Positions 1 through 64,000 of a stretch of DNA of 64,000 nt are shown here, piece by piece. Each line of letters starts with the position of its first letter. Within the stretch, counting starts at the first letter, position 1. The DNA is from Maribacter algicola (lineage in GTDB: Bacteria; Bacteroidota; Bacteroidia; Flavobacteriales; Flavobacteriaceae). The stretch lies in the NCBI RefSeq assembly GCF_003933245.1, contig NZ_QUSX01000002.1, positions 1,054,001 through 1,118,000 of the forward strand. Reading direction: 5' to 3'. The position numbers and the translations under genes were made by a program. The notes beneath the pieces are model-generated. The model made no database searches. It had not been told where the DNA came from and worked only from the letters and a program-made list of their open reading frames with translations.

Positions 1-2103
1 CGTACGACCGTAGAAGTACGATTGGATAAAAAAGTTTATAACGTTGGAAAAGATTTAACTAATAGTGGCGCAACAATTAGTGATGCCTTGGATAATATCC
101 CTTCCGTTACGGTGGATGTAGATGGAGCCATAGCATTGCGAGGCAATGGAAATGTAAGGATCTTGATAAATGGAAGACCATCCGCTCTTGCAGGTTTTGG
201 TTCTACCGATGCCTTGAGACAATTGCCTGCCGATGCCATTGAAAAAGTAGAGGTAATTACCAGTCCATCAGCTAGATACGATGCGGAAGGAACGGCAGGT
301 ATTTTGAACATCGTACTAAAGAAAGAAAAAACAAGGGGGTTCAATGGTACCATTAACACCACGGTGGGTTATCCAGGAACTTTTTCCATTACCCCTAACC
401 TTAACCTTCGTACGGATAACTTTAATATTTTTACTACAATAGGTTATCGATATAGGGAAGGCCCAGGAAATGGATTTTTTGACAATACTTACTTCAATGG
501 GACATTTGACAGAATCATTGAGGATAGGGATATCAATAGAAACAATAGCGGATTCAATGCCAATTTTGGAATAGAATATTTCCTAACTGAAAGTTCATCA
601 TTAACAGCAAGTGCCTTTGGTCGTTTAAACGACGGGGAGGATATAACAGATAACAATACCACGCGTTTTATTTCAACAAATGTTGATAGTAGAACCTTAC
701 GACGTGAAATTGAAGTTGAGGACGAAAAGAGTTATCAATTGGCGCTTAATTACAACAATAATTTTAATGATGAAGGTCATAAACTAACGGCAGATTTTCA
801 ATATTCCTACGACGAAGAAATAAAACCAATAAAAATTGAGGAAAACGAGACTTTTCCCAGTACTACCATATTGGATGCACAAAATATTGACCAGATAGAA
901 TTACAGAACGAAGTATTGTTACAGGTGGATTATGTTTTGCCTATGGGAGATGCCCAATTTGAAGCAGGTTACAGGGGTAATTTTGAAGAAAATGATAATG
1001 ACTTCGCCTTAGAACAAATTAATTTGGCAACGGGACAGTTTGAACCCAACGTAGGACTTACCAATCGTTTTGTATTTAACCAAAATATAAATGCCCTTTA
1101 TACCCAATATGGCAACAAATATGGGAAATTCTCATTTCTTGCCGGTCTACGATTGGAAAACACCCAATTAAAAGGTGAAGTAACAGGTGTTGATATTCAA
1201 ACACTACAGGATATTTTGGGCCCGGAAATCGATTTGGATTTCAATAAGAATTATTTGGGCCTTTTCCCTACGTTAAACCTAATTTATGAACTGGCGGAAA
1301 ACGAAAATATATCCTTAGGATATAACCGGCGAATCAATAGACCACGTGGATTCTTTATCAACCCTTTTCCCTCCTTTTCAAGTAGGACCAATGTTTTTCA
1401 AGGAAATCCAGATTTGGATCCTGCATTTGCGAATGCTTATGACCTTGGATATCTTAAAAGATGGGACAAATTGACCTTTACATCCTCTGTATATTATCAA
1501 AAAGAAACAAACTCTTTTGAACGTATACAGGAAGAGACAGGGGAATTGACAACTGACGGAATTGCCATCATACGGTCCCTACCCATAAACCTTTCAACAA
1601 ATGAACGCGTTGGAGCGGAAGTGGGCATACTTTATAATCCGTTCAAATGGTGGAGAATCAATGGTAGCTTCAACTTTTTTCAATTTAATTCAAGCGGCCT
1701 TTTTAACGGTGTAGATTTTGGGGCCAAGAACACAAGTTGGTTTTCAAGGTTCAGTTCAAAGGTTACCCTACCAGGAAAAATTGATTGGCAGACCAATGCT
1801 TTTTACAGAGGTCCTACCAACAATGCCCAAACGGAAAACAAAGGTATTTTCTCCATAAATCTAGCGTTTAGCAAAGATATACTTAAGGATAACGGTACCA
1901 TTGCCTTTAATGTTAGCGATTTATTGAACTCCAGAAAGAGATTATCCTTCACACAAACCCCTACGTTTACATCGGATAGTGAATTTCAATGGCGCGTAAG
2001 GCAGTTCAATCTTTCCTTTGTATACCGTATTAACCAAAAGAAACAGCGAGAAAGAAGACCGCAAAGAGATGATTCTGGTGACGATGAAGAGTTTAGTGGT
2101 TAG
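1..2103 (+). CDS. TonB-dependent outer-membrane receptor (OMP beta-barrel family), 5' end outside the window
   Basis: The frame is open to the left edge (first visible residues RTTVEVRLDKK), so the signal peptide and N-terminal carboxypeptidase-regulatory-like domain are missing. The first ~100 residues are a TonB plug: ALDNIPSVTVDVDG, then ALRGNGNVRILINGRPS, then a DAIEKVEVITSPSARYDAEGTAGILNIVLKK segment typical of plug ends. The remaining ~570 residues alternate short polar/aromatic strands, as in the large beta-barrel family of Bacteroidota receptors, and end in a charged Arg/Lys/Asp/Glu-rich tail. It should sit in the outer membrane and import an unknown ligand using TonB energy. The TTG at 22 is an internal codon, not the start. 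Family call is firm; substrate unknown. Confidence 0.92.
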   Translation, partial: RTTVEVRLDKKVYNVGKDLTNSGATISDALDNIPSVTVDVDGAIALRGNGNVRILINGRPSALAGFGSTDALRQLPADAIEKVEVITSPSARYDAEGTAGILNIVLKKEKTRGFNGTINTTVGYPGTFSITPNLNLRTDNFNIFTTIGYRYREGPGNGFFDNTYFNGTFDRIIEDRDINRNNSGFNANFGIEYFLTESSSLTASAFGRLNDGEDITDNNTTRFISTNVDSRTLRREIEVEDEKSYQLALNYNNNFNDEGHKLTADFQYSYDEEIKPIKIEENETFPSTTILDAQNIDQIELQNEVLLQVDYVLPMGDAQFEAGYRGNFEENDNDFALEQINLATGQFEPNVGLTNRFVFNQNINALYTQYGNKYGKFSFLAGLRLENTQLKGEVTGVDIQTLQDILGPEIDLDFNKNYLGLFPTLNLIYELAENENISLGYNRRINRPRGFFINPFPSFSSRTNVFQGNPDLDPAFANAYDLGYLKRWDKLTFTSSVYYQKETNSFERIQEETGELTTDGIAIIRSLPINLSTNERVGAEVGILYNPFKWWRINGSFNFFQFNSSGLFNGVDFGAKNTSWFSRFSSKVTLPGKIDWQTNAFYRGPTNNAQTENKGIFSINLAFSKDILKDNGTIAFNVSDLLNSRKRLSFTQTPTFTSDSEFQWRVRQFNLSFVYRINQKKQRERRPQRDDSGDDEEFSG

Positions 2104-2124
2104 CAATAAAATAATTGAAATAAC

Positions 2125-2158
2125 AAAAAAGGGAAGCAAAATGCTTCCCTTTTTTTAT
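2125..2158. terminator. Bidirectional intrinsic terminator between convergent genes
   Basis: An 8-bp stem (GGGAAGCA / TGCTTCCC) with an AAA loop is flanked by an A-run on the left and a T-run on the right, so it can terminate the receptor gene (+) and the small membrane-protein gene (-). Confidence 0.85.
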
Positions 2159-2170
2159 TTGATTATATTT

Positions 2171-2344
2171 TCAAGCTTGCCTTGCCGCTCTTTTCTTTTC
2201 TCGCCTTTCTTTTAATAGTTCTCTAATGTTTCCAATTAACCAATAGGGTACAACGAAAGTCAATAAGAAAATCATTAACCAAAAGCCTATTGTTAGAATG
2301 GTCAAAAAAGCTAAAAATCCCAGATATTGGTCGAATTCAAACAT
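2171..2344 (-). CDS. 57-residue membrane protein (hypothetical)
   Basis: A complete ATG-to-TGA frame on the minus strand fills the space between the receptor terminator and the fumC promoter region. The protein starts MFEFDQYLGF, has a long hydrophobic stretch (about residues 9-42, possibly one or two membrane passes) and ends in a very basic tail (RELLKERREKKRAARQA), consistent with an inner-membrane protein with a cytoplasmic C-terminus. It ends just before a bidirectional terminator. No family recognised; the membrane-like composition and clean boundaries are the evidence that it is real. Confidence 0.6.
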   Translation of the reverse strand: MFEFDQYLGFLAFLTILTIGFWLMIFLLTFVVPYWLIGNIRELLKERREKKRAARQA

Positions 2345-2451
2345 ACTCTACATTTTACTTTCCAAAGATACTTTGAAAATGATACAATTTGCAAGTCAAA
2401 ATTAAAAAAATATTTAATTCGCATTGAAGTCCAAAAAATTGGGCAAACCCC

Positions 2452-2459
2452 TAAATTTG
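2452..2459 (+). promoter_or_regulatory. Candidate -7 promoter box for fumC
   Basis: TAAATTTG fits the Bacteroidota -7 consensus TAnnTTTG and lies 21 bases before the fumC ATG. I see no convincing -33 TTG box at the right spacing, so this is tentative. Confidence 0.35.
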
Positions 2460-2480
2460 TTATCCTAAATATTTAACATC

Positions 2481-3878
2481 ATGAGTTACAGAATAGAAAA
2501 AGACACCATGGGCGAAGTAAAAGTGCCCAAGGAAAAGTATTGGGGTGCCCAAACGGAACGCTCCAGAAACAATTTTAAAATTGGTCCTTCGGCATCCATG
2601 CCGTTAGATATAGTTTATGGATTTGCCTATTTAAAGAAATCGGCCGCCTATGCCAATTGTGAGCTGGGGGTTCTATCGGAAGAAAAAAGAGACCTTATTT
2701 CCCAAGTCTGCGATGAAATTCTTTCAGGAAAACATGACGATCAATTTCCTTTGGTCATTTGGCAAACAGGTTCTGGCACCCAAAGTAACATGAATGTTAA
2801 TGAAGTGATCGCCAACAGAGCCCATGAAATTGCCGGAAAGGTAATTGGCGAAGGAGAAAAAACCATTCAACCGAATGATGATGTTAACAAATCCCAATCT
2901 TCGAACGATACGTTTCCAACGGGCATGCATATTGCCGCGTATAAAAAAATTGTAGAAACGACCATACCGGGCGTTAAGCAACTTAGGGATACCTTGGATA
3001 AAAAGGCGAAGGCATTTAAGGATGTTGTTAAAATAGGCAGAACCCATCTGATGGATGCCACTCCCCTAACCCTTGGGCAAGAATTCTCAGGATATGTGTC
3101 CCAATTGGACCACGGCCTAAAGGCCTTAAAAAATACCTTGGACCATTTGAGCGAACTGGCTCTTGGAGGCACTGCGGTTGGAACCGGATTGAACACACCG
3201 GAAGGCTACGATGTACTAGTATCCAAATACATTTCAGATTTTACCGGATTGCCCTTTAAAACGGCCGAAAACAAATTTGAGGCCCTTGCCGCCCATGATG
3301 CCATAGTAGAAAGCCACGGGGCATTGAAACAATTGGCCGTTTCCTTGAATAAAATTGCCAATGACATTCGTATGATGGCCTCGGGGCCACGTTCCGGTAT
3401 CGGCGAAATCATTATTCCGGCCAATGAGCCAGGAAGTTCGATCATGCCCGGCAAAGTAAACCCTACGCAATGTGAGGCCTTGACCATGGTCTGCGCACAG
3501 GTGATGGGAAACGATGTTGCCATTACCGTGGGAGGTACCCAAGGACATTATGAATTGAACGTATTTAAGCCCTTAATGGCCGCTAACATATTACAATCTG
3601 CCCAACTTTTAGGCGATGCATGTGCCAGTTTTGACGAGCATTGTGCTGTTGGTATTGAACCAAACCATGGGGTCATCAAACAACTCTTGAACAACTCCCT
3701 GATGTTGGTAACGGCCCTAAACACAAAGATAGGATACTATAAAGCGGCAGAAATTGCGAACACAGCGCATAAAAACGGAACAACACTAAAAGAGGAAGCC
3801 GTTAATCTAGGCTACGTAACCGCTGAAGAATATGACGAATGGGTCAAGCCAGAAAATATGGTTGGCAGCTTAAAGTAA
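2481..3878 (+). CDS. fumC: Fumarate hydratase class II
   Basis: Catalyses the reversible hydration of fumarate to L-malate in the TCA cycle; cytoplasmic homotetramer of the aspartase/fumarase superfamily. The 465-residue length is normal for the oxygen-stable class II enzyme. It shows the superfamily signature [13 protein letters not shown], the substrate-binding [15 protein letters not shown] and SSNDTFPT segments, and [19 protein letters not shown] with the active-site His. The start ATG has a short AT-rich leader behind a candidate TAAATTTG box. It is monocistronic and followed by a strong terminator. Confidence 0.97.
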
Positions 3879-3990
3879 GGAACCTTTGGCCATGCCCAAT
3901 AGGCATTGAAAAGAACCTTTACATTAAGTATCGACGTAAGTGTCTGAGCATTTGAATCTCGATTATCGAGTTAAACTGAGTACATAAATA

Positions 3991-4023
3991 AAAAGGGCGG
4001 TCTCAATTCGACCGCCCTTTTTG
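3991..4023. terminator. Bidirectional intrinsic terminator after fumC
   Basis: Stem GGGCGGTC / GACCGCCC with an A-run before and a T-run after, between the convergent fumC and coiled-coil genes. Confidence 0.9.
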
Positions 4024-4042
4024 TGCTTAATGGATAGTGTTA

Positions 4043-4930
4043 CTATTTCAAAGTGAACTTGGAAGTTCCCAATAATTTAAGTTTGTCATCATATACATTC
4101 ACCATATAATTACCATCTTGGAAATCACTGGCTGGTTTGTTGATATAATCACAAACATCCAAAGCCTTGTTTTCATAATAGAATTCCGTGGCCTTGCTGT
4201 AGGTTATAGAAGCACCCTCATCATTGGATTTAGAAAAACTTTCGCCCATCACATTTCCTTGTGGGTCCAATACTTCCAAATAAAACTCCCTGTCACCGGC
4301 TTGAGCGATTACATTGTCAGCCACCGTAAAACAAATTTTGAATTTATCCGTAGCCTTTGCCCTTTGGGTAGAAACCAATTTTCCACTGTTACGCTCCTTT
4401 ACGGCATCAACATTGAATTTAGACAAATTCAAGGCAGAACCTTTGGCAACGGCATCGGCCAATTGAGTGTTCTGCACAACCAAAGAATCGTTAAAAACTG
4501 TTTGTTTTTCCAACTCCACATACGTGCTGTCCCGTTGCATGGCGATCATAGTGTTGGAACGTGTCAAGGAATCAACTTGTTTCAACAACTGCTCTCTTTC
4601 GGCCTTAAGCACATCTACTTGTCTTCTGTACCTTGACAAGGCGGAAATATCGGCTTTCATTGTTTTAACGGAATCGATATATTTTGCAATATTGTCCCTT
4701 GCCGATACCAATTCCTCATTGGTAGCATTGCTTTCTAAAATAGCTTTATCGTATTCAGATTTTAAGCTATTCAAATCTTCAACAACCAATTCCTTTTCTT
4801 TTGTAAGAACGGTTTCCGTCTTTTTCTTATCCTGATAAAGACTAACAGTGTAGATAATAGTTCCCAATAGCACCACGCCAAGTAACGCTGCCAGGACCTT
4901 CAAACCATTGTTATTTTTTGTTTCGGTCAT
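4043..4930 (-). CDS. Membrane-anchored coiled-coil protein (hypothetical)
   Basis: 295 residues. After a polar N-terminus (MTETKNNNG) there is one transmembrane helix (about 10-32), then a long heptad-rich coiled coil (about 35-175) with many E/K/Q/L residues. The C-terminal globular part (about 195-295) has short beta-like segments (REFYLEVLDPQGNVMGES, NYMVNVYDDKLKLLGTSKFTLK). The predicted form is a bitopic membrane protein with a periplasmic C-domain. It resembles conserved Flavobacteriaceae proteins sometimes loosely labelled chromosome partitioning proteins, but no ParA ATPase motif is present and that label should not be used. Confidence 0.75.
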   Translation of the reverse strand: MTETKNNNGLKVLAALLGVVLLGTIIYTVSLYQDKKKTETVLTKEKELVVEDLNSLKSEYDKAILESNATNEELVSARDNIAKYIDSVKTMKADISALSRYRRQVDVLKAEREQLLKQVDSLTRSNTMIAMQRDSTYVELEKQTVFNDSLVVQNTQLADAVAKGSALNLSKFNVDAVKERNSGKLVSTQRAKATDKFKICFTVADNVIAQAGDREFYLEVLDPQGNVMGESFSKSNDEGASITYSKATEFYYENKALDVCDYINKPASDFQDGNYMVNVYDDKLKLLGTSKFTLK

Positions 4931-5098
4931 AATGTAATAATTAATTAATCTTGTTGATTTTCAACTAAAGTGTTTGTTTGTATCACTCTATATACGTAGG
5001 GAAGTTGTTTTTAGATTTTTTAATGTTAAATTATTTTAAATCTGTTTTCAATGCCTAACTTGTTTTAATAATTTTAAAGGCCGACAAACCTTACTTAC

Positions 5099-5557
5099 AT
5101 GCTAAAAATCGTACCTTTTGAAGAAGAATACAAGGATGTATTTAGGGACTTGAACTTGCTATGGTTAGAACGCTATTTTTATGTGGAAGAAAAAGACCAT
5201 GAACTTCTAAACGATTGTCAGACACATATCCTTACCCGCGGGGGGCTCATTTTTATCGGACTATTGGACCAAATACCTGTGGGCTGTTATTCTTTATTGA
5301 AAAAAACCGATGGAATCTTTGAATTGGGAAAAATGGCCGTGGATGAAAATTTCCAAGGCTTAAAAATCGGTCAACAAATGCTTGCCCATGCCATTGATTT
5401 TTGCAAAATGAATCAATGGAAAAAAATCGAATTGTACTCAAGCACCAAATTAAATACGGCTTTGCACATTTACAGAAAATTTGGATTTAAGGAAATTGTT
5501 TTAGAAGACAGCGCGCCTTACGCCAGATCTGATATTAAAATGGAATTAATACTTTAA
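5099..5557 (+). CDS. GNAT-family N-acetyltransferase
   Basis: 152 residues with a GNAT fold. The acetyl-CoA binding motif A region reads ELGKMAVDENFQGLKIGQQMLAHAID (a variant of Q/RxxGxG/A), followed by the usual KIELYSSTKLNTALHIYRKFGFKE motif B. It should transfer an acetyl group from acetyl-CoA to an unknown amine. Transcribed divergently from the coiled-coil gene; the next gene starts 19 bases downstream, so the two may be co-transcribed. Confidence 0.85.
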   Translation: MLKIVPFEEEYKDVFRDLNLLWLERYFYVEEKDHELLNDCQTHILTRGGLIFIGLLDQIPVGCYSLLKKTDGIFELGKMAVDENFQGLKIGQQMLAHAIDFCKMNQWKKIELYSSTKLNTALHIYRKFGFKEIVLEDSAPYARSDIKMELIL

Positions 5558-5576
5558 TCTAAACTATACTTTGAGA

Positions 5577-6386
5577 ATGAGAAATTTAACTTTAATACTT
5601 TTTGCAACAATACTTTTCTACTCCTGCAAAAACGGAGAGAAAAAGACCAATGACAAGGAAGCTGTTGAAATGGAAACGGCCGAAATCAATGATATGGAGA
5701 CCAATGCGATTTCCAATTCCATTGAGGTGATTCCCATCGAGCACGCCACAACCGTTTTAGAATGGAACGATGTAACCATTTATGTAGACCCCACTGGTGG
5801 AGCCAAGGCTTTTGAAGGCCAAAATGAACCTGATTTAATACTTATCACCGATATCCACGGAGACCATCTCAATATAGAGACCCTTCAAGAACTTACTACC
5901 TCCAATATTTCCTTTGTCGTTCCCCAAGCGGTCGCAGATCAACTACCCGAAGCATTCAATTCACAGTTGAAAATTTTGAATAACGGTGAAACTACAGAGC
6001 TAAAAGGTATAAAAATTGAGGCTATCCCTATGTACAACTTACGAGAGGAAGCTAAGGATTTTCATGTAAAGGGAAGAGGAAATGGATATGTACTTAACGT
6101 GGGAGACCAACGGATTTATTTCTCCGGTGACACCGAAGACATTCCAGAAATGCGAAACTTAGAAAACATAGACAAAGCCTTTGTGTGCATGAATCTCCCA
6201 TATACCATGAACGTTGAAAGTGCGGCATCGGCCGTTTTGGATTTTAAACCCGCCCAAGTGTATCCATATCATTACAGGGGCAGACCGGATGTTAGCGATG
6301 TCTCAAAATTCAAGGAACTGGTCAACGCCGGTAACCCAAAAATTGAGGTAATCCAATTGGATTGGTACCCAAGTGAAGAATACTAG
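5577..6386 (+). CDS. Metallo-beta-lactamase-fold hydrolase, lipoprotein
   Basis: The frame opens at a TTG at 5571, but the ATG at 5577 gives a better lipoprotein signal (MRNLTLILFATILFYSC), so I chose it. About 50 residues of acidic linker precede an MBL domain with the metal motif DIHGDHLN (HxHxDH variant with Asp in the first position), a second ligand region YFSGDTEDIPE and a C-terminal YPYHYRG histidine. This is the UPF0173/UlaG-like branch. It should be a lipid-anchored periplasmic hydrolase of unknown substrate. The first-position Asp instead of His deserves a check before assuming a full di-metal site. Confidence 0.85.
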   Translation: MRNLTLILFATILFYSCKNGEKKTNDKEAVEMETAEINDMETNAISNSIEVIPIEHATTVLEWNDVTIYVDPTGGAKAFEGQNEPDLILITDIHGDHLNIETLQELTTSNISFVVPQAVADQLPEAFNSQLKILNNGETTELKGIKIEAIPMYNLREEAKDFHVKGRGNGYVLNVGDQRIYFSGDTEDIPEMRNLENIDKAFVCMNLPYTMNVESAASAVLDFKPAQVYPYHYRGRPDVSDVSKFKELVNAGNPKIEVIQLDWYPSEEY

Positions 6387-6458
6387 AAATAATGTAACAT
6401 TACCTTTAAAATGTAGTCTTACAGCATAGAAACATTTAATCACTTAAAAAAATACTAC

Positions 6459-7865
6459 ATGAAATTAAAAGTAGGAATGTCTTTACTTCCATTATTATTT
6501 CTATTCATATTTGGTTGTCAAAACCAAAATGAAAAAAAGAATACCGATTCTAAGGAAGTTGCGCAGTTCAAGGTTCCTGTAGAATATTATACCTTGGACA
6601 ACGGTCTCAAGGTAATCCTTTCGCAGGATAAAACTTCCCCAACGGCCATCGTTGCCTTATACTATAATATAGGTTTTAGAATTGAGCCTAAGGACAGAAC
6701 TGGTTTTGCACACCTTTTTGAACATATGATGTTTCAAGGATCCAAGAATTTAGGCAAAATGGAGTTCATTAAGCTCGTACAGGAAAATGGAGGTGTCCTC
6801 AATGGTTCAACCAGGTTTGATTTTACGAATTATTTTGAAATTGTACCCTCCCATAAATTGGAGACCATGCTTTGGGCAGAAGCGGACCGAATGCGAGGTC
6901 TGGATATCACACAGGAAAACCTGACCAACCAACAGGGTGTGGTAAAAAACGAGGTGAAGGTGAACGTTCTCAATCAGCCGTATGGCGGGTTTCCTTGGTT
7001 GGACATGCCGCAGTATGCCAATTCAAATTGGTATAACGCCCACAACTTTTATGGTGACCTAGAAGATTTGGATGCGGCAAATCTGGAAGATGTTTCGAGC
7101 TTTTTTAAAACCTATTACGCTCCCAACAATGCGGCACTTTCCATTGTAGGGGATTTTGAAATGGATGAGACCAAGGCGTGGATCCAAAAGTATTTTGAAG
7201 ATATTCCTGCATCGGACTTACCCGCTAAACCGGACATTTCAGAGCCAAAACAAACCGAGGAAAAAACGTTTATAAAAAACGACGCCCTGGCCAATAAACC
7301 GGCCATTGCCCTCGCATATCATATGCCGCAAAGAAATTCCCCAGAATATTTTGCCATGGGCCTTTTAGACCAAATTTTGGTACAGGGGGACAATAGCCTT
7401 TTGGCCCAAAAACTGGAAAAGGAAAAAGGTTTTACGTCCAACGTTAGCGGCGGCATCAACTACTTGGGCAATATGTTCAATTACCAAGGCCCCATGCTTT
7501 GGATGTACGACTTGACTTATGATAACGACACTTCCAAAGAAGAAATTTTGACGGCCATTGATGAAGTCATGAACGGACTAAAGGATTCCATAGACCAACC
7601 CACAATAGATCGGGCCATCGTTAAAATCAGGTCACAACTCTATGATGACATTGGCGGAACCTTTGGATTGGGTAGGGCGGACTTGCTATGTGCGTTTGCC
7701 CTGTTCGATGACAATCCCGAAAGAATCAATACCCTAGAGGATTCCTTTAAGGAGATAACCCCAGAAATTGTCAAAAAAACTATCGACGAGTACTTAACAA
7801 AAACAAACAGAACCGTTTTAACGGTGAATCCACTTTTGGCAGAAAACGATAAAACCAAATCCTAA
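6459..7865 (+). CDS. M16-family zinc peptidase, catalytic subunit (lipoprotein)
   Basis: 468 residues with a lipoprotein signal (SLLPLLFLFIFGC). The inverted zinc motif HLFEH (HxxEH) is at about residue 90, with a distal Glu ligand in the region about 75 residues later (NEVKVNV), as in pitrilysin/processing-peptidase family M16. It is translationally coupled (TAATG overlap) to a second M16 gene without the zinc motif, the classic heterodimer arrangement. Expected to degrade peptides in the periplasm. Confidence 0.93.
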   Translation: MKLKVGMSLLPLLFLFIFGCQNQNEKKNTDSKEVAQFKVPVEYYTLDNGLKVILSQDKTSPTAIVALYYNIGFRIEPKDRTGFAHLFEHMMFQGSKNLGKMEFIKLVQENGGVLNGSTRFDFTNYFEIVPSHKLETMLWAEADRMRGLDITQENLTNQQGVVKNEVKVNVLNQPYGGFPWLDMPQYANSNWYNAHNFYGDLEDLDAANLEDVSSFFKTYYAPNNAALSIVGDFEMDETKAWIQKYFEDIPASDLPAKPDISEPKQTEEKTFIKNDALANKPAIALAYHMPQRNSPEYFAMGLLDQILVQGDNSLLAQKLEKEKGFTSNVSGGINYLGNMFNYQGPMLWMYDLTYDNDTSKEEILTAIDEVMNGLKDSIDQPTIDRAIVKIRSQLYDDIGGTFGLGRADLLCAFALFDDNPERINTLEDSFKEITPEIVKKTIDEYLTKTNRTVLTVNPLLAENDKTKS

Positions 7866-9250
7866 TGAAGCATTCCATTCTATATATCATTGCCCTAGCT
7901 TTTTCAATTGGAATAGTTGCCCAAGAAAAAGAAATGCCTCCTAAAGGAGGAGCACCTAAGAACTTCACCCTGCCAAAGAAGGAAATCGTTTCCTTTGACA
8001 ATGGATTAGATTTGGTCCTGATACCCTATGGCTCCATCCCCAAAGCGACGATTCGTTTCAGTATAAAGACAGGGAATATCGATGAAAACGAGGACCAAGT
8101 CTGGTTAAGTGATCTTTTGGCCGATTTGCTTGAGGAAGGAAGTACTACTAAAACGAGCAAACAAATTGCAGATGAGATGGCCGGTATGGGTGGAAACCTG
8201 AACATTGGCGTTGGTCTTCACACCTCCTCCATTAGCAGTTCCGTACTATATGAATTTGCCCCAGAAGCAATTAAGGTAATGGCCGATGTTCTGAAAAACC
8301 CAAAATTCCCAGAGTCTGAATTAGGTCGATTAAAAGATAATATGAAGCGGGACCTTTCAGTACAATTATCACGCCCTCAAGCCCAAGCCAGTAGGGACTT
8401 TTATGCAACCATTTATCCCGACCATCCCTATGGAAGAGTCTATCCTAGCGATGCTATGATAGATTCATACACCGTAGCCGATATAAAATCCTTTTATGAA
8501 AATCACTTTGGCGCTTTAAGGACCACGGTATACGTAGCGGGAAATTTTAATGCCGATGAAGTCAAAGCAGCGGTGGAAAGTGCGTTGGGCGATTGGAAAA
8601 AAGGTACTGAAGCAACCTATAATGTAGCAGAGCCCGTAACTTCCAATGAAATTAAAATCATCGATAGACCAGATGCCCCCCAGTCGACTATATACTACGG
8701 ACTTCCCACAGTGGGTCCTGAAGATAAGGATTTCATAGCACTTGATGTTACCAACTCCATTCTTGGTGGTTCTTTTGCATCACGGATTACAAGTAATATC
8801 CGAGAAGATAAAGGGTATACCTATTCACCCTACAGTAGTTTGGATACAAATTACAAAAGCGGGGTGTGGTATGAATCCGCAGATGTTACCACGGAGCACA
8901 CGGGTGCATCCTTGGCCGAAATCCAAAAAGAAATCAAACGTTTACAGGATGAACCACCAACACAAGAAGAATTGGACGGTATCATTAATTATGAATCGGG
9001 AATATACGTACTACAAAACTCAACCCCTAATGGCATCATAGGCCAATTGGTATTTTTGGACACCCACGATTTGGATGAGTCCTTTTTGACCAATAAGGTG
9101 CAGAAAATGCATGCCATTACGCCAAAAAAAGTACAGGAAATGACCCAAAAGTATATTAAGCCGGAAAACATGACCTTAATTGTCGTGGGAGATAAGGCCA
9201 AGATACAGGACCAAGTCATTGAAACGGTTCAAAAACCTTTGAAACAGTAA
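7865..9250 (+). CDS. M16-family peptidase partner subunit lacking the zinc site
   Basis: 461 residues with a Sec signal peptide (SILYIIALAFSIGIVAQ). It aligns with M16 domains (GLDLVLIPYGSIPKATIRFSIKTG at the N-terminus) but reads WLSDLLADLLEEGS where the catalytic subunit has HxxEH, so it cannot bind zinc there. The C-terminal half keeps the R/Y-containing region (SIREDKGYTYSPYSS) that contributes substrate binding in M16 partner subunits. The start overlaps the upstream stop by one base, implying equimolar translation with the catalytic subunit. Confidence 0.93.
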   Translation: MKHSILYIIALAFSIGIVAQEKEMPPKGGAPKNFTLPKKEIVSFDNGLDLVLIPYGSIPKATIRFSIKTGNIDENEDQVWLSDLLADLLEEGSTTKTSKQIADEMAGMGGNLNIGVGLHTSSISSSVLYEFAPEAIKVMADVLKNPKFPESELGRLKDNMKRDLSVQLSRPQAQASRDFYATIYPDHPYGRVYPSDAMIDSYTVADIKSFYENHFGALRTTVYVAGNFNADEVKAAVESALGDWKKGTEATYNVAEPVTSNEIKIIDRPDAPQSTIYYGLPTVGPEDKDFIALDVTNSILGGSFASRITSNIREDKGYTYSPYSSLDTNYKSGVWYESADVTTEHTGASLAEIQKEIKRLQDEPPTQEELDGIINYESGIYVLQNSTPNGIIGQLVFLDTHDLDESFLTNKVQKMHAITPKKVQEMTQKYIKPENMTLIVVGDKAKIQDQVIETVQKPLKQ

Positions 9251-9260
9251 TAAGACAATT

Positions 9261-9292
9261 AAGAAAGGGGCGAAAAATTTCGCCCCTTTCTT
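9261..9292. terminator. Bidirectional intrinsic terminator between M16 genes and ettA
   Basis: A long stem (AAGAAAGGGGCGA / TCGCCCCTTTCTT) separates convergent transcription units. Confidence 0.88.
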
Positions 9293-9374
9293 AATCACAA
9301 TGTTTAGTTGAAGTAGTATTTCCAAATATTGCACAGCCCATTGAGCGGCCCTTCAAATTCCCCTGACGAGGGTT

Positions 9375-11066
9375 TTATCGGATCAACTTCTTATACTTGA
9401 TTCGTTTCGGCATCAAATCGCCTCCTAAGCGTTTCTTTTTGTTTTCCTCGTAATCCGAGAAAGAGCCTTCAAAGAAATAAACCTGTGAGTTTCCTTCAAA
9501 AGCTAAGATGTGGGTACAGATACGGTCCAAGAACCATCTATCGTGCGAAATCACCACGGCACAACCGGCAAAATTCTCCAAACCTTCCTCCAAGGCCCGG
9601 AGTGTATTTACATCCAAATCGTTCGTTGGCTCATCCAACAACAAGACATTCCCTTCTTCTTTCAAGGTCATCGCCAAATGGAGTCTGTTTCGTTCCCCAC
9701 CGGACAACATGCTAACCTTTTTGTTCTGCTCACTTCCGGAAAAGTTGAACCGACTTAAATAGGCCCTGGAATTCACTTGTCTTCCCCCCATCATGATCAA
9801 TTCCTGCTCGTCACTGAAATTTTGCCAAATGGACTTTTCAGGGTCTATATTGGAATGGCTCTGATCCACATAGGCAATCTTTGCAGTGTCTCCTACTACA
9901 AATTCGCCCTTATCGGGATTTTCCTCACCCATGATCATCCTAAAGATGGTTGTTTTACCCGCTCCATTTGGACCAATAATGCCAACAATACCCGCTTGTG
10001 GCAGCTTAAAGTTCAAATCTTCATACAACAGTTTGTCTCCATATGCCTTGCTTACCCCTTTTGCCTCAATCACATTGGTTCCCAAACGGGGACCATTTGG
10101 AATATAGATTTCCAGCTTTTCGTCCAATTGCTTTTGGTCCTGGCTCATCAACTTGTCGTAATTATTAAGTCGGGCTTTTTGCTTGGTCTGTCTTCCTTTT
10201 ACACCTTGTCTCACCCACTCCAACTCACGTTCCAAGGTTTTTTGCCGCTTGGATGCGGTTTTGCTTTCTTGGGCCAGTCGTTTTGATTTTTGATCTAACC
10301 ATGAAGAATAATTACCCTTCCAAGGGATACCTTCCCCCCTGTCCAATTCCAAAATCCAACCCGCAACATTATCCAAGAAATAGCGATCGTGCGTAACGGC
10401 TATGACCGTGCCCTTGTATTGTGCCAAATGATGTTCCAACCAATGAACGGACTCCGCATCCAAATGGTTGGTAGGCTCATCCAACAAGAGAATTTCGGGT
10501 TCTTGTAATAATAGACGACATAGGGCCACTCTTCGTCTTTCCCCTCCGGATAATACCGATATCTTTTTATCACCTTCCGGAGTTCTCAAGGCATCCATGG
10601 CAATTTCCAGTTTGGTATCCAATTCCCAAGCGTTGGAAGCATCGATTTTATCCTGAAGCGCGGCCTGCTTGTCCATCAACTTCTGCATCTTGTCCGCATC
10701 CTCATAAACTTCCGGCAGCCCAAACATATCGTTGATTTTGTTATACTCGTCCAGTATCGCCACGGTTTCGGCAACCCCTTCCTTTACAACTTCCAGAACC
10801 GTTTTATTTTCATCTAGTTCAGGTTCCTGTTCCAAATATCCCACATTGTATCCTGGTGAGAAAACCACATCACCTTGAAAATTTTTATCCTTTCCCGCAA
10901 TGATTTTTAACAAGGTAGATTTACCCGAACCATTAAGTCCAAGGATGCCAATTTTGGCACCATAAAAGAAGCTTAAATAGATATCCTTTAAAACAGGGGT
11001 ATTCGCCGTTTTGTAGGTCTTTGTGACACCGGACATGGAAAAAATGACCTTCTTATCGTCTGACAT
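9375..11066 (-). CDS. ettA: Energy-dependent translational throttle protein EttA (ABC-F ATPase)
   Basis: 563 residues with two ABC ATPase domains: Walker A GLNGSGKST and GPNGAGKTT, signatures LSGGERRR and LSGGERNR, Walker B ILLLDEPTNHLD and VLLLDEPTNDLD. There is no membrane domain. The interdomain linker is lysine/arginine-rich and coiled (KTASKRQKTLERELEWVRQGVKGRQTKQKARLNNY), as in EttA, which binds the ribosomal E site and gates the first elongation step according to ATP/ADP ratio. Length and sequence follow the EttA subfamily rather than Uup or YheS. Confidence 0.95.
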   Translation of the reverse strand: MSDDKKVIFSMSGVTKTYKTANTPVLKDIYLSFFYGAKIGILGLNGSGKSTLLKIIAGKDKNFQGDVVFSPGYNVGYLEQEPELDENKTVLEVVKEGVAETVAILDEYNKINDMFGLPEVYEDADKMQKLMDKQAALQDKIDASNAWELDTKLEIAMDALRTPEGDKKISVLSGGERRRVALCRLLLQEPEILLLDEPTNHLDAESVHWLEHHLAQYKGTVIAVTHDRYFLDNVAGWILELDRGEGIPWKGNYSSWLDQKSKRLAQESKTASKRQKTLERELEWVRQGVKGRQTKQKARLNNYDKLMSQDQKQLDEKLEIYIPNGPRLGTNVIEAKGVSKAYGDKLLYEDLNFKLPQAGIVGIIGPNGAGKTTIFRMIMGEENPDKGEFVVGDTAKIAYVDQSHSNIDPEKSIWQNFSDEQELIMMGGRQVNSRAYLSRFNFSGSEQNKKVSMLSGGERNRLHLAMTLKEEGNVLLLDEPTNDLDVNTLRALEEGLENFAGCAVVISHDRWFLDRICTHILAFEGNSQVYFFEGSFSDYEENKKKRLGGDLMPKRIKYKKLIR

Positions 11067-11204
11067 AGAAAATAGTAATTAGTAGTTAGTAATTTGTAAA
11101 GGGTGGTTCGTGAATAATATGCTATGACAAGCTTTTATCTTTTAGACTTTAGCGAAGAATACAATACCTTAGAACTTTGAACTTATATCTCTTAACTGTT
11201 AAAA

Positions 11205-11387
11205 TTAAACCCTGCCCTTTAGGGCATTGAACACCCAGGCAATAGCGAAAAATCCAATACCTACCGAGGCAAATCCCCAACCTGCAACTTCGTTATATCG
11301 AAAAGCACCAAGGCCTATTAAAATAAGTCCGACCAAAATCATAATAAATGTGGCCCAAGCCAAAACAGTGTTCTTATTCATTCCCAT
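11205..11387 (-). CDS. CAL67264-family small membrane protein
   Basis: 60 residues (58 from the internal Met at codon 3) with two hydrophobic helices (about 10-28 and 35-55) and a basic end (NALKGRV). The sequence matches my memory of the conserved Flavobacteriaceae mini-protein family named CAL67264. Upstream of ettA on the same strand with a ~138-base gap. Function unknown; inner-membrane location expected. Confidence 0.8.
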   Translation of the reverse strand: MGMNKNTVLAWATFIMILVGLILIGLGAFRYNEVAGWGFASVGIGFFAIAWVFNALKGRV

Positions 11388-11459
11388 CTTTCCTGTAGTT
11401 TTAAGCGAACTTCAAATATCGTAATTTTTAAAATGCCTTTCCAATTTTACCTCAGGTTA

Positions 11460-12434
11460 TTATTGCTCAAATGGAAATTTTATACCTGTTTTTGATCGGA
11501 CCGTATCCAATAGATAAATTAAATCCAAACTATTTTGATGGCTCCATAAGTCACTTTCCAATTTACCCGATTTCAAACAATGATGTACTTCTTCGATTTC
11601 ATGTCCGTATCCCTTACCTATTTTAGGTAATTCTTTGGTCTTTGTTTCCCCAACCTTGAACAACGTATAACTGGTAGCCTCATGCCATCTAGGGTTAATA
11701 TAGATACTTCCAGCACTACCTGAAATCTCACTGCGCATATCCGTATTCGATGTAAGTCCGCTGTACAGCAGTGCTTGTGCTTTTGGATAATCAAAGATCA
11801 TACTGCACTGTTTTTCCACCCCGGTCTGGTGGAAATGCACCTTGGCAATCAAATCCGTAGGCATTCCTAAAATCAAATAAGACAGAAAAATTGGGTAAAT
11901 CCCAATATCCAATAGCGATCCCCCTGCAAGTTCCGGATTTAAAACTCGGCCATCCTCCACCCTATCCATTGCGTAAAAAGCAAAATCGGAATACAAATGT
12001 CCTACTTCTCCAATTTCACCAGAATCTATGATTTTTTTTACTTCCCTTATAGTAGGGTTGAATCGTGACCAAAGGGCTTCCATCAAAAAAACCTTGTTCT
12101 TACTTGCCGCTGCCACCATGAGTTCAACCTCGCCTTTATTCACTCCCAAAGGTTTTTCGCACAGCACATGCTTCCCGGCCTCCATGGCCATAATGGCCAA
12201 TTCCGCATGCCGTGTATGGGGAGTGGCAATATAAACTACATCTATGGTATCACTCTTGAACAAATCCCAATAACTGCCAAAAGCATGAGGAGCACCATAA
12301 ACATCCGCAAATTCTCTGGCCTTGTCCATATTCCTAGAACCAACCGCCATTAGTTTACCACTTGAAACCAATGCTAAATCCTTTGAAAAAGCGTGTGCTA
12401 TTTTACCAGCACCTACTATGCCCCATCTAATCAT
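11460..12434 (-). CDS. Gfo/Idh/MocA-family NAD(P)-dependent oxidoreductase
   Basis: 324 residues. The N-terminal Rossmann fold shows GIVGAGKIA and the family motif CEKPLGVN (catalytic-region Lys of the EKP motif). The C-terminal half is the alpha/beta substrate domain (SDFAFYAMDRVEDGRVLNPELAGGSLLDIGIYP, with the typical GGxxxDxGxY segment). Family members oxidise or reduce sugars, polyols or trans-dihydrodiols; the specific substrate cannot be read from sequence. Divergent from the carboxylase gene. Confidence 0.9.
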   Translation of the reverse strand: MIRWGIVGAGKIAHAFSKDLALVSSGKLMAVGSRNMDKAREFADVYGAPHAFGSYWDLFKSDTIDVVYIATPHTRHAELAIMAMEAGKHVLCEKPLGVNKGEVELMVAAASKNKVFLMEALWSRFNPTIREVKKIIDSGEIGEVGHLYSDFAFYAMDRVEDGRVLNPELAGGSLLDIGIYPIFLSYLILGMPTDLIAKVHFHQTGVEKQCSMIFDYPKAQALLYSGLTSNTDMRSEISGSAGSIYINPRWHEATSYTLFKVGETKTKELPKIGKGYGHEIEEVHHCLKSGKLESDLWSHQNSLDLIYLLDTVRSKTGIKFPFEQ

Positions 12435-12492
12435 ACTTTTATATTTTGTTTAGAGTTTACCCAAATTTAACTCCTTATCTTTAGCCTAGGAA

Positions 12493-14136
12493 ATGAAATT
12501 GGACAGAATGGATTTGAAATTCAATCAGAACGAAGACAAAAATAAACTGCTTTTATCCGAATTACGCAGAAAGCTCGCGCATGTACATCTTGGCGGAGGT
12601 AAGGAAAAAATTGCCAAACAGCACAATCAAGGAAAATTGACGGCCAGGGAACGTATAGATTATCTCCTGGACCCAAGATCTGAACACATTGAAATTGGAG
12701 CATTTGCGGGCGAGGGAATGTATGAGGAACACGGCGGTTGCCCATCAGGTGGGGTGGTCGTTAAAATAGGGTATGTCAAAAAAAGGCTTTGTATCGTCGT
12801 AGCTAATGACGCCACTGTAAAAGCAGGCGCATGGTTTCCCATAACGGCTAAAAAGAATTTAAGGGCACAGGAAATCGCCATTGAAAATAAACTTCCAATA
12901 ATCTACTTGGTGGATAGCGCAGGTGTCTATCTACCCATGCAGGATGAGATTTTTCCGGACAAGGAGCATTTTGGCCGAATTTTTAGGAACAATGCCATCA
13001 TGAGCAGTATGGGCATCACCCAAATCGCGGCCGTTATGGGAAGCTGTGTGGCCGGTGGGGCCTATTTGCCAATTATGAGCGATGAAGCCTTAATTATTGA
13101 CAAAACAGGCAGTATTTTTCTTGCAGGGAGCTACTTGGTAAAGGCTGCTATAGGGGAAAGTATAGACAACGAAACCCTTGGTGGTGCCACCACGCACTGT
13201 GAAATTAGCGGTGTAACCGATTATAAATCTAAAGACGACAAAGATGCTCTTGATACCATCAAGAACATTATGGACAAGATTGGGGATTTCCCAGTGGCCG
13301 GATTCAATCGTTCCAAGCCGGCCAAGCCAAAAGAGAACCCAGAAGATATCTATGGAATATTGCCCGGTTCAAGGACCGAGCAATATGATATGATGGAAAT
13401 CATCAAAAGGTTGGTGGACGATTCTGAATTTGAACCTTACAAAGATGGTTACGGTCAAACCATAATTACAGGGTACGCCCGGATCGACGGCTGGGCCGTT
13501 GGCATTGTTGCCAACCAACGAAAAGTAGTCAAGACCAAAAAGGGTGAAATGCAATTTGGAGGAGTGATTTATTCCGATTCGGCCGATAAAGCCACCCGAT
13601 TCATTGCCAACTGTAACCAGAAAAAAATTCCTTTGGTCTTTTTGCAGGACGTTACCGGATTTATGGTTGGTAGCAAGAGTGAGCACGGAGGCATTATAAA
13701 AGACGGGGCAAAAATGGTCAATGCCGTGAGTAATTCCGTCGTGCCAAAATTCACGGTAGTCATTGGAAACAGTTATGGTGCCGGTAATTATGCCATGTGT
13801 GGGAAGGCCTATGACCCAAGATTGATCGTTGCTTGGCCCAGTGCGGAACTGGCGGTAATGAGCGGTAATTCGGCCGCTAAGGTATTGCTACAAATTGAAA
13901 CCGCCTCGCTAAAAAAGAAAGGGGAAACCATCACCGAAAAAGAGGAGAAAGCGCTCTTTGATAAAATAAAACAGCGATACGACAATCAGGTTTCGCCCTA
14001 TTATGCAGCCTCCCGTCTTTGGACCGATGCCGTCATTGACCCTATGGATACAAGAAAATGGATTTCCATGGGCATTGAGGCAGCAAATCATGCGCCTATT
14101 GAAAAACCATTTAATATGGGGGTTTTGCAGGTTTAA
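12493..14136 (+). CDS. Acyl-CoA carboxylase, carboxyltransferase (beta) subunit
   Basis: 547 residues (542 from the ATG at 12508, which matches homologues as well). It has both halves of the carboxyltransferase fold: N-terminal LTARERIDYLLD and GMYEEHGGCPSGG regions with the oxyanion-hole Gly-rich MGSCVAGGAYLP, and C-terminal FLQDVTGFMVGSKSEHGGIIKDGAKM and VVIGNSYGAGNYAMCGKAYDPR. It transfers CO2 from carboxybiotin to an acyl-CoA. The sequence favours the methylcrotonyl/propionyl-CoA type; no biotin carboxylase subunit lies in the window, so the substrate is undecided. Confidence 0.9.
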   Translation: MKLDRMDLKFNQNEDKNKLLLSELRRKLAHVHLGGGKEKIAKQHNQGKLTARERIDYLLDPRSEHIEIGAFAGEGMYEEHGGCPSGGVVVKIGYVKKRLCIVVANDATVKAGAWFPITAKKNLRAQEIAIENKLPIIYLVDSAGVYLPMQDEIFPDKEHFGRIFRNNAIMSSMGITQIAAVMGSCVAGGAYLPIMSDEALIIDKTGSIFLAGSYLVKAAIGESIDNETLGGATTHCEISGVTDYKSKDDKDALDTIKNIMDKIGDFPVAGFNRSKPAKPKENPEDIYGILPGSRTEQYDMMEIIKRLVDDSEFEPYKDGYGQTIITGYARIDGWAVGIVANQRKVVKTKKGEMQFGGVIYSDSADKATRFIANCNQKKIPLVFLQDVTGFMVGSKSEHGGIIKDGAKMVNAVSNSVVPKFTVVIGNSYGAGNYAMCGKAYDPRLIVAWPSAELAVMSGNSAAKVLLQIETASLKKKGETITEKEEKALFDKIKQRYDNQVSPYYAASRLWTDAVIDPMDTRKWISMGIEAANHAPIEKPFNMGVLQV

Positions 14137-14145
14137 TGATATAAT

Positions 14146-14460
14146 TCAATCAACAATGCGCATAAGAGCATTTGCAAAGTGTTGGTCCCCAACCTCCAGA
14201 ACCATTTTTTTATAACCTTGTTTTGAGAACATAAGAATATCCTTTTTCTCTGCATGAATAGAGAATCTACCTGCATTATCAGTTCTGGTTGTTTCCCTGG
14301 TTCGTTGGTTCTTAACGGTCACATCTGCAAGCATGGACCCATTGTGAATCGCAAAACCGGATAGCATGCGTAATTTTCTTCTAGCTTTCTCTACCTTGAC
14401 TTCATATCGCTTCGCCTTTTCTTGGGAAACATAGGGGGATGTTTCCAAATAATAGGCCAT
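14146..14460 (-). CDS. Short protein with a carboxypeptidase-regulatory-like domain
   Basis: 104 residues from an ATG 21 bases after the upstream stop. The first 35 residues are basic and helical. The rest resembles one carboxypeptidase-regulatory-like beta domain (FAIHNGSMLADVTVKNQRTRETTRTDNAGRFSIHAEKKDILMFSKQGYKK). No signal peptide is visible, which is unusual because these domains are normally exported. It may be the tail of a decayed gene or a genuine last cistron of the operon. Confidence 0.5.
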   Translation of the reverse strand: MAYYLETSPYVSQEKAKRYEVKVEKARRKLRMLSGFAIHNGSMLADVTVKNQRTRETTRTDNAGRFSIHAEKKDILMFSKQGYKKMVLEVGDQHFANALMRIVD

Positions 14461-14481
14461 ATTGACATCGCTTACCTTTTG

Positions 14482-15297
14482 CTACTTGTCCTGACTGGTA
14501 TATTTCCGATAGGAACCATAATCACTGTCTGAAGCGGCAAGAACCAATTCAATTTCACTGTAGCCATATACTTTTAATAGTTCCAGCGATATGTAAAAGT
14601 CATCGTTTACATAGATATTGTAAGGCTCTAAATCCACATCATTGAACCCCCTACCTTTTGTAAGTGTCTTTAGGATATCCTTACCGGATTTGTTCAGGTT
14701 GGTAAGCGGTCTTCCTAAAGGTCCGTCACTATCGTAGACATTGATCCGGACCAATATACTATCGGATGGATTACTCCATACTTCAAATTCAAGGGAATTC
14801 AATTGCCTCGGTCCTTTTGAAGTTCTAATTTTAGTGGCCAATTCCCCTCCCAGTGCCACATTGTCCTTCCAATAACCCAAACTTGGAGAACCGTTGTTTT
14901 GATAGCCAATATATTCCTTTATTGGAACCAAGGTAGTATTTGTTACCTCAACCTCATCCAAACTAATTTCTGCTGGATTCAAGATTAGTTTTGGATATTC
15001 GTTGTATTCAAACTCCATTTTTGAAACTGGTATCCGAATTGTTTCATAACCCAAACAAGATATTTGGATGTAATCCCCATTACCATATTTTGAAGTCTCC
15101 AAGGGAAGATGAAAAATCCCATTTTCATCCGATACAGTACCTACGCCCTTATCCAAAATACCAATATTCACATAAGGAACAGGTTCTCCAGTTTTTGCAT
15201 CAACAGTTTGTCCCTTGTAATCTCTTTGCGCAAAACCTGCATAATACAGAGCGAAAAAAAGTATAAGGGACAATTTTTTAAAACAAATAGTATCCAA
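14482..15297 (-). CDS. Exported carboxypeptidase-regulatory-like domain protein
   Basis: 271 residues. A signal peptide (LSLILFFALYYAGFAQ) precedes a carboxypeptidase-regulatory-like beta sandwich at about 25-105 (YKGQTVDAKTGEPVPYVNIGILDKGVGTVSDENGIFHLP). The ~165-residue C-terminal part (TTLVPIKEYIGYQNNGSPSLGYWKDNVALGGELATKI, then SILVRINVYDSDGPLGRPLTNL) is beta-rich and I do not recognise it. The only start available is TTG at 15297, 8 bases after the stop of the upstream broken gene, so it probably shares that transcript. Confidence 0.7.
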   Translation of the reverse strand: MDTICFKKLSLILFFALYYAGFAQRDYKGQTVDAKTGEPVPYVNIGILDKGVGTVSDENGIFHLPLETSKYGNGDYIQISCLGYETIRIPVSKMEFEYNEYPKLILNPAEISLDEVEVTNTTLVPIKEYIGYQNNGSPSLGYWKDNVALGGELATKIRTSKGPRQLNSLEFEVWSNPSDSILVRINVYDSDGPLGRPLTNLNKSGKDILKTLTKGRGFNDVDLEPYNIYVNDDFYISLELLKVYGYSEIELVLAASDSDYGSYRKYTSQDK

Positions 15298-15305
15298 TAT
15301 TTCAA

Positions 15306-17063
15306 TTAATTTAGGGCAACGCCTTTGGCATTGGAAACACTAAATAGTTTTTGATTTACCTCCTTTAACTGAAGCGCAAACAGTTTTACTTCCTTTTGCT
15401 GCTTATCACTACCATAGTCACTGTAGATAGTTGCCTTCAAAAATGTTGGTGTCAAACTCTTATTTCCTAAATATTTGGCGTTCACCACCCAAGTACCAGG
15501 CAAATCCTCATCTATAGTAACTTCCATGGTGGAAAAACCATATTTTTTCTCCCTTTCTATAAGGTCACCATTGTCCTGTAAAGTATGTTTCCAAAAATGG
15601 GATTGTCCCACTGGACTAACAAACTGCAATTCAAATTCGGCCTCCCCATCGTTCCATTCAAATACCAGCCGAGTACCCTTTTTTAGAGGTTTTTCCAAAT
15701 TAGACTCATTCTTTAATTGTCTCTCTACCAAAACATTCTCCATGGATAAAAGATTATTGAATTCTGTGGACATAATCTCTTGTACACTTTGAATATCCGC
15801 TTCCATAAAACCTTCATCCAATAGGTAGTTGTATCTGGCATGAATGGCCGCCGCTTGATTAAATTGTCCCAAATCCCTATAACTCCTTGCCATATCCAAG
15901 TAGCTTTGTGCATAATGAGGTCTTAACAAGAAAATTTCCTTATAAATGTCATTTGCTTTCTTCCTTTCACCTTGCACTTCGTATTGATAAGCCAAAGCTT
16001 TTAAAAGAACCGGATTATTTTGAAACTCAGAATAATGCTCATTAACTATTTGTTGTGCAAATTCCGGATCATTCATTTCAGTTGCAAAAAAGTCTTGGGT
16101 ATCAAGAACAAAATAGGGTGCACCACCATACTTTTCAGACCACTTAATATATTGTGACTTTGCCATTCCCAAGGATGTACTTGCGTACAATGATTTTTTA
16201 TATTCTGGCCAATTGTTACGAATGACGTCCATTCCTACGGCGTCTCCATCATAAAACTCGCTATTACCCAAATATTTTTTTGAATGGGATTCAGGAGTCG
16301 GTGGTCCCGAAAATGTATTGATAACAACTACCCCTCCAGAACCTAGAGATCCATATTTGACTGTCATTGATAGACTCGTAATAATGGCGATACGTTTAAT
16401 ATTCCCTATGTCAAGCCATGTAGGAAAGTTAGTGAAGACTTGTCCGTCCACATCAAATATCGCAGGTTGTGGCACAGCGGTCATTGAGGCTCCTCACATC
16501 AAAAATACGGGCACCCCGCTTGCAAGATTTTGTAAAATACCCGTTGAAACTCCAGGAAACCTGTTTTGCAAAAGATTTGCCAACCCAAGGTTTACCGGCA
16601 TGATTTCATCTTGCTCCAAAAATAGAATGTTTCCTGCGGTCCTATCCCCATCTATAAAACCGTAGGCACTTTGGATAACATTTCTGCGCTCAAAATATCG
16701 TTGGGCCAGCACATTTGCGGATATTCTGTTACTGCTTTCCACTATTACCTCATCCAATTGATTTACATATGGATACAAGATAGGATTGATATAACGGGTA
16801 ACATCCTCAATTTGAATACTAACGGTCTTCATTCCTGCGTATGTAAACATGAGTATGTCACCAGTTTGAGCCTTTATGGCATAGCTCCCGTACAAACTTG
16901 AAAATGTTGTGGATTCGTCCTTATCCTTGATGCTTATCCTAACATCTTCCAAAGGACCCGAACTATCCGATACTTTACCAGAAATTTCCCTAAGATTTTG
17001 TGCCCAAGTTATTGAACACGACAACAAAAACAGTAATAAAGTAAAAAGCTTAGCGTTTTTCAT
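15306..17063 (-). pseudogene. TonB-plug/TPR/DUF2135-like protein broken by an in-frame TGA
   Basis: Two frames (16494-17063, 189 residues; 15306-16484, 392 residues) lie in the same reading frame, separated by one TGA at 16496-16494. Together they match, end to end, the intact neighbour at 17200-18936: signal peptide, carboxypeptidase-regulatory-like domain, plug segment, TPR-like middle (DIYKEIFLLRPHYAQSYLDMARSYRDLGQ) and DUF2135-like end (RLVFEWNDGEAEFELQFVSP ... GTWVVNAKYLGNKSLTPTFLKAT). The TGA sits where the paralogue has Arg (PVFLM-stop-GAS against IVIRGVGS), so one C-to-T change in CGA explains it. No frameshift is needed. Could be a real nonsense mutation or a base-call error. Confidence 0.8.
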
Positions 17064-17199
17064 GACCGTAGTTTTAAAATTACAGAAACAATTAACAAAT
17101 GAAATAATACACTAAATCTAAAATGGTTTTTAATGCCAGTAATTATCTCCATCAATAACCATTTAAATTGTCATCACTCATTTTAACATTTAAAAAAAC

Positions 17200-18936
17200 T
17201 CACCTGGATACAATCCCAGAGGCAATCCTTAGGGTAAACAATTCCTGGTTCACGTCCCTTGTCGACAACTTGAACACCTTTGTTTCCATACGTTGGGAGG
17301 CACTGCCATAATTATGGTATACCGTCGCCTTCAGATAGGTAGGAGTCAAGCTCTTGTTGCCCAAATAGTTCAGGTTCACCTTCCAGGTACCAGGTAATGA
17401 ATCGTCTATCAGGTATTCCGTAACGGAATAGCCCACCTTCTTTTCGTCCCTTATGCGATCGGCATCGTCCTTAAGGCTGTGTTGCCACTTGAAGTATTGG
17501 TTCTCAGGGTTCACGAACTGAAGGTCGAACTCCGCCTCGCTATCCGCCCACTCGAAAACCAGGCGCGTTCCCTTGAAATCATCCTCCAGGGCATACTTCC
17601 TTAGGTTTTTCTTGGAAATCAAATCTCCGCCCTTTAGGGCGATGAGGTTATTCAGCTCCCTATCCATTAAATTCGAAAATTCCCCTTGCTCATCGCTCAT
17701 GAAGCCGTTTTCCAACAGGTATTCATAGCGTGTGTGAAGCCCCATCGCCTTTTGATAGTCGCCAATATGTCTGTAGCTCTTCGCCAAATCAAGGTAGGAC
17801 TGTGCATAATGCGGCCTTAATATGAAAACTTCCTTATATAGTTCATTGGCCTTTCCATATTCCTGGAAACTGTCATGGACATAGGCAAGGGACTTCAGGG
17901 CCACGGGGTTCTCGTTGAAGCGGTCAAAATTCTCCCGAATTAATGCTTCCGCAAAGGTTTCGTTACCACGCTCCATGAAGAACCGGTAACTATCCACCAA
18001 AAAATAGTATGACCCGGAATATTTGGAAAGGTAGTTCCCAAAGATTGTTTCTGCCGCATCATCGGTCGTGCTGGCATGGAGCTCCTTAAGGTATTCCGGA
18101 GCGTTTTTCATAAGACTTCGCTGGCTTACCGCTCCGTTATCATAAAAGTTGTTGCGCAGCCTAGCCTGGTCCATTATGGTTTTGGGATACTGAGTACCGG
18201 ATACCGTGTTGATGACGACTACCCCGCCGGAAGCAAGTCCGCCATATTTTGTAGCCGTGGCGAAATTGTTGAGGATGGCCAGCCTCTTGATGTTGTTCAC
18301 GTCCACCCAAATTGGGGTGTTGGTGAAAATTTGCCCATCTATATCATAGATTGCCGCCGCATCAAATGTTATTGACCCTACACCCCGTATCACAATACTT
18401 CCGCCATTAAAACAGTCTCCATTTACAATAATACCTGGAAATTCGTTTCTAACTACATCCAGGATACAGATTCCTATAGGCATAATATCATTTTCATTAA
18501 GCATCATGACACGCCCTGGAGCCCTATCTGCATCCAAGATTCCATAAGCCGTCTTAATTAAACGTTTGTTAGTAGCATATTCCTTTTGTAAGTCTTCTTG
18601 TGATTTCCGACCGCTTTTAATGACCGTCACCTCCTCAAGCTGCTCTATTTTTGGATACATGGTTATGTTCAGGATACGTGTTACATCCTCGACCATGATT
18701 TCAACGGATTCCATGCCCGTATAGGAGAACGTTAGGGTCTCACCCGAAACTGTCTCTATATTGTACTTACCGTCCTTATCCGTGTAAACCGAGTTTTGAG
18801 TAGCAGATGTCGTTATGGCAACGTTTGCCATTGGAGCGGAATTATCTTTCACAATTCCCTTAACAATTTTCGAATCCACTTGTTGTGCAAATGACATCAA
18901 TGGAATGAGGCAGAAAAAAAGAAACAGTTTTTTCAT
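17200..18936 (-). CDS. TonB-plug domain protein with TPR and DUF2135-like C-terminus, no barrel
   Basis: 578 residues from the ATG at 18936, chosen because it starts a clean signal peptide (MKKLFLFFCLIPLMSFAQQ); the frame also opens 66 bases earlier. Order: carboxypeptidase-regulatory-like domain (about 22-105), TonB-receptor plug-like segment (about 150-245, ending GGLASGGVVVINTVSG), helical TPR-like part (about 300-420, ANELYKEVFILRPHYAQSYLDLAKSYRHIGDYQKA) and a beta domain (about 450-555, RLVFEWADSEAEFDLQFV ... GTWKVNLNYLGNKSLTPTYLKATVYHNYG) resembling DUF2135. There is no outer-membrane barrel. Likely periplasmic or outer-membrane associated; role unknown. The 3' two-thirds is visibly richer in GC than the 5' third. 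Confidence 0.8.
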   Translation of the reverse strand: MKKLFLFFCLIPLMSFAQQVDSKIVKGIVKDNSAPMANVAITTSATQNSVYTDKDGKYNIETVSGETLTFSYTGMESVEIMVEDVTRILNITMYPKIEQLEEVTVIKSGRKSQEDLQKEYATNKRLIKTAYGILDADRAPGRVMMLNENDIMPIGICILDVVRNEFPGIIVNGDCFNGGSIVIRGVGSITFDAAAIYDIDGQIFTNTPIWVDVNNIKRLAILNNFATATKYGGLASGGVVVINTVSGTQYPKTIMDQARLRNNFYDNGAVSQRSLMKNAPEYLKELHASTTDDAAETIFGNYLSKYSGSYYFLVDSYRFFMERGNETFAEALIRENFDRFNENPVALKSLAYVHDSFQEYGKANELYKEVFILRPHYAQSYLDLAKSYRHIGDYQKAMGLHTRYEYLLENGFMSDEQGEFSNLMDRELNNLIALKGGDLISKKNLRKYALEDDFKGTRLVFEWADSEAEFDLQFVNPENQYFKWQHSLKDDADRIRDEKKVGYSVTEYLIDDSLPGTWKVNLNYLGNKSLTPTYLKATVYHNYGSASQRMETKVFKLSTRDVNQELFTLRIASGIVSR

Positions 18937-19022
18937 AACGTATTGATTTAGTGAATAAAAGTTACTTAATAAATCAATATGCCTAAAGAAAAAATTTAAC
19001 AATTAACACATAGTTAACAGTA

Positions 19023-19065
19023 TTAATCTCATTATTAATAGTAATGCTATTAATAATGAGATTAA
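19023..19065. repeat. Perfect AT-rich inverted repeat, 19-bp arms
   Basis: Arms at 19023-19041 and 19047-19065 are exact reverse complements around a 5-base loop (TAATG). It lies between the M24 peptidase stop and the plug-protein start, both minus strand. No T-run follows on either strand, so it is not a standard terminator. Confidence 0.85.
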
Positions 19066-19112
19066 CATTTTAACTGGAAAATACTAGTTAGAATAAAAAA
19101 ATTAGCAAAACA

Positions 19113-20462
19113 TCAATTCCCCTGATGTCCCTTCACCCTAGGAATCAATAACAATTCGGTTTGTCTTCCATTTACATATCTGAAGCCATCCTCTCCATAG
19201 AATCCTGCTTCCTCCAACATGATGCGAATATCCCGTTTCCATTCTGGAATCGTAATGGTAGTATTCAATTCAATCGCATATACGGTATTGGGATTTAACG
19301 GATAGTTTTCCCCATCGTCTTTCATCACACCTCCTTGGGAATCCCACATTCCTATAGTTGTACCGGCCGAATGCCCATACATTCCCAAAGGATGTGTATA
19401 AATGGATGGTCTTAATCCGGCGGCCTTGGCTTCACTCAATGATTTGGCCAAAATCTCGTTCCCGGTTCTCCCGGCAATCATATTTTGGGTCAGGAAATCC
19501 TGTACCCTATTGCCATCCTTTAAACCATTCACCAAAAACTCTGGAGCTTGTTTTTCTTCCGGTTTTAATACATAGGCCAATTCTTGACAATCCGTATTCA
19601 ACCGTAAATAGGTAATCCCAAAATCACAATGCAACAAATCCCCTGGAAGGATGACCATCTCGTCCGGCTTACTGGAAAACGAATAAAATTCAGAATTTTC
19701 ACCTGTGTTATTGGTCCTTTGTACGTCTACCGTAGGATGAAACCATGTCTCCAAACCTAGATCGGTAACCTTTTGGCGCATCCACCAAACAACATCGGAA
19801 GTCGTGGTTATGCCCGGAGTAATCACTTTTTCAGAAAAGGCTTCCGCGATGATATCGTGGGTAATATCTACCAACTGATTGTAAATAACCATTTCCCTTT
19901 CAGTCCTTGTTTCTATCCATCGTACGGCCAATTGTTCCGCGGATACTACTTTTGAATGAAACTTCTTTGGCAAGTTGGCCATAAAGGCATCATAATCGGT
20001 TTTATCGAGTCCGTCTGCAATATTATGGTCCTTGGAATAGTTGAGCCCAATTTTCTTCGGGTTTCGTTCCGTAATCAATTCCATCAATCGTTTCCATTGG
20101 TCCGGTTGCTTCTCCTTTTCCCAGGCCGACTCAATATTCTTTCCCACATTGTATCGGGCAACCGCCAGTTTTTCAATTGTATTATTGGCTTTATCCCTAT
20201 AGAACAGTAGAATGGTCCTTCTTCTGGCATTTAGCCAAGTAGCCGGCAACATGGTACGAAGAACAGGATCCTCGTTGTATTCCCTTGAGATGACCACCCA
20301 CATATCAATGTTGGCATCGTCCATTAACTTGGGCAAAAGATTATTAAATCGCTCATCGAGCAATTCATCGATTACTGTAGCCCTTTCTTTTTCGGATAAA
20401 ATGTGTTGTGCCTTGATAGTTGTACAAAAAGTCAACACCAAAAGGAACAGAATGCTTCTCAT
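19113..20462 (-). CDS. Exported M24-family metallopeptidase (Xaa-Pro aminopeptidase-like)
   Basis: 449 residues with a signal peptide (SILFLLVLTFCTTIKAQ). The N-terminal half is the creatinase-like non-catalytic domain. The C-terminal pita-bread domain keeps the expected metal ligands in order: Asp in LLHCDFG, Asp in LNTDCQEL, His in GMYGHSAG, Glu in YAIELNT and Glu in MLEEAGF. It should cleave N-terminal residues, possibly before proline, in the periplasm. The gene ends the menE-side minus-strand run, 10 bases after menE. Confidence 0.88.
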   Translation of the reverse strand: MRSILFLLVLTFCTTIKAQHILSEKERATVIDELLDERFNNLLPKLMDDANIDMWVVISREYNEDPVLRTMLPATWLNARRRTILLFYRDKANNTIEKLAVARYNVGKNIESAWEKEKQPDQWKRLMELITERNPKKIGLNYSKDHNIADGLDKTDYDAFMANLPKKFHSKVVSAEQLAVRWIETRTEREMVIYNQLVDITHDIIAEAFSEKVITPGITTTSDVVWWMRQKVTDLGLETWFHPTVDVQRTNNTGENSEFYSFSSKPDEMVILPGDLLHCDFGITYLRLNTDCQELAYVLKPEEKQAPEFLVNGLKDGNRVQDFLTQNMIAGRTGNEILAKSLSEAKAAGLRPSIYTHPLGMYGHSAGTTIGMWDSQGGVMKDDGENYPLNPNTVYAIELNTTITIPEWKRDIRIMLEEAGFYGEDGFRYVNGRQTELLLIPRVKGHQGN

Positions 20463-20472
20463 AAAAATTTGA

Positions 20473-21549
20473 TTATTGATTAATAATTGCTTTTTGAAGG
20501 GTCAATTCTCTTTGAATTTTACCATTCTTGGTTCTTATAAAAGTAGGAAGATACAGGATATCTTTGGGTCGCTCAAAAGGCTCAAGCGAATTAATTTCAT
20601 GTAGATTGGGTAAATGCCATGTGGACAGGGAATCGGATTCAATAATCAAGACCAATTTTTGTCCTAGGCGTTCATCGGGCATTCCCGCAATAATGAACGG
20701 ATTTTCCATAAACGCGCTTAATTTCTCCTCTATGGATTCTGGGAACAGCTTTACGCCGCCCGAATTTATGACATTGTCGTGTCTTCCCAACCAAATAAAT
20801 GCCGAGTCTGACAATAATGCTACCCTATCATTGGTCACTATGTTTTCCGAAGCGATTCCAGGCGCTTTTACCACTAAGCATTCCCTTTCGTCCAATGAAA
20901 AATAAACATTTGGCAAAGCCCGGAAAGGTTGATCGGATTCCTCCGTTATTTCCTTGATGGCCACGTGGGTAATCGTCTCCGTCATGCCATAGGTCTCAAA
21001 ACACTTTGTTCGCATTTGGGCCAAGATACTTGCTGTTTCCTTGGGTAGTGCGGCACCCCCTGTAATCAAGGTATCGATTCGCTCAATGTCGTCCAACGAG
21101 GCTTGGACCTGCATGGGAACCATGGCACAGAAACGGAACTTTGCGGGTGTATGGATTTGCTTCAAGGGTGTGGTACTTGGTTGGGCGATATAAATATCCA
21201 ATCCCAATACAAGCGCACGGACTAGCATCATTTTACCGGCAATATAGTCGCAGGGCAAGCATAGTAAACACGTATCGCCAGGTTGCAAATTGAAATAGGC
21301 GCCCGTAGCCAAAGCACTATTTCGCATATGTTTCTTTAAAAGGGAGATTTTTTTTGGATTTCCAGTAGAACCTGAAGTCTGTACATGGATATGGTCATCT
21401 GGCGATATCCAGTCCAATATAAACCGACCTATACTTTCCTTAAAAGGTACCCCTTCCTTCAAAAAACTTTGGGCAATTTCCGATATTCCATCCCATGAAA
21501 CAAGTTTCCCGTCGATTTTAAAATTAGGGTGTACCATGATATCTGGCAT
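20473..21549 (-). CDS. menE: o-Succinylbenzoate-CoA ligase (menaquinone pathway)
   Basis: 358 residues, short for an acyl-adenylating enzyme but usual for the Bacteroidota MenE. It shows the P-loop-like TSGSTGNPKKISL, the YGMTETITH adenylate-binding motif, GRHDNVINSGGVKLFPESIE and a C-terminal catalytic-Lys region (RTKNGKIQREL). It activates o-succinylbenzoate with ATP and CoA. Linked to menC through the CPBP gene; start could also be the Met at codon 5. Confidence 0.9.
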   Translation of the reverse strand: MPDIMVHPNFKIDGKLVSWDGISEIAQSFLKEGVPFKESIGRFILDWISPDDHIHVQTSGSTGNPKKISLLKKHMRNSALATGAYFNLQPGDTCLLCLPCDYIAGKMMLVRALVLGLDIYIAQPSTTPLKQIHTPAKFRFCAMVPMQVQASLDDIERIDTLITGGAALPKETASILAQMRTKCFETYGMTETITHVAIKEITEESDQPFRALPNVYFSLDERECLVVKAPGIASENIVTNDRVALLSDSAFIWLGRHDNVINSGGVKLFPESIEEKLSAFMENPFIIAGMPDERLGQKLVLIIESDSLSTWHLPNLHEINSLEPFERPKDILYLPTFIRTKNGKIQRELTLQKAIINQ

Positions 21550-21555
21550 GGGGAA

Positions 21556-22503
21556 TTAGCTATTTTCTTGGGACAGAAATTCATCCCTGGTCAAAACCCT
21601 ACCTGTCAATCGTTCCTTCCAATTGCTCCATTTGTATTTTTTTGAGAAAAACCAGAGCAACAATGGAAATATGACTAATACAGGGACCAATACATCCCAT
21701 CCCAATACCGGATCCGAAATATCCCGATAGACAGAATCTGTCTGAAAGGCTGTCCAATCTGCGGTTACCAATAAAGCTGCAGTAAGATTATTGGCAGCAT
21801 GAAAGCCCAAGGCCAACTCCAAACCTTCGTCCATAAGGGTAAGAATACCAAGGAAAAAACCTGTACCTATGTAAAAGACAAGAATACCATATCCAAGTTT
21901 TTCGACCTCTGGATTCAAAATATGCAACATACCAAAAAGCAGGGAGGTAAAAACAAGGGGAAACCATCTATTCTTTGTCAATATTCCAAGTCCCTGCATC
22001 ATATAGCCCCTCATAAAATATTCTTCCATACTGGTTTGTATTGGAATGAAAATGATTGAAATGACAGTCAAAATTAAAAACGGAACCAAATTAAAATTGA
22101 AGGCATAGTCCTCCGGTGCCAACCAAATGTCCAGAAATAACAAGGCAAGGGATATGAAGGCCCAAAGACCAAAAGAGTAAAGAATTCTGTTCCAATCAAT
22201 TTTTCTTCGCGAAGTTGTTAAGCTTCGGACCGATTGTTTATGCACGAACGTGACATACAAAAGCAGACAAGCCAAACCTATTGCAAAAGTGAGCAACATG
22301 AGGAAAAGAAAGGTATTGGAGCCCAAGGCTTCAGACATACTACCCATATCACCGGTGGCCAAAGTACCTGTGGCACCGGACATGATTAAGGCTATTATCA
22401 AAGGTATCCCCCCAAAAAACTGCCATGCCCCAAAGACAACGAACACCCCAAGAATGAACTTCCAACTATCACTTGACCCTTTATATGCCTGTTCTATATA
22501 CAT
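21556..22503 (-). CDS. CPBP-family intramembrane metalloprotease
   Basis: 315 residues from the ATG at 22503 (MYIEQAYKG); a start at 22530 is possible but extends further into menC. About seven or eight hydrophobic helices. The CPBP/Abi motif EEYFMRG (EExxxR) lies in the conserved membrane helix, followed by FxxxH-type and HxxxN segments (SLLFGMLHI, LGFHAANN). These enzymes are membrane glutamic/metalloproteases related to Rce1. Sits between menC (8-base overlap) and menE, a placement I recall in other flavobacteria; the link to quinone synthesis is unknown. Confidence 0.88.
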   Translation of the reverse strand: MYIEQAYKGSSDSWKFILGVFVVFGAWQFFGGIPLIIALIMSGATGTLATGDMGSMSEALGSNTFLFLMLLTFAIGLACLLLYVTFVHKQSVRSLTTSRRKIDWNRILYSFGLWAFISLALLFLDIWLAPEDYAFNFNLVPFLILTVISIIFIPIQTSMEEYFMRGYMMQGLGILTKNRWFPLVFTSLLFGMLHILNPEVEKLGYGILVFYIGTGFFLGILTLMDEGLELALGFHAANNLTAALLVTADWTAFQTDSVYRDISDPVLGWDVLVPVLVIFPLLLWFFSKKYKWSNWKERLTGRVLTRDEFLSQENS

Positions 22504-23546
22504 AAACTTTCTATTAAATAATTTTCCCAACTTTGTTGCCTATTATAATACAACCCTCCGTTTTTTACTTCTAAGGGACTCTCAAAATTATTGGTGAATA
22601 ACGACCCCGTTCCGAGTCCTTGGGGCATGCTATTCTGTAAAGTGGAAGTCCATTGGGCAATGGCGTTCAAACCAATATTGCTTTCCAGGGCACTGGTTAT
22701 CCACCATCCGATACCACTTTTTTCGGCCAAATCAATCCATTCCTTACTTCCCTCAAATCCACCTACTAAACTAGGCTTTAAAATGATATATTGGGGGGCA
22801 ATGGTGCGCAAGAGTTCCCTTTTTTTGGATATATGGGTCACTCCTATCAATTCCTCGTCCAAGGCAATGGGCAAAGGTGTCCTTTCACATAAATCCTTCA
22901 TAGTCTTCCAATTTCCTTGTTTTATAGGTTGCTCTATGGAATGCAACTGAAATTGTGCGAGTTCGTCCAATTTTTGCAGTGCCTGACCCGGTGAAAATGC
23001 CCCATTGGCATCGACCCTAAGTTCTATTTGATTTGAGGAAAAGTCCTTGCGTATGGATTCCAACAAACGTAATTCCTCATTAAAATCTATGGCCCCGATC
23101 TTCATTTTTATACAAGAAAAACCTTGTTTCAATTTTTCGGCGATTTGGTCTTTCATGTATTCCGCGTCGCCCATCCAAATAAGGCCATTAATCGGAATTG
23201 GTTTGTTTTCAAAAAGAAAGGAGGTTTGAAAAAGTTCAAATGGATTTTCACTTTCCAATGACATATACGCTTGTTCCAATCCAAATTGGATGCTGGGGTA
23301 ATCCATCAATTCTTTCAAAAGATAGGATTTGCCCCTCTGGATATGATCCTCGACCCATTTGCATTTTTCCTCATAGTGCGGTACATCATCGTAACTAAGC
23401 CCCCTAAAAAGTCCGCATTCACCTATTCCAAGCTTTCCCTCCTTTTCCAAAATAACAAACCAGGTTTCCTTGGTCCTCAAAATTCCTCGTGAAGTGCCAC
23501 TAGGTCTCTTAAGATTTAGAATATACTTTTTGAAACTTGCTTTCAT
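22494..23546 (-). CDS. menC: o-Succinylbenzoate synthase (enolase superfamily)
   Basis: 350 residues. The muconate-lactonising branch signature is present: catalytic Lys in CIKMKIG, Asp ligand in RVDANGAFS, Glu ligand in SIEQPIKQG, Asp-Glu in ALDEELIG and the second catalytic Lys in LKPSLVGGF. It dehydrates SHCHC to o-succinylbenzoate in menaquinone synthesis, the step before MenE. First gene of the menC-CPBP-menE-M24 run. Confidence 0.9.
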   Translation of the reverse strand: MKASFKKYILNLKRPSGTSRGILRTKETWFVILEKEGKLGIGECGLFRGLSYDDVPHYEEKCKWVEDHIQRGKSYLLKELMDYPSIQFGLEQAYMSLESENPFELFQTSFLFENKPIPINGLIWMGDAEYMKDQIAEKLKQGFSCIKMKIGAIDFNEELRLLESIRKDFSSNQIELRVDANGAFSPGQALQKLDELAQFQLHSIEQPIKQGNWKTMKDLCERTPLPIALDEELIGVTHISKKRELLRTIAPQYIILKPSLVGGFEGSKEWIDLAEKSGIGWWITSALESNIGLNAIAQWTSTLQNSMPQGLGTGSLFTNNFESPLEVKNGGLYYNRQQSWENYLIESLCI

Positions 23547-23643
23547 CTTAATTCCTGGATCGTTTTTTCAACACAAAATCCTTTCCCTGATTTAAGTTGA
23601 ATCCTTCAAATTTAGTTATATTTTGACATTCAATAAAGTCACT

Positions 23644-24438
23644 ATGGACAACTTAAAAGATAAGGTCATTTGGGTTACCGGGGCTTCCTCGGGAATTGGA
23701 GAAGCACTTTCCTACAAACTAAATGGGCTTGGGGCCAAGCTAATACTATCCGCCCGTAGGAAAACCGAATTGGAACGTGTCAAAAATAATTGCTCGTTTC
23801 CAAATAATGTAGCCGTTCTTCCTTTAGATCTTGCCAACTTTACCGAGCTGGAAGACATGCCCAAAAAGGCACTTTCCCTTTACGGTTATATCGATATTCT
23901 CGTCAATAATGGCGGAGTTAGTCAACGTTCGTTAATAAAGGACACCTCTTTTAAAGTATATCAAGAATTAATAAACATTAATTATCTGGGAACTATACAG
24001 TTGACCAAGTGTATGCTCCCACATTTTATCGATGCCAATTCCGGACATTTTGTTACCATAACCAGTTTAATGGGTAAATTTTCCTCTCCATATCGATCAG
24101 GATATTGTGGGGCGAAACATGCCCTGCACGGATTTTTTGATTCATTGCGAATGGAGCATGAAAAGGACCGTATCGATGTGACAATGGTTTGCCCGGGATT
24201 TGTTAAGACAAACGTATCCAAAAACGCCCTGATAGGAGACGGAAGTAGTTCCAATACGGATGATACGGCTACAAAAAATGGTATTGCCCCAGAAGACTGT
24301 GCCCAACAAATAATTGAAGGTATAAAAAGAAAAAAATTCGAGGTCTATATTGGGGGAAAGGAAAAATACGGGGTATACTTAAAACGCTTTTTTCCTAAAC
24401 TATTACATAAATTGGTTTTGAGAAGTAACGTTAGATGA
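23644..24438 (+). CDS. Short-chain dehydrogenase/reductase
   Basis: 264 residues from the ATG at 23644; an in-frame TTG at 23623 is less likely. Classical SDR features: TGASSGIG cofactor loop, NNGGVS, catalytic Ser in TSLMGKFS and YCGAK (YxxxK). The first residue after beta-2 (SARRKTE) suggests NADP(H). Substrate not readable. Stands alone on the plus strand between two minus-strand runs, ending 2 bases from the kinase stop. Confidence 0.9.
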   Translation: MDNLKDKVIWVTGASSGIGEALSYKLNGLGAKLILSARRKTELERVKNNCSFPNNVAVLPLDLANFTELEDMPKKALSLYGYIDILVNNGGVSQRSLIKDTSFKVYQELININYLGTIQLTKCMLPHFIDANSGHFVTITSLMGKFSSPYRSGYCGAKHALHGFFDSLRMEHEKDRIDVTMVCPGFVKTNVSKNALIGDGSSSNTDDTATKNGIAPEDCAQQIIEGIKRKKFEVYIGGKEKYGVYLKRFFPKLLHKLVLRSNVR

Positions 24439-24440
24439 GC

Positions 24441-26408
<1,968 letters not shown>

Positions 26409-26819
26409 ATCATGCTCAAAACAAGGTGACGGACATACTTTAGTATCGTGGATCAACAATACTAACAAAAACGACTGTAAAGATTGTATTACCCCAAGTT
26501 AACTATGCCATTTACCCACCAATTCAAGTTTTTAAAATGGATATTCTCAATATTTAGGTCCTGCTAAGAATAGATTCGAAACATCCGAAAAGCTTACCTT
26601 CATCAAATTCAATTCATACCATTTGTACCAATGATATTGAACAATATCCTGTTTTACAAAAATATTATTTAGAAAGCCAGGTTTGGACTTAATGTTGTAT
26701 AAAGCCGATTTTTTGTTGTGAAGTAACCATTAAACGAAAAACATGTTATTTCAACTGGTTTTTCAAACACTTTATCGATAAAATTACAGGAAGGTACTAC
26801 TGTAAATTCTCCAAACAGC
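26409..26819. other. Intergenic gap between response regulator and kinase genes
   Basis: 411 bases, AT-rich. I looked on both strands and found no frame with coding character, no clear hairpin terminator and no repeat. Confidence 0.6.
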
Positions 26820-27584
26820 TTAAGAATTCATAGCGGAAATAATAAATTCCTTGAAATCCTTTGAGATGGGTATTAGGGTGTTATTTATCAATATATCTTT
26901 TGAGTTAATTGCATCAATATGATCTACATTAACTATATAGGATTTATGTGCCCTGTAAAATTTATTTGAGGGCAATTTTTCCAGATAATCCTTTAAAGGA
27001 GAACGCACCAAAAATTTCTTGTCTGCCGTATTTACTTCTAAATAGACATTGTCCGCCTTGATAAATTGGATATCACCAAATTGTATTCTATAGTAAAGAT
27101 GTTGCTTTTTGACAAAAATGGAATCCTTAAGGATGGAATTGCTCATGGGAACATCTTCATTTGACTCTTCCGAATTTGAAGCTGTCTTTCCAGAAGCCTG
27201 TTTTCCATATATGAAATTGGATAAAGCTATTTCTATAGAAGTATAAAGGTCCTGTTGCTCAAAAGGTTTTACCAGATACCCATTAGGTTTTACCGTTTTT
27301 GCATTTTCAACTGTGGCCCTGTCTGAATTTGATGTTACGAAAATAAACGGGATATCATAATTTTCCCTTATATGTTTCCCTAAATCGATTCCTGTTTTAT
27401 CCGAAGCTAGGATGATATCAATAAGGACGAGGTCTACTTGTTGGGTTTTTAATACTTCAACCGCTTGTTCATAAACGATAACATTGTCTACAATTTCATA
27501 ACCAATTTCCTCCAACATGGACTGCATATCATCTGCAATGATTACGTTGTCCTCTACGATAAGTATTTTAATAGGTTGTTCCAA
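26820..27584 (-). CDS. LytTR-family response regulator
   Basis: 254 residues. The receiver domain (about 1-120) has the acidic pocket (IVEDN), phospho-acceptor Asp in VDLVLIDIILA, Ser/Thr in FVTSN and Lys in YLVKPFEQQD. A linker with acidic/serine residues leads to a LytTR DNA-binding domain (about 150-254; IQFIKADNVYLEV, FYRAHKSYIVNVDHI). It likely binds direct-repeat promoter sites after phosphorylation by the HisKA_2 kinase encoded next on the same strand. Confidence 0.92.
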   Translation of the reverse strand: MEQPIKILIVEDNVIIADDMQSMLEEIGYEIVDNVIVYEQAVEVLKTQQVDLVLIDIILASDKTGIDLGKHIRENYDIPFIFVTSNSDRATVENAKTVKPNGYLVKPFEQQDLYTSIEIALSNFIYGKQASGKTASNSEESNEDVPMSNSILKDSIFVKKQHLYYRIQFGDIQFIKADNVYLEVNTADKKFLVRSPLKDYLEKLPSNKFYRAHKSYIVNVDHIDAINSKDILINNTLIPISKDFKEFIISAMNS

Positions 27585-27618
27585 AATTGTGTGTGGTTTA
27601 GTGGGTTAACGTCCAAAA

Positions 27619-28527
27619 CTACAAAAAATTGTGATAACTAAAATAAAAGAGCACGGCCATTAAAAAAGTACTCAACGCCAGAATTTTGAGCTCAGGGTCC
27701 AACAAAGCTGGATCGGTAATATTTTGAACCTTTCTAAAATGCAAGAAAATTGGAATAAATGCCAGCAAACTAAAATAGCCCCACCAACTCTTGGCCGTGA
27801 GGTTTAAAAAAATAAGAAGGGATAGAAAAGCGACCGATAGCAGGACGAGGTGGTAGATTTTTCCACGTGCAAATCCCATTTTGACAATCAAGGTATTCTT
27901 ACCGGATTCCTTATCAGATCGATGGTCCCTCAAATTATTCAAGTTGAGCACACCAACACTTAAAAGCCCAACGGTAATTGCCGGCAATGCTGCAAGAACA
28001 GGGATTGTTTTTATGAATAGGAACATACTACCTAATACGCCTACCAATCCAAAAAAGACAAAGACAAATAAATCTCCCAATCCATTGTAACCATAGGCAT
28101 TTTTGCCAATGGTATAGTTGATGGCCGCCCAAATACTCAATACCCCCAAAAAAATGAAAAGCATGGTCCATAATAATTCCTCAATACCAAATGAAACAAA
28201 CAAAAGGACTAAAACTAACAGAAAATCAATGACAATGGATACGATTATACCTTTCTTCAAGGCGCTTTTGCTTAAAAGTCCACTTTGTAAGGCGCGTTTA
28301 GGACCAATTCTATTTTGGTTATCGGTTCCCTTTATTCCGTCACCATAATCATTGGCGAAATTTGAAGTGACCTGAAATCCGATCGTGGTAAGAATCGCCA
28401 ACCAAAAAATGACTGGTTGAAAACTACCATAAAAGGAAGCCAACCCAGCACCAACCAGTATTCCAGAGACGGAAAGTGGAAGTGTCCTTAACCTTGCGGC
28501 GTTTATCCACGCCCTTACCTGGTTCAC
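27619..28527 (-). CDS. menA: 1,4-Dihydroxy-2-naphthoate polyprenyltransferase
   Basis: 302 residues, eight to nine membrane helices. The UbiA-family prenyl-diphosphate/Mg motifs are NDYGDGIKGTDNQNR (NDxxDxxxD) and NNLRDHRSDKESGKNT (second Asp-rich loop). It attaches the isoprenoid chain to DHNA, giving demethylmenaquinone, in the inner membrane. Its ATG overlaps the upstream SPOR-like gene stop by one base. No menB lies next to it. Confidence 0.92.
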   Translation of the reverse strand: MNQVRAWINAARLRTLPLSVSGILVGAGLASFYGSFQPVIFWLAILTTIGFQVTSNFANDYGDGIKGTDNQNRIGPKRALQSGLLSKSALKKGIIVSIVIDFLLVLVLLFVSFGIEELLWTMLFIFLGVLSIWAAINYTIGKNAYGYNGLGDLFVFVFFGLVGVLGSMFLFIKTIPVLAALPAITVGLLSVGVLNLNNLRDHRSDKESGKNTLIVKMGFARGKIYHLVLLSVAFLSLLIFLNLTAKSWWGYFSLLAFIPIFLHFRKVQNITDPALLDPELKILALSTFLMAVLFYFSYHNFL

Positions 28528-29129
28528 TAATAAGGATCTTCTATTTGAACTCTTTTGCCTTCTTTGTAGGAAGCCACAAAAGCATCCTCAAAACCAAGAG
28601 CTACCAATTGTTGCCTAAAGGACCTGGCCTCTTCCAAGGTTTCAAAAGTACCTAGGGAGTAGGAGTAAAACGGATTCGTTTTTACGAACAAGGTGTTGGT
28701 CAATGCCTCAGAAGCGAGCGTTACATTATTATCAACAAAAGACTTGACCTGGACCGAATATATTTTTTCCTTTTCAAGGAATTGTTTTGCCAGATAAAAT
28801 TCCTTTACCAAGCTTAGTTCGTCGTTTTGCGCCTTTAAGTTATCAATCCTAGATTTTATGGCATCCAAGCTATCTATGGATACAAGAAGGTTGTTGTTCT
28901 GTTTGTCCAGTGAATTGGACGTATTCAAACCGGCAGTAAAAGATGTAAGTGCCAAGCCTCCAATTAAGAAAAAAGCCGTAATTCCAGCAAAAATGTTTCG
29001 CTGTATCTTACTTCTTTTTAGCTCCTTATTTTTAAATTTTATCTGGTCTAGAAGCCGTTCATTGATTATTTGAGCCTTGTCAATGTCTTTATGCAACTCT
29101 AAAAGATCGCTTTCTTCGATAAAGGGCAT
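28527..29129 (-). CDS. Membrane-anchored protein with SPOR-like C-terminus
   Basis: 200 residues. A cytoplasmic helical N-terminus (HKDIDKAQIINERLLDQIKFKNKELKRSK) precedes one membrane helix (about 47-67), a short coiled coil (about 75-115) and a C-terminal domain of about 75 residues (YSVQVKSFVDNN ... FYSYSLGTFETLEEARSFRQQLVALGFEDAFVASYKEGKRV) with the repeat pattern of SPOR peptidoglycan-binding domains. Likely an envelope protein. Its coupling to menA is positional only. Confidence 0.75.
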   Translation of the reverse strand: MPFIEESDLLELHKDIDKAQIINERLLDQIKFKNKELKRSKIQRNIFAGITAFFLIGGLALTSFTAGLNTSNSLDKQNNNLLVSIDSLDAIKSRIDNLKAQNDELSLVKEFYLAKQFLEKEKIYSVQVKSFVDNNVTLASEALTNTLFVKTNPFYSYSLGTFETLEEARSFRQQLVALGFEDAFVASYKEGKRVQIEDPY

Positions 29130-29313
29130 ATGCTAACTAATTTAAATCTTAAAATTACTTTAAATGTAAGTAAAAAAAGAGTTGGAATTACACTTCTTCC
29201 CACTACCATGACAAAAATAGGGCTAAAGGCATACTGGACAAAATATAATGTTGTATAATTCAGATTAAAAAATTGAGCACCAAGTGTTTAATACATTAAA
29301 TATTCTCCTTTTA

Positions 29314-30147
29314 CTAGGTAGCCAAACGGATACCATTATTTTCCAAATCAACCTTTCGCTCCTTATATAAAGTACCTAGTCCCTTTTTAAAGGTTTTTTT
29401 GCTCATCTGCAACATATCCCTAATTTCTTCGGGATCCGACTTGTCATGTAAAGGCAGAAAACCTCCATTCTCCTTTAGGACATTGTATATTTTAGTAGCA
29501 GCAGGTTCCAATACCTTACTTCCAAGGGGTTGCAGTGAGATATCTATTTTATTATCGTTTCTAATTCTTTTTACACAACCTGGAATGACATCCCCAATAT
29601 TGACCGTCTTAAAAACTTCGTTGAAATAGACCAACCCTTTATGTCTTTCGTTAACGATTACTTCCCAACCCAAATCCGTTTGTCTAGTAACGACCAAATC
29701 CACTTCTTCCCACTCCTTAAGGTCCAGGTTCTCGTTACTTAAAAATTTATCCAATTTATTGGAAGCAACCAATCGTCCGCTTTTTTCGTCGAGGTAACAG
29801 TGAACAACATACCACTGACCCTGTTTCATTTTACTTCGTTGCTCCCTAAAAGGAACCAATAAGTGTTTTTCAAGACCCCAATCCAAAAAAGCGCCAAATT
29901 CATTTACTTCGGCAACCTGCAATAACCGGAACTCCCCTAACATGATATCCGGCTCCAGGGTTGTAGCCACTGGTCTTTCATCATAATCCAAATAACAGAA
30001 TACCTCAATATTTTGTCCTATCTCGTAGGATTCGGGCACATATTTATTGGGTAATAGAATATCGTTACCATCCTCATCGCCTAGAAATAAACCTACACTG
30101 GTATCCCTTAGGATTTTCAAATCATTTTTTCTTCCAATTTCTATCAT
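29314..30147 (-). CDS. CvfB-like S1 RNA-binding protein
   Basis: 277 residues, the usual length of CvfB. It has tandem S1-like OB folds (EIGRKNDLKILRDTSVGLFLGDEDGNDILLP; LGEFRLLQVAEVNEFGAFLDWGLEKHLLVP; a third at about 140-205) and a C-terminal winged-helix (DPEEIRDMLQMSKKTFKKGLGTLYKERKVDLENNGIRL). CvfB binds RNA and affects virulence and growth regulation in Gram-positives; the role in Bacteroidota is unknown. Frequently located among men genes in flavobacteria, from memory. Confidence 0.85.
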   Translation of the reverse strand: MIEIGRKNDLKILRDTSVGLFLGDEDGNDILLPNKYVPESYEIGQNIEVFCYLDYDERPVATTLEPDIMLGEFRLLQVAEVNEFGAFLDWGLEKHLLVPFREQRSKMKQGQWYVVHCYLDEKSGRLVASNKLDKFLSNENLDLKEWEEVDLVVTRQTDLGWEVIVNERHKGLVYFNEVFKTVNIGDVIPGCVKRIRNDNKIDISLQPLGSKVLEPAATKIYNVLKENGGFLPLHDKSDPEEIRDMLQMSKKTFKKGLGTLYKERKVDLENNGIRLAT

Positions 30148-30194
30148 AGTACAAAATTACGTGAATTAGGGAAGTAATATGGGATACTATACAA

Positions 30195-30226
30195 AATAAA
30201 AAAAGGCCGTTTCATAGAAACGACCT
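30195..30226 (-). terminator. Intrinsic terminator after the DUF2853 gene
   Basis: Read on the minus strand, a 10-bp stem (one G.U pair) with a 3-base loop is followed by a T-run, 22 bases past the DUF2853 stop. Confidence 0.8.
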
Positions 30227-30247
30227 CTTATCAAATATGAAAATATT

Positions 30248-30586
30248 CTAATATACGGAAGCCTTGTTAAAATGTTTGCAAAGCATGTAATAAACCACAG
30301 CCCTATGTTTATTTCTGTTGGCAGATCCATATTTGTCCATTACGGATTTAATAGCATCCATTAATTGTGGACCGTCACTAAGACCTAATTTTTTTATTAG
30401 GTAATTGTTCTTTACGGTCTCAAGCTCTTTTTCATCACCTCCAGACACTTTGGAGGCGTCAAGGTTGTAAATGGATGGCCCCAAGCCAACAGTTACTTTG
30501 GTAAGCAAATCCATGTCAGCAGTTTCACCAAATTTATCCTTGATGTCTGCTGCGTATTTTTCAATAAGATCGTCTCTTTTACTCAT
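30248..30586 (-). CDS. DUF2853-family protein
   Basis: 112 residues, helical and charged (KRDDLIEKYAADIKDKFGETADMDLLTKVTVGLGPSIYNLDASKVSGGDEKELETVKNNYL, ending in NKHRAVVYYMLCKHFNKASVY). It matches the DUF2853 family, small cytoplasmic proteins of unknown function. Lies 41 bases after menD on the same strand and before a terminator, so it is probably the last cistron of the thioesterase-menF-menD unit. Confidence 0.8.
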   Translation of the reverse strand: MSKRDDLIEKYAADIKDKFGETADMDLLTKVTVGLGPSIYNLDASKVSGGDEKELETVKNNYLIKKLGLSDGPQLMDAIKSVMDKYGSANRNKHRAVVYYMLCKHFNKASVY

Positions 30587-30627
30587 AATTTTTTAGTGTC
30601 TTAATTAGTTAATAGTTAATATTTTCC

Positions 30628-32379
30628 CTAAGATATAAAATGAAAGTAATCCGTCAAAATTTTATTATTTAGAAGCCTAGGGGTTTGCACCTCCAAAAGT
30701 CTTGGAAAGTCAGCAGTTTTGTAAAAATCCTTAAGTACCTTTTGTAGGCTTTTACCGTCCTTTGCGGTACTGTAATCTATATGGAACATTTTACACAGAT
30801 CTAAGGCATTAAGTCCATGAGTTGTCTCAAAAAAACGTTCGTACATTTCAGAATCCTTTCTACCGGGTAAAATTCTAAAAATCCCCCCTCCCCCATTGTT
30901 TATCAGTATAATCCTGAAATCGCTCCTCATATAATTGTTCCACAACGCATTACTATCGTAGAAAAAACTGAGATCTCCGGTAATTAATACAGTTGGGGAT
31001 TCATTATGGATTGAAGCTCCCAATGCAGTTGACGTACTACCATCTATACCACTAGTGCCCCTATTGCAAAATACTTTCAACGAGGAATCCAATTCAAACA
31101 ATTGGGTATACCGTATTGTAGAACTGTTCGCCAAATGCAATTGATATTTTTTTGGAACCGACTTCAATATATGGTCAAAAACTAAAAAATCTGAGTATGG
31201 AATTTGCCCTAAATAGTCTTCCCTTAAATTCCTGTATTTCTGCCTGACCGTATTCCATTTTTGAAAATAATTGGAAGAACCACCCTTTGACGGAGAATAC
31301 ATTCTTTCGAAAAATTCGTTGGGCGAGACCTTAAAATGCTTGCTTAGACAAAAAAAAGTATCATTCGCATGAGTTGGTCCTACATGCCAGTGATGGTCAG
31401 GAGAATATTCCCTTAGAAACGCCTTGATTTTTTTTGACACTACATGCCCGCCTATGGTAATTAAAAGTTCAGGTCTTAAATCTTTAAAAAGAGATTCCTT
31501 TTCCTTACTCAACTCAATAGGTGCCAATATAGAATCTATGCTATTAAAAAAATGGTCATGATGGAGGTTTGAGGTAGTTTCCGTAAAAACTATTACGGAA
31601 GAATCGTTGCCAATGGCGTCCAGGATATCCTGAGCTACGGAATCTGGGTGGTTGACGCCTACCAATATGATTTTTCTTTCGGCATTATTCCAAATTTCCA
31701 CAAAATCCATAAGACTGTCAACTACGATTTCCTGCCTAGGTCGAACGGCCACCGGAAGCTCCAATTCCACTTCCTCAACACCATACAATGGTTCCTCAAA
31801 AGGAACATTGATATGTACCGGTAGGTTATTTTGAATTGCGATGGACAAAGCCTTGTTCAATTCGTCCTGATTAAAAGCCTGCACGATTCCCTGCCCTTCT
31901 TCTAAGTCCACTGAGTCAACCCAAGTAGGGCGATACCTTCTGATTTTTTCCGTTGAATGGCTGAGGTCTTGCCTTAAATTGGCGGAATACCCTATATGCC
32001 TATCGTATACATGATCTTGACGGATGGTTTGTCCATCGCCAATATCGATTTTGTAGGAGGGCCTGTCCGCCGAAATGACCACCAACGGTATTTCACTGTA
32101 ATAGGCCTCCGCAATTGCAGGATAATAATTCAACAGGGCACTCCCCGATGTACATACCAAAACTACCGGTCTCCTCAAATTTTGAGCCATCCCCAACGCA
32201 AAAAACGCGGCACAGCGCTCATCCACAATACTATAACATTCAAAAAAGGAGTCATTTGTAAAAGTCAAGGTCAAAGGAGCATTTCGGGAGCCAGGCGAAA
32301 TGATTACATTATTAATTCCATTGACTTTACAATGCCCTATTATGGATTGGGCAACAGGTATATTGGAGTACTTCATCAA
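30628..32379 (-). CDS. menD: 2-Succinyl-5-enolpyruvyl-6-hydroxy-3-cyclohexene-1-carboxylate synthase
   Basis: 583 residues (or one fewer from the second Met). A thiamine-diphosphate enzyme: N-terminal ISPGSRNAPLTL and DERCAAFFALGMA (catalytic Glu), and the C-terminal ThDP motif GDLSFFYDSNALWNN (GDxxF...N). It condenses isochorismate with 2-oxoglutarate, releasing CO2, in menaquinone synthesis. It follows menF by 46 bases. Confidence 0.94.
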   Translation of the reverse strand: MMKYSNIPVAQSIIGHCKVNGINNVIISPGSRNAPLTLTFTNDSFFECYSIVDERCAAFFALGMAQNLRRPVVLVCTSGSALLNYYPAIAEAYYSEIPLVVISADRPSYKIDIGDGQTIRQDHVYDRHIGYSANLRQDLSHSTEKIRRYRPTWVDSVDLEEGQGIVQAFNQDELNKALSIAIQNNLPVHINVPFEEPLYGVEEVELELPVAVRPRQEIVVDSLMDFVEIWNNAERKIILVGVNHPDSVAQDILDAIGNDSSVIVFTETTSNLHHDHFFNSIDSILAPIELSKEKESLFKDLRPELLITIGGHVVSKKIKAFLREYSPDHHWHVGPTHANDTFFCLSKHFKVSPNEFFERMYSPSKGGSSNYFQKWNTVRQKYRNLREDYLGQIPYSDFLVFDHILKSVPKKYQLHLANSSTIRYTQLFELDSSLKVFCNRGTSGIDGSTSTALGASIHNESPTVLITGDLSFFYDSNALWNNYMRSDFRIILINNGGGGIFRILPGRKDSEMYERFFETTHGLNALDLCKMFHIDYSTAKDGKSLQKVLKDFYKTADFPRLLEVQTPRLLNNKILTDYFHFIS

Positions 32380-32425
32380 CTACAAAAATAAGACCTCTGA
32401 TCGTCAAAAACCAATAGCTTTGCAC

Positions 32426-33532
32426 TTAATCTAACAGGACACTCAAAAGGGTTTGGCTCTTATTTTCTGTTTCCTCCCATTCTTTCCAAGGGTCAGAATC
32501 TGAGGTAATTCCACCACCAACAAATAACGTTGCCCTATTTCCGTTCATTTTCATACATCGCAAATTGACATAAAGCTCTGTTGCATCCATGACGGATCTA
32601 TAGGCTTTTTGTTCCGTATTCCTGGTGTTGGCACTTCGATCCACTTCATTCTTCAGGTTTAGTTCTCCCAAATATCCCGTATAAAACATACGATCATAAG
32701 GCTCGTTTTCCCTAATGAATTTTTTGGCCCTTTCCTTTGGTATACCGCAGACCGCCGGTGTGGGATGCAGGGATTCTATCAATGTGCCTAATTTTTCCTT
32801 TATAAACCGACCTGAAACCTTGGTTCGTAAATGCCATAAGTGTCCGGCCCTAACCGTCTCCAAGTCCCCAATCTTTAGGTCAGTCACGCCATCCTTCAAA
32901 GACTGTTCTATATAATCCGTAACCACTTGTTGTTCATGGTATTCCTTCTTGCCCCAAACCGGTATCGTATCGTCCCCACTTACAAGTTGGGTTCCGGCAA
33001 GTGACATCGTTATAAAGACATCACCCCTTACTTTCAACAATATTTCGGGGGTGGCACCTAGCCAGGTACCTACTTCTGGATGATACCATAGATAACAAAA
33101 GGCACTTCCATAGCTACTGATCAATCGTTGAAAAATGGCAAAAATGGAAATTGAAATAGGAACGTCCTTTGTTCTCGAAAGTACGACCTTTTCCAATTTC
33201 CCTGACCTTATGGAATCGATTGCCTTTGAAACAATACTTTCAAAAGGCTTGGAATCAAGATGCTCCGATCTTACAAGATTTTTTTTTAGGGACGACTTTT
33301 CTGATTGTATTGCTTCTGTGACAACCTCATCGGGTATCATGAGCAAAGGTTTTTTAGCCGTATCAAAAGGAGCAAACACAAAACCACTTTCGGAAAAATC
33401 AATAACCGAATGAAGGGTTGCACTCAATTGAAAAATACCCTTGACATACGATTCCTTGGGTTTTTTGTAGAGTACAAATGGAAGCCCTTGCATCATTTGA
33501 TTTTGGGCTTTTTCAAATAAGGAATTAGCCAT
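32426..33532 (-). CDS. menF: Isochorismate synthase (menaquinone type)
   Basis: 368 residues from the ATG at 33532, which directly follows the thioesterase stop (TAAGATG); a start at 33553 would overlap that gene. Chorismate-binding fold: KVVLSRTKDV, WLGATPEILLKV, SLAGT, GHLWHLRTKVSG, LHPTPAVCGIPKERA and FYTGYLGELN, with Mg-binding Glu residues near the C-terminus. It isomerises chorismate to isochorismate. The context with menD favours the menaquinone paralogue over siderophore EntC. Confidence 0.9.
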   Translation of the reverse strand: MANSLFEKAQNQMMQGLPFVLYKKPKESYVKGIFQLSATLHSVIDFSESGFVFAPFDTAKKPLLMIPDEVVTEAIQSEKSSLKKNLVRSEHLDSKPFESIVSKAIDSIRSGKLEKVVLSRTKDVPISISIFAIFQRLISSYGSAFCYLWYHPEVGTWLGATPEILLKVRGDVFITMSLAGTQLVSGDDTIPVWGKKEYHEQQVVTDYIEQSLKDGVTDLKIGDLETVRAGHLWHLRTKVSGRFIKEKLGTLIESLHPTPAVCGIPKERAKKFIRENEPYDRMFYTGYLGELNLKNEVDRSANTRNTEQKAYRSVMDATELYVNLRCMKMNGNRATLFVGGGITSDSDPWKEWEETENKSQTLLSVLLD

Positions 33533-33533
33533 C

Positions 33534-33956
33534 TTATTTTTTTGGTAGGGCAATTGTGGTGAGCTTGCAACTAGATATTAGTTGTTCTTGTTCGTTTGTA
33601 ATCCGAATATCCCAAACCTGTGTGGTCCTACCTTTATGAATAAACGAGGCCTTCGCATAAACGAAACCCTCCTTTACACTTTTTACATGATTGGCAGAAA
33701 TCTCGATGCCCCTTACAAAAAACTCCGAGGCATTTAGAAAAATATAGGAGGCCATACTCCCAACGCTCTCTGCCAAGGCCACTGTTGCCCCTCCGTGGAG
33801 CACACCGTCCGGCTGATGTACCTTGGGGGTTACCGGCATCTTAGCAATTAGAAAATCCTCCCCTACATCCACATAGGTAATGCCCAATGTTTCCATTAGG
33901 GTGTTCTTGGAAGAGTTATTGCAGACCTCAAGTATCTTATCTTTGTGTTCGCCCAT
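33534..33956 (-). CDS. Hotdog-fold thioesterase, probable DHNA-CoA thioesterase
   Basis: 140 residues from the ATG at 33956 (MGEHKDKILE); the upstream extension to 34058 overlaps the divergent esterase and looks non-coding. PaaI/YdiI-type hotdog domain with the catalytic motif HQPDGVLHGGATVALAESVGSMAS (HGG...E). As first gene before menF and menD, it likely hydrolyses 1,4-dihydroxy-2-naphthoyl-CoA, the MenI/YdiI reaction; that assignment is inference from context. Confidence 0.85.
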   Translation of the reverse strand: MGEHKDKILEVCNNSSKNTLMETLGITYVDVGEDFLIAKMPVTPKVHQPDGVLHGGATVALAESVGSMASYIFLNASEFFVRGIEISANHVKSVKEGFVYAKASFIHKGRTTQVWDIRITNEQEQLISSCKLTTIALPKK

Positions 33957-34017
33957 GCTTTTTTTTTGTAAAATTAAGGAATAGTATTGCCAAGGCAAGA
34001 ATAGAGACCACTCATTT

Positions 34018-34665
34018 ATGCAAACCAAAATAAAACAAGTCCGATACCAACATACCAATACCTACGAGACCTTAAATGAACTTGGCCCCAAAACCAAGAA
34101 TGTTTGGCTAGTTTTTCATGGCATAGGCTTTTTAAGTAAATACTTCCTTAGATATTTCGAAGACTTGGATAAAGAAGAAAACTATATCATCGCACCCCAG
34201 GCACCCTCAAAATATTATTTGAATGGAAAATATAGGCATGTGGGAGCAAGTTGGTTGACCCGTGTGGATAGAAATCAAGAAACCGAAAACGTAATGAATT
34301 ATATTGACAAGGTGTTGGCAACCGAAAATATTCCTAAACGTTGCCATTTAATCGTGTTTGGATTTTCACAAGGGGTTTCTATTGCAACAAGACTTCTGGC
34401 AAGAACCGACCTAAAATGTTCCAAATTGATTTTATATGCTGGGGGTATTCCTGAGGAACTGAACTTCAAGGATTTTGAAGGACTTGTAAAAGAAGGTACA
34501 GAGGTATACTCCATATTCGGAACAAAGGACGAGTACATCAATACTAAAAGAATGGAAGAGGAAACCGTAAAATTGGAAATACTATTTCAGGGAAAAGCAA
34601 AACAGATTACCTTTAACGGTGGCCACGAACTAAAAAAAGAAATTATTAACTCCATAGCCGATTGA
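34018..34665 (+). CDS. Alpha/beta-hydrolase (phospholipase/carboxylesterase-like)
   Basis: 215 residues. The nucleophile elbow GFSQGV (GxSxG) lies at about 120; preceding VFHGIGFLSKYF could give the oxyanion hole, an Asp in IFGTKDEY and a His in NGGHELKKEI complete the triad. It resembles the small esterase/YpfH group. Divergent from the thioesterase gene; followed one base later by a GNAT gene. Confidence 0.85.
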   Translation: MQTKIKQVRYQHTNTYETLNELGPKTKNVWLVFHGIGFLSKYFLRYFEDLDKEENYIIAPQAPSKYYLNGKYRHVGASWLTRVDRNQETENVMNYIDKVLATENIPKRCHLIVFGFSQGVSIATRLLARTDLKCSKLILYAGGIPEELNFKDFEGLVKEGTEVYSIFGTKDEYINTKRMEEETVKLEILFQGKAKQITFNGGHELKKEIINSIAD

Positions 34666-34666
34666 T

Positions 34667-35218
34667 ATGGAAATAGTAATAGAAAATACTAGGGTGAAAC
34701 TATCACCTTTAACATTGGAGAACTATGAATACCTACTTCCCATAGCCTCGCAAGAGAAACTGGTACAATTTTCCCCATCGGACATTGAAACTCCTGAAGC
34801 ACTTAAAAATTATGTCCTTACTGCCTTGGAACAACAAGCACAGAAATCAAGTATACCATTTATAATATTTGATAAGAGAACAAATAAATATGCAGGAAGC
34901 ACCCGTTACATGAACATACACTGGAAAAACAAAGTGCTTCATATAGGTTCTACCTGGATTGGTAAAGAGTTTCAGGGAACCGGCCTTAATACACAAATGA
35001 AAAAGTTAATGTTGGACTATGCCTTTACCGATTTGGATTTCGAGAAAGTGGAATTTAGGGTGGATGAGCGAAACATACGATCAAGAAAAGCGGTAGAAAA
35101 ACTGGGATGCAGATTGGAAGGAATTCTAAGAAAAGACGTCTACCTTTTGGATGGTTTTAAGCGAAATACGTGTTGTTACGGATTGTTGCGAGAAGAATGG
35201 GAAAACAACAGAGTTTGA
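34667..35218 (+). CDS. RimJ/RimL-type GNAT acetyltransferase
   Basis: 183 residues with the Acetyltransf_3 fold: KLSPLTLENYEYLLPIA at the N-terminus, STWIGKEFQGTGLNTQMKKLMLDYAF as the acetyl-CoA loop (QGTGLN), and FRVDERNIRSRKAVEKLGCRLEGILRKDVYLLDGFKRNTCCYGLLREEW as the conserved C-terminus. Members acetylate N-termini or small molecules. The start lies one base after the esterase stop, so the two form a bicistron. Confidence 0.9.
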   Translation: MEIVIENTRVKLSPLTLENYEYLLPIASQEKLVQFSPSDIETPEALKNYVLTALEQQAQKSSIPFIIFDKRTNKYAGSTRYMNIHWKNKVLHIGSTWIGKEFQGTGLNTQMKKLMLDYAFTDLDFEKVEFRVDERNIRSRKAVEKLGCRLEGILRKDVYLLDGFKRNTCCYGLLREEWENNRV

Positions 35219-35219
35219 T

Positions 35220-36137
35220 CTATTTATTATTTTTTTGCTTGTAGTAGGTTATTTTTCGTGTGATATATGAATTTTCAGGGGTTATTATCTGCTTGACCCA
35301 ATTGCCGCCTTCTTCCTGATCGTATTGATATATATATTCCTTTTTGTCCAAAATGGTTTCGCCCCTTGTTATTTCCTCTATCAGCATACCATTTTCGTCA
35401 TAATCAAAAGTAGTCCTCACAGTAGGTACAAATTTTTTTGTCGCCATATCAAATTCAAATTCCTGTTGAGCCAATAACTTTTCATTGGCCCCAAACACTT
35501 CCTCATAGGCCTTAGTGGCATCCCCTTTTAAAAATTCCTTTGTAAGTACAATTTTTTGATTCGCCCCATTTTTTTTCTGGAAGGACGTTCTAATAGATTT
35601 CAAAGGTACCCCGTTCAATAAATAGGTAATGGTATATTCACCTTTAAACTTCTTGTATTCCACCAGAGTTTCGTCGGTTCCTTCGTTGTTGGTCCTGACT
35701 ATTTTCGACAAATCACCTTTATCGTCATAGAAGTAAACGTATTGATCCAAAAATTCCTTGTCATAGGAAATAATTTTTTCCGTAATCTTTCTGTTCTCGG
35801 TGGTGTCCAATTCAAAAAAGTGTGCAATGGAAGTACTTGGGTCAAACTTATTATCCCTATAAGTTTCAGATCGCTTTTCAAGCAAAAGACTATCCTGGTA
35901 CTTGTAGTATACCACGTCATAATCTGATTCATTATATCGAGTAACCGATTTAGTTAGCAACCCCTTTCGATTAAAATCGTACTCCTCTTTACCGTATTTT
36001 GTACTTACAAGACAGGTTTTTACACTATCCTTCAAATCAAAATCTGACAATGTAAAAATCCTTACTTCTTGAGTAAATGATGCTAAAGGCAGGACCAATA
36101 ATATCAATAAAAAAAAATTCGGGTAGCTTTTTACCAT
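35220..36137 (-). CDS. Exported hypothetical protein with YD/RHS-like short repeats
   Basis: 305 residues with a signal peptide (YPNFFLLILLVLPLASFTQ). Repeated short strands of the form Y-[DN]-x-x-G-x-[LK] (YDFNRKGLLTKSVTRYNES, YFYDDKGDLSKIVRTNNE, FDYDENGMLIEEITRGE) suggest an extended beta structure like YD/WG-repeat proteins. No enzymatic motif. Convergent with the GNAT gene (stops 1 base apart). Likely periplasmic or surface; function unknown. Confidence 0.75.
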   Translation of the reverse strand: MVKSYPNFFLLILLVLPLASFTQEVRIFTLSDFDLKDSVKTCLVSTKYGKEEYDFNRKGLLTKSVTRYNESDYDVVYYKYQDSLLLEKRSETYRDNKFDPSTSIAHFFELDTTENRKITEKIISYDKEFLDQYVYFYDDKGDLSKIVRTNNEGTDETLVEYKKFKGEYTITYLLNGVPLKSIRTSFQKKNGANQKIVLTKEFLKGDATKAYEEVFGANEKLLAQQEFEFDMATKKFVPTVRTTFDYDENGMLIEEITRGETILDKKEYIYQYDQEEGGNWVKQIITPENSYITRKITYYKQKNNK

Positions 36138-36186
36138 ACAACAAAATTAACTCAATTACCAAGCATAACAAATTACATTCCAAAAT

Positions 36187-36215
36187 AAAAAAGGGCGATA
36201 TAAATCGCCCCTTTT
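36187..36215 (-). terminator. Intrinsic terminator after dnaK
   Basis: On the minus strand, stem GGGCGAT / ATCGCCC with a 4-5-base loop is followed by a T-run, about 30 bases past the dnaK stop. Confidence 0.82.
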
Positions 36216-36244
36216 CTTCATATTTGTTATTTACGAGTAGCCTT

Positions 36245-38158
36245 TTACTTGACTTCCTCAAAATCTACATCCTCAACGTTATCACCTTCAGATGCATTAC
36301 CTCCATCAGCAGTAGGTTCCCCTTGCGCTGCATTCCCTCCGGCTTGTTGTGCTTCTGCTTGAGCTTTGTACATCTCCTCAGAAGCAACCTTCCAAGCTTC
36401 GTTGATTTTATCCAACGCTGGGGTAATTAGTGCCAAGTCCTTAGATTCGTACGCAGTTTTCAGCTCTGCCAAAGCGTCCTCAATTGGTTTTTTCTTGTCA
36501 TCGGACAATTTATCCCCAAACTCTGACAGCTGCTTTTCTGTTTGGAATATCATTCCATCTGCCTCGTTCAGTTTATCAGCCTTTTCCTTCGCCTTTTTAT
36601 CGCTTTCGGCATTCGCCTCGGCTTCGGCTTTCATCTTTTTGATTTCCTCCTCTGTCAATCCTGAAGAAGCTTCAATTCGAATGTCCTGTGATTTTCCGGT
36701 GGCCTTATCGGTTGCAGAAACTTTGATAATACCGTTGGCATCAATATCAAACGTTACTTCGATTTGAGGTGTTCCCCTTGGTGCAGGTGGGATACCGTCC
36801 AAATGAAACTTACCAATTGTTTTATTGTCGGCTGCCATGGGTCTTTCCCCTTGAAGCACATGAATTTCAACCGATGGCTGGTTATCAGCTGCCGTAGAAA
36901 ACACCTGGGATTTCTTTGTAGGAATCGTGGTGTTCGCCTCGATCAATTTTGTCATTACGCTACCCATGGTCTCAATCCCAAGAGATAAAGGCGTTACATC
37001 CAACAAAAGTACATCTTTTACATCCCCTGTCAATACACCACCTTGAATCGCGGCGCCGATGGCCACAACCTCATCAGGGTTTACACCCTTTGAAGGTTTC
37101 TTGCCAAAGAATTTCTCAACGGCTTCCTGTACCGCTGGTATCCTTGTGGAACCACCTACCAAAATAATCTCATCAATATCACTTTTGGAAAGTCCGGCAG
37201 ACTTCAATGCTTTTTCACAAGGCTCTATGGTCCTTTTTACCAAATCAGCAATCAACTGCTCAAATTTAGACCTCGTCAACGTCCGCACCAAGTGTTTAGG
37301 ACCTGTGGCCGTTGCGGTTACGTATGGCAAGTTGATTTCTGTTTGTGATGAAGAGGACAATTCGATTTTCGCTTTCTCCGCCGCCTCACGCAATCTTTGC
37401 AGGGCCATGGAATCGTCACGAAGATCCAATCCTTCTTCTGCCTTGAACTCTTCGGCCAACCAATCGATTATCTTTTGGTCCACATCATCACCCCCCAAGT
37501 GGGTATCACCATCGGTAGCCAATACTTCAAAGACGCCGTCTCCCAATTCTAGAATGGATACGTCGTGCGTACCACCACCAAAGTCAAATACGACAATTTT
37601 CTGATCAGTATCCTTCTTATCCAAACCATAGGCCAAAGAGGCGGCCGTGGGTTCGTTAATGATTCGCTCAACGGTAAGTCCGGCAATTTCGCCAGCTTCT
37701 TTGGTAGCCTGTCTCTGTGAATCGTTAAAGTAGGCCGGAACGGTAATCACGGCACGGGTAACGTCCTGACCCAAATAATCCTCAGCGGTCTTCTTCATTT
37801 TTTGAAGAATCATGGCAGATAGTTCCTGCGGAGTATACAATCTTCCATCGATATCGACCCTAGGCGTATCGTTATCGCCTTTCGTTACTTTATAAGGAAC
37901 CCTTTTTGCCTCCTTTTCCGACTCGGAAAATTTGTTCCCCATAAATCGCTTTATGGAGTAAATAGTTTTATGTGGATTGGTTACAGCCTGTCTTTTTGCA
38001 GGGTCACCAACCTTAATTTCACCACCATCCACAAAAGCAATAACGGACGGCGTTGTTCTTTTACCTTCTGCGTTTGGAATTACTACCGGCTCATTCCCTT
38101 CCATCACGGAGACACAGGAGTTGGTAGTACCCAAATCTATTCCAATAATTTTACTCAT
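36245..38158 (-). CDS. dnaK: Chaperone DnaK (Hsp70)
   Basis: 637 residues, normal for DnaK. Nucleotide-binding domain signatures [28 protein letters not shown] and [27 protein letters not shown] linker; beta-sandwich substrate domain; helical lid; Gly/Ala-rich tail ending [14 protein letters not shown] (EEVD-like acidic end). ATP-driven folding of nascent and stress-damaged proteins with DnaJ and GrpE, which are not in the window. Upstream DNA has a candidate sigma-54-like promoter and inverted repeat. Confidence 0.98.
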
Positions 38159-38210
38159 TTTATATGTTTTAAAATTTAAGTGCTTAATTTTTCAATCACC
38201 ATGTAAATGA

Positions 38211-38249
38211 CAAACAATATGCCAAGGGGGAAAAACTGACAGGATGTCA
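38211..38249 (-). promoter_or_regulatory. Candidate dnaK control region: sigma-54-like elements plus inverted repeat
   Basis: Read on the minus strand, TGACATCCTGTCA (5-bp arms, 38249-38237) precedes TTGGCAT-ATTGT-TTG (38225-38211), close to the -24/-12 pattern TGGCAy-N5-TTGC but with TTGT. It lies 53-91 bases upstream of the dnaK ATG. Pattern only; the final G/C of the -12 box is missing. Confidence 0.35.
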
Positions 38250-38321
38250 TTTAATCCTAATCTTAAATAATTTGGCCCGATTTACCGAAATCAAAAAAAG
38301 AAATCATAAACTACCTTAATC

Positions 38322-38329
38322 TAACTTTG
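38322..38329 (+). promoter_or_regulatory. Candidate -7 promoter box for sdaA
   Basis: TAACTTTG fits TAnnTTTG and lies 29 bases before the sdaA ATG. No clear -33 box. Confidence 0.35.
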
Positions 38330-38358
38330 TACATTAGTATTGGACTAGATTAAAGAAT

Positions 38359-39792
38359 ATGCGGCAAAGAGAAAGCATTAGTATTTTTGACATGCTTAAA
38401 ATAGGTATTGGCCCTTCCAGCTCCCATACTTTGGGACCATGGCGGGCCGCGGAACGATGGATTGGGGAACTTAAAGAAGAGGAGCGGTTTGATAAAGTGC
38501 TATCCATTTCCGTTCATGTATATGGATCGCTTTCGCTTACAGGTAAGGGACATGCCACGGACTATGCCATTATCTTAGGGCTCTTGGGAACCGACCCAGA
38601 AACGATTGCCATAGAGGATATTCATGGATTGGTACAAGATGTAAAAAACACCCAAAAACTAAAACTTGGAGGGGTTAAAACCTTAATCTTCGAACCGGAA
38701 AAAGATATTATTTTCCATAGAAAGTTCCTTCCTTTCCATGCCAACGGTCTGAAGTTTGAAGCTTGTCTGCCGGATGGAAAAAAAACCTCCAAAACGTATT
38801 ATTCCATTGGAGGAGGATTTGTGGTAGTCGAAGAACGTAAGAATGCCAAGAAAAAGGACAAAGCATTTAACACCTTTCCGTATCCGATAGAAAATGGAAA
38901 CGAATTATTGGCTATCTGTCAAAAAGACTCAAAATCCATTTCTGAAATAGTCTTGGAGAATGAGAGATCGTTAAGGTCCAACGAAGATATCGACCTTCAG
39001 ATCCATAGGGTTTGGAACACGATGCTGGAGTGTATGTATATAGGATGTCATACCCAAGGAAAACTACCTGGCGGACTGAACGTAAAAAGGAGGGCGTTCG
39101 AACTTCATGAAAACCTTAAAGGTGCCCTTCCCTACTCCAACCCTGAAGAATGGTTACTGACCATTAGACAAACTGAAGTAAAATTCAGGCAAATCTTGCA
39201 ATGGGTAAGTTGTTTTGCACTTAGCGTAAATGAAGTAAACGCTTCCTTAGGAAGGGTTGTTACGGCCCCTACCAACGGCAGTGCGGGCGTAATACCTGCA
39301 GTTCTCATGTATTATTTGGTCATTGAGAACCATGGAGGGAATTTTGAACACATAAAACAGTTTTTACTCGTTGCCGGAGAGATTGGAAGCATATTTAAAA
39401 AAGGAGCAACCATTTCCGCTGCCATGGGCGGGTGCCAGGCCGAAATTGGAGTTTCTTCCGCTATGGCGGCAGGTGCCCTGACAGAACTTTTGGGAGGAAC
39501 ACCGGAACAAGTCCTTATGGCCGCTGAAATTGCCATGGAACACCATCTGGGCCTTACGTGCGACCCTATAGGCGGACTGGTACAGATTCCCTGTATAGAA
39601 CGGAATTCCATGGGAGCGATCAAGGCCATCCATGCAGCGGAATTGGCATTGGGGTCTGATCCTGCCGAAGCCAAGGTTCCCTTGGACAAAGTGGTCCAGA
39701 CTATGTGGGAGACCGCCAAGGATATGAGTTCCAAATATAAGGAAACGTCTGAAGGAGGTTTGGCCGTTGGCGTATTCCTGAGCGATTGCTAG
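38359..39792 (+). CDS. sdaA: L-serine ammonia-lyase (iron-sulfur type)
   Basis: 477 residues, the single-chain form: beta domain first ([23 protein letters not shown]), then the alpha domain. Cysteines for the [4Fe-4S] cluster are visible in [16 protein letters not shown] and [31 protein letters not shown] is the conserved substrate region. It deaminates L-serine to pyruvate and ammonia in the cytoplasm. Followed 17 bases later by the DUF294 gene. Confidence 0.95.
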
Positions 39793-39809
39793 TGACAAAT
39801 TTTTAAAGC

Positions 39810-41730
39810 ATGAAAAACCTTATTTCTGAGCGCGTTGCTGATTTTCTTAAAAATTACCCGCCCTTTAACATTATGGAAACAAAGCTCTTGGAGGAAATAT
39901 CCCAACAAGTGTCCATCATTTATAAGGAAAAGGGAAGTCTGATTTTCTCCTTTGAGGAGGAAGCACATCCATATTTCTATGTGGTACATAAAGGGGCTAT
40001 CGAACTTACTAATCCAAATCTAAAATCCATTACCGATTATTGTGACGAAGGCGATATTTTTGGTCTTAGGCCATTGATAGCCAAAGAGAATTACAAATTG
40101 GAGGCTAGGGCCTTTGAAGAATCCATTCTATATGCCATTCCCATCGCAGTTTTCAGGCCTATTTCAGAATCCAATCAACGTGTTTCCAACTTTTTGACGG
40201 AAAGTTTCGCCTCCAATACGCGTAACCCGTACAATCAGACAAGGAAATTGGAAAAATCAGGTATTTCCACAACTTTGAATGCGCAAGGTAGTTTGGTCAT
40301 CGATGATTTTCAGCCCATCCGATATTCTAAAAAATTAGTTTCCTGCGAACCAAAAACCACCATCCAAAAAGCGGCGGCGATAATGACAAAGTATCGTATT
40401 GGTTCGGTTCTAATATGTAAAAATGAATTGCCTATAGGCATTGTCACGGACAAAGATTTAAGAAATAAAGTGGTGACCGGGGATTTTCCCATCACCTCAA
40501 GTGTCAGGAATATCATGTCCTCCCCCGTTATTACGTATCCCGAAAAAATTACTATCGCCCAGGCCCAAATGGCCATGATGAAAAATGGCATCAGCCATTT
40601 AATTCTGACCAAAGACGGTACCACAAATAGTGAACCGGTAGGGATTATATCCAAAAACGATATCATGGTATCCCTTGGGGACAATCCCTCTGTAATCGTA
40701 AAGGCAATCAAAAGGGCCAAAAAAATAAAACAGGTCAAGGAGCTTCGTAAAAGCATCATGATGCTTTTAAACGGATATCTGGAACAAAACCTGCCTATGG
40801 CCTTGACTTCCAAGATAATTTCCGAGTTGAACGATACCTGTATCAAACAAGTGATAGCAATTTCTTTAGAACGCATGAAGGTTCCACCACCCGTAAACTT
40901 TGCATGGCTCGCCCTGGGAAGCCAAGGCCGTGGTGAACAATTGCTGCATACCGACCAGGACAATGCCCTGGTTTTTGAGGATGTGCCCGAAGAAGAGTTG
41001 TCCAGCACCACAAATTACTTTCTAGAGTTTTCCAAAAAAGTGAACAAAGGCCTCAACAAAATTGGATATGAGTATTGCCCTGCCGATATGATGGCTTCCA
41101 ATCCAAAATGGTGCTTAAGTCTAAAAGAATGGAAAAACAAAATATCCTACTGGATAATCAATCCGGGTCCAAACGAGGTATTAATGTCATCCATATTCTT
41201 CGATTATAGTATGGCGTATGGCCACAGGGATTTGATGAACGAAATATCTGATTTTATTTTCTCCAGCGTAAAAAAAATACCCGATTTTCTTGGTCCATAT
41301 CGCGAACGGGGCCTTGCAAAGTCCTTCCCCTTCCGGTTTCTTTCGGTCGTTTTTAGTGGAACAGGATGGACAGCACAAGGATTTTTTCGACTTAAAAAAC
41401 AGGGCATTGAGACCCCTTATAGATGCCGCCCGGGTACTCATACTTTCACACTCCATAAAGGGAATAAGCAATACCTGGGAGCGTTATGAGAAATTGGCCG
41501 AATTGGAACCAAACAACCAAGAATTGTATTTGGCCTGTTCGTACGCCACCAAGGCCTTGCTTAAATTTAGAACGAAACAAGGTTTGCTACACCACGATTC
41601 CGGACGTTACATCGAGTTGGAATCCTTGACCAAGGAAGAAAAAATTAAATTAAAAAGAACCTTTAAGGCCATTAAGGAAATTCAGGACCTGATTTCCATT
41701 CGGTTTAAGGTTTCTAATATTTTAGGCTGA
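39810..41730 (+). pseudogene. DUF294 cNMP-binding/CBS/nucleotidyltransferase protein, frame broken near 41318-41323
   Basis: The first frame (39810-41489) carries a cyclic-nucleotide-binding domain (about 20-120), two CBS domains (about 150-280) and a GlnD-like nucleotidyltransferase domain (LGSQGRGEQLLHTDQDNALVF). After RERGLAKS it turns into unrelated residues and stops. The frame one base later (track 41290-41730) continues exactly where homologues do: SPSPSGFFRSFLVEQDGQHKDFFDLK to the DUF294 C-terminal domain. A +1 or -2 change in the CCTTCCCCTTCC-rich stretch explains it. The joined product would be about 640 residues, the family norm. Real mutation, sequencing error or recoding cannot be told apart here. 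Confidence 0.82.
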
Positions 41731-42380
41731 TGGGTATCTTTAATCGTTCCGCAAAATATCCAGAATATTGGAAAGAATATGTCGCACTATTTAGACCATC
41801 ATTGCCCACGGAATTTGACCAACTCACTTTTGTGGTTCTGGATACGGAGACTACTGGTTTCGATAAAACAAACGATCGTATCCTTTCCATTGGTGCCCTA
41901 AAATTAAAGAGCGATCGTATCCAAGTGGATGATATGCTGGAAATTTATATAACTCAAGAAGCCTTTAAGAAGGAAAGTGTGCCCATTCATGGCATATTAA
42001 GGAATAGCAATCAAGATTGCATTTTAGAGGAGGAAGCAATACCTAGGTTCCTAAAATATGTGAAAAACCATATTATAGTGGCCCATCATGCGGGTTTTGA
42101 CATTGGCATGATCAATAGTGCGCTCAAAAGACTGGGATTGCCCAAACTAAAAAACATTTGTTTGGATACAGGGGTTTTGTTTAAAAAGACGCTCATCAAA
42201 TCCTATCTTGTCCAGCCCAAAGACCACTATTCCCTGGATGAATTGGCCGAAAAATTTTCGATTTCCAAAAAGGATAGACACACGGCTTTGGGGGATGCCT
42301 ACATTACGGCAATCGCCTTCCTAAAAATTTTGTCAAAACTCAAGGAGAAAAAAGAACTAACCCTTAAAAATTTGAAATAA
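41730..42380 (+). CDS. DnaQ-like 3'-5' exonuclease (DEDDh family)
   Basis: 216 residues. ExoI motif VVLDTETTGFDK, ExoII AHHAGFDIGMIN and ExoIII HTALGDAYITA give the DEDDh set. Similar to the epsilon-subunit-like exonucleases that habitually follow DUF294 genes. Its ATG overlaps the stop of the DUF294 reading frame by one base (TGATG), so it is translationally coupled to the broken gene; that coupling may be lost if the break is real. Nucleic-acid substrate unknown. Confidence 0.9.
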   Translation: MGIFNRSAKYPEYWKEYVALFRPSLPTEFDQLTFVVLDTETTGFDKTNDRILSIGALKLKSDRIQVDDMLEIYITQEAFKKESVPIHGILRNSNQDCILEEEAIPRFLKYVKNHIIVAHHAGFDIGMINSALKRLGLPKLKNICLDTGVLFKKTLIKSYLVQPKDHYSLDELAEKFSISKKDRHTALGDAYITAIAFLKILSKLKEKKELTLKNLK

Positions 42381-43331
42381 TCAGGTTCCTAAATAATCCA
42401 AAATGTTCCTTTCTATCCGTTCGTGGATGTTTGAAGTGTCCGCCTTTTGAAAGGGTTCACCCGTGATATTTTCATAAAGCTCAATATACCTTTCAGAAAC
42501 GGATGATATATACTCATCTGACATTTCAGGGACTTTTTGACCTTCTAGACCTTGGAAACCATGGGAAATAAGCCATTGCCTTACAAACTCCTTGGACAAC
42601 TGTTTTTGGGGCTCATTTCTATCCTGTCTTTCCTGATAACCATTTGCGTAAAAGTATCGGGAAGAGTCCGGGGTATGTATCTCATCGATGAGTACTATTT
42701 TACCGTCCTTAGTTTTCCCAAATTCGTATTTGGTATCTACCAAAATTAGACCTCTTTCGGCTGCGATTTCCGTTCCTCTTTGAAAAAGAGCTTCGGTATA
42801 TTTTTCCAGTATCTCGTAATCAGTTTTGGATACTATGCCTCTCTTCAGAATATCCTCCTTTGAAATATCTTCGTCATGATCCCCCATTTCGGCCTTGGTG
42901 GCCGGAGTAATAATGGGCTTTGGAAATTTATCGTTTTCTTTTAGACCTTCTGGCATAGGAACTCCGCAGAGTATTCTTTTTCCTGCCTTGTATTCCCTGG
43001 CCGCGTGACCAGACATATAGCCTCTAATGACCATCTCTACCTTGAAAGGTTCGCAGGAATGGCCAATTGCTACATTTGGATCTGGTGTCGCGGTCAACCA
43101 ATTTGGAACAATATCGGATGTGGATGCCATCATTTTGGTAGCTATCTGGTTCAGAATCTGACCTTTGTATGGAATCCCTTTGGGCATTACTACATCAAAG
43201 GCGGAAAGCCGATCGGTGGCAATCATAATGAGTCGGTCATCTTCAAGGGCATATACCTCCCTAACCTTTCCTTTATACACGCTTTTTTGCCCGGGAAATT
43301 TGAAATTGGTATCAAAAATGGTGTTGGCCAT
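42381..43331 (-). CDS. purC: Phosphoribosylaminoimidazole-succinocarboxamide synthase
   Basis: 316 residues, the longer form used by Bacteroidota and eukaryote-like enzymes. Conserved segments [52 protein letters not shown], and [14 protein letters not shown]. It joins CAIR with aspartate using ATP in purine synthesis. Stops abut those of the exonuclease gene; phoH precedes it on the same strand by 5 bases. Confidence 0.95.
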
Positions 43332-43336
43332 GTCCT

Positions 43337-44290
43337 TTAGTTTTGGTGTTCTATGGTTTTATAGGCTTCTATGACTTTCTTCACCAGTTTGTGGCGAATC
43401 ACGTCCTTATCGTCCAAATAAATAATTTCTATTCCTTCTACATTTTGTAAGATCAGTAGAGCCTCTTTTAACCCAGAAATTGTTCTTCTGGGCAAATCTA
43501 TTTGACCAGGATCTCCGGTTAATAAAAACTTCGCGTTTCTGCCCATACGTGTCAGGAACATTTTCATTTGGGCATGGGTGGTATTTTGGGCCTCATCCAG
43601 AATAACAAAAGCGTCGTCCAAAGTCCTACCGCGCATGAAGGCCATGGGGGCAATCTGTATGGTCCCGTTTTCGATATAATGTGCCAACTTTTCGGCTGGA
43701 ATCATATCCCTAAGTGCGTCGTATAAGGGCTGCATATAAGGATCTAGTTTTTCTTTTAAGTCCCCCGGTAAAAAACCAAGGTTTTCACCAGCTTCGACCG
43801 CAGGCCTCGTTAAGATGATTCGGCGTACCTGTTTTTCCTTCAATGCCTTCACCGCAAGTGCTACTCCGGTATATGTCTTCCCAGTTCCAGCAGGACCAAT
43901 GGCGAACACCATATCGTTCTTTCTGGCCGCATCCACCAACCTCCGCTGATTGACCGTCTGTGCCTTTATCAACCTGCCACTTACCCCGTGCACCAAGGTT
44001 TCCCCACTATTTTCCGGGCCGTGATAGTCTTTGGAATCCGTGCTGGTAAGCACCCTTTCGATGCTATTTTCGTCCAACTTGTTGTACTTTATGAAATGCT
44101 CCGTAAGCATATCAAAGCGTTTGTCAAATTCCTCCAGTTGGTCCTCTTCCCCATAGGCCTTTATTTTATTGCCCCTGGCTACAATTTTTATTTTAGGAAA
44201 ATACTTCTTTAAAAGTTCTATATTTTCATTTTGTTGTCCAAAAAACTCTCTTGGACTTACCTCGGTGAGTTCTAATATGATTTCGTTCAA
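43337..44290 (-). CDS. phoH: PhoH-family ATPase
   Basis: 317 residues from a TTG at 44290, where homologous sequence begins ([19 protein letters not shown]); the frame stays open to 44464 but that extension looks like leader and overlaps the divergent gene. Walker [14 protein letters not shown], Walker [14 protein letters not shown], sensor [14 protein letters not shown]-terminal KH-like domain (about 15-90). PhoH proteins are cytoplasmic ATPases linked to RNA metabolism and phosphate stress. Start codon choice rests on family alignment from memory. Confidence 0.9.
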
Positions 44291-44419
44291 ACAGTGGGAT
44301 TTTGAAGATTTTAATTGGACCAAGTTTAATTTCGCCTGGCTGTTTTTTTGTTTAATTTTGTATATCAAATTTAAGTAAAAATTAAGTTTGACTAACCAAA
44401 AACATATCAACATTGCTGC

Positions 44420-45250
44420 ATGGCAATTATCACCCTTACTACTGATTTTGGACTGAAAGACCACTTTGTTGGGGTGCTAAAAGGTTCTATTTATAGCGAG
44501 TTGCCCGATGCCAAAATTGTTGATATTTCCCATGGCATTACCCCCTTCAACATTCAGGAATGTGCATACATTCTCAAAAACTCCTACAATAGCTTTCCAA
44601 AAGGTTCCATTCATATTGTGGGCGTAGACTCAGAGGCCACCCAGGAAAACCAGCATATAGCGGTTTTGATCAATGGTCACTACTTCGTTAGTGCCAACAC
44701 CGGGGTGATAGGACTTATTACTTCAGAAATCAAGCCGGATAAAATCGTTGAGATCAAAATTCCCAATCCCTTTCACGGTTCCTTTCCGGTATTAAGTGTA
44801 TTTGTTCAAGTAGCATGCCATATAGCCCGTGGCGGTACTTTGGAGGTCGTTGGCAAGCCTTTCAACGAACTCAAGGATTTACGTGAATTTATGCCAAGGA
44901 TCGCAGACGATGGTAAAAAAATTATTGGGAGTGTCATCTATATTGACAATTATGGAAATGTAGTTACCAATATTCAAAAAAATCTTTTTGAGTCCTATAG
45001 AAAAGGTCGTGATTTTGAACTTTCGGTGAGGAACCATAAAATCAAAAAAATACATAAGGCCTATAATGACATCATTGATTTCTCCATTGAAAAAAGTAGA
45101 CGGAAAGGAGACGGTGACCTGTTGGCGCTTTTCAATTCATCTGATTATATAGAACTTGCCATATTCAAAAGCAACCTCAAAACGGTTGGCGGAGCATCCA
45201 CACTGTTGGGGCTGGATTACAGGGATACCGTAATGGTCGATTTTTTGTAA
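44420..45250 (+). CDS. SAM hydroxide adenosyltransferase / SAM hydrolase family (DUF62)
   Basis: 276 residues. The family N-terminus is clear (ITLTTDFGLKDHFVGVLKGSI), with DISHGITPFNI, VGVDSE and VIYIDNYGNVVTNI (the conserved IDxFGNxxTN). Relatives include bacterial chlorinases/fluorinases, but most of the family hydrolyse S-adenosylmethionine to adenosine and methionine. Nothing here suggests halogenase chemistry. Divergent from phoH. Confidence 0.9.
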   Translation: MAIITLTTDFGLKDHFVGVLKGSIYSELPDAKIVDISHGITPFNIQECAYILKNSYNSFPKGSIHIVGVDSEATQENQHIAVLINGHYFVSANTGVIGLITSEIKPDKIVEIKIPNPFHGSFPVLSVFVQVACHIARGGTLEVVGKPFNELKDLREFMPRIADDGKKIIGSVIYIDNYGNVVTNIQKNLFESYRKGRDFELSVRNHKIKKIHKAYNDIIDFSIEKSRRKGDGDLLALFNSSDYIELAIFKSNLKTVGGASTLLGLDYRDTVMVDFL

Positions 45251-45456
45251 AAATTAGACCTTAAAAATTCCGTTAACAAAGTCTTTTTCCTTCCATGTCG
45301 ATGTTATTATGAGTATTATTTCCAGATATAGTTAATAACTCCGTCTCCATTTTTGCCCAAAACACCAAATCAACCCTTATAGAATGGGAAAATAACGTCA
45401 CTTGTAACCCTGTCTTACTGTTGATAAGTTTGTTTCCTATAAATAAGCATTTAAAA

Positions 45457-45464
45457 TATCTTTG
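45457..45464 (+). promoter_or_regulatory. Candidate -7 box for dnaN in a 298-base gap
   Basis: TATCTTTG fits TAnnTTTG, with TTTG 24 bases further upstream as a possible, slightly distant -33 box. The dnaN ATG is at 45549. I see nothing else in 45251-45548. Confidence 0.35.
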
Positions 45465-45548
45465 TTTGATAGCAAAAGCGGCAGCCCATAGGCATTTCCC
45501 TTTAGGCAAATAAGGCTTTTGGTATTGAAATAAAACATAGAACGACCA

Positions 45549-46667
45549 ATGAAATTTATTGTCTCCAGTACGTATTTATTAAAACAACTGCAAATATTGG
45601 GTGGTGTTATAAACAATAGCAATACCCTACCTATTTTGGACAACTTCCTCTTTGATTTGAGCAAGGATAAACTTACGGTGTCGGCCTCTGATCTGGAGAC
45701 CACTATGAGCTCCGTATTGAATGTGGATTCCGATAATGAAGGAACGATTGCGGTTCCCGCTAGATTGCTTTTAGAAACCTTGAAGACTTTTCCGGAACAA
45801 CCACTGACATTTATTGTAGCCGATAATAACACCGTAGAAATTAGTTCCAACCATGGTAAATATGCTTTGGCCTATGCCGATGGCGCCGAATTTCCAAAGG
45901 CTGTGGAACTTTCAAGTCCCAGTTCAACAACTCTGTTGGGCGACATCTTGGCAACAGCCATTAATAAAACGATTTTCGCTGCCGGTAATGACGATTTACG
46001 TCCGGTAATGAGCGGTGTTTTCTTTCAATTTTCTCCGGAGAACCTAACATTTGTTGCCACTGATGCACACAAATTGGTAAAATACCAAAGGGAAGACGTC
46101 TCAGCTTCACAAGTAGCGGAGTTCATCATGCCCAAAAAACCCTTGACACTTTTAAAGGGAATTTTGGCAGGTAGCGAGTCGGACGTATTGATCGAATACA
46201 ACGAAAGCAATGCAAAGTTCACCTTTGACGATACCGAGCTGATTTGTCGTTTGATCGATGGAAAATATCCAAACTATGAGGCGGTAATACCAAAGGAAAA
46301 CCCAAACAAATTGACCATTGCGAGAAACCAGTTTCTAAGCTCGGTCAAGCGGGTCTCCATATTCTCCAATAAAACAACGCATCAAATTAGACTAAAGATC
46401 GCAGGTGCAGAACTGAACATATCAGCTGAGGACCTGGATTATTCCAATAAAGCCGAAGAACGTCTAACTTGTTCCTATCAGGGTGACGACATGCAAATAG
46501 GTTTCAACTCAAGATTTCTTGTTGAAATGTTGAACAATCTAGGGTCCGATGAAGTTTCACTTGAAATGAGCTTGCCTAATCGTGCAGGGATTCTAACGCC
46601 CATAGACGGTTTGGACGAAGGTGAAAATGTGACCATGTTGGTAATGCCCGTCATGCTGAACAATTAA
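45549..46667 (+). CDS. dnaN: DNA polymerase III beta subunit (sliding clamp)
   Basis: 372 residues, the standard length, with three repeated clamp domains: KFIVSSTYLLKQLQILGGVI, then IFAAGNDDLRPVMSGVFFQFSPENLTFVATDAHKLVKY, then LTIARNQFLSSVKRVSIFSNKTTHQIRL, ending in the conserved VTMLVMPVML. The ring-shaped homodimer tethers polymerase to DNA. Monocistronic, followed by a strong terminator. Confidence 0.97.
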   Translation: MKFIVSSTYLLKQLQILGGVINNSNTLPILDNFLFDLSKDKLTVSASDLETTMSSVLNVDSDNEGTIAVPARLLLETLKTFPEQPLTFIVADNNTVEISSNHGKYALAYADGAEFPKAVELSSPSSTTLLGDILATAINKTIFAAGNDDLRPVMSGVFFQFSPENLTFVATDAHKLVKYQREDVSASQVAEFIMPKKPLTLLKGILAGSESDVLIEYNESNAKFTFDDTELICRLIDGKYPNYEAVIPKENPNKLTIARNQFLSSVKRVSIFSNKTTHQIRLKIAGAELNISAEDLDYSNKAEERLTCSYQGDDMQIGFNSRFLVEMLNNLGSDEVSLEMSLPNRAGILTPIDGLDEGENVTMLVMPVMLNN

Positions 46668-46685
46668 CTCGACACACATAAAATT

Positions 46686-46719
46686 AAAAAGGGGACCCAA
46701 ATTGGCTCCCCTTTTTTTT
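46686..46719. terminator. Bidirectional terminator between dnaN and DUF4870 genes
   Basis: Stem AAAAAGGGGA / TCCCCTTTTT with an inner CC/GG extension and flanking A/T runs. Confidence 0.88.
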
Positions 46720-46731
46720 ATTTTAATCCTC

Positions 46732-47097
46732 TTACGATATAAACCGAATGGTTCCAAAGTAACTGGGCGATTCCCCATTCGCGGCCTTGACCGCATTCAC
46801 TATGGGCATAACAAAGGATAAAATTCCAGCAAAGACCAAGAGTAGGATTCCAGCGCCCAAAAGTAAAATTGTGGGTATTCCAATAATTACGTACAATATC
46901 AAACTAAGTTGGAGGTTGATAATAGCCTTACCATGTTCATTCATTCCAAGTACGGAATCCTTTGTACTTAACCATAATATCAAAGGAACTATGAGTCCGC
47001 CAAATCCAGTGATGTAATCCAGATACTGACTAAGATGTGCGATTACCAACAGGTTCCTATCCTCCCTAAATACTATACTTTGATTTACTGCTTCCAT
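46732..47097 (-). CDS. DUF4870-family membrane protein
   Basis: 121 residues with three hydrophobic helices (about 30-46, 62-85, 87-105). RNLLVIAHLSQYLDYITGFGGLIVPLILWLSTKD, then GKAIINLQLSL and MPIVNAVKAANGES are typical of DUF4870. Inner-membrane protein of unknown role. Confidence 0.85.
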   Translation of the reverse strand: MEAVNQSIVFREDRNLLVIAHLSQYLDYITGFGGLIVPLILWLSTKDSVLGMNEHGKAIINLQLSLILYVIIGIPTILLLGAGILLLVFAGILSFVMPIVNAVKAANGESPSYFGTIRFIS

Positions 47098-47171
47098 TTT
47101 TGATTGATTTTAAGATGAATAACTACCTATATGACGGCAATAAAGTGGATTTGTTACAAAAATGTACCTAC

Positions 47172-47582
47172 CTATTTTTTCCTTTTTAGCTTTTCCAATT
47201 TTTTGGATTTCTTCATGAGTTTCTCATTCAAGGTCTCAATTTTCTTATTCATTTTTTCAATATCATTTGGGGAAAGCTTCCCTTTTTGAGTGTCCTTTTC
47301 CAATTTTTCCTGAACGGAGATAAGCTGCTTTTCAATTTTGGAGATATCCTTTTCCTTGGATGTTATTTCTTTCATTAATTTTTCGGCCTCTTTGGCCTCC
47401 TTTTCAATACGTGCTTCCTTTTTCTCCTTTTTTTCCCTTTTATTGACCTCTTTCCTAACCTCCTTCAGCTCCTTTCTTTGTTGCTTTTCCAAAGCGGTTT
47501 CGGAAGGTAAAGTTTCTTCTTGTGCGTATAAGGAAGATATCGACGTAAATAATACTAGAATGAATGTAAAACCGATTTTCAT
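47172..47582 (-). CDS. Exported, Lys/Glu-rich coiled-coil protein (hypothetical)
   Basis: 136 residues. A signal peptide (KIGFTFILVLFTSISSLYAQ) is followed by an almost entirely helical, highly charged region (KELKEVRKEVNKREKKEKKEARIEKEAKE, then heptads to the end). No enzyme motif; a periplasmic coiled-coil protein is likely. Confidence 0.65.
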   Translation of the reverse strand: MKIGFTFILVLFTSISSLYAQEETLPSETALEKQQRKELKEVRKEVNKREKKEKKEARIEKEAKEAEKLMKEITSKEKDISKIEKQLISVQEKLEKDTQKGKLSPNDIEKMNKKIETLNEKLMKKSKKLEKLKRKK

Positions 47583-47678
47583 AGTTGTGTTCTTTTATGC
47601 ATTTGTTTGAATGTACTAATAAAACCCGTCATTAAAAAATTGCCGAACAGCTACTTTTTAATTGATTATTTTTGCGAT

Positions 47679-49085
47679 ATGAAGAGAAATGAGACCATAG
47701 TAGCCTTGGCTACCGCCTCAGGAGCGGGTGCCATTGCCGTTATTAGAGTTTCAGGAAAAGAAGCGATTACCATTACCTCCAAGCTATTTAAATCCGTTAG
47801 TGGAAAAAATCTCGAGACACAAAAAACACATACTGTTCACTTGGGACACATAGTGGATGGTAACAAGATTCTGGATGAAGTCCTCGTTACCGTCTTCAAA
47901 TGTCCGCACTCATACACCGGTGAAAACGTTGCGGAAATATCCTGCCATGGTTCGCCCTATATCCAGCAGGAAATCATCCAGCTTTTTTTAAGGAATGGTT
48001 GCCGCATGGCCCAAGCCGGTGAATTTACATTGCAGGCCTTTCTTAACGGCAAAATGGATTTGAGTCAGGCGGAGGCCGTTGCCGACCTAATAGCATCGGA
48101 CAATGAGGCCAATCATCAAATTGCCATGCAACAAATGCGGGGCGGGTTCAGTAATGAAATCCAGAAGTTAAGGGAACAACTGTTGAACTTTGCCTCCTTG
48201 ATAGAACTGGAACTGGACTTTGCCGAAGAGGACGTAGAATTCGCTGATCGCACGCAATTTAAATCCTTGGTCAGTCGAATTCAAGAAGTATTGAAGAGGC
48301 TGGTGAATTCCTTCGCTGTGGGGAATGTTATAAAAAATGGTATCCCAGTGGCCATTGTGGGCGAGCCCAATGTTGGAAAGTCCACTTTACTGAATGCCCT
48401 GTTGAACGAAGAACGTGCAATCGTTTCGGACATTGCAGGAACTACTAGGGACAGCATTGAAGATGAAATTTCCATTGGAGGAATTGGCTTTCGGTTTATC
48501 GATACTGCCGGGATTCGTGAAACCGATGATATCGTGGAAAGTATCGGTATCAAAAAAACATTTGAAAAAATAGCTCAGGCTCAAGTAGTTATTCTTTTAG
48601 TTGATGGCGGCACTTTAAATCATGTAAATTCCACAGGCGATAAACTCCGACAAATAAAAGCGGAGGCAGAAAAAATAAGGGACAAGAATCCTGGAAAACC
48701 CTTTTTGTTGTTGATAAATAAATCCGATATTCTTTCTGGAGAGGCCAAGACTAATATTCAGTCAAACTTGGGAGAAGCTCACTTCATTTCGGCAAAAACC
48801 GGAAACGGTGTAGAAGATCTACAAAACCATTTACTACAATTTGTAAATACGGGTGCCTTGCGAAACAATGAGACTATCATCACGAATAGCCGTCATTACG
48901 ACTCCCTCCTAAGGGCGTTGGAATCCATTGAAAAAGTTCAGATGGGCCTAAGTGAAGAACTTACCAGTGACCTTATGGCCATAGATGTTAAGGAAACCCT
49001 TTATCACCTAGGGGAAATAACGGGAGAGGTCACCAATGATGAGCTTTTGGGAAATATATTTGCCAATTTCTGCATCGGGAAATAA
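47679..49085 (+). CDS. mnmE: tRNA modification GTPase MnmE
   Basis: 468 residues from the ATG at 47679 (MKRNETIVALATASGAGAIAVIRVSG), the family start; the frame opens earlier at 47607. N-terminal formyl-folate-binding domain, helical domain, G domain with GEPNVGKST, DIAGTTRD, DTAG and NKSD, and the C-terminal FCIGK whose Cys is essential in the family. With MnmG it modifies U34 of some tRNAs. The final codons form attL of the element starting here, so the current 3' end may be element-supplied. Confidence 0.96.
   Translation: MKRNETIVALATASGAGAIAVIRVSGKEAITITSKLFKSVSGKNLETQKTHTVHLGHIVDGNKILDEVLVTVFKCPHSYTGENVAEISCHGSPYIQQEIIQLFLRNGCRMAQAGEFTLQAFLNGKMDLSQAEAVADLIASDNEANHQIAMQQMRGGFSNEIQKLREQLLNFASLIELELDFAEEDVEFADRTQFKSLVSRIQEVLKRLVNSFAVGNVIKNGIPVAIVGEPNVGKSTLLNALLNEERAIVSDIAGTTRDSIEDEISIGGIGFRFIDTAGIRETDDIVESIGIKKTFEKIAQAQVVILLVDGGTLNHVNSTGDKLRQIKAEAEKIRDKNPGKPFLLLINKSDILSGEAKTNIQSNLGEAHFISAKTGNGVEDLQNHLLQFVNTGALRNNETIITNSRHYDSLLRALESIEKVQMGLSEELTSDLMAIDVKETLYHLGEITGEVTNDELLGNIFANFCIGK
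49068..49085. repeat. attL: direct repeat at the mnmE 3' end
   Basis: TTCTGCATCGGGAAATAA encodes Phe-Cys-Ile-Gly-Lys-stop. Its copy at 60869-60886 differs at three positions. Confidence 0.85.
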
Positions 49086-49095
49086 CCGCTGGTTT

Positions 49096-49122
49096 TATTT
49101 GGTCTCATTTGGCTTCATTTGA
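49096..49122. repeat. Phased ATTTGG/CATTTG motifs near attL
   Basis: TATTTGG, CATTTGG and CATTTGA occur with exactly 10-base spacing (49096, 49106, 49116), one helical turn apart. Similar phased copies are at 53427-53494. Confidence 0.6.
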
Positions 49123-49194
49123 TTGCAAATCAGATAGTTAAAAAAAAGTTTTATCCTCGTTTATTTTCCTTTTTCCACCCATTTTCATACTTTT

Positions 49195-49309
49195 AGTACA
49201 CCTCTGGTACACCTCGAACCCAATTTTAACAAAAAGGTGTACCAAAGGTGTACCAATTTCACCTCAGGTACCGCAGTTATTATCATTGAATTTTTTTTCG
49301 AGGTGTACT
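49195..49309. promoter_or_regulatory. int: Arm-type integrase site cluster, left end
   Basis: AGTACACCTCTGGTACACCT (49195-49214) is a tandem pair; an inverted pair of AGGTGTACCA lies at 49235-49255; GAGGTGTACT (49300-49309) is an exact inverse of the first decamer. The cluster ends 18 bases before the integrase ATG. A 19/20 copy of the first pair lies at the other end of the element. This could serve integrase arm binding and autoregulation. Confidence 0.65.
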
Positions 49310-49327
49310 CATTTAAAAATTAAGGTT

Positions 49328-50467
49328 ATGATTATAAGTCTAAAGCGGAAAAAACTTAAAAGTGGAAAGTCCAGTTTGTACCTCGAATTCTATGGTGGAA
49401 GTCGAAAGGACAAAAATGGCACGAAAAAGCATGTTAGGAGTTTTGAATATCTGAAACTATACGTCTATGATAAACCTCAAAATGCGGAGCAACAACGAAA
49501 GAACAAAGAAGCGTTGAAATTGGCCGAAAGTATTCTTACCATTCGTCAGTCGGATTTCATTATGGGCAAGTATAACATGAGGAATGAAAAGAAAGGGCAA
49601 ATCACTTTTTTGGATTTCTTTCGCCAGATGAAAGAAGAACGCTACGAAAGCAATGCCAATTATGGCAATTGGGATGCAGCCCTAAAACATATCGAAAGAT
49701 ACTGCCCAGAGCATGTACAATTAAAAGATATAGATTCCGATTTTGTGAAAGACTTCAAGAAATATTTGGATACCAAAGCCAAGACGAAAGGAGGCACTCC
49801 CCTATCCCAGAATTCAAAATACACCTATTTCAATAAATTCAGGGCTGCACTTCGTGAGGCCTATAACGAAAGTTTTATCCAGCACGATGTTGTTAAATCG
49901 GTAAAAAGTTTTGAGCAAGCTGAATCGGTACGGGAATATCTTACCCATTCCGAATTACAGGCGTTGTCCCATGCTCATTGCAAATATCCTGTTTTAAAGA
50001 ATGCCTTTATTTTTAGTTGCTTAACTGGACTACGATGGAGCGACATTGATAAAATGAAATGGTCAGAGGTCAGGGATGAAGATCAGGGTGCACGGGTCAT
50101 CTTCCGGCAGAAGAAAACCGATGGATTGGAATACCTCTATATTTCAGGACAGGCAAGAAAATTGCTTGGTTATCGAAAAAACCCAAGCGACAAGGTATTT
50201 AAAGGCCTTAAATATGGTGCGCATTTTAATGCCCAAATCCTTTCTTGGTGCATGCGGGCAGGTATAACCAAACATATCACTTTCCATAGTGCTAGACATA
50301 CCAACGCCGTTTTACTGCTGGAAAACGGAGCGGATATTTATACCGTTTCAAAACGACTTGGGCACCGTGAAATTCGCACTACGGAAATCTATACTAAAAT
50401 AATAGATGAAAAAATGAAAGCGGCGGCAAACATGATCCCAGAATTGGAGATGAACATTGCAGTTTAA
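49328..50467 (+). CDS. int: Tyrosine recombinase / integrase
   Basis: 379 residues from the ATG at 49328 (MIISLKRKKLKSG); the upstream TTG start at 49286 would put arm-type sites inside the gene. N-terminal arm-binding domain (about 1-90), SAM-like core-binding domain (about 100-200), catalytic domain with Arg in LTGLRWSDIDK (about 240), HSARH (about 320-324), His in RLGHRE (about 346) and the nucleophile Tyr in TEIYTKI (about 355). It should integrate and excise the element at the mnmE end. Adjacent to attL, as usual for site-specific islands. Confidence 0.95.
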   Translation: MIISLKRKKLKSGKSSLYLEFYGGSRKDKNGTKKHVRSFEYLKLYVYDKPQNAEQQRKNKEALKLAESILTIRQSDFIMGKYNMRNEKKGQITFLDFFRQMKEERYESNANYGNWDAALKHIERYCPEHVQLKDIDSDFVKDFKKYLDTKAKTKGGTPLSQNSKYTYFNKFRAALREAYNESFIQHDVVKSVKSFEQAESVREYLTHSELQALSHAHCKYPVLKNAFIFSCLTGLRWSDIDKMKWSEVRDEDQGARVIFRQKKTDGLEYLYISGQARKLLGYRKNPSDKVFKGLKYGAHFNAQILSWCMRAGITKHITFHSARHTNAVLLLENGADIYTVSKRLGHREIRTTEIYTKIIDEKMKAAANMIPELEMNIAV

Positions 50468-50678
50468 AGCAGCCAGCCAATTTGGGTCTAATGGAATTTT
50501 ATAAAAGGTTACTTTGTTAGACTATTAAAAAAGAGGAAAATGAGATAAATATGTGTTATACTACTTCTATAAGTCTTGCAAGATGGCCGTTTTATTTGGA
50601 TTCGTGAGGAAAATGCACTGTTTACCGTGAATTGTTACAAAATAAAAAATCGAAGCCCTTTAGTTGATACAACAATTT

Positions 50679-52976
50679 CTACTCAGTGCTTATTTCCTCG
50701 ATTGGATTTTTTCTGGTCGCTTTTATTGTTTGCATACTTAAAGTCAACACAGAAATTAAAATTACAATAAGGCCCGATAGAATAAAAATCCATATGCTGA
50801 GATCAATCCTGTTTGCGAAACGTGTAAGCCATTGATTCATCAAATAATAACCCATGGGGATTGCTATTATGAAAGCTAGGAGTATACGTTTGCTAAACGC
50901 GTAAGTCAACAAATTCACAATATCTCTTGTCGAGGCTCCTAGTACTTTTCGAATTCCCATTTCTTTAGATCTACTTTGAGTAACTGCCCATGACAAAGCA
51001 AACAAGCCGAAACTTGCCAATATCATACTTATAATTGCAAAAGTCACAATGATATTATAGAAAAATGTGTCCTCTTTATACTTCTTCATGAGTTCTTCTT
51101 CAAGAATTTTGTAAGAAAAGAAATAATCTGGAAATAGTTCTTTCCATTTTGTTTCAATTTCCGGAAGAAGTAATCCTAAGTTAGTGCCTTGGTAATCAAT
51201 GAGTAATAAAGGTCCATCCTCATAGTAAGCTATTATAACTGGCGGAATCTCCTCTTTAAAAGAACCACATGTAAAATCTTCCACAACACCAACAATTAAA
51301 TCCTCAGTACCGGGCACTTTTTTTCCAATTGGATTACTTAGGTCAAACTGACGGATCAGTTTTTGATTGACAAGTTTACCGTTACGTACCGCCGAAGGCA
51401 AACTACCTTCGATTAAATTTAAATTAAGCGTTTCAATGAAATCTTTATCACCCCCAAATAAAAAGGGTGTATAATACTTTTCATTTTCAAGTTCATATCG
51501 CACCATTCGATTTCCGGATATCGGGTTTCCACCACTAACGGTTACACCTTTAACATTTGGCAACTGAGCAATTTTCTGTTTGAGGACAGGAAGAACTTTC
51601 GAGTATTTCGGGTCGGGGGTATCAAGTTGAATAATATTTCGGTTGAAACCGAGCGGAGCATTCTCAATATAGTTCATTTGTTCAATAATCGAGATGGAGC
51701 ATATTGTTAGTGTAATTGAAATAATGAACTGGAAAGTGAAGAGAAATCCACTAAAGGTAACCTTGGAGGATTCGTTTTTCATTAAATTGACAGGTTTCAT
51801 CCTCCATTGTTTGGATACGGAAAATGTTACTACCAAGGCGGCCGAGAAAAGAATGACTAAACCTATATATGAAGCAACCTCTATATTCAACAAATACTCT
51901 GGTGATAGGTTCGCCTCAAAAACAGAATTGAATACAGGAATTGTTAGAAGTGTTATAATAAGCGATAATAAAAAACTAGTAATAATGTAAAATCCCGCTT
52001 CTGCTATTGAGAAGTAGAACAATCCTTTTTGAGTAATTCCAAGAGTTTTTTTAATACCCATTTCCTTTCTTCTATCCTGCCAAAAAAGCAAGAATAGATT
52101 TATGAAATTAAAGCTTGCAATAAAGAGAATCAAGCCGCAAACTATATACCCGACCTTCAAAAAGGTAGGGTTTCTTGTTTTCATGTATTTCATTTTATTT
52201 TCAGCGGTGAAATAAGAATTACTTAAGGGCTCAAAGAAGTAGTCCATTTTGCCAGGGCCAAGTAATCCTGGTCGTATATTATCTGCCTTGATCTTGCTTT
52301 GCAAGGCTTCCGTAGAACTATTGCTCGTCATTAAAGCATAGCTGGGTCCGCCATTCCATCTATTTTCAAAATTGGAATGATGCACTAAGGCATCAAAAGA
52401 TAAATGACTATTTGAGTTCGACTTTTTTGCAATAGCCGAAACGGTCATTTGCTGGATAGTATCGGGAGTAATTAAAGAAACAGACTTGCCGACCGCTTCC
52501 GAATCCCCAAATAAAATAGCAGCCTTTTCTTGTGTGAGTACAATATTACCAGGTGACAATCCCCCACTCTTATTTCCTTGACCAATAGGGAAATCAAAAA
52601 CTGAAAAGAATGACTCATCGGCCAACAAAATATTTAAATCATTAAAAATGGTTTTTTCAACCTCAATTGAAGCTTTATCTAAATTTCCAATCTGACTTAC
52701 ATCGGCAATTTCTGGATAATTGTTGGTTAAATAGCCATAAAGAAACTTGGGTATATAAGGAATGCGGCCACTTTCGCCAAATGGATCATTACTGAATACT
52801 TGGAATATCCTATCTTGCTTGGAATGAAATTTATCCGTATTTGTTTCATAAACAAGAAATGATATGAGGATATTGCAACATACAAAAGCCACTACTAGGC
52901 TCAATAGAATAATAGAAGTATATATTTTATTTGCCCACAAATTCCTGATTATAAGTTTAAGATTATGACGTATCAT
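50679..52976 (-). CDS. FtsX/MacB-type ABC transporter permease (orphan cargo)
   Basis: 765 residues: membrane helix (about 20-42), MacB-like periplasmic domain (about 50-270), three helices (about 280-400) with the FtsX segment DRRKEMGIKKTLGITQKGLFYFSIAEAGFY, then helix, second periplasmic domain and a second FtsX block (SRSKEMGIRKVLGASTRDIVNLLTYAF). Such permeases normally pair with a cytoplasmic ATPase and often a membrane-fusion protein; neither is in the element. It is opposite to the integrase and mobilisation genes, so it is a separate unit. Could use a host ATPase; substrate unknown. Confidence 0.9.
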   Translation of the reverse strand: MIRHNLKLIIRNLWANKIYTSIILLSLVVAFVCCNILISFLVYETNTDKFHSKQDRIFQVFSNDPFGESGRIPYIPKFLYGYLTNNYPEIADVSQIGNLDKASIEVEKTIFNDLNILLADESFFSVFDFPIGQGNKSGGLSPGNIVLTQEKAAILFGDSEAVGKSVSLITPDTIQQMTVSAIAKKSNSNSHLSFDALVHHSNFENRWNGGPSYALMTSNSSTEALQSKIKADNIRPGLLGPGKMDYFFEPLSNSYFTAENKMKYMKTRNPTFLKVGYIVCGLILFIASFNFINLFLLFWQDRRKEMGIKKTLGITQKGLFYFSIAEAGFYIITSFLLSLIITLLTIPVFNSVFEANLSPEYLLNIEVASYIGLVILFSAALVVTFSVSKQWRMKPVNLMKNESSKVTFSGFLFTFQFIISITLTICSISIIEQMNYIENAPLGFNRNIIQLDTPDPKYSKVLPVLKQKIAQLPNVKGVTVSGGNPISGNRMVRYELENEKYYTPFLFGGDKDFIETLNLNLIEGSLPSAVRNGKLVNQKLIRQFDLSNPIGKKVPGTEDLIVGVVEDFTCGSFKEEIPPVIIAYYEDGPLLLIDYQGTNLGLLLPEIETKWKELFPDYFFSYKILEEELMKKYKEDTFFYNIIVTFAIISMILASFGLFALSWAVTQSRSKEMGIRKVLGASTRDIVNLLTYAFSKRILLAFIIAIPMGYYLMNQWLTRFANRIDLSIWIFILSGLIVILISVLTLSMQTIKATRKNPIEEISTE

Positions 52977-53110
52977 AGAATGTTCAATAATTTAAAATAT
53001 CCTATAATTAATGCTTGTAGCATAACTCACATTAATTATATACTTCTTTATTAAAAATAACAAATCCCTTTATAGTAACATATATCAAGGAATAAAATTA
53101 ATCTAGAGCT

Positions 53111-53148
53111 AACTTCACAGCAATGAGCTTTGCTCATTTCGTGAAGTT
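53111..53148. repeat. Two-part stem-loop upstream of the ABC permease gene
   Basis: AACTTCAC pairs with GTGAAGTT and AATGAGC with GCTCATT around a TTT loop. It lies in the 665-base gap between the divergent ABC permease and Xis-like genes and may be an operator or attenuator. Confidence 0.6.
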
Positions 53149-53302
53149 CTATTCATAGATTTTCACTCCTGCTATTAAGTCGATATAGTAATTGATATTG
53201 ACTAGAAATAAAATTTCTTTATTTCTTTGGTCCCAAGAAGCAAATCTTTAATATAATATGACAGCATTCATCAAAAAAATGTAAACATTCTTCAAATAAC
53301 AA

Positions 53303-53449
53303 TTATGTAATGGCCTGCTCCAAAACAATATTTTCGACCCTTTTTAAACCAGAATTTTCATATTCAGCTTTCTTAAATTGTTGATAACTCAAAATTCTTC
53401 CATTTTTAGCAAAAGTCAAATGATACCATTTGAAGCCATTTGAAACCAA
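53303..53449 (-). CDS. Possible 48-residue protein or gene fragment
   Basis: A frame open from a TTG at 53449 to TAA at 53303 encodes NGFKWYHLTFAKNGRIL, then YQQFKKAEYENSGLKRVENIVLEQAIT, which has clear protein-like composition for intergenic DNA. No ATG is available, and the CATTTGA repeats overlap its first codons. It may be a remnant of a longer gene or a small protein using TTG. No family recognised. Confidence 0.35.
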   Translation of the reverse strand: MVSNGFKWYHLTFAKNGRILSYQQFKKAEYENSGLKRVENIVLEQAIT

Positions 53450-53494
53450 TTCTAAAATACGACATTATATATGGTTTCATTTGAATTCATTTAA
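53416..53494. repeat. CATTTGA iteron-like cluster upstream of the Xis/primase genes
   Basis: CATTTGA at 53427 and 53437 (10 bases apart), CATTTGA at 53478 and CATTTAA at 53488 (10 bases apart), with an inverted copy TCAAATG at 53416. The GGTTTCATTTGAATTCATTT block resembles the left-end block at 49101-49120 (17 of 20 bases). Confidence 0.6.
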
Positions 53495-53641
53495 TGTAAC
53501 TTATTGTATATCAGATTTTTGTGAATAACTAAAATCAAAAAACCAACTTTCCCCTTTCCTTTATTTTACCTTTATCCCAAGAATTCTTTAAAAGAAAACA
53601 AAAGCGCTTTTGTTCATTTCGTAACCCTAAAAAGGAAACCA

Positions 53642-53929
53642 ATGGACAATTTTTTAATCCTTGAACGACTTGATCGTTTAGAACGGCTTTTAACAGCTCA
53701 TAAGGAAGTACTCACCTTTGAGGAAACCTGTGACTATACCGGAATATCGAGAAGCTATCTGTACAAATTGACAGCATCTGGAAATATCCCGCACTCCAAA
53801 CCCAACGGTAAACTGATATTCTTTGAAAAGGCCAAACTCAATACATGGCTTTTACAAAACGGCCGAAAGTCAAGGTCCGAAATCGAAACGGAAGCCCTGA
53901 ACTACACCTTCAAAAACAAACGTAGATGA
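53642..53929 (+). CDS. Excisionase-like helix-turn-helix protein
   Basis: 95 residues. HTH_17/excisionase-type domain: LTFEETCDYTGISRSYLYKLTASGNIPHSKPNGKLIFFEKAKLNTWLLQNGRKS. Such proteins bend DNA at att sites for excision or act as regulators of element genes. Its stop overlaps the next start (ATGA, 53926-53929), so it is coupled to the primase-like gene. Confidence 0.85.
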   Translation: MDNFLILERLDRLERLLTAHKEVLTFEETCDYTGISRSYLYKLTASGNIPHSKPNGKLIFFEKAKLNTWLLQNGRKSRSEIETEALNYTFKNKRR

Positions 53930-54783
53930 AAAGGGAACAAATAAGTTGGGAAAAAGTCCGTGCCGTTTGCATCGTAAAAACGATGGCAAAGGCCGGACAC
54001 TTTCCGAAAAGGGAGACGGAGAAAGAAGCTTGGTTCCTAAGTCCGTTTCGGCCGGAAACCCATGCCTCTTTCAAGGTGTCTAAAATCAAGAACCTATGGT
54101 TCGACCACGGGGCGGGTTTTGGGGGAAATGTTCTCGATCTGGTTGTCCGGTTTTACGACTGCCGCCTTCGAGACGCGCTCGACTTCTTGTCGGACGTACC
54201 GCCCTCTCTTTCTTTTCACCCGCAACCGTTTATTCCACCATCCAACGATAAATTGATTATCAAAAGTGCCAATCCTATTTGGCACTACGGACTGAAAGTT
54301 TACTTGAATAAACGAAACATAACCCTAGAAACCGCAAAAAAATATTGCAAGGAAGTCCATTACTCCCGAAAAGGAAACCACTATTTCGGTATCGGACTAC
54401 AGAACGATTCCGGTGGCTGGGAACTTCGAAACATGTACTACAAGAGTTCTTCCTCCCCAAAGGACATTACCTATTTTTCAAACGGATGTATGCAGTTAGT
54501 GGTGACGGAAGGAATGTTCGATTTTTTAACGGTCACCAATTTCTGTCACGATAAAATGTCCTTTCTCATTTTAAACTCGCTCTCCTTTCTTAAAAAGGCC
54601 ATGAAACACATAGAAATGTTCAAGGATGTGAAACTGTATCTCGACAATGATAAAGCAGGAAAAGAAGCGACAAATTGGTTGATGCAAAACCATAAAGGAT
54701 GCATCGATAAATCTTATTTATATAAAGACTACAAAGATATTAATGAGATGTGGATAGGGACAAATGGAGGATACGGAAGGTAG
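53926..54783 (+). CDS. Toprim-domain primase-like replication protein
   Basis: 285 residues. The N-terminus resembles the CHC2 primase zinc domain in layout (WFLSPFRPETHASFKVSKIKNLWFDHGAGFGGNVLDLVVRFY) but lacks the cysteines. The C-terminal toprim domain has Glu in VVTEGMFDFLTV and the Asp pair in LYLDNDKAGKEA, followed by DYKDINEMW. Found in many Bacteroidota mobilisable elements, presumably to prime element replication during transfer. No helicase partner is encoded here. Confidence 0.85.
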   Translation: MKREQISWEKVRAVCIVKTMAKAGHFPKRETEKEAWFLSPFRPETHASFKVSKIKNLWFDHGAGFGGNVLDLVVRFYDCRLRDALDFLSDVPPSLSFHPQPFIPPSNDKLIIKSANPIWHYGLKVYLNKRNITLETAKKYCKEVHYSRKGNHYFGIGLQNDSGGWELRNMYYKSSSSPKDITYFSNGCMQLVVTEGMFDFLTVTNFCHDKMSFLILNSLSFLKKAMKHIEMFKDVKLYLDNDKAGKEATNWLMQNHKGCIDKSYLYKDYKDINEMWIGTNGGYGR

Positions 54784-54810
54784 CTGTAAAAATGCGTCTG
54801 AGTAAGAATT

Positions 54811-54865
54811 CAAGATGTGTCATTGTCATGACAAATCTTGCTTTTGCTCCCGTTGGTCGCAAAAG
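54811..54865. other. Candidate oriT A: two stem-loops upstream of the Mob genes
   Basis: A 13-bp stem with one mismatch (CAAGATGTGTCAT / ATGACAAATCTTG, 4-base loop, 54811-54840) is followed by CTTTTGC ... GCAAAAG (54841-54847 / 54859-54865). They lie 80 bases before the MobC-like gene, a usual place for an origin of transfer. The first could also be a terminator for the primase gene. Confidence 0.4.
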
Positions 54866-54944
54866 AATGGGAATTGTTAAATGAGTTTTTGATATATGAA
54901 TTGGCAAAGACTAATTCGATTGAAAAAGAATAAAAAAACATAAA

Positions 54945-55241
54945 GTGAAAAAGGAGTTTGTACAATTTCGATGTTCCATTTATGAGAAGAAACTGCTCAA
55001 AATCAAGGCCAAAAAGAGCGGACTTACCATAAGTGAATATTGTCGCCGTGCCGCCTTTGACCATAGAATTGTCGAACGGTTTTCCAATGAACAAATCGAT
55101 GTTTACAAACTGTTGGTCCAGTATCAAATCAATTTTAAGCGTATAGGGAATATGTACCGAAAACGAAATCCAAAATTGGCTGATGAAGTGGTACAACTGG
55201 CCAATGAAATACGTAAACATCTTTACAATTTCAAGAAATGA
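54945..55241 (+). CDS. MobC-like relaxosome protein
   Basis: 98 residues from a GTG start. N-terminal ribbon-helix-helix-like part (KEFVQFRCSIYEKKLLKIKAKKSGLTISEYCRRAAFDH) and a helical C-terminus (YKLLVQYQINFKRIGNMYRKRNPKLADEVVQLANEIRKHLYNF) with the RIGNMYR-type segment of MobC proteins. It should help the relaxase open oriT. Stop and relaxase start overlap (ATGA). Confidence 0.85.
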   Translation: MKKEFVQFRCSIYEKKLLKIKAKKSGLTISEYCRRAAFDHRIVERFSNEQIDVYKLLVQYQINFKRIGNMYRKRNPKLADEVVQLANEIRKHLYNFKK

Positions 55242-56107
55242 TAGGCATGGGAAAATCCATATCGCACACAGGAGCTTCTATGGGTTATGGGTGGAACGAG
55301 GAGAAAGATGCCAAGGTAGTTTATCGCGAACATTTAGCAGGCGACAATCCCAAAGAAATTACACAGGAATTCAAAATCATTCAATCGCAAAACCATCGAT
55401 GTAAAAAGAATACGTTGAGTTTCGTCCTAAGTCCCACAATAGAAGATGGGCAAAAATTAAAAGAAAAAGAACTGAAGGAAATTACAGAAAGATTCATCAA
55501 AGAAATGAAGCTACAAGAACGACAAGCCATCGCTTTTGTACATCAAGATAAAAGTCACTTACATATCCATTTATATGTAAACCGAATCGGTTTTGACGGC
55601 AAGGCATACAAAGACAACTATATCGGAAAACGCAGCCAACAGGCGGCAGAAAAAGTAGCTCAACAAATGGGATTGACAACGGTAAGAGAAGTGCAACAAG
55701 AAAAACTGAACGAAATTAAAAATGTACGCCAGGAAATAAAACATGTCCATGAAAAGGTTATTGCAGAAATGAAACCCAAAGATTTTGACCAATACATCAA
55801 GTATATGAAACAAAGGAATGTAGAAGTCATTCCAAGCATCAATAAATCGAATCAGTTGCGGGGTTTCCGTTTTGAATACAACGGCCAAAACCTTAAAGGA
55901 AGTGAAGTACATCGTTCAATGTCAATGGGGCGAATCGCCGAACGGATTGGTTTTGATAGAAATGTTGCCCAAAAAATAGCCAAAGAAAACGCACTATCAA
56001 TGCTAGGAAAAACTGTAGGGTTAACGCCCACCTTGGCAGCGAATATTGCAAAAAAGGCAATTAAAATGACTGTTAAGAAAACAATTGGATTAGGAATGGA
56101 AATATGA
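55238..56107 (+). CDS. Relaxase / mobilisation nuclease
   Basis: 289 residues. The metal-binding histidine motif HLHIHLYVNR is at about 107-116 with another His at about 102 (FVHQDKS). The N-terminal SISHTG and Tyr-containing GYGWNEE segments include candidate nucleophile tyrosines. The C-terminal half is helical and basic. It should nick oriT and pilot the single strand during helper-mediated transfer. Length suits the short relaxases of Bacteroidota mobilisable elements. Confidence 0.9.
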   Translation: MIGMGKSISHTGASMGYGWNEEKDAKVVYREHLAGDNPKEITQEFKIIQSQNHRCKKNTLSFVLSPTIEDGQKLKEKELKEITERFIKEMKLQERQAIAFVHQDKSHLHIHLYVNRIGFDGKAYKDNYIGKRSQQAAEKVAQQMGLTTVREVQQEKLNEIKNVRQEIKHVHEKVIAEMKPKDFDQYIKYMKQRNVEVIPSINKSNQLRGFRFEYNGQNLKGSEVHRSMSMGRIAERIGFDRNVAQKIAKENALSMLGKTVGLTPTLAANIAKKAIKMTVKKTIGLGMEI

Positions 56108-56111
56108 TATC

Positions 56112-56567
56112 ATGGCAAAACTAGACGAAATAGCAGAATTATTAACGGAAGAAATCAAGGAATTCGAAAACTCGGTCAGTCGCCTGGAAGAACTGCAAGC
56201 TTTTTTGATGAACTATAAAATAAAGCCCGACACCTCTGATATTGACTTTATTTTGAGACAATACAATGACCATCAAAAGAAAGCAATCGAAGACCAACAC
56301 AAACTAATGGGGAACGTAATCTACTATATTAAAAAGTCAATGACTTTTCCGAAATGGGCAACAAAGCTGTTTTGTGGTCTCTTAGTAATTATCTTTCTGG
56401 TATTGGGGTATTCCGTTTACAAAGTCTCCCGAATCCCTGAAATAAGGCAAGTAGCTTTTGGTCAGGGAGAGGAAAAAGCGGTTGGGCATTTCAGGGCATT
56501 CTTCGAGGCCAGCCCAGAGGCCAGCGAACTCTACCAAAAATGGCGAGAACCCCAAAGCAAAAAGTAG
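56112..56567 (+). CDS. Membrane protein of the mobilisation operon
   Basis: 151 residues, starting 4 bases after the relaxase stop. Helical N-terminus (LDEIAELLTEEIKEFENSVSRLEELQAFLMNY), one membrane helix (about 93-113, TKLFCGLLVIIFLVLGYSVYKV) and a short outside tail. Position suggests a mobilisation accessory protein, possibly docking the relaxosome at the membrane. No activity motif. Confidence 0.75.
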   Translation: MAKLDEIAELLTEEIKEFENSVSRLEELQAFLMNYKIKPDTSDIDFILRQYNDHQKKAIEDQHKLMGNVIYYIKKSMTFPKWATKLFCGLLVIIFLVLGYSVYKVSRIPEIRQVAFGQGEEKAVGHFRAFFEASPEASELYQKWREPQSKK

Positions 56568-56627
56568 GGTGCGCCCTATCCGGTTTTTGCTTCACGCTAA
56601 TCTGCCGGAATCGCTACAAAAACCGGA
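56565..56627. other. Candidate oriT B: GTGCGCCCT core and 11-bp inverted repeat
   Basis: TAGGGTGCGCCCTA (5-bp arms) at 56565-56578 contains GTGCGCCCT, which I recall as the nic core of IncQ-type oriT. It is followed at once by an 11-bp inverted repeat (TCCGGTTTTTG / CAAAAACCGGA, 56579-56589 and 56617-56627). It overlaps the end of the mobilisation operon. The large stem could otherwise be an operon-end terminator, although no T-run follows. Confidence 0.45.
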
Positions 56628-56800
56628 CAGGATCCACGCGCAAAGTTTTTGGGGTAAGATTTGGGAACTAAAATAAAGTATGACAAGATGATATTCTGCC
56701 TACATACCTCGTTAATAAGTGCTTACAACTAAAAACTATTGGACTCATTCCTTTGCTTAAATTTGGAAGTAATGACGAATTATGATTAATCGGTGTTGCA

Positions 56801-57622
56801 ATGACCAATAAGTTTAATAATATACAGTTTCCTACTCATCTTATCCCCGTGGGATATATTGCGTTGGTTTGTCTTGGATATTTTGTTAAATCAATCTATT
56901 ACCAAAAATTTGATATTGAAATAGAAAACTACTTAAATTTTCAGGAGTATCTCTTTATTTTTTTACCGATTGGTTCGGGCATAATCGTGGCTCTAATAGC
57001 AATTACAGCTTTTTTTGGCGGACTTTACGTTATTACCACAGACTTTGTGGACAAGAACCCAACCAAGGAAAAATTGAGGCGAACCAAGCCACCTTCTACC
57101 CAAAATGATTGGAAAATAAAAAATAAAGTTTTGAGATTTTTAATCAGGGCGAAAGACATATTCCAAGGAGTACTAATATTTTCTCTTTTTTTCGGGCCTA
57201 TAATTTTGCTTCTTTACTATGGAATCACAAAAGATATTAGCGGAAGAGTAGTTGTGCTTACCTCCCTTATATGGGGATTCTCGATTATGTCATTCTATTT
57301 TTTTGGTAACTTAAGAAAAGAAAAAGAACCTTGGAAGAATCTCATACTACTTTACGCCTTCCTGATTTCCATGTGTCCTATGATTATAGACATTAAAATG
57401 GATAAGGCCGATTTAATCTTATCAGGCGATGCGAATAAATCCGTTAAACTCTTATTACAGGAAACAATTATATCAACGAACGACTCTCTCATTTATATAG
57501 GACAAACCAAAGATTTCCTTTTTCTAAGAGATTTGAAGGCAAACGGAAATCATATTTATAATAAGAAAGATATAAAAGAATTGATTTTTACTGACCTTCG
57601 AAAAGATAAGCGAGCAGACTAG
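56801..57622 (+). CDS. Unrecognised multi-pass membrane protein (cargo)
   Basis: 273 residues with about five membrane helices (about 13-32, 49-75, 118-140, 150-170, 178-197) and a C-terminal soluble tail of about 75 residues containing KADLILSGDANKSVKLLLQETIISTNDSLIYIGQTKDFLFLRDLK. No known family recognised. It stands alone between the mobilisation operon and the AbiE pair, at lower GC than the men genes. A membrane effector in a defence island is possible but unsupported by motif. Confidence 0.7.
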   Translation: MTNKFNNIQFPTHLIPVGYIALVCLGYFVKSIYYQKFDIEIENYLNFQEYLFIFLPIGSGIIVALIAITAFFGGLYVITTDFVDKNPTKEKLRRTKPPSTQNDWKIKNKVLRFLIRAKDIFQGVLIFSLFFGPIILLLYYGITKDISGRVVVLTSLIWGFSIMSFYFFGNLRKEKEPWKNLILLYAFLISMCPMIIDIKMDKADLILSGDANKSVKLLLQETIISTNDSLIYIGQTKDFLFLRDLKANGNHIYNKKDIKELIFTDLRKDKRAD

Positions 57623-57757
57623 TTTAATTTACGAGCATCGATTGACAACAATTGATACTTACTTATTAAATCTAAAAAGGTGATTTGTCAATTAATAGAT
57701 ATTGTTGCCTTCATTTAATAGCAAATCAATAAATTATTGAAAGGTATTAGTCTTTCT

Positions 57758-58735
57758 TCATAGCCCTATTGACCAGTCAACTTTTTGCAAACGCTGCGAC
57801 ACTTCAATAATTGTGGACAAAACTTCCTTTTCATTTGGAAATTCTCCATAAACCAAAAACTTAAAATCATTCTGATAGGTGTCTTTAAGTTGGTTCCACG
57901 TTTCTTCAGGTTCTTTAAAAATCAACGCTTCTTTTGGGTGGTGCTTTAACCAATCGTTGTTGTTCTTAAAACTTTGCAAGTCATCATGGGCAACTTTTAG
58001 GAGCATTGCATCAAAAGCATCTGAAGTAAAAAACGCTTGAACCGTTTCATCTTTAAGTAGTTGATAAATATCGTACACATGCCTGATTTTAGCATTGAGG
58101 TCGATAATTGGTTTTTCAGTATATGAAAACCGTACCAAACTCATTATCTTTTCACAAAGCGTTCTTCGAGAATCCAATACAAGAGCTTCAAAGGGCAATA
58201 GGTTGTATTCTTCCGCCAATGTCGTTTGGTTATTGGCATTCATCATATCATAGATATAGGTATTCAGGACTCGTTTAGTGTGTGGTTCAAAATAGCCCAA
58301 CCAAGTTGCTTCTATGATAATTGCATCCCTTATCTGCCCGTAATTTCCTTTGAAAATTTTGGGGTAGTTATATGCTATCTTTCGAATCATTCCCATTTTG
58401 TTGGTAATCCCTTCCATTTCTACTTCCACGAATGGTGAGGTTATTTCCTTGGTAATTTTTTTGAGCTTCGTCTTTAGTTGGTTCCCTGTTTCTTCTTCTC
58501 TTCGTATTACGACTAAATCAATATCCTCGGAAAAACGTTCAATGAACTTATAACACTTTGACAAGGCCGTGCCACCCTTAAATATGACTTCATCTTTAAT
58601 AGCACTATTAAAGATTAGTTTTAAGGCATAGCATACCCAATAGTCCTTTTCGATGTAGATATCTGAAATACCCATCTGTTGTGCGGTTGCTTGTACCGCT
58701 TGCCTGAAAAGTTCTTCGTTTTCGTGCAACTTCAT
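57758..58735 (-). CDS. abiEii: AbiEii-family nucleotidyltransferase toxin
   Basis: 325 residues. The nucleotidyltransferase core is clear: VIFKGGTALSKCYKFIERFSEDIDLVVIRRE (GG-T/S-x and the DxD-like EDIDLV), then a conserved Lys/Arg-rich region and the YDIYQLL motif seen in AbiEii proteins. AbiEii toxins arrest growth by modifying nucleotides or tRNA, giving abortive infection. Its ATG overlaps the antitoxin stop (4 bases), the classic coupled arrangement. Confidence 0.9.
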   Translation of the reverse strand: MKLHENEELFRQAVQATAQQMGISDIYIEKDYWVCYALKLIFNSAIKDEVIFKGGTALSKCYKFIERFSEDIDLVVIRREEETGNQLKTKLKKITKEITSPFVEVEMEGITNKMGMIRKIAYNYPKIFKGNYGQIRDAIIIEATWLGYFEPHTKRVLNTYIYDMMNANNQTTLAEEYNLLPFEALVLDSRRTLCEKIMSLVRFSYTEKPIIDLNAKIRHVYDIYQLLKDETVQAFFTSDAFDAMLLKVAHDDLQSFKNNNDWLKHHPKEALIFKEPEETWNQLKDTYQNDFKFLVYGEFPNEKEVLSTIIEVSQRLQKVDWSIGL

Positions 58736-59463
58736 TTTATATTCCAGTATTTAGCATTTGACAACACCTTTTCAGAAATATCAAAATTATAAACCGTTAT
58801 TGGGTTTAAACTATCTTGAAGGTCTCTTATTTCAATCTCTGCCTGGCAATCAATCTCTCTTAACAATGCACCCAATAAAGCTCTGGTTGCGGGGGAATAT
58901 TTAAAAGCCAATTTTATAAGTTTTATCTGTTCGCTAGTTTTCAATTCGCGCAATAATGCCATAAATCGAATACAACTTTTATCAATATTGGTATCCGGTA
59001 TTTTCTTTACGTAACGCATGGCATCCAATAATCGTAATAACGGAATATTTTCTTTATTTATCGTATTCTTTTGTTTGATGAATGAGATTCTAAAACGGCC
59101 TCTTTTAAAAGATGGCCTTATTTCCCGTTTACCAATCTGTATCGTATTACTTACTTGTGTGGTAAGCCCTAGGGAATTATAAACGCTATACCCCGTAATA
59201 TATCCGACAAGTTTGCCATCTTCCTCCAACAAGTCTTTTACAATTTGGTGTTGGTCTGGCAACAAAGTACCAAATACGGTTTCTTGCGGCTTGAAGTATT
59301 TACCTTTGGATAGCTTGTTTATCTTACCGGAAGCAGCCATTCTATTTAGATGTTTAATGATGGCTTCCCTCCTAGTCACCTCGTTCATAAAATCCATATA
59401 GGTAAACACATATCCTTTGGGCAACTTATTAATCTTATCTTCAATGTATTCAGAGGTTTTCAT
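58732..59463 (-). CDS. abiEi: AbiEi-type antitoxin / transcriptional regulator (DUF6088-like)
   Basis: 243 residues. N-terminal winged helix (YIEDKINKLPKGYVFTYMDFMNEVTRREAIIKHLNRMAASGKINKLSKGKYFKP) and an antitoxin C-domain (YITGYSVYNSLGLTTQVSNTIQIGKREIRPSFKRGRFRISFIKQKN ... LLRLLDAMRYVKKIPDTN). AbiEi proteins repress their own promoter by binding inverted repeats and neutralise AbiEii without direct binding (type IV). A perfect 11-bp inverted repeat lies 30 bases upstream of the start. Confidence 0.87.
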   Translation of the reverse strand: MKTSEYIEDKINKLPKGYVFTYMDFMNEVTRREAIIKHLNRMAASGKINKLSKGKYFKPQETVFGTLLPDQHQIVKDLLEEDGKLVGYITGYSVYNSLGLTTQVSNTIQIGKREIRPSFKRGRFRISFIKQKNTINKENIPLLRLLDAMRYVKKIPDTNIDKSCIRFMALLRELKTSEQIKLIKLAFKYSPATRALLGALLREIDCQAEIEIRDLQDSLNPITVYNFDISEKVLSNAKYWNIK

Positions 59464-59492
59464 TGGAAACTATTTCTACAAAGGTATTTAAA

Positions 59493-59524
59493 ATGTCCAG
59501 TTTATTTATTAAAAAACTGGACAT
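59493..59524 (-). promoter_or_regulatory. Candidate AbiEi operator (11-bp inverted repeat)
   Basis: ATGTCCAGTTT (59493-59503) and AAACTGGACAT (59514-59524) are exact inverses 10 bases apart, 30 bases upstream of the abiEi start. Known AbiEi proteins autoregulate through inverted repeats in this position. Confidence 0.6.
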
Positions 59525-59564
59525 ATTTTAATAAGTGCTGATAACTTTAGTTGCATTGTTTCAT

Positions 59565-59615
59565 TAGTCCCTGTAACTTGCGAGTGTCTTTACCACTCGC
59601 AAGTTACAGGGACTA
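59565..59615. repeat. Perfect 22-bp inverted repeat, 7-base loop
   Basis: Arms 59565-59586 and 59594-59615 match exactly; loop TCTTTAC; core CCCTGTAACTTGCGAGTG. It is GC-richer than its surroundings and not followed by a T-run. Confidence 0.85.
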
Positions 59616-59688
59616 TAGCATTGCATGACTATTTTAATCTGAAGTATCCCATTAATACCTTCTTCCAAGAAATCTAAAAGGCCAACGA

Positions 59689-59716
59689 GTCAAGTTTTTT
59701 GCGCAAAAAACTTGAC
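59689..59716. repeat. 28-base perfect palindrome
   Basis: GTCAAGTTTTTTGC is directly followed by its exact reverse complement with no spacer, which favours a protein-bound dyad or cruciform over an RNA hairpin. Confidence 0.85.
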
Positions 59717-59773
59717 ATAAAACTACTGAAATAAAAAAGCATTTATACCATATAAGTCCATGTTCCTGCAGCA

Positions 59774-59854
59774 GTTGGAAAACCTATGGTTTTCCAACAC
59801 CCTCGGCACCGTACATAACCGCATGGAGCGTGAAAAAACGCCCCATGCAGTTAT
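59774..59854. repeat. Two further stem-loops before the zinc-ribbon gene
   Basis: First: GTTGGAAAACC / GGTTTTCCAAC with a TAT loop (59774-59798). Second: ATAACcGCATGGaGCGT / ACGCcCCATGCaGTTAT (59815-59854) with two mismatches and a 6-base loop. Both are in the 487-base gap 59464-59950, which holds five dyads and no gene. Confidence 0.8.
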
Positions 59855-59950
59855 CTTGCCCGCGCTCAATTATAACTTCACAGCCATTCCTATTTAGCCA
59901 AAACAAGAAATAGATTTAGGTTGTATCTTTAATGAGAAAACACTTGAAAA

Positions 59951-60262
59951 GTGCCACAAAAACGAACAGAACATATTATCCATCCTGATGAAATTGAAAT
60001 CGGGCCGTTCCAATTGCAGTTAATGTTTGGGAAATCTTTTAAAGAAGATTTTGAACTGTACTTAGGTAATATATTTTGTGAATGTGAAATTCCCACTAAA
60101 AGATTAGTTCACTATAAGAGTTATCTCAATAACTTAAATGATGTCGCATTAAAAGGTAAATGCAGCGGTTGTGGGGGTATTGCGGTCAGATACATAGAAA
60201 CCGGAGAGCGGCAAGGAATCGATAGAATCGCAAATAAAATCAGGTCTCTCAACAAAAGCTAA
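59951..60262 (+). CDS. Unrecognised zinc-ribbon-like small protein
   Basis: 103 residues from a GTG start. The first 40 residues (HIIHPDEIEIGPFQLQLMFGKSFKEDFELYLGNIF) lead into cysteines 43 and 45 (CEC) and 71 and 74 (CSGC), a CxC...CxxC set able to bind one zinc. No known family recognised. It lies 19 bases before a HigA-like HTH gene, where a HigB toxin would normally be, but it does not look like RelE/HigB. Possible toxin, antitoxin cofactor or regulator; function unknown. Confidence 0.7.
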   Translation: MPQKRTEHIIHPDEIEIGPFQLQLMFGKSFKEDFELYLGNIFCECEIPTKRLVHYKSYLNNLNDVALKGKCSGCGGIAVRYIETGERQGIDRIANKIRSLNKS

Positions 60263-60281
60263 TTTCAAGATACAAGGATAC

Positions 60282-60641
60282 ATGAAATCTATAACCCATA
60301 AACAATACGTCAAAGCTAATCTTCGATTGGAGGAATTAATAAAAGTTGTAGATGATAGCACTCCATCAGAAAACCCATTAACTAAAGAATTTTTAGAGGT
60401 CAGTAATCTGATTGAGCAATATGAAGAAGTCCACTACCCTATCGGCATGCCAAGTTTACGAGAAGTAATCGAATTGAGAATGCTGGAAATGAATCTGAAA
60501 ACAAAAGATTTGGCCGCTCTTTTAAACACGAGCGAATCTAAAATAAGTGGGTATTTGAAAGGCGAAAGCGAAATAACTTTTAAGCAAGCCAAAATAATTC
60601 ATGAAGAATTAAACATTAATGGCGATATTATTCTGCAATAA
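60282..60641 (+). CDS. HigA-like HTH protein (COG5499 type)
   Basis: 119 residues. Layout as in HigA antitoxins: a helical N-terminal part (HKQYVKANLRLEELIKVVDDSTPSENPLTKEFLEVSNLIEQYEEVH), then MPSLREVIELRMLEMNLKTKDLAALLNTSESKISGYLKGESEITFKQAKIIHEELNI, a helix-turn-helix. These are antitoxins and autorepressors. Partner is probably the zinc-ribbon protein upstream; no RelE-like gene is nearby. Confidence 0.8.
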   Translation: MKSITHKQYVKANLRLEELIKVVDDSTPSENPLTKEFLEVSNLIEQYEEVHYPIGMPSLREVIELRMLEMNLKTKDLAALLNTSESKISGYLKGESEITFKQAKIIHEELNINGDIILQ

Positions 60642-60810
60642 TTGATTTGAATTTACAATTTCCAACATTGACCAATCCATCAAATTCAAAATTTACAATT
60701 TCAAATAAGGGGTATTTTTAGCTCAAAATCACACAATTTTCATACCTTTAAAGTGTTAAAGTTTTGCGCGGGAATATTTTCGAATATTTACAGGAAAACA
60801 TTAAAATATA

Positions 60811-60830
60811 AGTACACCTCGGGTACACCT
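60811..60830. promoter_or_regulatory. Arm-type integrase site, right end
   Basis: AGTACACCTCGGGTACACCT matches the left-end copy at 49195-49214 in 19 of 20 bases and lies 41 bases inside attR. The rest of 60642-60870 shows nothing else recognisable. Confidence 0.65.
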
Positions 60831-60868
60831 TTGCCTTCTAAAGCCCGATGCTACAAGGGTTAGTTACT

Positions 60869-60886
60869 TACTGTATCGGGAAATAG
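60869..60886. repeat. attR: copy of the mnmE 3' end
   Basis: TACTGTATCGGGAAATAG retains Cys-Ile-Gly-Lys-stop codons in register and has no mnmE sequence before it. It ends 20 bases before the stop of the next host gene. Confidence 0.85.
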
Positions 60887-60905
60887 AGGCAAAAACCGGC
60901 ATGTA

Positions 60906-61115
60906 CTAATTTTCGATATCAATAAAGCTATTGACCGAGGTATACAGTTTGAACGTGTTGAACAACCTATTCTGAAATTTTCTGGCAATCTCAGGGTCGT
61001 TGAAAATCCATGCTTCCGATATGGATGGGGAAAGTACCAATTCGCCAAGAAGATACTCCACAAAATAGGAGCCTGATTCTGTAAGCAGCACAAAGTTAGG
61101 TCCGGTACATTTCAC
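60906..61115 (-). CDS. 69-residue hypothetical protein
   Basis: GTG start at 61115 (KCTGPNFVLLTESGSYFVEYLLGELVLSPSISEAWIFNDPEIARKFQNRLFNTFKLYTSVNSFIDIEN). The frame is open a further 20 codons upstream without an ATG, so the start is uncertain. Composition is strongly protein-like. It would have been convergent with mnmE before the element inserted. No family recognised. Confidence 0.55.
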   Translation of the reverse strand: MKCTGPNFVLLTESGSYFVEYLLGELVLSPSISEAWIFNDPEIARKFQNRLFNTFKLYTSVNSFIDIEN

Positions 61116-61265
61116 AATTGGGTGATGTCGAATACTTTGAAGGTAAAAATAATCACTTTCCCGTAATTATCCACATTCTAGAATTAGAATTTCCGATGAC
61201 TAAACCAATACACTAAAAAAAGGACCTTTTTAACCGATTTTTCTTTAATCCATTCCCTATTGTCG

Positions 61266-61769
61266 CTATCTCAAAAACGACTCGCTATCGTCGAACCTAA
61301 CAAAATGACAGGTATACCCATTGGGGTTTTTCACTAGGTAATCTTGATGATAGTCTTCGGCAGGCCAAAAGGTGGTCCATGGTTCCAAGGTAGTTACCAC
61401 TTTGGATGGCCATTTCCCCGATTGGTCCACCAAACGGATAACTTCCTCCGCTTCTACCCTTTCCTCCTCGTTTTGATAGAATATGGCCGACCTGTAACTG
61501 GAGCCGCTATCGTTTCCTTGTCGGTTTACCGTGGTGGGGTCATGCATCCGAAAGTAAAAATCCAACAACTCCTTAAACGAAGTTTTTTCTGGATCGTATG
61601 TAATCTCAATACCTTCGGCATGGCCTGGATGGTTATGATAGGTTGGGTTTTTGTTCTGGCCACCTTGATATCCCACCTCTGTAGCGACCACCCCGGGACG
61701 CTTCCTAAAAAGGTCTTCCATGCCCCAAAAACATCCTCCCGCTATATATGCTTTTTTATACTCCTTCAT
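61266..61769 (-). CDS. msrA: Peptide methionine sulfoxide reductase A
   Basis: 167 residues. The catalytic motif GGCFWGMED is at about 12, with conserved [29 protein letters not shown] and YRSAIFY (FYxxHDPTT region reads [10 protein letters not shown]). It reduces methionine-S-sulfoxide in proteins using thioredoxin. There is no signal peptide, so it should be cytoplasmic. Near selO on the same strand. Confidence 0.95.
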
Positions 61770-61877
61770 AGACTTATTAATAGCTATTGTAAACAGATTT
61801 ACACAAAGATACGCCCCATCTGGAAATTTTAGTCTTCTTTGAATTTTTGGTCAAATTGAAAACGTGTAACCACTTCC

Positions 61878-62129
61878 CTATCCCTTTGGTTCCAAAAGCT
61901 TTACCTTATTTATAAAATCCACAACCTTTGCTTCAGACATTTCACAAGGTTTCAACAACTCCTTTTGTTTTGTCTTATAGTTATTGAGACTTATAAAATC
62001 GCTTCCTCCCAATTCCTCGGCAAATAATTTAAAGGATTTTCCATGATTGAAGGTTTTCTTGGTTATACCATATTTTTTGACTTTATAGATTCCTTCAGAA
62101 TACCCCTCTGGAATTTTTTTAAAATCCAT
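61878..62129 (-). CDS. 83-residue hypothetical protein between selO and msrA
   Basis: Start taken at the ATG 62129 (MDFKKIPEGYSEGIYKVKKYGITKKTFNHGKSFKLFAEELGGSDFISLNNY), 10 bases after the selO stop; the frame opens earlier but that part overlaps selO. A compact basic beta/alpha protein ending KPCEMSEAKVVDFINKVKLLEPKG. I recall similar proteins beside selO in other flavobacteria; function unknown, perhaps tied to protein AMPylation or redox repair. Confidence 0.7.
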   Translation of the reverse strand: MDFKKIPEGYSEGIYKVKKYGITKKTFNHGKSFKLFAEELGGSDFISLNNYKTKQKELLKPCEMSEAKVVDFINKVKLLEPKG

Positions 62130-62139
62130 TACCTGTATT

Positions 62140-63711
62140 TTAGGAACTGCACGAGAGCATGGAACAACCGACCTTGTGTCGGGCCCAATCGGGTCTTTTG
62201 GCGAACCATTTTTCCATTTGGGGCTGTTCATCATAAGGCCTTTTAAGTAACTGAAAAAGCTCATCTATTAAGGAATAATCCTCTTTGTCCGCAGCATCAA
62301 TGGCCAATTGGGCCATATAATTACGTAACACATATTTGGGATTCACCTCGTTCATTCCACCCTTTCTTTGTACATCGGTCAATGCTTCTTGTTGCAGCCG
62401 GTTGCTATAGTTCAAGAACCATTGTTCCCATTGTTTCTGTACCTTGCCCTGGATTTCATAGGGAGAATAAAAGGCTTCCTGTATAACTTCAATTCCGGGG
62501 ATACTTCCATCCTTTTTATAGTTCGCCAAATGCCTAAAAAAAATGGTCATATCGGTTTCCGAAACCTGTAAAACGGCTTCCAAATCGGCTATAAAGCCAG
62601 AATCCCCCTCCGATGCTGTTTTCAGACCCAGTTTTTGTCGCATCATGTCTTGATAGGCTTTCGGGAAGTCATTCTTATACTCCATTAAAATTTCTTCTAA
62701 AGGTTCTGCCTCCTCGATTAGGGGATACAATGCATTCGCTAATTGCAAAAGGTTCCATAATACGATTTGTGGCTGTGTTCCAAAGCGGTACCGCTTATGG
62801 GTACGGTCCGTGGTATTGGGGGTCCAACCCTGGTCGTACCCCTCCAACCATCCGTAGGGTCCGTAGTCGATGGTAAGACCTAAGATGGACATATTATCAG
62901 TGTTCATAACCCCATGCACAAAACCCACGCGTTGCCAATGGACCACCATGGCAAGACTTCGATGGGCTACTTCTCGAAAGAACTTGAGATAGGTAACCTT
63001 CGAAGGAGTTCCCAAGTGTGGAAAATGATGTTCAATAGTAAAATCGACCAGTTTTTTGAGCGTTTTATGGTCACCTCTGGAAGTGAAAATTTCGAAATTC
63101 CCGAACCGAATAAACGATTCCGCAACCCTACAAACTATGGCCCCTTTCTCGTATTTGGGATTGCCATCGTAGAGCATATCCCTCAGGACCTTGTCTCCAC
63201 TTAGCATGAGGGACAAGGCCCTAGTAGTGGGAATCCCCAGATGATGCATGGCCTCGCTGCAAAGGTACTCCCTAATAGAGGAACGTAGAACAGCCAATCC
63301 ATCCGCCGATCTAGAATAGGGCGTTTCTCCCGCTCCCTTAAGTTGTAGGGCCCAAGTCTTTCTAGCGAGTTCAACTTCAAAGAGATTGATGGCCCTGCCA
63401 TCGCCCAGCTGTCCGGCCCAATTACCAAACTGATGGCCCCCATAGCACATGGCATAGGGGTTAGTATTCGGAAGGACCTCGGCTCCCGAAAATATTTTTA
63501 GAAATTCATCTGATGTTGCGCAGGCGATATCCAAACCTATAGCCTCGATCACATCTGGACTAACGTGTACCAACGAAGGGTTGCTGGGTATCTTCGGTCT
63601 TACAAAGGAAAAACAGGCTTCGATTACCTGACGCCGAGCCGTATCGGTCCTTGGGTCGGTCGGTAGTTTTTTGTTGAATTTATCCCGTATATTCAGTTTG
63701 ATGTCGATCAT
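62140..63711 (-). CDS. selO: Protein adenylyltransferase SelO (pseudokinase fold)
   Basis: 523 residues, normal for YdiU/SelO. Conserved segments: GRAINLFEVE, LQLKGAGETPYSRSADGLAVLRSSIREYLCSEAM, RVAESFIRFGNFEIF, VHGVMNTDNMSILGLTIDYGPYGWLE and the C-terminal GCSMLSCSS with the Cys residues typical of the family (a Cys in place of selenocysteine). SelO AMPylates proteins on Ser/Thr/Tyr during oxidative stress. In the same run as the 83-residue protein and msrA. Confidence 0.95.
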   Translation of the reverse strand: MIDIKLNIRDKFNKKLPTDPRTDTARRQVIEACFSFVRPKIPSNPSLVHVSPDVIEAIGLDIACATSDEFLKIFSGAEVLPNTNPYAMCYGGHQFGNWAGQLGDGRAINLFEVELARKTWALQLKGAGETPYSRSADGLAVLRSSIREYLCSEAMHHLGIPTTRALSLMLSGDKVLRDMLYDGNPKYEKGAIVCRVAESFIRFGNFEIFTSRGDHKTLKKLVDFTIEHHFPHLGTPSKVTYLKFFREVAHRSLAMVVHWQRVGFVHGVMNTDNMSILGLTIDYGPYGWLEGYDQGWTPNTTDRTHKRYRFGTQPQIVLWNLLQLANALYPLIEEAEPLEEILMEYKNDFPKAYQDMMRQKLGLKTASEGDSGFIADLEAVLQVSETDMTIFFRHLANYKKDGSIPGIEVIQEAFYSPYEIQGKVQKQWEQWFLNYSNRLQQEALTDVQRKGGMNEVNPKYVLRNYMAQLAIDAADKEDYSLIDELFQLLKRPYDEQPQMEKWFAKRPDWARHKVGCSMLSCSS

Positions 63712-63928
63712 GATTCTATGCTATTCTCAATATACCAAAATTACCAAGGTTGGCTCACATTTATCGTATTCTTGTTTTTGATTGACAAGATTAAATGGAT
63801 TTACAGCTCCCATTTTAAAATAAAAAATATCACAATATAACAAGTAATTAAAGTTATATGTACCGTATTCAGTTGGATGTAGATATAAAGCATTTCCCTA
63901 TTTTGGATGGATTTTGAAATATGGGAGG

Positions 63929-64000
63929 TTATAATTTTTTGAATCCTTCCTTAAATACAGGAAATACAGTGAAAAAACCGATGAGGGAAAGCAGCTCCAT
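63929..64000 (-). CDS. Possible C-terminal end of a CDS running off the right edge
   Basis: Minus frame from the window edge to TAA at 63929 reads ELLSLIGFFTVFPVFKEGFKKL, hydrophobic then basic. It begins with an ATG exactly at the edge, so it could be internal. Only 23 residues are visible; 63712-63928 holds nothing recognisable. Confidence 0.3.
   Translation of the reverse strand: MELLSLIGFFTVFPVFKEGFKKL

Follow-up and report, generated by a model that had tools for sequence, protein, structure and literature searches.

The window – by which we mean the whole 64-kb stretch of DNA analysed here – very probably contains an ~11.8-kb IME of Maribacter algicola that was inserted by its integrase at the end of mnmE, through strand exchange within the Cys-Ile codons, and that is mobilizable in trans. 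Its interior holds an integrase, a primase, MobC, a relaxase, an AbiE pair and an oriT-like hairpin (Table 1). The element is a real and common variant of a kind already known, at the mnmE end that the Salmonella island SGI1 also uses. Its integrase is one of a large, widespread Bacteroidota group that occurs mostly at this end.

Boundaries, gene content and proposed course

Two repeats bound the element: TTCTGCATCGGGAAATAA at 49068-49085 and a second copy, TACTGTATCGGGAAATAG, at 60869-60886, which is identical at 15 of 18 bases (three differences). When both strands of the 64-kb window were searched for TTCTGCATCGGGAAATAA at up to three mismatches, two matches were returned – itself and TACTGTATCGGGAAATAG – compared with a mean of 0.09 matches over 100 shuffles, none of which had two. 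With its reading of Y-C-I-G-K-stop, the attR copy preserves the codons from Cys onward; a preliminary description of this DNA had claimed just such a recurrence of the mnmE-end repeat 11.8 kb away, and both copies lie where it placed them. The host gene is the only full-length mnmE match in the genome. The insertion point is shown by an empty site in a same-genus genome (G016), in which a ~90% identical flank begins immediately after the mnmE stop; compared with the window from 60887, it shows 89.7% identity over ~1412 bp, with the first base after the stop as its start. The empty-site comparison proposed earlier as a check has thus been run, and the boundaries are exactly those predicted.

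Table 1. Annotated features of the element and its flanks (window coordinates).
Feature	Position	Strand	Basis
mnmE (trmE/thdF), host gene; last 18 bases = attL	47679..49085	+	Pfam MnmE_helical, TrmE_N, MMR_HSR1
attL, TTCTGCATCGGGAAATAA, codes F-C-I-G-K-stop (mnmE end)	49068..49085	+	repeat search; empty-site comparison
Short tandem repeats of ATTTGGTYTC type just inside attL, with similar ones in many relatives; possible integrase/Xis binding sites	49097..49127	+	
GTACACCT(C) repeats, both orientations; candidate arm-type integrase sites	49193..49308	.	several relatives have similar words at both ends
Tyrosine integrase, Arm-DNA-bind_5 + Phage_int_SAM_5 + Phage_integrase	49331..50467	+	Pfam, alignment of relatives
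Cargo MacB/FtsX-like ABC permease	50679..52976	-	Pfam
HTH_17 protein, putatively excisionase-like	53642..53929	+	Pfam; homologues in G018, G008, G013, G031, G021 elements
Small Toprim primase	53926..54783	+	Pfam Toprim_2; homologues in G018, G014, G021
oriT-like double hairpin (putative oriT)	54811..54865	+	beside mobC; compensatory changes across relatives
MobC, NikA-like relaxosome protein	54945..55241	+	Pfam
MobA/VirD2-type relaxase	55238..56107	+	Pfam
DUF6730 protein	56112..56567	+	Pfam; adjoins relaxase also in G018, G008, G014, G021
Hypothetical protein, no Pfam match	56801..57622	+	
AbiEii toxin (type IV toxin-antitoxin, phage defence)	57758..58735	-	Pfam, PADLOC
AbiEi antitoxin (DUF6088)	58732..59463	-	Pfam, PADLOC
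Hypothetical protein, no Pfam match	59951..60262	+	
HTH_3 protein, putatively antitoxin-like	60282..60641	+	Pfam; homologues in G018, G008
Right-end GTACACCTCGGGTACACCTTT, inverted vs left-end repeats; candidate arm sites	60812..60832	+	repeat comparison
attR, TACTGTATCGGGAAATAG	60869..60886	+	repeat search
Original mnmE downstream flank: convergent 69-aa ORF, msrA; directly adjoins mnmE in G016	60887..62298	.	comparison with G016

The integrase lies beside attL, as described earlier, just inside the mnmE copy, and its motifs are intact: R..K..HxxR..H..Y, which we take to be the catalytic residues, are all present in the alignment. The start formerly assigned to it, TTG 49286, gives way to ATG 49331, most likely the true one, as favoured by the alignment of relatives. 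MobC, the relaxase and the primase, reported earlier as present without a T4SS, are matched by Pfam families, and T4SS families have no match among the 12 ORFs scanned inside the element with Pfam (two of which are without any match). The element shows two traits of a canonical IME: site-specific integration, with its integrase, att repeats and empty site, and a relaxase of its own, with mating pore genes not recognised by Pfam. The oriT-like hairpin shows compensatory changes in 21 of the 36 records with mobC. When the eight other Maribacter intervals were compared by blastp, none had a match to the cargo permease; the HTH_3 protein may be antitoxin-like, because its G018 and G008 homologues follow a 98-aa gene.

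From this arrangement a course of events can be proposed. The tyrosine integrase would recombine a circular attP with the last mnmE codons; as attP would carry a synonymous C-I-G-K-stop copy, the host protein would remain unchanged, and the second copy of these codons would mark the right end. Excision probably proceeds through the integrase and the HTH_17 protein, the relaxase and MobC may nick the hairpin site, and transfer would take place via a T4SS supplied in trans. An ICE-like relative is known in the genus: the 57-kb element of Maribacter spongiicola (G031, L128), also at mnmE, carries a TraG/VirB4-type ATPase, DUF4138 and a coupling protein. A search for a helper via DUF4138 in the window genome gave no match, but control genomes were equally silent, so this shows little. 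AbiE, and perhaps the right-end HTH_3 gene, may aid retention in the host.

The probable strand-exchange interval

Comparison of attL with attR in 41 pairs – a selected set, since most attR copies were sought by a pattern allowing synonymous changes only – gave agreement at position 6 (the Cys wobble base) in 39 and at position 9 (the Ile wobble base) in 36, against shuffled means of 24.8 and 21.6, and none of 5000 shuffles reached the observed agreement at these positions. At position 15 the two ends agreed in 21 of 41 (shuffled mean 20.3), and taken whole they differ from each other in 39 pairs. Left out were elements with ends on different contigs or no second match (e.g. L061, L062, L063, L068, L077, L089 and L103), as well as L133 (second in a row), L139 (ends 112 kb apart), the second-lineage elements G003 and G033, and the G014 array; where there were several downstream repeats (L092, L102, L128), the nearest was taken as attR. 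The att pair of G008 (M. flavus) was retained despite native genes in its 33-kb interval, which was rejected as a simple element on their account.

Because attL and attR mostly share the wobble bases of the Cys and Ile codons and match much less elsewhere, strand exchange most likely occurs within the Cys-Ile codons, TGYATHGG; judged from these 41 elements, the integrase-side sequence to the right of this interval would be the element's and that to the left the host's. The same interval has been proposed for SGI1, with a 7-bp overlap that includes positions 5 and 9 (PMC2297512, in part). In SGI1-related elements, attL positions 10-18 are described as derived wholly from the element (PMC9035990, in part); for the elements considered here, such an origin is at odds with attL position 12, which is variable between similar elements (mismatch 0.43 over 77 non-independent pairs).

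Alternative origins and the relation to SGI1

So short and imperfect a repeat (15/18) might suggest that the copy at 60869 was left behind when the mnmE end was duplicated or by homologous recombination, the stretch between not being integrase-inserted. The empty site in G016, the same arrangement in 41 elements of different hosts and the position of the integrase, which at nearly all loci is just inside the mnmE copy, make this exceedingly improbable. We also think it unlikely that the element is a decayed island, an old site-specific insertion no longer able to excise or transfer. Decay does happen at the mnmE site, as the broken integrase of a Maribacter relative (G014) attests, and the three differences between the 18-mers and the cargo permease between int and the mob module point the same way; however, the ends differ in nearly all pairs anyway, the integrase, HTH_17, primase, MobC and relaxase genes are all open frames matching families, and the G018 element shares these five and DUF6730 with the window at 72-95% protein identity.

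An IME inserted by its own integrase, our preferred reading, might still be a diverged SGI1-family element and not a separate lineage at the same site, which we regard as very improbable. We take tra homologues to be part of the SGI1 backbone, and among the 12 ORFs scanned neither a rep nor a T4SS family was found with Pfam. SGI1 and related elements of Gammaproteobacteria insert into the last 18 bp of mnmE/trmE/thdF (PMC2297512, in part), at the 3' end that the preliminary description had named, and the shared target and inferred exchange interval speak for kinship. Part of PMC9035990 describes the mnmE end as a known hotspot with tandem arrays and gives the SGI1 backbone as int/xis, rep and sgaC/sgaD. 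Against kinship, SGI1 is mobilized by MpsA/MpsB (PMC9299015, in part), whereas the window element has a MobA/VirD2-type relaxase and a NikA-like MobC; it also lies in another phylum, with Bacteroidota-type integrase domains and SGI1 backbone genes not recognised.

In E. coli, where mnmE ends TTCTGTATTGGTAAGTAA, one mnmE-site integrase (not SGI1 Int) has no significant similarity to the window's (E = 0.05) and a different N-terminal architecture, with Arm-DNA-bind_3 in place of Arm-DNA-bind_5 and SAM_5. For the earlier phrase 'apparently unrelated', which concerned the SGI1 family, this comparison with one E. coli integrase is a partial test. The E. coli mnmE elements, which we take to be P4-like, resemble the window element in having the integrase on the mnmE strand, just 3' of the stop (RM9088, MFDS1022581, tcmA_3); they differ in that no relaxase is annotated in the stretches viewed and, for RM9088, in an Arm-DNA-bind_3/Phage_int_M integrase. 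PSS-15 is a further E. coli element at mnmE, known here from one search match.

Distribution among Bacteroidota and implications

Counting the window's own genome, nine of 36 Maribacter genomes have a related integrase at the mnmE end, and several Maribacter elements include genes for phage defence or metal efflux. A related integrase was found in 95 of the 395 Flavobacteriaceae genomes sampled, and the mnmE end or its CIGK-stop repeat lies within ~1 kb upstream of the integrase at 78 of 81 loci, the window's and 80 others that were fetched. With the empty site, the Maribacter and locus counts bear out the proposed IME with codon-restoring att repeats; the earlier picture of a single case was right about the case itself and missed the scale of what is a recurrent hotspot. 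One pair of loci, from Ulvibacterium (L062) and Croceitalea (L064), has integrase DNA 99% identical and mnmE DNA 66% identical, which argues for recent transfer between genera.

The window integrase shares the domains of the proposed Bacteroidota mnmE-site group, falls within it in the tree and lies just downstream of mnmE. The integrase tree would fit few origins of mnmE targeting, with exceptions; none of the bootstrap trees makes the mnmE rows one clade. L191-L193, a three-row branch nested within the group, do not adjoin mnmE, and for 10 of the 29 phylum-wide loci examined besides the window no mnmE lies in the fetched 1.5 kb; on these grounds we reject the idea that the integrase occurs nowhere else.

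NBU1, NBU2, Tn4399 and Tn4555 carry a tyrosine integrase. According to part of PMC5704250, these four are the canonical Bacteroidota IMEs with a MobP relaxase, are mobilized by ICEs with a Bacteroidota mating pore and, like the window element, have their own relaxase and no mating pore; the window element differs in its target, the mnmE 3' end. The text of PMC5704250 names trmE only twice, for SGI1 and MGIVchHai6, both of Gammaproteobacteria, and our literature search found no paper on an mnmE-end site in Bacteroidota. The Flavobacteriia ICE ICECleSHZ29 likewise targets a 3' end and has short direct repeats, but tRNA-Met or tRNA-Glu genes are the targets of this ICE and its relatives (PMC12561888, in part), and the window element, unlike it, is without a recognised transfer apparatus of its own.

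We lean somewhat towards a wider reading, in which Bacteroidota have an old integrase group that is dedicated to the mnmE end and arose once or very few times. In several orders it would drive IMEs and ICEs laden with defence and metal-resistance genes, which sometimes form tandem arrays, and it would have converged with the SGI1 family on the same 18 bp and Cys-Ile exchange window, wobble bases being tolerated or rewritten. If so, the codons of a highly conserved protein C-terminus would be a near-universal landing pad. Since mnmE is almost universal, with a conserved C-I-G-K at the C-terminus of its product – this end was present in the hosts compared – a site read through these codons would be available in most bacteria. 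The mnmE end would offer a defined place to seek new defence genes in marine Bacteroidota, its elements a natural experiment in how an integrase copes with synonymous variation inside the exchange region, and the window integrase and attP a candidate pair for inserting DNA into the chromosomes of laboratory Flavobacteriia without disrupting a gene.

Viral contigs yielded five integrase matches, three at 41-46% and two at 23-25% identity; the contigs of the three best begin at or just before the integrase.

Ends and contents of the element, and its empty site

In this 4.1-Mb genome, mnmE closes with TTC TGC ATC GGG AAA TAA, and the att repeat claimed in the preliminary description is borne out: the 18-mer recurs, with three changes, at the far end of the element, and no further match at up to three mismatches occurs in the 64 kb searched. 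The 12 ORFs scanned between the two repeats encode, in order, an integrase, a MacB/FtsX permease, an HTH_17 protein, a Toprim primase, a NikA-like MobC, a MobA/VirD2 relaxase, a DUF6730 protein, a protein of no named family, AbiEii, AbiEi (DUF6088), another protein of no named family and an HTH_3 protein. The four mobility and replication genes originally listed (integrase, mobC, relaxase and primase) are all there, and the reported lack of a T4SS agrees with zero T4SS family matches among these ORFs.

The segment 5' of mobC reads CAAGATG-TGTCAT-TGTC-ATGACA-AATCTTG, followed by a second hairpin, and is a probable oriT, predicted from its folding (z −2.56, measured on 54815-54885, with 3 of 200 shuffles folding equally well) and its recurrence. 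A regular expression for the outer arms finds them in 21 of the 36 records that match mobC (two genomes appear twice) and not in the other 15; in those 21 the inner arms covary (e.g. TGTCAT/ATGACA, TGTGCC/GGCACA, TGTGGC/GCCACA). Both termini of the element carry GTACACCT-like words, and several relatives have similar ACACCTC or TACCTC words at each terminus; these are candidate arm-type sites. Of 15 elements compared, 13 have more common direct 8-mers than the simple-shuffle mean.

Coordinates of features in and around the element
Feature	Position	Remarks
attL	49068-49085	last base of mnmE stop codon at 49085
attR	60869-60886	
Hairpin region	54811-54865	predicted, probable oriT
Folded segment	54815-54885	
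Perfect 22-nt inverted repeat, 7-nt loop	59565-59615	between abiEi and right-end genes; possibly a terminator
Apparent small repeat (68 bp)	56599-56666	95.6% identical copy directly 3' of mnmE in another Maribacter genome (L033, G028)
Copy of the small repeat in the same genome	C1:1458572-1458675	78% identity

mnmE was found in 33 of the 36 Maribacter genomes searched (E ≤ 1e-100). The proposed insertion had been made to depend on strains lacking the insert with the same boundaries, and one such strain exists: in genome G016 the mnmE stop directly adjoins ~1412 bp that share 89.7% identity with the window from 60887 on (91.7% across the first 798 bp). More broadly, the 800 bp past the right repeat of eight elements were compared with 25 unoccupied regions downstream of mnmE, drawn from 24 genomes (two from G002). 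Matches numbered nine each for G021 and G003, seven each for G014 and G018, one for the window (G016), one over a short stretch for G033, and none for G008 and G031. For each of the first four, the three best matches start no more than 20 bases from the right repeat and no more than 50 from the unoccupied stop; G032 is the exception, its match starting ~900 bp further on.

Occupation of the mnmE end in Maribacter and beyond

Integrases of this group lie at mnmE in nine of the 36 Maribacter genomes – the window's, G003, G008 (M. flavus), G013 (M. litoralis), G014, G018 (Maribacter sp. ACAM166), G021, G031 (M. spongiicola) and G033 – and score at least 356 bits, against at most 167 for the genus's other integrases, the exception being smaller fragments of G014's broken integrase gene. 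G021 has a second group integrase on another contig, with a CIGK-stop repeat (the last mnmE codons) near the contig start, recorded under G436, which is taken as the same genome. From repeat to repeat, the elements measure 8.3 kb (G033), 9.6 kb (G018), 11.8 kb (window), 26.5 kb (G021), 33.3 kb (G008), 35.3 kb (G003) and 57.0 kb (G031); the right end in G013 was not found as far as the contig end. The G031 element looks like an ICE, since it holds a TraG/VirB4-type ATPase, DUF4138, a coupling protein, heavy-metal efflux genes and a SMODS gene. Other cargo includes a NACHT protein in G008 and, from a scan of 10 proteins of which four had no match, a type I restriction protein in G003 and a PDC-M62A/PtuA-like ATPase in G021.

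Two of these loci do not hold a single simple element. G014 (L039/L047) has repeats 0, 15.3 and 22.8 kb from mnmE, delimiting two different islands in tandem (15.3 and 7.6 kb): the first with a broken window-type integrase, the second with a left end like that of the G003 element and no integrase recognised. In G008 (L035/L049), native genes including an msrA-selO stretch, together with an IS110-type transposase, lie between integrase and mob module inside the att repeats, which suggests rearrangement or capture.

A scan of a species-genome collection confirmed 334 integrase relatives, of which 80 were kept, giving 81 loci with the window. The CIGK-stop repeat stands 120-420 bp upstream of the integrase in 73 of the 81 (window included), and five more have an mnmE end within ~1 kb (L090, L093, L094, L104, L135), leaving L073 (integrase at a contig edge), L120 and L139. 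The 80 include five of the Maribacter genomes (L067, L078, L082, L121, L128) and Dysgonomonas (L105; Dysgonomonadaceae). Within Flavobacteriaceae, 95 of 395 genomes and 73 of 203 genera have a related integrase (E ≤ 1e-60), with mnmE directly upstream on the same strand in 45 of 49 loci inspected (30 from the search, window included, plus 19 picked down the score range; G131 twice). Phylum-wide, alignment A1, second lineage included, matched in 53 of 392 genomes; 19 of 29 inspected loci (window excluded) are at mnmE, some of them in other orders and classes, while the other 10 had no mnmE within the fetched 1.5 kb. The mnmE end is a hotspot, not a singleton.

Near-identical integrases also occur in distant hosts: among 12 chosen pairs, integrase and mnmE DNA identities are 99% and 66% for L062/L064 (Ulvibacterium and Croceitalea), 100% and 81% for L121/L128, and 97% and 63% for L134/L138, the opposite extreme being L074/L101, at 82% for both. 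Three CIGK-stop repeats in series, on one strand and within less than 70 kb, on the contigs of L102 and L092 and in G126, G226 and G317, suggest tandem arrays in other genera; the L133 contig has two, with an integrase after the second.

Origin of targeting and the exchange region

The 69 integrases chosen for a tree comprised 52 labelled mnmE and 17 labelled other. On this tree the label needs three changes against a shuffled mean of 15.3, with 0 of 500 shuffles as low – a clustering inflated by near-copies and with one long branch (L202) unsure. L139 was labelled mnmE as bracketed by a repeat pair and L233 by its contig-start repeat; three viral-contig rows with no target assigned counted as other, as did 11 further Maribacter integrases, by position away from mnmE and without inspection. 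Speaking against a single clean clade, well-supported branches require at least two changes, and a single change suffices in 0 of 200 bootstrap trees. Read most simply, mnmE targeting arose once and was later switched in L191-L193; the alternative is two or three origins. The L191-L193 integrases (370 aa for L192 and L193) form a branch nested in the mnmE-site group, but the DNA fetched around them has no mnmE beside the gene; they may have changed target site.

In 41 elements, attL could be matched to a repeat downstream on its own contig and strand, the nearest one being taken. Position 2 of the 18-mer is always T in attL and is A in 29 of 41 attR. The ends agree in 27 of 41 at position 3 (shuffled mean 20.5, P 0.04), 39 at position 6 (24.8, 0/5000 shuffles), 36 at position 9 (21.6, 0/5000), 21 at position 12 (16.1, P 0.05), 21 at position 15 (20.3, P 0.54) and 29 at position 18 (25.8, P 0.17), these P values not being strict because the set contains related hosts and elements. 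Across 77 locus pairs with similar element ends in different hosts – non-independent, two of them involving L133, the second in a row – attL mismatch at the same positions is 0.51, 0.39, 0.35, 0.43, 0.16 and 0.00. By these two profiles, attL is host-like at its left and resembles the element by position 15-18; the block common to attL and attR contains positions 6 and 9. We read this as strand exchange within TGYATHGG, with some blur at position 12. For SGI1, the Salmonella island at the same mnmE end, Doublet et al. 2008 (PMC2297512) put the cuts somewhere between bases 3 and 5 and between bases 5 and 11, the overlap being 7 bp, an interval that coincides with TGYATHGG. The hosts of the near-identical elements L062 and L064 between them have both TGC and TGT; given the near-constant agreement of the ends there, either the integrase can work across wobble mismatches or the overlap is rewritten as the element enters.

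Other elements at mnmE

In Gammaproteobacteria, SGI1-related elements and tandem arrays are described at the trmE end (excerpts of PMC9035990); in the portions consulted, an IME review names trmE twice, for SGI1 and MGIVchHai6 (PMC5704250), and the single mention of mnmE in a paper on dusA integrases concerns SGI1 (PMC4482086). Among the papers listed by literature searches, judged by title and the opening of the abstract, none dealt with the site in Bacteroidota, which is weak evidence of absence, subscription papers and preprints lying mostly outside the searches. SGI1 and the Bacteroidota group may be unrelated, a view drawn from domain architecture and from a single other E. coli integrase at mnmE rather than from IntSGI1.

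At the E. coli mnmE 3' end, 759 of 5374 matching genomes lack any one location that covers 80% of the K-12 query; in two of these that were viewed, the match breaks off at the mnmE stop codon, beyond which lies a different locus (annotated ShET2/EspL2 family). Other integrative elements at E. coli mnmE are L149 (RM9088), L150 (tcmA_3) and L151 (MFDS1022581); two of the three have reverse transcriptases, one annotated retron St85, and the RM9088 integrase has an Arm-DNA-bind_3 domain.
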